In this document: one piece after another, positions 1-34,496 of the stretch
How the letters are laid out: the number at the start of each line of letters is the position of its first letter
Position numbering within the stretch: the stretch's first letter is position 1
Assembly (NCBI GenBank): GCA_903864435.1
Contig: CAIPFY010000181.1
Coordinates: 1 to 34,496, forward strand
Source: an uncultured Chloroflexota bacterium
GTDB taxonomy: Bacteria > Chloroflexota > Anaerolineae > Aggregatilineales > Phototrophicaceae
Length of the DNA stretch: 34,496 nt
Reading direction: 5' to 3'
Notes under the pieces: generated by a model
The model's database searches: none
The model's input: the letters and a program-made list of their open reading frames with translations, nothing else
What the model was told of the DNA's origin: nothing
Position numbers and translations under genes: made by a program

Positions 1-26
1 GCCCCCACCTTTAGGTGCGGGGTTGC
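1..26 (-). terminator. Possible terminator hairpin at the window edge
   Basis: A short GC-rich inverted repeat (CCCC-ACC, loop TTTA, GGT-GC-GGGG) lies immediately after the stop codon of the minus-strand membrane protein. The stem has a two-base bulge. The expected T-run would fall outside the window, so this is only a candidate. It could equally serve a plus-strand gene ending upstream. Confidence 0.3.
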
Positions 27-2024
27 TTACGGCGGCAGTAAGCCTTTCGTGCCGGATGAGCGATAACCCCGGAGCGTCCAGACTGCGAGGAACAGGACGG
101 CGAGCAGCCATGCCCCACCTGAAAGCGCCGCTGCAATTCGGGTTAGATCGTTCAACTGGTTCACCTGTTCGGGCGTGGGCAAATCCGACCAGCCCTCCGG
201 CCATGCGGGAATGCCGGTATCCGCGACCGGTTTATAGTCGAGATTGGCGTACAGGTAGACATTTCCCACCTGACCGAGTGCTTGCAAGCGCGGGTGCTGG
301 ATGGGGTAGGCCGCGATGATGTGGCTCACCCACCAGAGCGCCAGCACATGCGTATCCATGACGGCGTTCCGGTTCGCAGTGATGATTTCCTCATCACTTG
401 CCAGCCCCGCCAGCGAGGGCAGTACCGGCTCATATCTCTGTGATGGGACGCCGCTGCCGGTTTCGACGGCACGGACAATGCCGGTCAACTGGAACGGGTC
501 TACCCCGCCGAACAACCGGAGATGATAGACTTCGGCAACCTGCTGGTCTAGGCTGAAGGTGGGTGAATAGACGCGATCCACCGGCAGCGCGACCAGCCGT
601 TCCGCCAGCGGGCGCTGTGCATCCAGCCAGTCGGCGGGGGCGCGCCATTGAACCATGTGCATCCCCGTCCACAGCAGGTCGAGTGCGACCAGCGCCAGCA
701 GCACCCGTGCGGCTGCGCGATCGGTCAACGCGCCCCGCAAGACAGCCAGCAGCGCCGCGCCGAGCAGCAACCCGCCGATGAAGGCGCTCAGGCTGATGGA
801 GGTTGCCAGCGGTAGCGCGATCAGCGCGAACAACCCTAGCAGGGCGATCATGCCACACGACAGGATAACCACGAATTGCTGGCGGATGGAACCGATTTGT
901 CCGGCATGGGCGGCAGCGGCGCGGCTTATCAGGCGTTCGAGTCCCTGCGCGGCCAGCAGCGGCAGTAGCAGGGCGCTGACCAGCCAGATTCGGGCTGGCA
1001 CGCGGAACCAGAGCAGCGGCGGAACAAGGCGGGTGAGCAGCGGCCACAGGAAGGCGTTCGATCCGAGCGCAAACACGAACATGAGGACGAACAGCCCCCC
1101 CCACAGCCAGCGCAGGCGGGGACGATAGGTGAAGATGCCGAGCAGCGCCAACGCCAGCACAGGCAGACCGGCATATAACACGGTTTCTTTGCCGCCGTGT
1201 CCCGGTAACACCATACTGAGCAGCGCCAGCGGTTCGAGGAACGCCGCGCTAGGGTCGGTGGCGGTCAGGCTGGTGCGCGACAGGTACGGACTCCATGCGA
1301 CCAGCGGCACCAGCAGCGCAGCGCCGAGCAAGAGCGTTCCTATCGCGGCGGGGATGAGCAGCCAACCGCGCCGCCAGTGTCCGCTTTGGAGGGCTTCCAG
1401 CAGCCCGTAAATAGCCGCCGTTACGTAGGCGAACAGCGCAACCCGTACATCAGCGGTGAGCAGGAGCGCGGCAGTCAGCGCCAGCATTACCCCGCCTGCT
1501 ACCGTGATGGGCTGGCGGAAGCAGCGGCGGACGGCCAGCATCAGGAATGGAAACCATGCCATTGCTGCGAGGATGTCTAGATGCCCCCCGCCTGTATGTC
1601 CGAGCAGGCGCGGCGACAATCCATAGCCGAGGGCTGCCAGTGCAGCCGTTTCCGGTCGCAGCCCCAGCGCCAGCGCCCATCGCCACATTCCGAATGCCGC
1701 GAGGACGAGGTGTAGCACGATCAACGTGTTCAGATGAACGGTGGGGGGTAGCAGCAGCGCCAGCCATTGCAGCGGGTAGGCGGTCTTGTTCAGCGGGTTT
1801 GCGGCGAACGGTTGTCCCGCCATGATGGTTTCACGCCACACGGGGAACTGACTGTTTTCCAGAACGGATTCGCGCAGATACCACGCGGCAGGCCAGTGCG
1901 AAAGTGCCGCGTCCGAGTATTGTGCTTCGGCATTGGAAAAGGGCAACCCATCCGGGCGGAAGCCCGCAAGCAGGAGGACGGTCAGGATGACGATCCCCAC
2001 CGCCCCGCGAAGATCAAGGCGCAT
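27..2024 (-). CDS. Polytopic membrane protein, GT-C/YfhO-like
   Basis: The 665-residue product is very hydrophobic, with about a dozen likely membrane segments. A first extracytoplasmic loop holds acidic and aromatic residues (SDAALSHWP near residue 40, then PVWRETIMAGQPFAANP), the layout of YfhO-type and other GT-C glycosyltransferases. These use polyprenyl-phosphate sugars on the outer face of the membrane. A soluble stretch at about residues 460-610 (LPVDRVYSPTFSLDQQ, LRLFGGVDPFQLTG) precedes a final membrane helix and a basic tail, also a YfhO-like arrangement. The start overlaps the end of the upstream minus-strand gene by 11 bases, so the two are probably translationally coupled. The sugar and acceptor cannot be told from sequence. 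Membrane topology is confident; the glycosyltransferase assignment is by resemblance. Confidence 0.75.
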   Translation of the reverse strand: MRLDLRGAVGIVILTVLLLAGFRPDGLPFSNAEAQYSDAALSHWPAAWYLRESVLENSQFPVWRETIMAGQPFAANPLNKTAYPLQWLALLLPPTVHLNTLIVLHLVLAAFGMWRWALALGLRPETAALAALGYGLSPRLLGHTGGGHLDILAAMAWFPFLMLAVRRCFRQPITVAGGVMLALTAALLLTADVRVALFAYVTAAIYGLLEALQSGHWRRGWLLIPAAIGTLLLGAALLVPLVAWSPYLSRTSLTATDPSAAFLEPLALLSMVLPGHGGKETVLYAGLPVLALALLGIFTYRPRLRWLWGGLFVLMFVFALGSNAFLWPLLTRLVPPLLWFRVPARIWLVSALLLPLLAAQGLERLISRAAAAHAGQIGSIRQQFVVILSCGMIALLGLFALIALPLATSISLSAFIGGLLLGAALLAVLRGALTDRAAARVLLALVALDLLWTGMHMVQWRAPADWLDAQRPLAERLVALPVDRVYSPTFSLDQQVAEVYHLRLFGGVDPFQLTGIVRAVETGSGVPSQRYEPVLPSLAGLASDEEIITANRNAVMDTHVLALWWVSHIIAAYPIQHPRLQALGQVGNVYLYANLDYKPVADTGIPAWPEGWSDLPTPEQVNQLNDLTRIAAALSGGAWLLAVLFLAVWTLRGYRSSGTKGLLPP

Positions 2025-3609
2025 AGATCGTCACGCTGCCAAAGACGGCTGCCGGCGTTAGCTTTTGCAGGCAGGTGTTCTGACCGATCTGGGCTTCCTG
2101 CGGGCCATCAATCACATAGCGTATCTGATATTCGTCCAACAGGGCGCGGCAGTTGCGGTTATCTGCCCCTGAATACCAATCTATCACCTGCTGGTGCTTG
2201 GTGTTCGCATCCAGCGTTTCAAACGGATGCCCGTACACCACTCGCGCCCCGACCCAGCTAGGAATCCACAGGCTGACTTCTTCGGAGGCCAGAATCACAT
2301 CGGGCGAGTGCGAGTATGCACGCAGCCATTGAAAGGCCGAGGCGTAATCTTGCTGGAGGAACGGCCCTTCGGTGATGGTTGTGCTGCTGAGGAGAACAAA
2401 GACCGAGCTGAGGATCATCAGGGGCGTGAACAGCGCCATTAGCAGTTTGTGCCAGCGCAGCGCGATTCGGGGATACCAGAAGTCACTAAGGGCGCGTACT
2501 GCGAAATAGGCTATCGGGATCATGATGCCCACGCCGAACCGACGCTGAACGCTGGTGGGCAGAAAGAGGGCAATCACGATCAGCGCCAACCACAGCAGCA
2601 TGAACTGATCGCCATCCTGCTCAAATCGGCGCACAGCGCGATAGATGGCTGGTAGGCCGATGAGCAGCGTCAGGCCGAGTCCGATCAGCAGTTCCGGCAG
2701 CGCGGGCGAGAGCGTCACGTTCTGGTTGTTCCATCCGGCAACGGCAGGATTGTAGTTTACGACTGCCGCGTAGTACACCGCCAGAGGTGCGGCGGGCAGC
2801 GCCAGCGCCATCAGCCAGAATAGTTCGCGCAGGGCAAGTTTGCGCGCCTGAACGGTATGGAATAGCGTGTATAACGCGACCGCGCCGCACAGGGGAATAA
2901 GGGCGTGAGGGTACAGAATGGACAGGAGAAAGCTGAGGAGTACTACCAGCAAGCCGCCGTTGTCCACCTGCGGATTTCGGGTCATGCCGGGGCGAAAGGT
3001 GGTGACGAACAGGGTGGCGATCAGCGTGATGCAGGTGAGCGCCAGCGGAAAATGCACATTCACAAGGCTACTGTAAAACGGGAACATTTCTGGAATGGCT
3101 AAATCAGGATAGGTGGAGAGACCTGTGAAGGGGGCGAACAACCAGCCTAAGCCCGAAGTCATGGCGGCGAGCAGGAAAAAGATGCGGCGGGCGCGAATGC
3201 GATACGGGTAAACGGTGGCGGCGAGGTAGTACAGCGAACTGTACATCAACAGGGAAGCGATCACCCGCGCCACATGGTACACCGCCACAACCGGCAGCCC
3301 CAGAATGCGCGATAGATTGCCGAGTGCGGGATAGATGGCGGCGAGGAAGGCCGGACTGTGCGCTTCCGGCGTGTGCCAGAAAAGGATCTGCCACGAGCCT
3401 TCTGCACCTTGCTGCATCTTGGCGAGATAGGTGGCGCCGTCACGGTAATTGGTGAGCGCCCCCATAAATTGCCAACCAGCGTGTGCAGACCCGCTAAAAG
3501 CGACCCATAGGAACGGCACGAAGGCCAATCCTACGAACAATCCTGCCATCAGCACGACCCATCGCCATTCTACCGGGCTGATGTGTACGTTGTCATTTGA
3601 ACCTTGCAT
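2014..3609 (-). CDS. Polytopic membrane protein, GT-C-like
   Basis: The 531-residue product has an N-terminal membrane helix, then a loop (TNYRDGATYLAKMQQG, about residues 52-67) resembling the donor-site loop of GT-C glycosyltransferases. Roughly ten further membrane segments follow. The C-terminal soluble part (about residues 430-531) contains LASEEVSLWIPSWVGARVVYGHPFE (quoted in part: VVYGHPFE) and YVIDGPQEA, a tail I associate with large GT-C-like membrane proteins. A GAGGCGG ribosome-binding site sits just upstream of the ATG. It is the first gene of a two-gene minus-strand unit with the 665-residue protein and is divergent from the zinc-ribbon operon. Substrate is unknown. Confidence 0.72.
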   Translation of the reverse strand: MQGSNDNVHISPVEWRWVVLMAGLFVGLAFVPFLWVAFSGSAHAGWQFMGALTNYRDGATYLAKMQQGAEGSWQILFWHTPEAHSPAFLAAIYPALGNLSRILGLPVVAVYHVARVIASLLMYSSLYYLAATVYPYRIRARRIFFLLAAMTSGLGWLFAPFTGLSTYPDLAIPEMFPFYSSLVNVHFPLALTCITLIATLFVTTFRPGMTRNPQVDNGGLLVVLLSFLLSILYPHALIPLCGAVALYTLFHTVQARKLALRELFWLMALALPAAPLAVYYAAVVNYNPAVAGWNNQNVTLSPALPELLIGLGLTLLIGLPAIYRAVRRFEQDGDQFMLLWLALIVIALFLPTSVQRRFGVGIMIPIAYFAVRALSDFWYPRIALRWHKLLMALFTPLMILSSVFVLLSSTTITEGPFLQQDYASAFQWLRAYSHSPDVILASEEVSLWIPSWVGARVVYGHPFETLDANTKHQQVIDWYSGADNRNCRALLDEYQIRYVIDGPQEAQIGQNTCLQKLTPAAVFGSVTIYAP

Positions 3610-3637
3610 TCAGACCGCCTCGTTGGTCATGACTGTT

Positions 3638-3666
3638 TGGCGCAGGATTCCGCAGCGATGTATACT
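3638..3666 (+). promoter_or_regulatory. Sigma-70-type promoter for the zinc-ribbon operon
   Basis: TTGGCG (3638-3643) and TATACT (3661-3666) are separated by 17 bases, good matches to the housekeeping -35 and -10 boxes. Transcription would begin near 3673, about 50 bases before the TTG start at 3725. The region between the divergent genes is only 115 bases, so the minus-strand promoter must be here too; I could not pick it out. Confidence 0.55.
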
Positions 3667-3724
3667 CAACGGATAGTCAACGCAATCCTTTTGCTCATTC
3701 TACACCGACTCGGGATATACGCCA

Positions 3725-4438
3725 TTGAGTATCACACAAGCAGAGGCTCTTTACCGCCTTCAAGAAATTGATTTGATCCTTGTACAAACCCAGAAGCGCC
3801 TGATTGAGATTGATACGGCGTTGGGCGAACGCGGCACGGTGACGGCTGCCGAGGGCGAGGTGCAGGCGGCGCAAACACACCTGAAGCCGCTGCAAACCCG
3901 TTCCCGTAACCTTGAATTTGAAATTCAATCCAACACGACCAAAATGCGGCAGGCGGATGAAACCCTGTACGGGGGGCGCGTTCGCAATCCTAAAGAACTA
4001 CAGGATTTGCAGAACGAAATCCAGTCGCTTAAGAAGCGTAACATGGAACTTGAGGACTCCCTTCTGGAATTCATGGTCGAGGTGGAAGCGGGCGAGGCGA
4101 CCCTTGCAGCGCGACAGGCAGCATTGAAGGCGGCGCTGGCAGCGTGGGAAGCCGAACATGTTCACCTGCTGGACGAACAGGCCAAGCTCAAGCAGGGGCA
4201 GCCGGATGTGCTGAAGCGGCGACAGCAGGCGCTGGTGGATGTGAGTCCCGATAGCTTGAAGATGTACCAGTCGTTGAAACCACGCAAGCACAACCAGCCG
4301 GTTGCGCTGCTGGTGAACCAGAGCTGTTCGTTTTGCCGCGTGGAACAGGATTTGGCGATTATCAAGGACACGCGGGCAGGGCAAAAGCTGACCACCTGTT
4401 TGAGCTGTGGGCGCATCCTCGCCTATCGCAGCGGCTAG
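3725..4438 (+). CDS. Coiled-coil C4-type zinc-ribbon protein
   Basis: The 237-residue product has a long charged helical region (about residues 1-180, heptad-like and rich in Glu, Gln, Leu and Lys). It ends in a compact zinc ribbon with four cysteines: C201-x2-C204 and C225-x2-C228 (CSFC and CLSC). This is the architecture of the widespread bacterial C4-type zinc-ribbon family (zf-RING_7/CdsZ-like), whose function is poorly defined; links to nucleic acid or translation have been proposed. The start is TTG at 3725, with no strong ribosome-binding site and no better in-frame start. It is followed after 15 bases by the NACHT-HEAT gene, so it is probably the first gene of a three-gene operon. Confidence 0.85.
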   Translation: MSITQAEALYRLQEIDLILVQTQKRLIEIDTALGERGTVTAAEGEVQAAQTHLKPLQTRSRNLEFEIQSNTTKMRQADETLYGGRVRNPKELQDLQNEIQSLKKRNMELEDSLLEFMVEVEAGEATLAARQAALKAALAAWEAEHVHLLDEQAKLKQGQPDVLKRRQQALVDVSPDSLKMYQSLKPRKHNQPVALLVNQSCSFCRVEQDLAIIKDTRAGQKLTTCLSCGRILAYRSG

Positions 4439-4453
4439 AGTATCGGAGGGGCT

Positions 4454-7117
4454 ATGGGCTTCGATGTGCAGAATTTTGGCATCGGCTTGCTCACGGGATG
4501 GGCATCGGCCTACGGAGTATACCGCGCCCGCAACCGCATCCGGGGCTGGGCGCAGGCCGCTTCGCAGCAGGCGAGCAGCGCGCAGAGCTATGCCACCCTC
4601 AGCAGCGATCGCCGTTATATCAACGAGATTATTCGTTACGCGCAATCCGGTCATTTGCTCGGAACAACCATTCCGCTGACCGAAATACTGGTCGAACCCC
4701 GCTTTTTGCCGGCTTCGGAATTGATTGCCCCGCCGGATGACGAAGTGGTGCATCAGGTGTTTCATATCATCCCGATTCTGCCAGATCATCCTTATTTGCA
4801 AGCGCCTTATCATCTGGAAACGCTGGCGATTGATGATTTGAGCAAGGGTGAAAAGCGGCTGGCGATTATTGGCAGGCCGGGCAGCGGGCGCACGACCGCT
4901 TTGTTCGCCATCCTGCTGCGGGCGCTCGGTGTGGCGAAGTTCGACCGGGTGCGCGATGCTGTACAGGAAAAATTGGATGCCGAAGAAGCCGCGCTGAGTG
5001 AAAAACAGCGTGCGGTGCGCATTCAGGAACGGGTGATGATGGAAGAACGCGCCCGCGAGAAATTCGCAGAGGAACACAGCGGGAAAGCCTTCGACTCGGA
5101 CAGCGAATCCGGCGCAGGGATTCCGCTTCTCAATCGGCTCATGCCGGTTTACGTGCATCTGGCGGATATTGACCCCCGTGATGCGGAGTTCGGCGGGGAA
5201 GCCGATGCCGCTGAACCGCTGGTACGGGCTGTACAACGGCAAATCGGGCGTGTGGCGGCCAGTTCGGTGCCGCGCAATCTGTATACCCGTTTGAGCAAGG
5301 GACAAGTGCTGCTGCTGGTAGATGGTTACGATGATCTGCCGGAAAGTGAGCGTCCCCGTCTGGCCGCGTGGCTTCAGGCGTTGATGCGCGATTATCCAGA
5401 GAATATGTTCATTGTGTCCGCGCCTGCGGTGGGTTACGGACTGCTGACGAACCGTTTAGGCTTGACCTCGCTGATTCTGCGCCCTTGGAGTGACCACGAC
5501 GGGGATACTGCCGCGCAGAAATGGGCGGCAGCGTGGCCGCGCACTGGCGGGCGCAAAGCCGTGCAGCCGCCGGAAACTGATCTGATACAGGTGGCACAGA
5601 CCAATAACCGCGTTTCCTCGCCGTTTGATGTCACGCTCAAGATTCGGGCGACTTACGCGGCGGATACCCAGACGGCGGGCTACGAAGGGTGGATGCTGTC
5701 GCTGCTGGCGAAGTTCTTGCCCCCGGATTTACCGTTTGAAGGGCTGCTGGCACAGTTGGCGCAAACCGCTGTAATCCAGTTGGACGAAGGCTACGTCACG
5801 CTGCAACGGCTGCAAGAAATCTTGCGCGATCCGGTGGTGATGGGTACGGATGAACCAGTTGCTGAACCGCCGCCAGAAAAGGCGAAGAAAAAGGGTGAAG
5901 CGGCTGCCAAAGAAGATACCAGCGCGCAGGCTAAGTTCCTGAATACACTGGTGCGCAGCGGCCTGCTGGTACGCGGCGCGAGTGGGCGGCATCTGTTCCG
6001 GCATCCGAATCTGGCTGCGTATCTGGCGAGCCTGACTTTGAAGAACGCGCCGCCGGAGCAGGTGGCAGATAAGGCGCTGCTCCCCCGGTGGAATACCGCA
6101 CTGGGGTTCACGGCGTTGCAGCGCCCGATTGATGACGCGGTGCGCGTGCGCCAGAACGCGCCGCCCGATGTCCTGCACAACCTTTTGCTGGAGATGGCCT
6201 ACTGGTTGCCTTTCACACCGGCGGATGCGGCATGGCGGCGCCCCTACCTGAAACAGTTGGGCACGATGTTGATTGCGCCCGCCCAGTATTCGTTGTTGCG
6301 CGAACGGACGGCGGCGGCGCTGGTCGCCACGCGGGATAAGAATGCTGCGCAGGTTTTCCGGCAGGCGATGAAAAGTAGTACATCGCATTTGCGCCGGTTG
6401 GCCTGCCTCGGTCTGGGGGCGTTGGGCGAAACCACCGCTGTGCAGGAGATCGTCACTTTGTTGGGCGACGAAGATTTGAACAACCCGCTGGCGGCGGCGC
6501 TGGCGTTGGGTGCGGTTGGCACGGATGAGGCGCTGGAAGCCTTAGCGCAGGCATTTGCCACCGGGACGGAAGAAGTGCGGCAGGCGGCGGCGGAAACCTT
6601 CGCCGCTATCCCCGACGAAGGCTATCCGGTGCTGTATGACGCGATCCAAGATGAGGAAATGATGCTGCGCCGTGCGGCGGTGTACGGCTTGCGGCGGGTG
6701 AAATCCCCATGGGCGGTGGTCGCCATTTATCGCGCCTTCCTCGAAGATCAGCAGTGGTATGTGCGTTCGGCGGCACAACAGGCGTTCGAGGAATTGCAGT
6801 TTGGTGGTACGCTGGCGGCGCGTGGTTTGCCCGCGCCGGAGGCTATCGCGTGGCTGAAGGATTGGGCGGCGCAGCGTGGCGAAAACGTCCCACCGGGCGA
6901 AGGCGCGGTGCAAATGCTGCTGAAGGCGCTGCAAGAAGGTTCGGACGATATTCGCGTTTATGCAGCGGCGAACCTCGGTCAGATGGGGCTGGCTTCGACG
7001 GCGAAGGCGCTCTATGCGGCGTTGTATGATCGGCAACCGGACGTGCGTGAAGCCGCGCACCGTGCTTTAGCCGAGTTGCAGCAGCAGATCGGCAAGCCTT
7101 TGCCCGCGCCGCTGTAG
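4454..7117 (+). CDS. NACHT-type STAND NTPase with C-terminal HEAT repeats
   Basis: The 887-residue product begins with a short hydrophobic or amphipathic N-terminus. It then carries a P-loop at residues 140-147 (GRPGSGRT) and a Walker B region around D290 (LLLVDGYDDLPESER), which matches the DGxDE/D pattern of NACHT domains. A charged insert lies between the two motifs. A Lys/Ala-rich linker (about residues 470-495) leads to a helical region, and residues about 640-880 form repeated helical pairs typical of HEAT/PBS-lyase repeats (for example LACLGLGALGETTAVQEIV). STAND NTPases act as signalling switches whose repeats sense a ligand or partner. The Walker A lysine is Arg146 (codon CGC), which is unusual and could weaken hydrolysis. 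GGAGGGG lies just upstream of the ATG. The ligand is unknown; an immune role is possible but not shown. Confidence 0.8.
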   Translation: MGFDVQNFGIGLLTGWASAYGVYRARNRIRGWAQAASQQASSAQSYATLSSDRRYINEIIRYAQSGHLLGTTIPLTEILVEPRFLPASELIAPPDDEVVHQVFHIIPILPDHPYLQAPYHLETLAIDDLSKGEKRLAIIGRPGSGRTTALFAILLRALGVAKFDRVRDAVQEKLDAEEAALSEKQRAVRIQERVMMEERAREKFAEEHSGKAFDSDSESGAGIPLLNRLMPVYVHLADIDPRDAEFGGEADAAEPLVRAVQRQIGRVAASSVPRNLYTRLSKGQVLLLVDGYDDLPESERPRLAAWLQALMRDYPENMFIVSAPAVGYGLLTNRLGLTSLILRPWSDHDGDTAAQKWAAAWPRTGGRKAVQPPETDLIQVAQTNNRVSSPFDVTLKIRATYAADTQTAGYEGWMLSLLAKFLPPDLPFEGLLAQLAQTAVIQLDEGYVTLQRLQEILRDPVVMGTDEPVAEPPPEKAKKKGEAAAKEDTSAQAKFLNTLVRSGLLVRGASGRHLFRHPNLAAYLASLTLKNAPPEQVADKALLPRWNTALGFTALQRPIDDAVRVRQNAPPDVLHNLLLEMAYWLPFTPADAAWRRPYLKQLGTMLIAPAQYSLLRERTAAALVATRDKNAAQVFRQAMKSSTSHLRRLACLGLGALGETTAVQEIVTLLGDEDLNNPLAAALALGAVGTDEALEALAQAFATGTEEVRQAAAETFAAIPDEGYPVLYDAIQDEEMMLRRAAVYGLRRVKSPWAVVAIYRAFLEDQQWYVRSAAQQAFEELQFGGTLAARGLPAPEAIAWLKDWAAQRGENVPPGEGAVQMLLKALQEGSDDIRVYAAANLGQMGLASTAKALYAALYDRQPDVREAAHRALAELQQQIGKPLPAPL

Positions 7118-7126
7118 GCCGGGGCG

Positions 7127-7615
7127 TTGGTGGTAATCGTGCGGGCGTGCCAGCCTGCGGACGAACCGTTCCTGCGCGACATGCTGTATCACGCCATCTA
7201 CATTCCGCCGGGGATGCCGCCGCTGTCGCCTGATGTGGTAGATCAGCCGGATATTGCGCCTTACGTGCGGGGCTTCGGGCGGCAGGTGGGCGATATAGGG
7301 CTGCTGGCTGAACAGGACGCGACTCCCTGTGGCGCGGCGTGGGTGCGCTTGATGCAGGGTTACGGCTTTGTGGATGCGCACACCCCCGAATTGACGATTG
7401 CGCTGCTCCCCCCGTTTCGCGGACAAGGTTTGGGAACGTTGCTGCTCGAAGCCTTGTTGGATGCCGTTCGTCCCCATTTCCAGCAGGTCAGTTTGAGCGT
7501 GGTCAAGGAAAATCCAGCCAGACGCTTGTATGAGCGTTTGGGGTTTGTGACGGTCAGCCAGAACGGGGACTCGCTGACCCTGTGCAAGCGGCTGACCGCA
7601 ACCCGCCGCGTTTAG
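7127..7615 (+). CDS. GNAT-family N-acetyltransferase
   Basis: The 162-residue product has the GNAT signature. Motif A appears as LLPPFRGQGLGTLLLEALLD (about residues 91-110), where RGQGLG is the acetyl-CoA pyrophosphate-binding loop. The later motif VKENPARRLYERLGF is the usual strand-helix closing the fold. The length is normal for a single-domain GNAT. The acyl acceptor cannot be predicted. The start is TTG at 7127 (a GTG follows at 7130), nine bases after the NACHT gene's stop, so it is most likely the last gene of that operon. Its stop overlaps the stop of the convergent membrane-protein gene by four bases. Confidence 0.85.
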   Translation: MVVIVRACQPADEPFLRDMLYHAIYIPPGMPPLSPDVVDQPDIAPYVRGFGRQVGDIGLLAEQDATPCGAAWVRLMQGYGFVDAHTPELTIALLPPFRGQGLGTLLLEALLDAVRPHFQQVSLSVVKENPARRLYERLGFVTVSQNGDSLTLCKRLTATRRV

Positions 7616-8736
7616 CTCCCCATCAGCGTGAGCGCGAATAGGCCGGTGAGCGCCCAGAAGGTGCTGTAACGCAGGGCGCGGGGATGGCGTCCAGCGGCGG
7701 CATACAGGATGAGCGCGATTTGCAGGCCGAGGATGAAACGCAGAATGCCTATCGGTTCGCGGTAGGTGGAGAAGGGGACGAACGGCAGGATGAGGGCGTT
7801 CGCCAGCAGCAGCGCCGACCAGAAGGTGAAGGTTCGTTTGCGCCCATCCTGCCAGACTTGTCGCAGCGCCCAGAGCGTAGGCAGCAGCACGAACGGGATG
7901 AGTATCGCGCCGTAGATGAGCGCCAGCCCCGCCCATGATGCTACGGGCGATTCGGTGAAGATGCGCACGATCCCCGCGAAGGGGATGATCTCAAACGGGG
8001 TGGCCTGTTCGCCGCCGGAACCGATGCCGAACGTGCCGAAATGGGCGCGGAGGACGAACTGCCACAGCACGAAGGGTAACAGGCTGATGCTGCCTATCCG
8101 CACAGCGCGGAGGGGACGGCGTTCAATCGCAAGGACATACAGCACCCACCCCGCCGCGAAGAACAGTGTCGTTTCTTTGGCAAGTGCCGCCAGCGCCAGC
8201 AGCAGCGCCCCCGGTAGCCAGCGTTCGCGTGTGGATTGCCACAGCGCCGCGAGTACCAGCGCATAGGCCAGCGGTTCGGAGAGCGACAACCGCGCCGACC
8301 CGATGATGCCCAACGACAGACCAAAACCCAGTGACAGCCAGCGGTTGGCCTTGTGTCCGATGAGTAGATTTTCCAGCAGCGCCACCCCGCCCGCGATGGC
8401 GATCAGGTTGATGAGCAAAAATGCCCATACGATCCCGCTTTCTTGACCGAAACTCAGCAGCGCACCTAGCGCCGGAAACAGAATGCGCTGCATCCGGTAG
8501 GCGGGAACATCGAGGAAGGGCGCTGCGCCGGAGAGGTCACGGGCGATATAGTAGTTAAACTGTCCGTCATAGCCTTCTGTGCCGCCTGCGGCTTCGGAGA
8601 GTCCTTCGCTGAAGCGCGTGCCAATCGTCACCAGCGCATGAGCATCACCCGCCCGCAGAACAACGATCACAGCCAGCACCAGCGCGATGAGGGTGGTGAG
8701 CAGGTAAGGCCGGAACAGGATGCGTTTCGATGGCAT
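7612..8736 (-). CDS. Polytopic membrane protein, GT-C-like
   Basis: The 374-residue product has an N-terminal membrane helix followed by a loop containing GYDGQFNYYIARDL (about residues 55-68). This acidic-aromatic motif recurs in uncharacterised GT-C-like membrane proteins. About nine more hydrophobic segments follow, and there is no C-terminal soluble domain. It is the shortest of the glycosyltransferase-like proteins in the window. It is convergent with the acetyltransferase gene and divergent from the O-antigen-ligase-like gene, with at most a few dozen bases between the two 5' ends. No clear ribosome-binding site precedes the ATG at 8736. A role in transferring a polyprenyl-linked sugar is likely by analogy only. 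Confidence 0.7.
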   Translation of the reverse strand: MPSKRILFRPYLLTTLIALVLAVIVVLRAGDAHALVTIGTRFSEGLSEAAGGTEGYDGQFNYYIARDLSGAAPFLDVPAYRMQRILFPALGALLSFGQESGIVWAFLLINLIAIAGGVALLENLLIGHKANRWLSLGFGLSLGIIGSARLSLSEPLAYALVLAALWQSTRERWLPGALLLALAALAKETTLFFAAGWVLYVLAIERRPLRAVRIGSISLLPFVLWQFVLRAHFGTFGIGSGGEQATPFEIIPFAGIVRIFTESPVASWAGLALIYGAILIPFVLLPTLWALRQVWQDGRKRTFTFWSALLLANALILPFVPFSTYREPIGILRFILGLQIALILYAAAGRHPRALRYSTFWALTGLFALTLMGS

Positions 8737-8779
8737 TCAAGGTATTCTTTCGGTGCATTCGCTTTTCAAGGCGGTGAAC

Positions 8780-11059
8780 GTGCTGCGACGATCTGATTTT
8801 ATCACCCGTGCGCTCATGACGCTGCTGTTCAGCTACTTGCTGGCGGTGGGGGCGACATTCAACGGCATTCTTGCGCCGGAATTCCACACGCTTACGCTGG
8901 GGATGATGGCGGTCACAGCGGTTGGCTGGTGGCTGACGCATGGACGGCGGACATGGCAGCGAACGACTCTGGATGGGGCGCTGCTGTTGTGGGCGGCAGC
9001 GTTCGGGCTGTCGTTGCTGGCGAACGGGGACGCGGCGCGGCGTAGCGCGATTGCGCTGTGGTATATGGGCGTGTATATCGGCGTGTGGTATGCGCTGGCG
9101 GACGTGATCGGCAACCGCCTTGTGCGGCGCGAAACGCTGGTGGATGCGCTGTTGATTGTGGGCGTGGTCATTTTGCTGTTCGGCTATATCCAACTGCTGC
9201 CCGCGCTGCAAACAGGCTCGGCGCTGCCGCGTCCGGTGAGCGTGTTCGGAAATCCGAATTTCCTCGGCGCGTTTCTCACCGTGCTAATTCCTTTGCTGGC
9301 GGCGCGTTCGCTCACGGCCCGCAGCGGACGGCCTGTGCTGGGAGGGTATCTACTGCTGGCACTGGTTCTGCTGGTGTTGAGTGCCTCTCGCGGGGCATGG
9401 TTGGGTGTGATGGCGGGCGCGGGTGTGATGGGCGGCCTGTGGCTGGCGAATCACGGCTTATTGACCCGCGCCGGATGGGGCGCGTGGTGGAACGGGCAAA
9501 CGCGGCGCGTGCGATGGGCGGTGGTCTGCGGGAGCGTGTTGCTGCTGCTGGCGCTGGTGGGCGTGGGAGTTGTGTTGTTCAAATCCCTATCCGCGCCGGG
9601 ACGTTCACCTGTGTTTCGCACTGAACTGTACGGGGCGGCGCTGGAACTATTCGTGCAGGAACCGCTGACCGGACACGGCTTGTTCACGTTCGGGCGCGAA
9701 CTGGTGCGCTTACCGGGCGCGAGTCCTGATAAACCGCACAGTCACGCGCACAGCGCAGTGCTGCAAATCGCCGCTGAACTGGGCATGGTGGGGCTGCTGG
9801 CGCTGGCGGTTAGCGCGTGGGCGGTGATGAAGGCGGCGCGCCGACACTGGCAGGTGGCGCAGGGGCGCGAACGGGTGGCACTGGCAGGTGCGGTGGGTGC
9901 GGTGGTGGCTTTCGCGGTGCATCACCTGACCGACTTGCCTGCGATGATGCCGGCAATCGCCCTGTGCGGGGTGCTGGCGCTGGCGCTGGTCGCTGTGCCG
10001 CCGGAACCGCTTCCGATGCAGGGGCGCTGGCGGCAGGTCGGGCATCCGTTGGGGATGGCGGCGTTGTGGGGTGGACTGCTGCTGACCGGATGGTGGAGCA
10101 GCGGCATTTATAAAGCGTATGTGCGCGGGTTGGAACAGGCACAAAGCGGGGACTTCAGCGGCGCGGCGCTGGCGCTCGACCCGGTGATTGCCGCCGACCC
10201 CGCCTTAAGCCTGTACCGCATGGAGCAGGGTTTCCTGTGGGGGATGGCGGCAGCGAACGGAGAGGCCGGTGCGCGTGAAAAGGCGCTGGTGGCTTATGAG
10301 GCGTTTTTGCAGCAGGAGCCGGGTTACGCGCTGGCATGGGCGAACCGCGCCGCGCTGCTGGCGCAGGGGGGCGACAGGCAAGCCGCGCTGGACTCGATGC
10401 GGCAGGCTGCGCAGCTTGATCCTGACGTGTGGCAATACGCTTTGAATGTGGCGCGGTATGCCGCTGCGGTAGGGGATACAGATGCGGCGGGCGCGGCGCT
10501 GGACTCGATACTGGCGATATACCCTGAAGCCAGTCTGTATCCGGGGCTGGATGATCTGGCAGCGCAGCGGCAAAACACCCCCGCGTTGTTAGAATGGACA
10601 GTACCCGCACAGATTGCGCTGCGGCTGGTGAGTGGTCATTCAGCGGATACTGTTGCGCTGCTGCCCGATTTGCCGCTGCCGCAAAGTGCTTCCGGTCAGG
10701 TGTTGACCGGGCTGGTGATGCTGGCGCAGGAGGATGTGCCGACCGCAGAATCCACCATTCTCACGGCTGAACGGCAGGCCGCCGCGCCGGAGGATGTGGC
10801 ATGGGCGGCGCTGGGACAGGCATGGTTGGCACGGGCGGCGGGTGACGCGGACGGCGTGCAGGCCGCGCAGACTGTGGCAGAAACGGCGCTTCAGCGCGGG
10901 GTGCTGGCGGCAGATGATTTGATGCTGCTGAACATCGCCTATGCGCAGTTTTTGCATCTGACGATTGAACGGCAGTTTTTGCCGGGTGTGGTGTATCCGG
11001 TAGGCGATCCTGTCCTGTTGTATCTACTGCGGGCGGCGGACAGCGCCCCCGCGAACTGA
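8780..11059 (+). CDS. O-antigen ligase/polymerase-like protein with TPRs
   Basis: The product has about ten to twelve membrane segments over the first ~430 residues, then a soluble tail. The Wzy_C/WaaL-type signature is visible in the large loop: GHGLFTFGRELVRLPG followed by KPHSHAHSAVLQ, where the H-x-H motif matches the conserved region of O-antigen ligases. These enzymes transfer or polymerise undecaprenyl-linked glycans outside the cytoplasmic membrane. The C-terminal part contains TPR-like repeats (for example AYEAFLQQEPGYALAWANRA), common in Gram-positive-type and Chloroflexota homologues. The open frame begins at 8720, but that ATG lies inside the divergent gene. I prefer GTG at 8780, preceded by AAGGCGGTGA; GTG at 8753 is an alternative. 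The next gene starts nine bases downstream. Confidence 0.82.
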   Translation: MLRRSDFITRALMTLLFSYLLAVGATFNGILAPEFHTLTLGMMAVTAVGWWLTHGRRTWQRTTLDGALLLWAAAFGLSLLANGDAARRSAIALWYMGVYIGVWYALADVIGNRLVRRETLVDALLIVGVVILLFGYIQLLPALQTGSALPRPVSVFGNPNFLGAFLTVLIPLLAARSLTARSGRPVLGGYLLLALVLLVLSASRGAWLGVMAGAGVMGGLWLANHGLLTRAGWGAWWNGQTRRVRWAVVCGSVLLLLALVGVGVVLFKSLSAPGRSPVFRTELYGAALELFVQEPLTGHGLFTFGRELVRLPGASPDKPHSHAHSAVLQIAAELGMVGLLALAVSAWAVMKAARRHWQVAQGRERVALAGAVGAVVAFAVHHLTDLPAMMPAIALCGVLALALVAVPPEPLPMQGRWRQVGHPLGMAALWGGLLLTGWWSSGIYKAYVRGLEQAQSGDFSGAALALDPVIAADPALSLYRMEQGFLWGMAAANGEAGAREKALVAYEAFLQQEPGYALAWANRAALLAQGGDRQAALDSMRQAAQLDPDVWQYALNVARYAAAVGDTDAAGAALDSILAIYPEASLYPGLDDLAAQRQNTPALLEWTVPAQIALRLVSGHSADTVALLPDLPLPQSASGQVLTGLVMLAQEDVPTAESTILTAERQAAAPEDVAWAALGQAWLARAAGDADGVQAAQTVAETALQRGVLAADDLMLLNIAYAQFLHLTIERQFLPGVVYPVGDPVLLYLLRAADSAPAN

Positions 11060-11068
11060 GAAGGACTT

Positions 11069-12532
11069 ATGCGACAACTGACGATTGAACGAACGGCAGT
11101 CCTCATTTTGTTCGCGTTATTATTTGCGATGGCGGCGCGTATACCGGTGGATACGGATGTGTGGTGGCATATCCGCAGCGGTGAGTACACGCTGACTCAG
11201 GGCATGATTCACGCCGACCCGTTTTCCTATACCCGTGCCGGCGAGGCGTGGATTAACCATAGCTGGGGATCGCAGGTGGTGTTATATGCCATCTGGCAGG
11301 CGGCGGGTAGCTTCGGGTTGGCGGTATTCACGGCGGCGCTGGCAACCGGTGGTATGGTGTTCGTGTATCGCGTTTCGTCCGGGAATGCTTATTTGCGGGC
11401 GTTCGCGCTGGTACTGGGCGCAGCGACGGCGGCGGTATTCTGGTCGCCGCGTCCACAGATGTTCTCGTTCTTTTTCACGGCGCTCCTGCTGTATATCCTG
11501 CACATTCATAAACGCGAAAAGCGCGATGTGCTGTGGGGTATTCCGGTGCTGATGGCGGTGTGGGGGAATCTTCACGCCGGTTTCGCCATTGGCTTCATCA
11601 TTTTGCTAGGGTCACTCGTGGGTGAAGCGTTGGGCAATCTGTTGAACCCCAAACGCGAACAGGCCGTGTCGTGGGCGGGTGTGCGTAAACTGGCGCTGGT
11701 TACAGCCGTCTCGGTGGGCGCGATTGTGGTGAATCCGTATGGCCTGCACATGCTGACTGTGCCTTTTCAGACGGTGGGCATCGGGGCGCTTCAGAACTTT
11801 ATTCAAGAGTGGAACACGCCGAATTTTCATGAGCGCCAGAACTGGCCGTTCATCTTCCTTCTGCTCGGACTGCTCGGCGCGGTGGGCGCCAGTCGGCGGC
11901 GCTTGGACTGGACGGATTTCTTGCTGACGGCGGGAACGGCTTTTATGGGGCTGCTGGCAGGGCGCAACGTGGCAACCTTCGCGCTGGTGGCGACGCCGGT
12001 ACTCACGCACCATCTGGATGACCTGCTGACCGCACGCGGTTGGGTGATTCGTCCGGTGCGGCGGGTGACGCCGCGCATGATGCGGCTGAACGCGCTGCTG
12101 GTGGGGTTGGTGCTGTTGGGCGCTGCCGCTAAGGTGCTGCTGGTGCTGGATGCCAAAACGGTTGATGAGGCACAGCGCCAGTTCTTGCCTGTGACAGCCG
12201 TCGAGCAGGTGAAAACCGCGCTGCCGGAAGGCGCGTTGTTCAACAGTTACAACTGGGGCGGATATTTGCTGTGGGCGCTGCCGCAGGTGAAGGTATTTGT
12301 GGATGGTCGCACCGACCTGTACGGGGACGCTTTCCTGACGGGGGACTATATTCCAGCAGCCAGCGGCGGAGCGGGTTGGCGGGCGGTATTTGAACGCTAC
12401 GATGTGCGTTGGGCGTTTATCGAGGTGAATAGTGGACTCGCGCAGGCGCTCCGCACAGAACCCGGATGGCGCGTCCGTTACGAAGATGATCTGGCGGCGA
12501 TATTTGTGCGCGAGGCGAACGCCAATGGCTAA
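11069..12532 (+). CDS. Polytopic membrane protein, GT-C-like
   Basis: The 487-residue product has an N-terminal helix followed by PVDTDVWWHIRSGEY (D28, D30), then DPFSYTRAGEAWINHSW. This is the characteristic first outer loop of a large family of uncharacterised GT-C-like proteins. About ten membrane segments follow. A C-terminal soluble domain (about residues 385-487) contains LFNSYNWGGYLLW and FVDGRTDLYGD, the usual tail of this family. An AAGGA site precedes the ATG. It starts nine bases after the O-antigen-ligase-like gene and its end overlaps the next gene by eight bases, so it is the middle member of a tightly packed operon. Donor and acceptor are unknown. Confidence 0.75.
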   Translation: MRQLTIERTAVLILFALLFAMAARIPVDTDVWWHIRSGEYTLTQGMIHADPFSYTRAGEAWINHSWGSQVVLYAIWQAAGSFGLAVFTAALATGGMVFVYRVSSGNAYLRAFALVLGAATAAVFWSPRPQMFSFFFTALLLYILHIHKREKRDVLWGIPVLMAVWGNLHAGFAIGFIILLGSLVGEALGNLLNPKREQAVSWAGVRKLALVTAVSVGAIVVNPYGLHMLTVPFQTVGIGALQNFIQEWNTPNFHERQNWPFIFLLLGLLGAVGASRRRLDWTDFLLTAGTAFMGLLAGRNVATFALVATPVLTHHLDDLLTARGWVIRPVRRVTPRMMRLNALLVGLVLLGAAAKVLLVLDAKTVDEAQRQFLPVTAVEQVKTALPEGALFNSYNWGGYLLWALPQVKVFVDGRTDLYGDAFLTGDYIPAASGGAGWRAVFERYDVRWAFIEVNSGLAQALRTEPGWRVRYEDDLAAIFVREANANG

Positions 12533-13799
12533 ACGGACTGCGGATGCGCCGACTCTTTCGTTAGGTGCGCTACTGGGGGATTTTCGCCTCCTGCTCCTGT
12601 TGTTTGTCGGGTTTCGTGTGCTGCTGCTGCTGGCCTACCAACCGCTGACCATCGGGAATGTGGAACGCGGGGTGAGCGCGGGCGGGGATTTTCAGACGTA
12701 CTACCAGATTGCGTCCCTTTCGGATACGGTAGGGCTGCCCCTGCGCGACTGGTGGAGTGAGTTCCCGCCGCTGTGGTCGTATACCTCGGTGACTCTGTAT
12801 CAGTTGGCGGGGCGCGGTGGGAACTATGCGGCGTTCGCGTTGTTGCTCGGCGCGATTCTGATCGCGGCGGATACGGGCAGCCTGATCCTTGTCCGCAAGA
12901 TCGGGACGCGCTTGTATCGTGCCGATACGGGAATGGCGCTGGCGTGGGTTTACGCGCTGCTGGCGGTGCCGCTGGTGTTCACATACTGGACGTTTGAAGG
13001 ACTGGTGACGTTTAGTCTGCTGTTGGGCGTGTGGTGGCTGCTGAATGAGCGCGATGGGCGGGCGGGCGCGGTGTTCGGGATCGGGGCGCTGCTCAAATTC
13101 ACACCTGCGCTGGCGCTAGGTGCGGCGTGGCGCTACCGTTCGGCGCGGCAGGCGGCGGGGACGACGGTCATTAGCCTGCTGATCTTCGGCGGCGTGTTCG
13201 CGCCGTTTTTGTTGCAAAACGCGGCGATGACTCTGCCCTCGCTCACCGCGCAGTGGAGTAAGGCTTCGTACCAGTCGGTGTGGGCGCTGCTAGACGGGAA
13301 CTATCGCACAGGCAACTTCGGCCCGCTGGAAGATCGCCTCGATCCGGCAAAAGCGGCGGTGCTGCTAGGCAATCCGGCGGTCATACCGGGCTGGTTACGG
13401 TTGGGGGCGGCGGCGGCGCTCGGCCTGTGGTTGTTTGCCCGCACGCGCCGTTATGATGACAAGGGGTTGGTGGCGTTTGTGGCGGCCACGCTGCTCATTT
13501 TCTTTTTGCAGGCACAGGGCTGGAGTCCCCAGTGGCTCATGCAAATCATTCCGTTCGTGTTGTTGTGCTTCCCGAACCGGAATGGCATCTTGATCCTGCT
13601 GGTTCTCAGCGGGGTAACGTTCACCGAGTATCCGTTCCTGTGGCTGCGTACTGGCGACAGCGGCGGGATGATGACGGGCGCACTGGTTGTTCCGTATGTG
13701 ATGCTGGTGCTGGCACGGACGGGACTGCTGGCGGGGGTGGTCGTGGGGCTGTATCGTATCCTCCGGCAACCGCGTGATCGGGATGGACGGGCGATTTAA
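12525..13799 (+). CDS. GT87/DUF2029-like membrane glycosyltransferase
   Basis: The open frame extends from 12432. The likely start is the ATG at 12525 (MAKRTADAP), which overlaps the preceding gene by eight bases and has GAGG upstream; this gives 424 residues. The first outer loop has GGDFQTYYQIA and a following EFPPLWSY, and a later helix pair contains LLKFTPALALGAAW. These are features of the GT87/DUF2029 mannosyltransferase-like group within GT-C. Ten or so membrane helices are expected and there is no soluble tail. It is the last gene of the 8780-13799 operon. The assignment to GT87-like is by motif resemblance; the substrate is not known. Confidence 0.72.
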   Translation: MAKRTADAPTLSLGALLGDFRLLLLLFVGFRVLLLLAYQPLTIGNVERGVSAGGDFQTYYQIASLSDTVGLPLRDWWSEFPPLWSYTSVTLYQLAGRGGNYAAFALLLGAILIAADTGSLILVRKIGTRLYRADTGMALAWVYALLAVPLVFTYWTFEGLVTFSLLLGVWWLLNERDGRAGAVFGIGALLKFTPALALGAAWRYRSARQAAGTTVISLLIFGGVFAPFLLQNAAMTLPSLTAQWSKASYQSVWALLDGNYRTGNFGPLEDRLDPAKAAVLLGNPAVIPGWLRLGAAAALGLWLFARTRRYDDKGLVAFVAATLLIFFLQAQGWSPQWLMQIIPFVLLCFPNRNGILILLVLSGVTFTEYPFLWLRTGDSGGMMTGALVVPYVMLVLARTGLLAGVVVGLYRILRQPRDRDGRAI

Positions 13800-13813
13800 T
13801 TCCATAAACGGCC

Positions 13814-13819
13814 TATAAT
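13814..13819 (+). promoter_or_regulatory. -10 element (TATAAT) upstream of the small soluble gene
   Basis: A perfect TATAAT lies 45 bases upstream of the ATG at 13865, in the short gap after the GT87-like gene. The matching -35 position holds only a poor sequence, so activity may be weak or depend on an activator. It would begin a second transcription unit running to 17427. Confidence 0.4.
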
Positions 13820-13864
13820 CACAGATGTGGTCATTCACATTGTAAGGGCTTTAGGAGAAGATTG

Positions 13865-14275
13865 ATGTCGCAAATGCGCCAAGAACTTGAACTTGCGCGA
13901 GAACTCATCGCGGAAAGGCAGTTTGAGAAAGCTCGACTGCTGTTGTTGAAAATCAAAGATGATCCTACCGCGCAAAACTGGCTGAAGAAGTTGGAGACAC
14001 TGGCTCCCGCTGCGGTAGCCGTGCTGGATACCACCACTTTTGAACCGTGGCAGTACATGGCGCTGGAAGTGAAGCGTTCTTACGGGATTCAGTACAAGGT
14101 GAACGGTGAAGCTAAACCGGAATGGAAAGATCAGCCGATTTATGTGCCGCTGAACGCGCTCGGTCGGGATGGCTGGGAGCTTATCAGCTTCGAGACGGCT
14201 TCCGAGTTTTCTCTGTATTTGCTCAAGCGCCCCGGCACGGGTGCGGTTCAGAAAGTGGATGTCTGGGATCAATAG
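13865..14275 (+). CDS. Small soluble protein with DUF4177-like C-terminus
   Basis: The 136-residue product has no membrane segment. Residues about 1-45 form a TPR-like helical pair (ELARELIAERQFEKARLLLLKI). Residues about 60-130 are a compact alpha-beta domain ending in NALGRDGWELISF and SLYLLKRP, reminiscent of DUF4177-like domains (L-x2-L-G-x2-G-W-E-L). No catalytic motif is evident. AGGAGA is well placed for ATG 13865; the TTG at 13862 in the ORF track is less likely. It is the only soluble protein inside the GT-C array, and the next membrane-protein gene overlaps its 3' end, so translation is likely coupled. The function is unknown; an accessory or regulatory role toward the membrane enzymes is a guess. 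Confidence 0.7.
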   Translation: MSQMRQELELARELIAERQFEKARLLLLKIKDDPTAQNWLKKLETLAPAAVAVLDTTTFEPWQYMALEVKRSYGIQYKVNGEAKPEWKDQPIYVPLNALGRDGWELISFETASEFSLYLLKRPGTGAVQKVDVWDQ

Positions 14276-15851
14276 CTTGGATACCCGGTTGAATACTGGT
14301 CGAACGCGCCAGATAGGACTGTTTGCGGCGGTGGCGGTTGCCGCCGCTTTTGTCATTGTCTATGGCATTGTGGCGGCGCCTTCGTTCACGGATGCGTTTT
14401 ATCATTTCAATGCTGCACAACGGTTGGTCAGCGGACAAGGGCTGACCGATCCGTACCTGTGGACGTACATCGGCGCACCGGATTCGCTGCCCGCCCCTTC
14501 GCATTTGTACTGGATGCCGCTGACCTCGCTGGTGAGTGCGCTCGGCATGGCAGTGTTGAACGCGCCGGGGAGTTACGCGGCGGCACAGCTGCCTCTGGCG
14601 CTGATGCTGGCGGGGACGGCAGGGGTGGGCTTCGGGTTGGGTGCGAAACTGGGCGGCGGTTGGCGAACGGCATGGATGGCCGGCCTGCTCACGCTTGCCA
14701 GCGGGTTTTACACGCGCTTCTGGGGCAGCACGGATACATTTGTGACCTACGCGCTGCCGGGTGCGTTGGGACTGCTGCTGCTCGGTATGCTCACCGACGG
14801 ACAGTGGCGGATACGGGTGGTGCTGGCGGCGGGGGTGTGTGCGGGTCTGGCGCATCTTGCTCGCGCCGATGGGCTTCTGGTGCTGATCGTGGGCGGCGCG
14901 GCGCTGCTGTGGCCGGTGGGCGGTCAGTGGCGCAACCGCATCGGGGTGGCGGCGCTGCTCACGCTGTTTTACGGCGCGACTATGCTGCCGTGGTTCGTGC
15001 GCAACCAGACGGTGATTGGCACGCCGATGCCGTTGGGCGGTACGCAGGCGATCTGGTTTACCGAATATGACGACCTGTTCAACTATCCGCCGGATTCGTC
15101 TCCGGCAGGCTTATTTGCAGAGGGCTTGAATACGTTTTTGGCTTCGCGCTGGGAAGCATTCAGCAACAATCTGGGGACGTTTGTGGCGGTGGAAGGGCTG
15201 ATCGTGATGACGCCGCTGATGCTGTTCGGCCTGTGGCGGCGGCGGCAGAATCCGTTCCTGCGCCCCTTTATCCTGTACGCGCTCGGCCTGCACCTTGCGA
15301 TGACGTTCGTGTTTCCGTTCCCCGGCTATCGCGGCGGCCTGCTGCACTCGGCGGCGGCGCTGGTTCCTTGGTGGGCGGCGTTGGGCGTGGTGGGGCTGGA
15401 TGACGCGCTGGCGTGGGCGGTGCGCCGCCGCCGCTGGAATAAGCGGTCGGCGACGGTGGTTTTTTCGGCGGCGCTGCTGGCGGTGGCGGTGTTTCTGAGT
15501 CTAACAACGGCGCTGCCCAACCGGGTGACGGCACATCCGCCACCTGCTATATACTCGCTGCTTCAGTCCAAATTGCCGCCGGATGCCCGTGTGATGCTGA
15601 ATGATCCAGCGGCGTTGTACTATTACACGGGGATGGGTGGCGTGGTGCTGCCCAATGAAGCCCCCGCTGTGATTGCGGACATTGCGCAGCGTTACGGTGT
15701 GCGCTACCTTTTGCTAGAGAATGTGACCGCAGATGGTCGCGCTTCGAGCGCGGCATCTCCTGCGCTGTGGCCGATTCTGACCGATCCGCCTGCGTTTTTA
15801 GTTCCGGTTCCGCTTGAGCGAACTGATGTGAGGTTGTATGAAATTCGATAA
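14259..15851 (+). CDS. Polytopic membrane protein, GT-C-like
   Basis: The open frame starts at 14169 but its first 30 codons lie within the preceding gene in another frame. I favour ATG 14259 (MSGINSL), a 17-base overlap; TTG 14277 is also possible. The product is about 530 residues. The first outer loop contains PSFTDAFYHFNAAQRLVSGQG and then APSHLYWMPLTSL, a pattern seen in GT-C/PMT-like proteins (quoted in parts). About ten to twelve membrane helices follow. A C-terminal soluble portion (LPPDARVMLNDPAALYYYTG, RYGVRYLLLENV) occupies the last ~100 residues. Its 3' end overlaps the next GT-C-like gene by 14 bases. Substrate unknown. Confidence 0.72.
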   Translation: MSGINSLDTRLNTGRTRQIGLFAAVAVAAAFVIVYGIVAAPSFTDAFYHFNAAQRLVSGQGLTDPYLWTYIGAPDSLPAPSHLYWMPLTSLVSALGMAVLNAPGSYAAAQLPLALMLAGTAGVGFGLGAKLGGGWRTAWMAGLLTLASGFYTRFWGSTDTFVTYALPGALGLLLLGMLTDGQWRIRVVLAAGVCAGLAHLARADGLLVLIVGGAALLWPVGGQWRNRIGVAALLTLFYGATMLPWFVRNQTVIGTPMPLGGTQAIWFTEYDDLFNYPPDSSPAGLFAEGLNTFLASRWEAFSNNLGTFVAVEGLIVMTPLMLFGLWRRRQNPFLRPFILYALGLHLAMTFVFPFPGYRGGLLHSAAALVPWWAALGVVGLDDALAWAVRRRRWNKRSATVVFSAALLAVAVFLSLTTALPNRVTAHPPPAIYSLLQSKLPPDARVMLNDPAALYYYTGMGGVVLPNEAPAVIADIAQRYGVRYLLLENVTADGRASSAASPALWPILTDPPAFLVPVPLERTDVRLYEIR

Positions 15852-17427
15852 GATTCCGCGCAAGTTGGAAATCGGGCTGCTGGTGCTGGCGGCGGCGCTG
15901 GTGTGGATTTATGCGCGTACTGCGCCCCCCGGATTTGCGCTGGATGATAGTTGGATTCATCAGGTTTACGGGCGTAATCTGGCGCAAACCGGCCAATGGG
16001 CGTTTTTGCCGGATGTTCCTAGCGCGGCTTCCACCTCGCCATTGTTCACGGTGCTGCTGTCGTTCGGCTATGTGGTCAATTTTCCGTATGCGCTATGGAC
16101 TCAACTACTAGGCATTGTGGCGCTGTGGGTGAACGGGGTGCTAGCGGTGCGCATCATGGCGCGGTTGGTACCCGGACGGCCTGCGCTGGCGGCGCTGACG
16201 GGCGCGGCGATGGTGCTGGCGTGGCACCTGATCTGGGCGGCAGCTTCCGGCATGGAAACGATGATGTTTACCATGTTCACCTCGCTCTTGCTGTTTCTGG
16301 CGCTGCGCGAAAGCGGCTTCCAACTGGGTAAAGCGCCGCTGAAGGTAGACCACTCGCGGCAGGCGCTTCTTCAGCGGGCGGTTTCGTTCGGGGCATGTGC
16401 CGGTTTAGCGGTGTTGGCGCGGCCTGAAGGTGCGGTGCTGACGGCGCTGATCGCCCTGTTTATCCTCGTGTTGCGCCCGCAGCGTTCGTGGACGGATTTC
16501 CTGTTCTGGTCAATGATCGCGCTGGCGACTTTCAGCATGGTACTCATGCCGTACCTGATGCTCAACTGGCAACTGACCGGCGGCCTGCTGCCGGATACAG
16601 CGGCGGCGAAACAGGCGCAACTGGCCTTTCGCATCGAGGGGATGACGCTGCTGGAACGGATATGGATGATGCTGTGGCCGCTGCTGGCAGGGGCGCAATT
16701 TTTGCTGGTTCCGGGTGTCTTTTATTACCTGTGGACGATCATCCCCCGTTTGCGTGTGGATCGTTATGTGGCATGGGCGCTGCTGCCGCTGACCTTCACG
16801 GCGGTGCAGATTGTGCTGTATGCGGCGCGTCTGCCTTCGCCCATTCAACATGCGCGGTATGTGATTCCGGCACTGCCCTCGATTATCATTTGCGGTATTC
16901 TAGGGACGGTGTGGCTGGTCGAACGGGGACGGCGGCAGTTTGCGACACGGGTGCTGACGCGCACGTTGATGATTTCGGCGGCACTGGGGTTTTTCGTGTT
17001 CGGGTTGTGGGTTGGCCCGAATGAGTTTCGCAAAGATGTGAGCGCGATTAATGAGGAAATGGTGGCCTCCGCGCACTGGATTGACCAGAACATCCCCCGT
17101 GACCAACTGCTGGCAACGCATGACATCGGCGCGATCGGGTTCTTCACGCCGCGCCCGCTGGTGGATGTCGCCGGATTGATTTCGCCCGAAGTGGTGCCCT
17201 TTATTGATGATGGCGAACGGCTGTGGGCCTATTTGCAGCAGCGCGGCGTTCAGTATTTGATGGCGCTGCCCGATCAGGTGCCGGGAGATGACATCACCGA
17301 CAAGCGGTTGTGCCCGATCTATTCGACGGGCGGTGCAACCGCCCAATCAATCGGTTATCCGAACATGACGGTTTACAAACTGGTGTGGGATCGTGTGTGT
17401 ACGCCTGCCGCGCCGGGGTCAGGCTAA
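15838..17427 (+). CDS. Polytopic membrane protein, GT-C-like
   Basis: The 529-residue product has an N-terminal helix, then PPGFALDDSWIHQVYGRNLA (DD near residues 37-38) and a following PSAASTSPLFTVLL. This D-D-S-W-I-H loop marks a recognisable GT-C-like family. About ten membrane segments are followed by a C-terminal soluble domain (about residues 400-529) with ASAHWIDQNIPRDQLLATHD and GAIGFFTPRPLVDVAGL. GTGAGG precedes the ATG. The 14-base overlap with the upstream gene indicates coupling; it is the last gene of the 13865-17427 unit. The sugar and acceptor are not predictable. Confidence 0.75.
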   Translation: MKFDKIPRKLEIGLLVLAAALVWIYARTAPPGFALDDSWIHQVYGRNLAQTGQWAFLPDVPSAASTSPLFTVLLSFGYVVNFPYALWTQLLGIVALWVNGVLAVRIMARLVPGRPALAALTGAAMVLAWHLIWAAASGMETMMFTMFTSLLLFLALRESGFQLGKAPLKVDHSRQALLQRAVSFGACAGLAVLARPEGAVLTALIALFILVLRPQRSWTDFLFWSMIALATFSMVLMPYLMLNWQLTGGLLPDTAAAKQAQLAFRIEGMTLLERIWMMLWPLLAGAQFLLVPGVFYYLWTIIPRLRVDRYVAWALLPLTFTAVQIVLYAARLPSPIQHARYVIPALPSIIICGILGTVWLVERGRRQFATRVLTRTLMISAALGFFVFGLWVGPNEFRKDVSAINEEMVASAHWIDQNIPRDQLLATHDIGAIGFFTPRPLVDVAGLISPEVVPFIDDGERLWAYLQQRGVQYLMALPDQVPGDDITDKRLCPIYSTGGATAQSIGYPNMTVYKLVWDRVCTPAAPGSG

Positions 17428-17460
17428 GGGGGACGAAGTGACGAGGAATGAAGTAGCCAC

Positions 17461-17490
17461 TTGCTTATTAAGCAGTTAGAATCATAGAAT
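17461..17490 (+). promoter_or_regulatory. Sigma-70-type promoter immediately before the PspA-like gene
   Basis: TTGCTT (17461-17466) and TAGAAT (17485-17490) are spaced 18 bases apart. With a typical initiation distance, the transcript would start at or within one or two bases of the ATG at 17498, and no ribosome-binding site is present in that gap. A TGCTT-ATT-AAGCA palindrome overlaps the -35 box and could be an operator. Confidence 0.5.
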
Positions 17491-17497
17491 AAGATTT

Positions 17498-18145
17498 ATG
17501 AACGACCTATTCAAAAAACTCAACGTCTTGATGAAAGCCAAACTCAATGATGTGCTGGAGGCGGGCGCGTCGTCACGCGAACGTCCTAGTACGTTGAAGC
17601 TAGGGCCGGATGTCGAACGCGAAATCGGCCACCTGCGAGCGCGTATCGAGGATGCGCTGCGGTTTGAGGACGAACTGGTGAAGCGCACACAGGATTTACA
17701 GGCCGAGATTGACCGCTGGGACACACAGGCCGATCAAGCGGTAGCCGCCGGGGATGACGCTTCTGCCCGTTATGCCGTCGAGCAGATGCAGCGTTCGCAG
17801 CGCAGTCTGGGGCTGGCGGAAGCTGATTTGCGCGAACACCGCACCGTGACGCAGGAATTGATTTTGCGGGTGAACATGCTGGATGCGGCAGTCGCAGATG
17901 CCCGCCGCGCTCAGGCAGAGAAAGCGCCTGCGCCTGCGCCAGCACAGGAACCCGCCGACGACCATTCGATGATCGTCTCCCGCACTAAGGTGCTGTCGGA
18001 GTCGCTGCGGGACATCCGCGAACAAGCGGCACAGGCGGCCGCGCCGACCCCGGCTTCAGCCGTCCCCGAACCGCCTGCACCGGATCGTGCAGCAGTTGAA
18101 GATGATCTGGAGCGCCGCTTGAAGCGGTTGCGTAAACCTGAGTAA
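17498..18145 (+). CDS. PspA/IM30-family-like coiled-coil protein
   Basis: The 215-residue product starts MNDLFKKLNVLMKAKLNDVLE, like the amphipathic membrane-binding N-terminus of PspA/IM30. It continues as a long coiled coil (about residues 35-145) with the family-typical WDTQADQAVAAGDDASARYA. PspA proteins bind stressed membranes and form ESCRT-III-like scaffolds. Residues about 148-195 are Ala/Pro-rich and low-complexity, and the last residues are charged (DDLERRLKRLRK). It lies directly before the histidine kinase gene (one base between stop and GTG, four to the ATG), which suggests a membrane-stress operon. Similarity is moderate and based on composition and a few motifs, so another coiled-coil family is possible. 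Confidence 0.65.
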   Translation: MNDLFKKLNVLMKAKLNDVLEAGASSRERPSTLKLGPDVEREIGHLRARIEDALRFEDELVKRTQDLQAEIDRWDTQADQAVAAGDDASARYAVEQMQRSQRSLGLAEADLREHRTVTQELILRVNMLDAAVADARRAQAEKAPAPAPAQEPADDHSMIVSRTKVLSESLRDIREQAAQAAAPTPASAVPEPPAPDRAAVEDDLERRLKRLRKPE

Positions 18146-18149
18146 TGTG

Positions 18150-20759
18150 ATGACCGAAACTGTTTCCTCCTCCCGCCGTGCCTTGATCGTTGCCAATGAT
18201 TTTGATGTGGTTATGCGCGTTCGGCAGGCGGTTGGGGGCGGTTCGGTGGCCTTGCAAACGGCATATAGCCATCAGGATGCTTTGTACGCGGCACAGAATA
18301 CGGAATTCGACGTTGTTTTTGTGCCTGCTGGAATGCAATCCCGCGAGACGGGTGAAGCGACGCCGCTGGCGCTGGCACAGCAAAAGCCCGATATTCCCAT
18401 CATCATGCTCAAGTCCGAGTATGATCCGTCCCCCAAGAATTTGCTCAGCAATGTTCATGTGACGACGCTGGCAGAAGCTGAGATTGCGCAGACTCTAGCG
18501 ACTGTCCTGCGGTTGAGTACGCGCAGTTTGCAACCGGCTGAGGGCAGCGCATCCGAGGAGTCCGACCCGACGCCAGCGGAGGAAATCGGGGCGTTGCTCA
18601 ATTTGAGCCGTTCACTGGCGGAAGTGCTGGATACCAGTGAAGTGCTGAACCGGATTGTGGAAGCAGCGCGGCGGTTGACCCACGCGGAAGAAGGGATGAT
18701 CCTGCTGCCGGATGAAGAAGGCGGGCAGTTGTTTTTGCGGGCGCGGGTGGGCATTGATATCGAAATCGCCCGCAACTTCCGGGTGAAGACCGAAGATACG
18801 CTGGCCGGACGGGTGTATGCCAGCGGACAGCCGTTATTGCTCGGTGGTCAGGGGCCGCAAAAGGTCAAAACCGAGTACCTTGTGAATGCACTGCTGTACG
18901 TTCCCATCCTGTATAAAGGTCAGTGTATGGGCGTGTTGGGGGTGAACAACAAGCAGTCGGACGAGGTGTTCAGTGCGCGGCATAAGGAGCTGCTTCAGAA
19001 CTTGGCCTCGTTTGCGGCTATCGCGCTGGAAAATGCGCGTTCGCACGAGGAGACAGTGGAACGTACCCGCGAATTGCAGACGCTAGTGGAAGCCAGTCAG
19101 GTCTTAAACACGTCGCTGACTCTGGGAACCACGCCTACCGCGATTTGCGACCAGTTAGTCCGGGTGGGCGATGTCAATCTGGTCGAAATATACGACTGGG
19201 ATCAGTACGGGGAACGGTTGCGGTTGCTGGCTCGCAGCATTCGCACGTTATGGCCGGCGGGGCAGGGGCCAGTGATCGAGCTGAAGGCACGCCCTCTGAT
19301 TAATCGCGCTGTGTTGAGTGGTCGCCCGGTTCGGATGTGGCGCGATGACGACGAACTGGATGCGAAGGAAGCGGTGGCGCTCAACCGGGCTGGTTTGATG
19401 GCGATCACGGTACTGCCTATTCGTGGCGGAGATCAACCGGTAGGGGCTGTTCTACTGTGTTTTGTGGATGAACCGCGCCACGCCCCCACGACTGAGACGT
19501 ATGCCCGTATTCAGCAGATGACGCTGGAACTGCTGGTTTCCATGCCCGACACCAGCGGGACGCGCTCATCGCCGCCGCTGCGGGTGCTGGAGGAAATGAA
19601 TCGGCTGACCGGGGCGGATTGGTGCGAGGTGGCGCTGCTGTCACCGGATCAGCAGTTGCTTAATGTGCAGCTTGCTGCGGGGAAAGCGGTTTGGATGGAT
19701 GCCCCCCAACCGGTTCTTGATTTGAGGCAAGCGGCTGATCTGGTGGAGGCCATGCGGTCTGGCAGACCCATCACCCGCCACATGGACACGCAGTTAATCA
19801 CCCCCAGCATTCGCGCTCTGTTGGAGAGGACGAACAGCCAAACGGTACTGGGGCTGCCCATGATGCAGCGCGGTCAACCGCAGGGGCTGGTGCTGTTCGG
19901 GGATGCCCGGCGCGGGCGTGTCTTCACCGCACGGGATATTGATCTGGGACGTGCGATTGTCAGTCAGGCGGCTACGGCGCTGGAAAATGCGCGTCTATTT
20001 TACCATCTGGAGCGCAGTCTGGCGGATTTGAAACAGGCGCAAGAACGACTGGTGCAAACGGCGCGGCTTTCGGCGATGGGCGAACTGGCGGCGGCGGTGG
20101 CGCACCAGATTAATAATCCGCTGACAACGATTATGGTGGATTCGGAGATGCTGTTGCTCGATGTGGAAGCGACATCTCCGATGTATAAATCGTTGCAATC
20201 TATCCACCGCGCCGGAAAACGTGCTTCTGGTGTGGCGCGGCGTTTGCTGGCGATTTCGCGGCCTAGCGATCCCGAGTCTCCCCCGGCGCGTATTGATGTG
20301 GTTGATACTATTGATGGGGTACTATCGCTGGTAAAATCACACATCGAACGCGATCATATTCGCCTGATCTGGAATCCGCCAACCGAGCCTTTGCCCCCTG
20401 TCTGGGCTGTGCCGGGGCAACTGGATGATATTTGGCTCAACCTGCTGATGAATGCGCATGATGCGCTTGCTGGTAGGCCGGATGCCCGCATTGGGATTGC
20501 CGTGAAATGTGCAGAGGAAGGCCCGTTGATGGTACGAATATGGGACAATGGCCCCGGAATACCTAACGGGATCATTGAGGAAATCTTTAAACCATTTTTT
20601 ACAACAAAACCCGTAGGCGAAGGAACTGGCTTGGGGTTGCACATTTGCCGACAGACCGCTGAACGGGTGAGCGGCAGCATTAACGTTAAGAGCGACCCGC
20701 AGGTAGGTACTGAATTTATTGTTCAACTTCCGGTCAAGCGAGGAAGGACTGACGTATGA
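18150..20759 (+). CDS. Hybrid-type sensor histidine kinase: pseudo-receiver, three GAF-type regions, kinase core
   Basis: The roughly 870-residue product has a receiver-like N-terminus (about residues 10-125) whose phosphoacceptor position is Pro (FDVVFVPAGM), so it cannot be phosphorylated normally. A clear GAF domain (about 150-300), a second GAF-like region (about 310-455) and a third, weaker one (about 465-610) follow. The kinase core has HisKA with AHQINNPLTT (His near 652), an N-box (DDIWLNLLMNAHDAL), a G1 box (WDNGPGIP) and a G2 box (GEGTGLGLHICRQ). No membrane segment is apparent, so it is probably cytoplasmic and senses a small molecule, redox state or protein. GTG 18147 is an alternative start. 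Its last codons overlap the response regulator gene by ATGA, so the two are very likely a cognate pair. Confidence 0.9.
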   Translation: MTETVSSSRRALIVANDFDVVMRVRQAVGGGSVALQTAYSHQDALYAAQNTEFDVVFVPAGMQSRETGEATPLALAQQKPDIPIIMLKSEYDPSPKNLLSNVHVTTLAEAEIAQTLATVLRLSTRSLQPAEGSASEESDPTPAEEIGALLNLSRSLAEVLDTSEVLNRIVEAARRLTHAEEGMILLPDEEGGQLFLRARVGIDIEIARNFRVKTEDTLAGRVYASGQPLLLGGQGPQKVKTEYLVNALLYVPILYKGQCMGVLGVNNKQSDEVFSARHKELLQNLASFAAIALENARSHEETVERTRELQTLVEASQVLNTSLTLGTTPTAICDQLVRVGDVNLVEIYDWDQYGERLRLLARSIRTLWPAGQGPVIELKARPLINRAVLSGRPVRMWRDDDELDAKEAVALNRAGLMAITVLPIRGGDQPVGAVLLCFVDEPRHAPTTETYARIQQMTLELLVSMPDTSGTRSSPPLRVLEEMNRLTGADWCEVALLSPDQQLLNVQLAAGKAVWMDAPQPVLDLRQAADLVEAMRSGRPITRHMDTQLITPSIRALLERTNSQTVLGLPMMQRGQPQGLVLFGDARRGRVFTARDIDLGRAIVSQAATALENARLFYHLERSLADLKQAQERLVQTARLSAMGELAAAVAHQINNPLTTIMVDSEMLLLDVEATSPMYKSLQSIHRAGKRASGVARRLLAISRPSDPESPPARIDVVDTIDGVLSLVKSHIERDHIRLIWNPPTEPLPPVWAVPGQLDDIWLNLLMNAHDALAGRPDARIGIAVKCAEEGPLMVRIWDNGPGIPNGIIEEIFKPFFTTKPVGEGTGLGLHICRQTAERVSGSINVKSDPQVGTEFIVQLPVKRGRTDV

Positions 20760-21442
20760 CATATATTCTAGCAGTGGATGATGACCCGGAAGTACTCGAT
20801 ACGCTGGGGCGCGTGTTGGCGCGTGAATCGTTCGATGTCGGGCTGGCAAAATCGGCAGCCGAGGCGCTTGAAATGCTGGATTTGCGCCATCCAGATGCGA
20901 TGATTCTGGACATCATCATGCCGGGTGTAGACGGTATTACCCTGTGCCGCAACTTGCGGCAGGATTCACGTTTTGCGGCGCTGCCCATTTTGTTCCTGAC
21001 TGCCAAAGGCTCGACTGATGATGTGGTGGATGGACTGGATGCAGGCGCGGATGATTATGTGGTGAAGCCGTTTGAACTGGCGGAACTGCGCGCCCGCATT
21101 TATGCGCTCTTGCGGCGCAGCAATCGTGAAACGCCGTCGGGTTCGGTGCTTGAATTAGATGACCTGCGCCTCGATTCCGATACCTATCAGGTGTGGATAC
21201 AAGGTCGCCAGATTCAACTGACATCCACCGAACATCGGCTGCTGCGCTACCTGATGGAAAACCCGAATCGGGCGCTTTCCCCCGCGCACCTTTTGCAGGC
21301 TGTCTGGGACTATCCGCCGGATACGGGTGATCCTGATCTGGTACGGGCGCATGTACGAAACCTGCGCGCCAAGCTGGAAAAGGACACGGATCGCCGCTAC
21401 ATTCGCACGATTCATGGCGTGGGCTATATGATTTCGAACTAA
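20756..21442 (+). CDS. OmpR/PhoB-family response regulator
   Basis: The 228-residue product has an intact receiver: acidic triad VDDDPE at residues 7-12, phosphoacceptor Asp52 (MILDIIMPG), switch Thr in FLTAKG and conserved Lys in VVKPFE. A winged-helix trans_reg_C effector (about residues 130-228) follows, with LTSTEHRLLRYLMENPNRAL and RAHVRNLRAKLE plus the terminal YIRTIHGVGYMI hairpin. It should be phosphorylated by the kinase encoded just upstream (ATGA overlap) and then bind tandem DNA half-sites. Targets are not evident; the PspA-like gene in the same operon and the tad-like genes downstream are candidates. Confidence 0.93.
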   Translation: MTYILAVDDDPEVLDTLGRVLARESFDVGLAKSAAEALEMLDLRHPDAMILDIIMPGVDGITLCRNLRQDSRFAALPILFLTAKGSTDDVVDGLDAGADDYVVKPFELAELRARIYALLRRSNRETPSGSVLELDDLRLDSDTYQVWIQGRQIQLTSTEHRLLRYLMENPNRALSPAHLLQAVWDYPPDTGDPDLVRAHVRNLRAKLEKDTDRRYIRTIHGVGYMISN

Positions 21443-21461
21443 TTGTGATGGACTGTTCTGT

Positions 21462-21488
21462 CCGGGAGCGCAGTCCTCGCGTTCCCGG
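21462..21488 (+). terminator. Possible terminator hairpin after the response regulator
   Basis: CCGGGA and TCCCGG form a six-base stem, extended by GCG/CGC across a small bulge, 20 bases past the stop codon. There is no T-run (CCTAAAACCCC follows), so a Rho-independent mechanism is doubtful. Confidence 0.3.
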
Positions 21489-21555
21489 TCCTAAAACCCC
21501 CTTAAATTCATGAAATATTCAGGTTGTTTCCTGTAACACCCGCGTAGGTTCAGTC

Positions 21556-21561
21556 TATACT
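21556..21561 (+). promoter_or_regulatory. -10 element (TATACT) upstream of the Asp-less regulator
   Basis: TATACT lies 44 bases before the ATG at 21605, in the same form as the -10 box of the zinc-ribbon operon. The -35 position (about TGTAAC) is a weak match. The presence of a separate promoter suggests this regulator is transcribed apart from the kinase/regulator pair. Confidence 0.4.
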
Positions 21562-21604
21562 AGAAGCACTTGTGTTGTATCAGTTCGTAGGATTGGTGCT
21601 TTCT

Positions 21605-22324
21605 ATGTATAGACTGCTGATTGTAGATGACGATACAGAAATTGTAGAAGTCATTATACATTTTCTGCAACGCGAAGGTTACGAAGTCGTTAATGTTCCT
21701 TCGTCAAAAGCGGCGCTGGCATGGCTCGCGATGGAGTCGCCGGATTTGTTTTTGCTCAGCACTTCCCTGCCTGAAATGGATGGGCTGGCGCTGTGCCGCC
21801 AACTTCGTGACGACCATCGTTTTATGGCGATCCCCATTTTGTTCATGACGGGACACCCCGGTTATCATGCGGCGTCGGAGGCGCTCGAAGCCGGCGGCGA
21901 TGATTACATTCGCAAGCCGTTCGCCCCCCGCGAGTTGGTGGCACGCATCCGGGCGCATTTGCGGCGCTATTCGGGCGTCAACCGCGACCCGCTACCCATT
22001 CTGCGGTTGCAGCCCGATACGATGACCATTTGTGTGAATGAACGCAGCGTCCCGCTGACTCATGTGGAATTTGATCTGATGATGTACCTGTGCGGGCGTC
22101 CGCATTATCTCCATTCCACACAGGATTTGCTGTCGGATGTGTGGCAGTATCCGATGGGGGCAGGGGATGGAGCGCTGGTTCGGAACCATATTCGGAACCT
22201 GCGGCGCAAACTGGAATTAGACCCTGACCGACCGGCGATTATTCAATCCCGTCACGGGCGGGGCTATTCGGTGCGGGCGCGGGTGCTGGTGGAAGACTCG
22301 CACCGCGCTGTTGCCAGTTGTTAA
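21605..22324 (+). CDS. Atypical OmpR-family response regulator lacking the phosphoacceptor Asp
   Basis: The open frame begins at GTG 21572, but ATG 21605 (MYRLLIVDDD) fits the family start; this gives 239 residues. The receiver keeps the acidic pocket (VDDDTE), Thr in FMTGHPG and Lys in IRKPFA. The residue aligned with the phosphorylated Asp is Ser52 (codon AGC) in LFLLSTSLPEMDG. The winged-helix effector is complete (LTHVEFDLMMYLCG, RNHIRNLRRKLE, HGRGYSV). Such atypical regulators are usually phosphorylation-independent or ligand-controlled. No kinase gene is adjacent. A strong hairpin follows, then the tad-like genes, which are plausible targets. Confidence 0.9.
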   Translation: MYRLLIVDDDTEIVEVIIHFLQREGYEVVNVPSSKAALAWLAMESPDLFLLSTSLPEMDGLALCRQLRDDHRFMAIPILFMTGHPGYHAASEALEAGGDDYIRKPFAPRELVARIRAHLRRYSGVNRDPLPILRLQPDTMTICVNERSVPLTHVEFDLMMYLCGRPHYLHSTQDLLSDVWQYPMGAGDGALVRNHIRNLRRKLELDPDRPAIIQSRHGRGYSVRARVLVEDSHRAVASC

Positions 22325-22328
22325 GCTG

Positions 22329-22361
22329 AACGGCCTGTTTCTCACACAAGGACAGGCCGTT
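22329..22361 (+). terminator. Strong hairpin, likely terminator of the atypical regulator gene
   Basis: A perfect ten-base stem (AACGGCCTGT / ACAGGCCGTT) with a 13-base loop begins five bases after the stop codon. Only TTTG follows, so the T-tract is weak. The right arm can also pair with AAACGGCC at 22425-22432, which gives an alternative fold. Confidence 0.65.
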
Positions 22362-22451
22362 TGTGATGCCATTACCCCCTGTAGAACATCGCGCATCGTT
22401 TGAATCTGCCGTTCATGCAACCGCAAACGGCCTTCTTCGCAGGCTATTTTG

Positions 22452-22480
22452 CTGACAAAACCCTATCATTTTCTTATCAC
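22452..22480 (+). promoter_or_regulatory. Candidate promoter for the tad-like genes
   Basis: CTGACA (22452-22457) and TATCAC (22475-22480) are 17 bases apart, giving a fair -35 and a weak -10. Another possible -10 (TATCAT, 22512-22517) lies closer to the gene but has no recognisable -35. The rest of the 248-base gap holds the terminator hairpin and short AACGGC inverted repeats. Confidence 0.3.
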
Positions 22481-22572
22481 AACCCGAAGATGCCGCGCCT
22501 AAACGTTGTGGTATCATGAAATTGCCGTTGATGGATTAAACGGCGTCAAACATTGACCATGAGGGACGTGCG

Positions 22573-23715
22573 ATGCGTAAGCTAGGACAGCAGATCTTAC
22601 AAATCCTCGATGGCACTCCCGCCGTGTACGGGACACCTGCACGCGGTCAAAGCGTTGTGGAGCTGGCACTCGTTACGCCAATTTTAATCGTCTTGTTGAT
22701 GGGGTTGGCGGAGATTGGCTGGTTTGCCAACAACTACCTGATTTTGCTGGAAACGACCCGCGTCGGCGCACGGTTTGGTACTGTGCAGACGGGCGATACG
22801 AGTCCGCTGGAATGGAATAATCAGGCCAGCCCGTCGCCCGATGCTTTCGCGTTGTCTCCCGATCAAGACTTCCTTGCGCGGCGTTTCCGTTCCTGCGAAG
22901 AAGTGCGTCAGTTTGCCGAGATTCAGGGCTTTTACAACCTGCTGACGTGCGTGATGCTGCAATCTATGGCGCCGCTTACACTGCGCGGCCCCGGTGATCC
23001 CCAGTTGGATGCCACAACCCCGAATGTGGACGACATTGTAATTTCCGGTTTATCGTTCCAACTTGTAGACCCCAGCCATACCATCTGGAGCAAAACCTTC
23101 CAGTACGGGGCGCAGCAGGGGCGCACCTATCTTTCGCCATCGCTGATGACGGGGCTACCTTCAACGTCTGCGCAGGTGCTGGTAGTGGGGCGGTACCCGA
23201 CCAACGCCAACGAATGCACGGTGAACACGGACGGTAGTTACCGCGTTTGGGAACGTGACCCCTTCGATTATATTCAGGATGGGGGCCGCGATTGGTGGGT
23301 GGCTACCGGTTTTGCGGATGTAGAAGCGAACCGCAACTATCTGGAGTTGGAAGGTGCGGATACGTCAACGGCTGGTAATGCGACCTCATGGGAACGCCAG
23401 CGCGGGTTCTCGTGGACAGGGCAGCACACCATCACCGAGACAAACGGGCGCTGTGTGGGTTCGGAATGGTCTACTGATGAAGTCCAAGCCCTGATGAATC
23501 TGCCGAGTTTCAGCCTGACCACCACCAACAATCAGCAGCGCGGACGGTTGCCCAGTCAGGGAATGGTGCTGGTCGAAATGTTCTGGCGGCATGAACTGCT
23601 GTTGAAGAACCCGGTATTTAATCCTGTGTTCACGATACTCGGCCCCAACACGGTCATTAGTGTGTGGGCCGCGTTCCCGGTTCCGGCCATTGAGCCGCGA
23701 ATTCGTTACGAATAG
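22573..23715 (+). CDS. TadE-family pseudopilin-like secreted protein
   Basis: The 380-residue product has a short basic leader, then RGQSVVELALVTPILIVLLM and a further hydrophobic run, the TadE signature. The G/Q junction with Glu at +5 fits type IV prepilin-peptidase processing. TadE proteins are minor pseudopilins of tight-adherence (Flp) pili. The extracellular part (about 330 residues) is much longer than a typical TadE of about 150-200 and contains several Cys and aromatic residues; I do not recognise a known domain there. GAGGGA precedes the ATG. It is followed after 15 bases by the TadG-like gene and by a second TadE gene, so the three form an operon. Confidence 0.82.
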   Translation: MRKLGQQILQILDGTPAVYGTPARGQSVVELALVTPILIVLLMGLAEIGWFANNYLILLETTRVGARFGTVQTGDTSPLEWNNQASPSPDAFALSPDQDFLARRFRSCEEVRQFAEIQGFYNLLTCVMLQSMAPLTLRGPGDPQLDATTPNVDDIVISGLSFQLVDPSHTIWSKTFQYGAQQGRTYLSPSLMTGLPSTSAQVLVVGRYPTNANECTVNTDGSYRVWERDPFDYIQDGGRDWWVATGFADVEANRNYLELEGADTSTAGNATSWERQRGFSWTGQHTITETNGRCVGSEWSTDEVQALMNLPSFSLTTTNNQQRGRLPSQGMVLVEMFWRHELLLKNPVFNPVFTILGPNTVISVWAAFPVPAIEPRIRYE

Positions 23716-23730
23716 GAATAAGGAGACACG

Positions 23731-26673
23731 ATGAAGCAGCGTCTCTTCACTAGCACAATGAATCGTCTGGTTCGGCGGGGCGCACCCGGCCAGACCATTG
23801 TCATCATGGCTATCGCGTTCATCGTCTTGCTTGCGTTTGTGGGCATTGTGACGGATGTTTCGCTGTTGTTCGTGCGCTATAGCACGCTGCGCCGTGCAGT
23901 GGATGCGGCGGCGGTGTCGGCTGCCGGACAGATTCGCCGCACGGTTGCCAATTCGACGGAACTGGCAAGCGCGGCTACACAGGGTGGAACACAGGAGCAG
24001 ATTGAAGCGCGTGCGGCGGGCTATGCCTATGCACGTAATGTTGCTACTGTGAACCTTGCTGCGCGTCAGTTCATCGAGTTCTACGGGCTGAGTCCGACGA
24101 ATGTGCTGGTGAACGATTGCGCCACGATGCCGGCATTGGATGCCGCGACTCTGGATAATCCGGCCTATCAAACCCGTTCCGACGTGGTGTTGTATAACGA
24201 GCTGGAGTGCGATTACCGCTTGCAACCGCGTAAACTGGTGAAGGTTACGGCGCAGGTGGATTCGCCAACGGTGTTCCTGCGGCTGATCGGCTGGGGGAAT
24301 GTTCGTCTGGAAGCCTCCGCGATTTCGGAAACCGCCGTGATTGATGTGGTGATGATCTTCGACGCTTCCGAATCGATGCTCAATCAGACTACTTACAATG
24401 ACTGGGAAAAAGTGCCGTCGCCTGTGCCGGGTAGCACCACGCTGGAAGTGGATACCGTCAACACGATCAACTGGGGGATGCGCTATTCGATCCCGCGTAT
24501 GGATACCGGCACGGGCGCGATTTCGCCGCAATATTACAATGCCGCCGACCCAACGGGCGACTTGTATTACTACTCGCGGGCATGGACAACCTTCTTGAGC
24601 AAGACCAACCCGCAAATCGTGGGCGAAGGCCGCACGAACGGCACGATCAACCCCGCTTCTTTTGATGCGAAGGTGGTGGTGCGCCCCTACATTGTGGATG
24701 CCGGCAATAATGCCACCGTGTCCACCTTTTCAGACTCGCGCAATCCCCGCACAGAATGCCGCGTCCGCTTCTATCCGGCAGGGCAGGCCATCCCGATGTC
24801 GAACGGGACGGGCGATTATGTCGTGACTGATGATGTGTATCAGGAACAGACGGCTATTCTGGGGACAGCGCCGACGATTGCGCCTAGCGGTTCGACCGGC
24901 ACATGGCAACCCTACTACGATGGCTTTGTCCCTGCTTATAACTACTTCGGCTGCTGCAACGATCCGAATGGCGACCAGAACTTTGACGATCTCATTTGCC
25001 AGCCATTCCGACAGGTGCGTAACTCTGCTGAGGCTTTCCTCGACCGTATTGATTTCAATCGCGGCGACCGTGTGGCGTTCGTGACGTTTGACCGTGATGC
25101 GTTTCTTGTTGACCCGGATGGTTCGGCTGGCTCGGAAGTCCACATGATTACCCGTCAGGACGTGGCGCTGAAGGCGTTGCGACAGATCGTGGGTGTGCGT
25201 GCGGAGCCGAACTTCTACGCCGATACCAATAACAATGGTCAGTGGGATGGGTTTGTGGTGGGCGGTGCGCCTTTCAATGCCAGCGACCCCACTAACAGCG
25301 GCAAGGTCTACAGCTACCGCTATAACCAGAATGCCGGCAGCACGGAATACAATTTCGCAACCAGCCAGTACACCACCCCCGGCGGGTTTGATGGACGCGC
25401 CATCCAGAACCTAACCGATTATCCGATCAAGGATAACTGCTTCTGGACAACCGCGATGTTGCCGTGGCCGTTGAGCATCTACAGCTCACCCGCCAATGAA
25501 ACCGCGAACGGCGCAGAACCCAACTACATTCCATTTGGCGATCAGACGGCGGCGCGGTTGGGGCTGCGCGTGGCTTCACGTTACCCGAACCCGCTGGCCG
25601 CGCAGGGTGTGACCACCACCCTGATGCACCCTAACCTGAATGACCCTTCGTGGGAAGCCTTGATGACTTTCCCGCAGGCCTCCAAGCAGGGTAATAAGCC
25701 TCGTTTCGCCTATGAAGTGGCGGGGGGGTGTCGTGGCTCGAACGTGGGTTCGGCGCTGCGGCAGGCCAATAACGCGCTGCTTGACCCGGATACCGTGCGC
25801 GTGAATGGCGCGGTGTGGGTGATGGTGATGCTGGGTGATGGCGCGGCGGCAGGCAGCGATCCGGTGCGGCGCGGCGGTGCGAATGGCACTCTCTCGCGCG
25901 CCAATCCGTATTCCAGCACGAACGCCCCCCCGGTTTCTGGCGATTACGGCTCGTATGGGCTTTGCCCGTATGGTCTGCCGACGGCGACCGGCATGGGCGA
26001 ATTGGTGGGCGGCGGCGGCACATGGGAATCGCGTCCGCCGCGTTGTATGGATGAGTTTCCAGTCAGCCGCCATTTCTGCTTTAACCCGTATGACAATCAG
26101 GACAGCGCGGGTGCCGTCTATATTGATCTGAATGACTCTGAAGAATGCCAGAACCAGTATGATGTGGATGATTTTGCCCGCGACTGGGCGGATTTCATCG
26201 GCCTGAGCGACCCGTTCCCGGCGCTGAGTGTGGCAGACCCCGGTCGTAACGCGCTGCAACTGCCGACGATTTTCACTATCGGTTTCGGTCTGGATTTCCA
26301 GCAGGGCGATGGCAGCTGCACCGCCAATATCAACGACTGCTTAGGCGAGGAATTGCTGCGTTACATCGCCGATGTGGGCGACAACAACCGCCTCGATACG
26401 GATTATCAGCAGGATTATAAAGGCACGCCTTCGGTGGATAAGAATCTGGCGGCAGGCGACTCGTATGGTTCACGTGGCCCGTGCGAAGGGGTTGTGCTGG
26501 GCGGGTATGCAGATGCCGAAGCTATTCCGGCCTCGCAAATCGAGACGCTGCTCATTAATCCTTTGCCACCTAAACAGAACTGCGGCAACTATTTTAATGC
26601 GCCAGATGCTGCTAAGTTGGACAGCGTGTTCAACGAAATCGCCTCGCGCATGTTTACACGTCTGACCCGCTAG
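23731..26673 (+). CDS. TadG-like protein with an interrupted VWA domain
   Basis: The 980-residue product begins with a TadE/G-type membrane anchor (APGQTIVIMAIAFIVLLAFV) that lacks the pilin Glu at +5. The post-anchor region (TLRRAVDAAAVSAAGQIRR) is typical of TadG-like proteins. A VWA fold starts with VVMIFDASESM, whose DxSxS metal-ion site is D211-S213-S215. The next VWA helix and strand (NSAEAFLDRIDFNRGDRVAFVTF) appear only around residue 425, so an insert of about 200 residues interrupts the domain. Later elements are GSNVGSALRQANNALL, VWVMVMLGDG and TIFTIGFG. Acidic loops resembling calcium-binding motifs occur (DPNGDQNFDDL, DTNNNGQWDG), and there are many Cys. AAGGAG precedes the ATG. 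It is probably an extracellular metal-dependent adhesin anchored in the membrane. Confidence 0.82.
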   Translation: MKQRLFTSTMNRLVRRGAPGQTIVIMAIAFIVLLAFVGIVTDVSLLFVRYSTLRRAVDAAAVSAAGQIRRTVANSTELASAATQGGTQEQIEARAAGYAYARNVATVNLAARQFIEFYGLSPTNVLVNDCATMPALDAATLDNPAYQTRSDVVLYNELECDYRLQPRKLVKVTAQVDSPTVFLRLIGWGNVRLEASAISETAVIDVVMIFDASESMLNQTTYNDWEKVPSPVPGSTTLEVDTVNTINWGMRYSIPRMDTGTGAISPQYYNAADPTGDLYYYSRAWTTFLSKTNPQIVGEGRTNGTINPASFDAKVVVRPYIVDAGNNATVSTFSDSRNPRTECRVRFYPAGQAIPMSNGTGDYVVTDDVYQEQTAILGTAPTIAPSGSTGTWQPYYDGFVPAYNYFGCCNDPNGDQNFDDLICQPFRQVRNSAEAFLDRIDFNRGDRVAFVTFDRDAFLVDPDGSAGSEVHMITRQDVALKALRQIVGVRAEPNFYADTNNNGQWDGFVVGGAPFNASDPTNSGKVYSYRYNQNAGSTEYNFATSQYTTPGGFDGRAIQNLTDYPIKDNCFWTTAMLPWPLSIYSSPANETANGAEPNYIPFGDQTAARLGLRVASRYPNPLAAQGVTTTLMHPNLNDPSWEALMTFPQASKQGNKPRFAYEVAGGCRGSNVGSALRQANNALLDPDTVRVNGAVWVMVMLGDGAAAGSDPVRRGGANGTLSRANPYSSTNAPPVSGDYGSYGLCPYGLPTATGMGELVGGGGTWESRPPRCMDEFPVSRHFCFNPYDNQDSAGAVYIDLNDSEECQNQYDVDDFARDWADFIGLSDPFPALSVADPGRNALQLPTIFTIGFGLDFQQGDGSCTANINDCLGEELLRYIADVGDNNRLDTDYQQDYKGTPSVDKNLAAGDSYGSRGPCEGVVLGGYADAEAIPASQIETLLINPLPPKQNCGNYFNAPDAAKLDSVFNEIASRMFTRLTR

Positions 26674-26691
26674 GGAGAGAGAGGGGTGCCG

Positions 26692-27639
26692 ATGAGCATT
26701 CATCAACCTGCCGAATTGTCGGCACGAGGGCGAAAAGGCCAAACACTGGCTGAATTTGCCCTGACTTTGCCAGTCCTGTTAATCCTGATGTTCGGGGTGA
26801 TCGAGTTTGGTCGCGTGTTTCAGGCGTGGGTGACGCTTCAGAATGCGGCTCGTGCGGCGGCGCGTTATGCCAGCACCGGCATGTATGATGAAAACACGTT
26901 TACCATGAACTTGAACCTGAACTCAGCCACACCTGCCGATTCCACCGGATTAATCCCGTGTGTGAACGATGGGAATCAACCCGGCTACGACTTCGCCAAT
27001 AATGGCGATTCGGTGCAAGACCCTGACCAACGTGGCACCAAAACATTGTACGATCCCCCCGGTCTGGATATGGGGGCGATCGAGGTTTACAACGGCGGCT
27101 TGGAAAGCCTGTTTGCCACATGGAACGACGGGGCGAACTGCGATCCGTTCAATGCCGATCATCAGGAAATGCGGCGCGATATGGCGCGTATCCTGTCAAT
27201 CATGCTGGAAGCGCAGCGCGGTTCGGCGGGTCTGTCAATTCAGCCGTTCCAATTCAACCTCAGCGGTGATAAGGCGCAGGTTGTCAGCGGCAACTGGCCG
27301 TGGTTCCGCGTGTGGCAGGTTCCTGACCCGAATATCAATCAGCGGTCGTATTTTGATGTGTCCATCTGTAGTTCCCGTCGGCTTACTAACAGCAGCAATT
27401 CGACGTACTACAGCATTTCTGGGCAGCAGCAGGATACGCGCTTTATCACCTATCAGGGCGACACCACGCTGGTGACGCCGAACAATCTGGCGTTGGACGG
27501 TGGTTCCACGCCGCCGCTGCCTGTGCCCGGTTGTTTGTTGAATGAAGTGCAGGCGGCGAGTGATACACAGGCCACCCATAAGGCGGCAAGCCCTGGTCTG
27601 ATCCGGGTGGGCCAGCCGATACGGTGTATGTCACAGTGA
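26692..27639 (+). CDS. TadE-family protein, N-terminal part of a frameshifted gene
   Basis: The N-terminus reads RKGQTLAEFALTLPVLLILM followed by FGVIEFGRVFQAWVTLQNAA, a classic TadE anchor with Glu at +5 after the G/Q junction. The start is ATG 26692 with GAGGGG upstream; GTG 26686 is the ORF-track start. The extracellular part continues to residue ~305, after which the frame runs into IRCMSQ and a stop. At the same place the overlapping frame begins DTVYVTVTFNHPLITPL, which reads as the natural continuation of a TadE C-terminus. A missing single base near 27616 (CCGAT for CCGGAT, for example) would restore one protein of about 815 residues. Whether this is a mutation or a sequencing error cannot be told here. 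Confidence 0.78.
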   Translation: MSIHQPAELSARGRKGQTLAEFALTLPVLLILMFGVIEFGRVFQAWVTLQNAARAAARYASTGMYDENTFTMNLNLNSATPADSTGLIPCVNDGNQPGYDFANNGDSVQDPDQRGTKTLYDPPGLDMGAIEVYNGGLESLFATWNDGANCDPFNADHQEMRRDMARILSIMLEAQRGSAGLSIQPFQFNLSGDKAQVVSGNWPWFRVWQVPDPNINQRSYFDVSICSSRRLTNSSNSTYYSISGQQQDTRFITYQGDTTLVTPNNLALDGGSTPPLPVPGCLLNEVQAASDTQATHKAASPGLIRVGQPIRCMSQ

Positions 27640-29135
27640 CGTTCAACCACCCGTTGATTACGCCGCTGCCGCTGCCGACCAATTACATTCGCATTCAGGC
27701 ACGCCGCAGCGCCATCGTCGAATCCTTCCGTGCGGCAGACCCGCGCAGCGCGTTGGCGGGCGGTTCGGCCATTGACCAGTTGATCCAGACCAATACACCC
27801 ACAGCGACCAGTTCACCGACGGTGACGGCCAGCGCAACGGGTACTTCGACGGCGACCGCAACCTTTACCCCCACGGCGTCATGGACTCCGCTGCCGCCGT
27901 TTAGCTGCGATCTGATTACCGCGAACGGCTTTACGGTCAATGGCGGTCAGATTATGGCGGATCTGCATAATGGGAACGCTGACTCGACCTTCCTGATGCG
28001 GGTCGTCGTGAAATGGCCGACCATTCTGGACTATCCGCAGATGTCGCTGTTCGAGATGTCGTTGAATGGTGTGGCACACTGGCGTGGCCGCGCCCTGTCG
28101 GATATCAACTCTGCCACTAACACGACAGATACGAGTGCCGGTCTATCCACGCCGATGAACTTCTTTATCGGCACCTCTGAATCGGATCGTACTGTGGCTT
28201 CGCAGGAAACGGCGCTGTGGGCATCTACGTTCAGCAGCGGCCCCGCGCAGATTCAAGAGTATACAAGCATCAACGACTACGGCGGGACGACCTTCTACTT
28301 CTACAACCCGCTTCAGCCGTCCACACCCTGTCAGGTGACTCTGTATCTGCCGACGCCGACGCCGCGCCCGACGGTCAATGCTCGCACGCCCAGCCCGACG
28401 CCGACTGCGACGCCATCCTGCGCATCGAACCAGATCAGCATTCGCTTCGCTGGCTATCAGAGTTTCGGTATCGCACGCTTTGAAATCACAAGCACCCGTC
28501 AGGCGGTGGCGCCTATCACCAACTTCACTATCAACTGGTCGCAACTGGCTGCCGGGGTGCTGACGTTGGATCGGGTGTCCGCTGTGGCGCCGTTCGGACA
28601 GCCCAACAGCGTGACCATCTGGCAGGCGAGTAGTTTGACCCAAGATGCGACGCCTTCTACTATCGGTCGTTCTGAAGGAACATGGGTGCAGAACTACACC
28701 ATTGACCCGGCACGCCCCGGCAACCCCACTGTGGTTTCGATCTATGTGGATTTCGGCGGGGTGGGCGGCTACCTGACGGATATTGGTTATGCAGCAGGTG
28801 GCGCGAATTTCAATGGAACGATATTCCGCATTAGCTGTGGTACGCAGACGACCGGCGGAACCGGTGGCGGGACATGGTATGGCGGTGAAGGCGACATCAC
28901 GATGGCGAATAACCCGACGCCTGCGCCGACAGCCACAAGAGGGCCGACCAATACGCCTGCGCCGACGCTGACACCTTCCAAGACAAACACGCCCTCTCCG
29001 CCGACCAAGACGCCGACGATTGGGCCGTCGAACACGCCTAAACCGGCGACGAATACGCCGACGGCCACCAAGCCGCCGACCCCGATTCCGCCGCCCACAC
29101 TGCCGGGTGGTGGGTGTATTGACAACTGCGGTTAG
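27582..29135 (+). pseudogene. C-terminal part of the frameshifted TadE protein: Thr/Pro-rich secreted region
   Basis: The frame is open from 27582. The ORF track places a GTG start at 27624 (503 residues), but no ribosome-binding site precedes it and its first residues (YVTVTFNHPLITPL, RRSAIVESFR) belong to a TadE C-terminus. The part encoded here lacks a signal sequence, so it would be secreted only as part of the upstream protein. Three Thr/Pro-rich linkers (TPTATSSPTVTASATGTSTA, PTPTPRPTVNARTPSPTPTA and the last ~65 residues) separate two beta-rich stretches of about 150 residues each. I do not recognise these domains. There is no sorting signal or C-terminal membrane segment; the end is Gly/Cys-containing (GGGCIDNCG). 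The linkers could carry O-glycans or span the cell wall. Confidence 0.65.
28911..29103 (+). repeat. Degenerate codon-level repeat encoding a Thr/Pro tail
   Basis: The DNA is a run of CCG/CCN and ACG/ACN codons (such as ACGCCTGCGCCGACA), giving NPTPAPTATRGPTNTPAPTL-like peptide. It is an imperfect low-complexity repeat within the coding sequence, with no conserved spacer or unit length, and is a likely place for assembly or replication slippage. Confidence 0.6.
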
Positions 29136-29160
29136 CCGCGCTCAATCCAGCAGACGTAAC

Positions 29161-29194
29161 CCGAAGCCCCCGCATTTGCCGGGGGTTTCGGTTT
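29161..29194 (+). terminator. Rho-independent terminator of the tad-like operon
   Basis: CCGAA-g-CCCCC and GGGGG-t-TTCGG form a ten-pair stem with one mismatch around the loop GCATTTGCC, followed by TTTAAG. It begins 25 bases after the stop codon of the Thr/Pro-rich frame. Confidence 0.8.
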
Positions 29195-29211
29195 AAGAAC
29201 CTCACCCCCTG

Positions 29212-29250
29212 CCCCCTCTCCATCACGCTGAGTACAACTAAGAGAGGGGG
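29212..29250. repeat. Intergenic inverted repeat CCCCCTCTC / GAGAGGGGG
   Basis: A perfect nine-base inverted repeat with a 21-base loop sits between the terminator and the next promoter. The C-rich left side (CTCACCCCCTGCCCCCTCTC) has the look of dispersed REP-like intergenic repeats. No second copy occurs in this window, so its dispersed nature is not shown. Confidence 0.4.
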
Positions 29251-29292
29251 TAAATTCAATAATTTGAAATGCACATGGGCTAGGTGTGGTAT

Positions 29293-29321
29293 TTGACGTT
29301 TAAGAAAATGTGTTCTACTAT
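29293..29321 (+). promoter_or_regulatory. Sigma-70-type promoter for the glycosylase/kinase pair
   Basis: TTGACG (29293-29298) and TACTAT (29316-29321) are spaced exactly 17 bases, about 28 bases before the first possible ATG. It is one of the better promoter matches in the window. Confidence 0.5.
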
Positions 29322-29348
29322 TCTGTCTCCGCAATTTATCTCCGGTGA

Positions 29349-30587
29349 ATGATGATGCGTTTGATAACTCCAACGATTGCCCGCCGCCTCGTGGTGAGCC
29401 GCCAACGGCTGGCAGGTGCGTATCCGCAGGCCGGGGCTGCCGCCATGCTGGATGTGATACGCGATTTAGGCTGTTTGCAGCTTGACCCGATTAGCGCTGT
29501 GTCTCGCAGTCATACGCTGGTGCTGCGCAGTCGTTTGGGGGCGTATGATCGCGCCGACCTTGACCGGCTGTTGTGGCAGGAGCGCAGCCTGTTCGAGTTC
29601 TGGGCGCATGCCGCTTCGATTGTGCTGACCGAAGACTATCCGGTTCATGCCTTCCAGATGAACGTGTGGCGTGAGAGCGCGTCGGCATGGGGCGAACGGG
29701 TGCGCCTGTGGGTTGAACAGAATGCAGGGCTGCGGCAGCATATTCTGGAGGAGATCAGCGCGAAAGGGGCGCTGCCTTCCAGCTATTTTGAAGATTCGTC
29801 GGTGGATTCGTGGTATTCATCCGGCTGGACATCCAACCGCAATGTGAGCCAGATGCTCGGTCATTTGTGGGATACGGGCGTGATTATGGTGGCGAACCGC
29901 AAGAACAACCATCGCTACTGGGATTTGGCGGAACGCTGCCTGCCGGAGTGGACGCCGCGTGAACCCCTGCCGCCCCACGAACTGACCGCCCGCGCCGCGC
30001 AGAAATCCTTGCGTGCGCTGGGCGTGGGAACGGCTAAACATATTCAGGCGCACTACACGCGGTCGCGTTATCCTGAACTAGGCGCGGTGTTAAAGACGCT
30101 GGAGGCCGACGGACTGATTGAGCGCATCCAGATTCAGGATGGCGGAACGGAATGGTCGGATACATGGTATATCCACCGCGCCGATTTGCCGCTGCTGGAG
30201 CGTTTGGAGGCGGGCGACTGGCAGCCCCGTACCACACTCCTATCCCCATTTGACAATTTGATTTGCGACCGCAACCGCACCGAACGGCTGTTTGATTTTA
30301 ACTTTCGCATCGAGATTTATGTGCCGAAAGTCAAACGCCAGTATGGATACTACGTGCTGCCGATTCTGCATGGGGATCGGCTGATCGGGCGGATTGACCC
30401 GCTGGTTGATCGCAAGCAAAACACGCTCACGGTCAATGCGGTGTACGCTGAACCGGATGCACCTGCTGACCGCGAGACTGCCCGTGCGGTGGCCGATTCC
30501 ATTCAAGAACTGGCTGCATTTGTGGGCGCAAAAGCGATACACTACGGGAGCGAGAAGCCCGCAATTTGGAAACAGGCTTTGCAGTAG
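29349..30587 (+). CDS. YcaQ/AlkZ-family winged-helix DNA glycosylase
   Basis: The 412-residue product matches the winged-helix HTH_42 family that includes E. coli YcaQ and Streptomyces AlkZ, enzymes that excise bulky alkylated bases and unhook interstrand crosslinks. The catalytic motif is visible as Q44-L45-D46 (CLQLDPISAVSRSH), the Q-x-D form of the YcaQ-like branch. Other family blocks include LFEFWAHAASIV, LGVGTAKHIQAHY and LLSPFDNLICDRNRTERLFD near residues 295-315, then YGYYVLPIL and LIGRIDPLVDR. Length is normal for the family. Three consecutive ATG codons (29349, 29352, 29355) make the start uncertain by two residues. It is followed after six bases by the PfkB gene. Confidence 0.88.
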   Translation: MMMRLITPTIARRLVVSRQRLAGAYPQAGAAAMLDVIRDLGCLQLDPISAVSRSHTLVLRSRLGAYDRADLDRLLWQERSLFEFWAHAASIVLTEDYPVHAFQMNVWRESASAWGERVRLWVEQNAGLRQHILEEISAKGALPSSYFEDSSVDSWYSSGWTSNRNVSQMLGHLWDTGVIMVANRKNNHRYWDLAERCLPEWTPREPLPPHELTARAAQKSLRALGVGTAKHIQAHYTRSRYPELGAVLKTLEADGLIERIQIQDGGTEWSDTWYIHRADLPLLERLEAGDWQPRTTLLSPFDNLICDRNRTERLFDFNFRIEIYVPKVKRQYGYYVLPILHGDRLIGRIDPLVDRKQNTLTVNAVYAEPDAPADRETARAVADSIQELAAFVGAKAIHYGSEKPAIWKQALQ

Positions 30588-30593
30588 GAGTGA

Positions 30594-31529
30594 ATGATTC
30601 TCATGTTGTTGATTATCTGCGCCAATCCTGCCGTTGATCGTTCGTTGACGATTCCGAATTTGACGGTTGGGGCGGTGAACCGTACTCATTCTTCGATGAC
30701 GGCGGCGGGCGGCAAAGGGTTTAATGTGGCGCGTGCGACTCATACGTTGGGTGGCGCGGCAACCTGCGCGAGTTTTGTGGGCGGACGCACCGGGCGCTGG
30801 TTGGCGGATTTAGCCGAAGCCGAAGGGCTGGATGCGCGTTGGACATGGATTGAAAGCGAAACGCGCATCTGTTCGATCATGGTTGATCCGGTGGCGGGGA
30901 CGGCTACGGTGGTCAATGAGCAGGGGCCGCAGGTCACAGCCGCCGATTGGGCGGCTTTCGCGGGGGATGTACAGGCCGCCGCCGCCGACTGTGCGGTTGC
31001 GGGCTTTAGTGGCAGTTTGCCGCCCGGATCGCCGGTGGAGGCTTATGCGCGGCTGGTGCGCGATCTGGCTGGCACGCGCCCCGTTTGGGTGGACAGCAGC
31101 GGCGCATCTCTGAAAGCCGCGCTGGAAATTCCCGGCATTGGCTTGAAGGTGAACGGCGAGGAAGCCGGCGCGATTCTGGGGCGCAACATCGAATCGGTGC
31201 CGGAGGCGCTGGCGGCAGCGGATGAACTGCGGGAGCGCGGGCTGGCGGCGGCGGTGCTGACGCTCGGCGCGGAAGGCGCGGTGATATCGCATCCAGAAGC
31301 GCGTGGTTGGGCGAAACCGCCGCGCTTGAACGTGTTGAGCGCGGTTGGCAGCGGTGATTCGTTCTTCGCCGGACTGCTGCTGGCGCTCTCCGAAGGCCGT
31401 CCTGTGGCGGATGCGCTGTGCCGTGCTGCCGCAGCCGGTGCCGCGAATGCGCTATCGGTGGGCGGCGGCAGTTTTGCGCGGGCGGATTTTGACCGGATTT
31501 ACAGCGAAACCCGCTTTCAGGGGTTATGA
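30594..31529 (+). CDS. PfkB-family sugar kinase (1-phosphofructokinase/tagatose-6-phosphate kinase-like)
   Basis: The 311-residue product has the N-terminal pattern of hexose-phosphate PfkB kinases: ICANPAVDRSLTIPNL, then GGKGFNVARATHTLGG at about residues 39-54. The second signature, AVGSGDSFFAGLLLAL, contains catalytic Asp255. The middle motif GFSGSLPPGSP and the preceding LTLGAEGAVI are also typical. The likely reaction is ATP-dependent phosphorylation of fructose 1-phosphate or a similar sugar phosphate, but members of this family differ in substrate. ATG 30594 follows GGAG at short spacing; ATG 30603 is an alternative. No phosphotransferase-system gene is nearby. The stop overlaps that of the convergent metallopeptidase gene by six bases. 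Confidence 0.86.
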   Translation: MILMLLIICANPAVDRSLTIPNLTVGAVNRTHSSMTAAGGKGFNVARATHTLGGAATCASFVGGRTGRWLADLAEAEGLDARWTWIESETRICSIMVDPVAGTATVVNEQGPQVTAADWAAFAGDVQAAAADCAVAGFSGSLPPGSPVEAYARLVRDLAGTRPVWVDSSGASLKAALEIPGIGLKVNGEEAGAILGRNIESVPEALAAADELRERGLAAAVLTLGAEGAVISHPEARGWAKPPRLNVLSAVGSGDSFFAGLLLALSEGRPVADALCRAAAAGAANALSVGGGSFARADFDRIYSETRFQGL

Positions 31530-33107
31530 ACTGGTTTGAGTGGCGCTCAGGGTGATCTGTGGCGTTTTGAGATAGCTTTGCCGCGTGATAGCCGTTTGCT
31601 GGAACTGCGCGGGCGTGAGCAATCCCCACAGATCATCCGGCGTCATCAGTTGGCCTGCGCCAGCATCGGCATAGCGTCGCAGCCAGCCGAAGAAAACCTC
31701 GGTTCCTAGATTGTCGCGCAGATCATGAAGCATCTGCACGCCGCGCAGGTAAACGGCGTTGATGTAAGCGCGGCGCGAATTAAAATCGTAGACGGTTTCA
31801 TCCACGAAGCCTTCCGGCGCGAAACGCTCCACGCGGAACTCCCACCACCACTCCTTCAGGCCGGGGTAGAATTCCTCGATGAACACATATTCGCTGTAGG
31901 TCGCCAGCGCCTCATCCAGCCATGGATAGCGGGCTTGATCGCTGCCCACCCGCGCATACCACCATTGATGGGAGATTTCGTGGACGGTAATGAGCATCAG
32001 GTAGGATGTGGGGCCGCCAAAACTGCGGAAATATTCCCCGCCGACGAACACGATTCCGCTGAATTCCATCCCGTCCGGGAAGTCCCCCTGTACGATGACG
32101 AGGCGTTCATAGGGATAAGCACCGAACAGGTCGGTGTACATATCCACGCTTTTGACAGCCGAATCCAGCGCGAAGGCGGCGCTGTTGATTGGCCCTGCAT
32201 CGGTTTGTAGAATCGCGTCGTCGTAGCTGTAGACTTCAATTTTGACGCCGCTGGCGGTGTGCTGGGAAGCCATCTGGAAGCCTTCGCCCAGACTCAGACT
32301 GAAGTCTCTCGCCTGTGTTAAGGTGGAGTGCCAGTGTCCCGGATTGTTGTCGAGGATAGCACCGGGCGCGGCGATTCGCAGGTTGTCGGGCGCGTGAGTC
32401 ACCGTGAGGGTGACATCCCAATCAGCGGTTTCCAGCACTTCCTGTTCGCCGATTGGTATTTCCCGGTTGTTCACCCATCCGGCATCCTGATGGACGGCCA
32501 TTACCGGCAGCCATTGACCGAGGTTCATCTGACGCGGGCTGTATCCGAGATAGCCCTGATAGGCGTTGTCGCTGCTGAGATCAATCGGCGGGACATGGAC
32601 TTTGAACCCCAGTTCAATCTGTTGTGAACAGCCCGGTTGCAGTGGTTCAGGTAGTGCGATCGTCAGCCGTTGACCGGTCAGTTCATAGTTCGCTGCGCCG
32701 GATGGGGACAGGCTCACCGTGTCGAGGATGAACACTTCGGTGGTGCTGTTGGGGCGGATGTGAACTTCGAGCGCGGTCAGGGATTCGGGTGTTCGGTTGA
32801 TATAATGGATACGTTGTTGTACGATGAGCGACCGATTCGTGTAGTCGAGATCGGCGGTTATGATGTGCTGCGTGGTGGGCGCGTCTGGTGTCTGCTGGCA
32901 GGTATCGGCGGTCGGCGTGGCAGCAGGCGGCGGGCTGGCGATCGGCTGTCGTTCCCGGTTGAGCGTGGGAACCGGCGTAGACTGAATCACGCGGACGGTG
33001 GTCGGCGTGGGCGCGGCTTGTGGCGCACTCGCCTGACTGAGCGCACAGGCCGTCAGCGTCAACAGCAAAATCGGAAGGGTGAAGCGCGGGATTTTCATTC
33101 GGCGCAT
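31524..33107 (-). CDS. Lipoprotein M1-family metallopeptidase
   Basis: The product (527 residues from ATG 33107) begins with a lipoprotein signal peptide ending in LTAC, so Cys21 is probably lipidated and the enzyme held on the outer face of the membrane. A Pro/Thr-rich linker (residues about 22-75) follows, then a beta-rich N-domain typical of M1 aminopeptidases. The zinc site is HEISH (about residues 376-380) with the third ligand Glu 19 residues later (LDEALATYSE), the HExxH-x18-E pattern of gluzincins. DGMEFSGIVFVG replaces the classical GxMEN exopeptidase loop. The ORF-track start TTG 33134 precedes the signal peptide by nine unlikely residues; ATG 33098 is another option. It may process extracellular peptides. 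Confidence 0.86.
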   Translation of the reverse strand: MRRMKIPRFTLPILLLTLTACALSQASAPQAAPTPTTVRVIQSTPVPTLNRERQPIASPPPAATPTADTCQQTPDAPTTQHIITADLDYTNRSLIVQQRIHYINRTPESLTALEVHIRPNSTTEVFILDTVSLSPSGAANYELTGQRLTIALPEPLQPGCSQQIELGFKVHVPPIDLSSDNAYQGYLGYSPRQMNLGQWLPVMAVHQDAGWVNNREIPIGEQEVLETADWDVTLTVTHAPDNLRIAAPGAILDNNPGHWHSTLTQARDFSLSLGEGFQMASQHTASGVKIEVYSYDDAILQTDAGPINSAAFALDSAVKSVDMYTDLFGAYPYERLVIVQGDFPDGMEFSGIVFVGGEYFRSFGGPTSYLMLITVHEISHQWWYARVGSDQARYPWLDEALATYSEYVFIEEFYPGLKEWWWEFRVERFAPEGFVDETVYDFNSRRAYINAVYLRGVQMLHDLRDNLGTEVFFGWLRRYADAGAGQLMTPDDLWGLLTPAQFQQTAITRQSYLKTPQITLSATQTSS

Positions 33108-33234
33108 GTTAGCGCGGTCATCCGAAATTGCCAATAGGCGCTTGTTCTACGCTTTGCATTTTGATGAAGGCAACCTTTGGCGCTCCGGCGTGTTCTTGTG
33201 CATAGAGTGTCTGTTTTTCACGGAGGACTGGGAT

Positions 33235-34155
33235 TTGGAACCCTCGTTAAAGACCCAACTGCGCGGTTTGGTGCGTTTGACCCGGTGGAAGGAACATCTG
33301 CCCTTTGTTGTCCCGCTAACGGTACTGGGGGCGCTGCTGGCCGTTGTGAACCACGACAGCCTCAATCTGGACTGGCGCTTGGGCGCGGTGATTGTCGGGA
33401 ATTTCCTCGTTGTCGCTTATGCGTTCATGATTAATGATATTGAAGATGCGCCGGATGATGCGCGGGAGGCGGATCGTGCCTCGCGCAATCCGATCACCTG
33501 TGGCGAGATCAGCGTTCGCACCGGGTATCTGGCGTGTCTGGTTGTGGCGCTGCTCACGCTGGGGGCGTTTGCGCTGGCAGGCGGTTCGGCGCTGTCCGTC
33601 GGTGCGATCACGCTGGTGCTGTCTCACCTGTATTCGTGGCGGCTTGTCCGGTTGAAGGCGTGGGCGCTCACGGATGTGGTTTCGCATTCGCTCATGCTCA
33701 GCGGATTGCTGCTGGTGGCCGGTTATTTCACCTACGATACACAACCGGGCAAGGTCTGGTTGGTCGCAGTTGCGGTCACGTTAGTATCGGTTTACGGTCA
33801 GCTGTACAACCAGCTGCGCGATTATGCTATGGACAAGGCCGCAGGGTTGCACAATACGGCGATTGTTCTGGGCGAAGCGCCGACAAAAATTGTGATGTAT
33901 GGCTGTATCCTGCTGGCGGTGGCTTGCCTGCTGATCGCAATCGTGCAGAGTGTGTTCCCGCTGTGGTTAGGCGCGGTACTCATCGTCAGTGTGCCGGTTA
34001 GCCGCTTACTCAGCCCGAATAAGGGGCGCGACATGCGCGGAACGGTGTCGGTGGACTTCAGCGGATCGTTCCAGTTGCAGATTATGACCGCTGTCAACCT
34101 GACGGTGGCCGTGTGGTTCGCGTGGGTGGTGGTTTCGCAAGTGTTCTCGCTCTAA
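33235..34155 (+). CDS. UbiA-family prenyltransferase
   Basis: The open frame starts at 33079, but the first 52 codons overlap the divergent metallopeptidase gene or lack family similarity. TTG 33235 has GGAGGA seven bases upstream and yields 306 residues, the normal UbiA length. The first Asp-rich motif is FMINDIEDAPDDAREADR (N67-D68 onward), followed by RNPIT. The second is YNQLRDYAMDKAAGLHNTA, where D-x3-D matches the other Mg-diphosphate site. About eight to nine membrane helices are predicted. UbiA enzymes attach isoprenoid chains to aromatic or other acceptors (quinones, chlorophyll, haem, lipids). No pathway partner is nearby, so the acceptor is unknown. Confidence 0.85.
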   Translation: MEPSLKTQLRGLVRLTRWKEHLPFVVPLTVLGALLAVVNHDSLNLDWRLGAVIVGNFLVVAYAFMINDIEDAPDDAREADRASRNPITCGEISVRTGYLACLVVALLTLGAFALAGGSALSVGAITLVLSHLYSWRLVRLKAWALTDVVSHSLMLSGLLLVAGYFTYDTQPGKVWLVAVAVTLVSVYGQLYNQLRDYAMDKAAGLHNTAIVLGEAPTKIVMYGCILLAVACLLIAIVQSVFPLWLGAVLIVSVPVSRLLSPNKGRDMRGTVSVDFSGSFQLQIMTAVNLTVAVWFAWVVVSQVFSL

Positions 34156-34180
34156 CCCTTTGGTTGTCCCATGCGTGTTC

Positions 34181-34213
34181 AATAGGTCAGGCCATGTGCC
34201 TGACCTATTTTGA
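34181..34213 (+). terminator. Rho-independent terminator after the UbiA-family gene
   Basis: A perfect twelve-base stem (AATAGGTCAGGC / GCCTGACCTATT) with loop CATGT is followed by TTGATTCTTAT. It is 25 bases past the stop codon and is the clearest terminator in the window. The near-palindromic, A/T-flanked stem may work in both directions. Confidence 0.85.
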
Positions 34214-34242
34214 TTCTTATGGCGGAGGCTGGCTGCATCTCC

Positions 34243-34248
34243 TATAAT
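34243..34248 (+). promoter_or_regulatory. -10 element (TATAAT) upstream of the final receiver gene
   Basis: A perfect TATAAT in the context TCCTATAATGG lies about 50 bases before the ATG at 34299, just past the terminator. No good -35 is seen at 16-19 bases. The context resembles the element at 13814 (GCCTATAATC). Confidence 0.45.
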
Positions 34249-34298
34249 GGACATTAGCGGTGATCTGTTTCGATGCTGATAACTGGGGATGGCAACGC

Positions 34299-34496
34299 AT
34301 GGCAAATGGCGTAGCGACAAAAGGCCGCATTCTAATCGTGGATGATATTCCCGATACGGTGGATTTGGTGCGAGATTGGCTAGAAACCTATGGTTTTTCA
34401 GCCATCGGTGTGACGAGCAGTCTAAAAGCGTTGGAACTGGCAGAATCGGAAAGCCCGGATTTGATTTTGCTGGACGTGATGATGCCTAAGATGGAC
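34299..34496 (+). CDS. Receiver-domain protein, partial (cut by window end)
   Basis: Sixty-six codons are present and the frame is still open at the edge, which is why it is absent from the ORF track. The translation contains RILIVDDIPDTVDLVRDWLE and then PDLILLDVMMPKMD, a standard receiver with acidic pocket and an intact phosphoacceptor Asp in LLDVMMP. Whether an effector, a kinase core or nothing follows cannot be seen. ATG 34299 is preceded by GGGGAT at about ten bases. It is an independent unit from the UbiA gene, which ends in a strong terminator. Confidence 0.85.
   Translation, partial: MANGVATKGRILIVDDIPDTVDLVRDWLETYGFSAIGVTSSLKALELAESESPDLILLDVMMPKMD

Follow-up and report, generated by a model that had tools for sequence, protein, structure and literature searches.

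An OmpR/PhoB-type response regulator without a phosphoacceptor aspartate, encoded beside an intact two-component system and tad-like genes in the Chloroflexota

RRa, an OmpR/PhoB-type response regulator encoded by an uncultured member of the Chloroflexota, carries serine where the phosphoacceptor aspartate of its receiver domain is expected, and the phosphorylation pocket was broken in all 16 orthologues found in its genus. It is a real, well-supported aspartate-less regulator and, on sequence comparison, most likely works without ordinary phosphorylation beside a normal regulator, RRc, that has kept its aspartate. RRa is ordinary in kind, such receivers making up a few percent of all; its series of orthologues and a pair of predicted promoters are unusually informative. 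The features lie in a stretch of 34,496 nucleotides, here termed the window, which is a whole contig (C181); their coordinates are listed in Table 1.

Table 1. Coordinates in the window of the genes and predicted regulatory features around RRa
Feature	Coordinates	Strand	Description
PspA/IM30-like gene	17498..18145	+	Head of the HK-RRc operon; Pfam match below curated cut-off
HK	18147..20759	+	GAF-GAF-HisKA-HATPase histidine kinase
RRc	20756..21442	+	Canonical OmpR/PhoB-type response regulator
Predicted regulator site upstream of RRa	21507..21523	+	Direct repeat TTCATG-N5-TTCAGG, 11-bp period
Predicted −10 box, RRa promoter	21556..21561	+	TATACT
RRa	21605..22324	+	OmpR/PhoB-type response regulator, aspartate-less receiver, Ser52
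Hairpin after RRa stop	22328..22362	+	Probable terminator; AACGGCCTGT...ACAGGCCGTT
Predicted tad promoter site	22455..22479	+	ACAAAACC-CTATCA-TTTTC-TTATCA, 11-bp-period direct repeat
Predicted extended −10 box, tad promoter	22509..22517	+	TGG-TATCAT; footprint consensus TGG-TATSAT
TadE-like protein	22573..23715	+	PF07811
TadG-like protein	23731..26673	+	PF13400
Second TadE-like protein	26686..27639	+	PF07811
Conserved tad-cluster protein	27624..29135	+	No Pfam or NCBIfam match

The RRa reading frame encodes 239 amino acids, and codon 52 is AGC (21758-21760), within the motif DLFLLSTSLPEMDG; the corresponding aspartate column of the orthologue alignment holds this serine. Pieces of the protein read, in order, MYRLLIVDDDTEIVEV...PDLFLLSTSLPEMDGL...ILFMTGHPG...GGDDYIRKPFAPRELVARIRAHLRR...LVRNHIRNLRRKLE...QSRHGRGYSVR. 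A first-pass annotation of the window had reported serine at the phosphoacceptor position of an OmpR-type regulator, and its reading frame, coordinates, codon, and motif were all reproduced. Pfam identified an intact Response_reg domain (PF00072; 3.4e-27) followed by a winged-helix Trans_reg_C domain (PF00486; 2.3e-16), both over the curated cut-offs, bearing out the earlier statement that the DNA-binding domain is intact. A recognized receiver without the phosphoacceptor aspartate is termed aspartate-less (PMC4395418), and one without key residues for phosphotransfer (DD, D, T, K) is a pseudo-receiver (PMC12632262). As read from its residues, RRa is by definition both an aspartate-less receiver protein and a pseudo-receiver response regulator of the OmpR/PhoB class: the aspartate is absent, and D8, D9, D10, T82, Y101, and K104 are all kept. 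The best named NCBIfam family was MtrA, at 168 bits against a cut-off of 300, and none of the named families among those shown reached its cut-off. The AlphaFold model (mean pLDDT, 88.7; pTM, 0.57, leaving domain orientation uncertain) and a PDB fold search confirmed the predicted fold as an ordinary two-domain OmpR-type one and are silent on whether the protein is active or inactive. The closest solved sequences and folds were those of MtrA (2gwr) and RpaA (9dvt), which, like PhoB, have the phosphoacceptor aspartate that RRa does not. A GTG start at 21572, proposed by the ORF finder as an extension of the frame, was rejected; ATG 21605 lines up with the orthologues, and the GTG is disfavored because the predicted −10 box would leave it next to no leader.

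Within the genus, position 52 was occupied by Ser (AGC or AGT) in 6 of the 16 orthologues (G000, G005, G006, G007, G013, and G016), by Asn in 4 (G001, G008, G009, and G014), and by Asp in the remaining 6 (G003, G004, G010, G011, G012, and G015), all with a pocket altered elsewhere. In this Asp52 subclade, position 9 is Asn or Thr and one residue is deleted in strand β4, before the switch Thr. Position 82 is Asn or Met in eight copies and Thr in the other eight, K104 is present in every copy, and each of the 16 lacks at least one key residue. The earlier description of a kept acidic pocket holds for the window species, which has D8, D9, T82, and K104, and fails for most of its relatives. Nor was Ser52 conserved when the orthologues were aligned, a check that the first-pass annotation had proposed, and a Ser-specific mechanism is therefore unlikely; as the alignment reads, the conserved feature of the genus is the loss of a working pocket, not Ser52 itself. 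A scan of genome contigs returned distant regulators only and no RRa orthologue; the orthologues came from a search across genomes, which gave no RRa match in one genus member (G002; 85% complete, 1,140 contigs).

Outside the genus, all 33 RRa orthologues carry Asp52, and in 28 of them the full set of five key residues is present; the five exceptions (G023, G038, G051, G079, and G083) have lost other pocket residues. The annotation had regarded aspartate in orthologues as evidence against its reading. Aspartate does occur, both across the wider family and within one genus subclade, yet the pocket is canonical in none of the genus members. Since shared descent makes the 21 sequences dependent on one another, pocket loss was counted in lineages instead, giving at least five (the genus, G023, G079, G038 with G051, and G083). 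The genus forms one clade in both the HK plus RRc tree and the RRa tree. Judged by eye on the tree, two histories within the genus come out almost equally short: an Asn52 root followed by changes to Ser and reversion to Asp, or a series of separate losses. In the five exceptions (loci L109, L113, L112, L108, and L098, respectively), the DD pair, Thr, or Lys was lost on separate branches, and these losses outside the genus always hit the RRa slot and never the RRc slot.

Of the 54 other receiver domains of the window genome whose pocket could be read, 2 have no phosphoacceptor aspartate, and a third (L128; EGDAQ at D8/D9/D52/T82/K104) lacks pocket residues other than the aspartate. The genome's own rate of aspartate-less receivers is close to the published background of about 4 to 6%, the published rates being about 4% for aspartate-less receivers and 6 to 13% for pseudo-receivers (PMC4395418; PMC12632262). 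Compared with these rates, the genus orthologues of RRa stand out, with an abnormal pocket in 16 of 16. That the AGC codon arose from faulty assembly or sequencing is so improbable as to be negligible: the assembly is a draft of 464 contigs, but GAC to AGC takes two base changes, and Ser or Asn was found at this position in the assemblies of nine other species of the genus. Judged by these orthologues, Ser52 is confirmed as neither chance nor error, with Ser in five other species, Asn in four, and other losses in six.

The genus-wide loss of the pocket agrees with the earlier expectation that RRa should not be switched by ordinary aspartate phosphorylation. RRa could nevertheless still be phosphorylated in part, at another acidic residue or at Asp52 in the subclade that retains it, with the pocket changes only tuning kinetics. 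We consider this improbable; K104 in every copy, T82 in half of them, and Asp52 in six would allow it, but the window species has no aspartate at the acceptor site, and the Asp52 subclade combines Asn or Thr at position 9, a residue that binds metal directly in canonical receivers (PMC12632262), with the β4 deletion. A similarly low probability was assigned to an altered pocket that senses another input, whether a ligand, redox state, or phosphorylation of Ser52 itself. In six species, Ser52 could serve as a modification site, and there are aspartate-less receivers that respond to different inputs, such as the redox sensor RitR (PMC5965902). However, the pocket residue varies among Ser, Asn, and Asp with differing partner changes, unlike one conserved binding or modification site, and no Cys was found among the genus-invariant residues of RRa. 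A regulator that is constitutive or controlled by its expression, or one that is a partner of RRc, fits the orthologue series better than a Ser-specific mechanism.

For genus pairs with dS below 1, dN/dS was 0.05 to 0.15 in the RRa receiver and 0 to 0.09 in its DNA-binding domain, which points to a receiver still constrained by purifying selection after losing its pocket and not freely decaying. Mean identity within the genus was 58% for the receiver and 78% for the DNA-binding domain of RRa, and 83% and 92%, respectively, for those of RRc; RRa has therefore evolved faster than RRc in both domains. This faster divergence and a pocket that decayed in several ways would suit a relic heading for loss, an outcome that is very improbable given that all 16 genus frames are open, dN/dS is well below 1 in both domains, and both the DNA-binding domain and the promoter are conserved. 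Residues invariant in the genus include A93, L94, G97, D99, D100, E110, A113, R114, R116, R120, and R121, which we take from family knowledge to lie on the α4-β5-α5 dimer face, the interface of ChxR/HP1043-like regulators. The DNA-contact residues L191 to H195, R197, N198, and R200 and S215 to Y221, in the recognition helix and wing, are likewise invariant.

RRc ends 162 bp upstream of RRa on the same strand, and its pocket (D8, D9, D52, T82, and K104) was intact in every readable orthologue (44 rows, four of them partial). In HK, the phosphoacceptor His653 of the H-box and the N-box were kept in all 14 genus copies read. The two-component system is therefore intact, with pocket loss confined to the second regulator slot. 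The HK and RRc genes overlap by 4 bp, whereas RRa has its own 162-bp leader with a conserved predicted promoter. By inspection, the recognition helices of the two regulators are nearly identical (LVRNHIRNLRRK in RRa and LVRAHVRNLRAK in RRc), and their wing residues differ (SRHGRGY and TIHGVGY, respectively).

Gene order was read from tblastn searches of 49 fetched loci with the window proteins as queries. The order PspA-HK-RRc-RRa-TadE-TadG-TadE, followed by the conserved gene at 27624-29135, was shared across the family and with further families of the order, and with it the position of RRa next to a canonical regulator and a tad-like operon, as first annotated. In five genomes (G017, G018, G019, G023, and G033), RRa was found without tad genes in the stretch read, and tad may therefore not be its sole target. 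TadE, TadG, and TadE were found among the window genes scanned, and TadA/B/C or a prepilin was not recognized there. A literature search on Tad pili with response regulators in Chloroflexi returned nothing.

Phylogenetic footprinting identified two predicted promoter sites, one upstream of RRa (footprint consensus TTCAYR-N5-TTCA) and one upstream of the first TadE gene (footprint consensus ACAAAACYCTATCANNTTCTTATCA). In both promoters, the half-sites, which are unequal, begin 49 and 38 bp before the −10 box, a position typical for activators touching RNA polymerase from upstream. Direct repeats with an 11-bp period are the form recognized by tandem dimers of the PhoB/PhoP type, and the sites resemble Pho boxes in this respect. 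The identical spacing from repeat to −10 box was kept through the genus and was recognizable in the family. Two fixed patterns were used to search whole genomes. The RRa pattern with its −10 box matched once in the window genome and zero to two times per genome in the genus, with one match in 17 genomes for its control; the tad pattern, with two mismatches allowed, matched once in the window genome. The leader of the HK-RRc operon carries no such repeat. Between RRa and tad, the hairpin (−19.4 kcal/mol; z score, −3.1) is a probable transcription terminator separating the two units, read from a fold in which a long T tract is absent and which the terminator scan did not flag. In one genus member (L053, on G001:C159), an insertion of about 7 kb separates RRa from TadE, and the second repeat remained at the tad end of the insert. 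By reading only, this insert seems to encode a GntR-like regulator, parts of a sugar ABC transporter, a dehydrogenase, and an aldo/keto reductase.

The working that we propose is a cascade. RRa would be a pseudo-receiver transcription factor of the OmpR/PhoB type, descended from a canonical regulator that still occupies the same locus in related genera. HK would phosphorylate the intact neighbor RRc, and RRc-P would bind the 11-bp direct repeat at about −58/−47 of the RRa promoter and raise the synthesis of RRa. RRa would then dimerize through its kept α4-β5-α5 face without a phosphoryl group, be active when made, and set tad expression by binding, by itself or jointly with RRc, the repeat at the matching position in the tad promoter. 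We give the whole cascade, with synthesis of RRa set by HK and RRc-P and its action on the tad promoter, an even chance; the parts that we infer are the assignment of each repeat to its regulator, an activating rather than a repressing effect, and constitutive activity. Counted in its favor were the pocket loss throughout the genus, the intact RRc, the low dN/dS, the invariant faces, the gene order, the matching repeats, the near uniqueness of the strict site patterns in each genome, the repeat that stayed with tad in G001, and the HK-RRc leader without one. A precedent exists in CmrRST, where the canonical regulator activates the operon encoding its pseudo-receiver partner (PMC12548384; PMC12632262). 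Against it, the repeats also occur in relatives with a canonical RRa and therefore do not by themselves show phosphorylation-independent action, the six Asp52 members of the genus might still be weakly phosphorylated, and the faster evolution of RRa could mean a narrowed role.

The main rival to the cascade is that RRa serves chiefly as a heterodimer partner, RRc-P pairing with the phosphorylation-blind RRa on the two half-sites as a coincidence or buffering device. This would be compatible with the nearly identical recognition helices and the unequal half-sites, with the invariant dimer-face residues, and with two genes that stay adjacent across the family and order, and such pairs are formed by BldM/WhiI and CmrR/CmrT (PMC4125116, PMC12548384). 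We nonetheless judge it rather unlikely; response regulator heterodimers are uncommon (PMC12548384), the wing residues of RRa and RRc differ, and RRa has its own predicted promoter and evolves faster than RRc.

The closest characterized layout to the one found here is CmrRST of Clostridioides difficile, in which a kinase and canonical and aspartate-less OmpR-type regulators are likewise encoded together, both homo- and heterodimers were detected, and CmrR is an activator of the operon that carries the CmrT gene (PMC12548384). The likeness is one of layout only. CmrT carries a phosphomimetic Glu53 and a DGD motif, while the genus RRa proteins carry Ser52, Asn52, or Asn/Thr at position 9, which are not phosphomimetic; the CmrR site is an inverted repeat and those here are direct repeats; and RRa, unlike CmrT, is preceded by a predicted promoter of its own and lies next to a putative target operon. 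ChxR of Chlamydia and HP1043 of Helicobacter share with RRa the OmpR/PhoB architecture and an altered phosphoacceptor pocket, and both work without phosphorylation (PMC3960148, PMC8345958). HP1043, however, is an orphan with a highly degenerate receiver, whereas RRa has retained D8, D9, T, Y, and K and is a neighbor of both a kinase and a canonical regulator. RitR of Streptococcus pneumoniae also has an aspartate-less receiver on an OmpR-type DNA-binding domain, and, unlike the Cys-free invariant set of RRa, is a redox sensor (PMC5965902). Structures of RitR were among the structural matches of the RRa model (5u8m and 5vfa). BldM and WhiI of Streptomyces belong to a different DNA-binding family than RRa, and their genes are not co-transcribed, whereas here the possible partner RRc is canonical and adjacent. 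They are atypical response regulators, one of which functions as a homodimer and also pairs with the other as a heterodimer (PMC4125116).

A 2025 review described the switching of pseudo-receivers on and off as a mystery (PMC12632262). At the locus studied here, gene position and promoter geometry stay the same, and RRa itself is canonical in sister genera and a pseudo-receiver throughout one genus, where the pocket was lost in three ways: Ser52, Asn52, or Asn/Thr at position 9 with the β4 deletion. Swaps of orthologues at one promoter could ask what phosphorylation contributed and what replaced it. Tentatively, it is possible that the second regulator slot has repeatedly turned into a phosphorylation-blind partner that shares the 11-bp half-sites of RRc and sets the gain of one two-component system that is otherwise normal, the locus recording the route from canonical to pseudo-receiver under unchanged promoter geometry.

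Three genes without a Pfam or NCBIfam family (14169-15851, 15838-17427, and 27624-29135) travel with the PspA-HK-RRc-RRa-tad locus in most relatives. In L054 (G008), the pair formed by the second TadE gene and the 27624-like gene occurs twice in tandem (8214-13084). Elsewhere in the window, 4454-7117 encodes an 887-amino-acid HEAT-repeat protein whose NACHT-like match is weak and falls short of the curated cut-off, and the end of the contig (34326-34496) holds the start of another receiver-domain gene, whose product is 42% identical to RRa over 57 amino acids.
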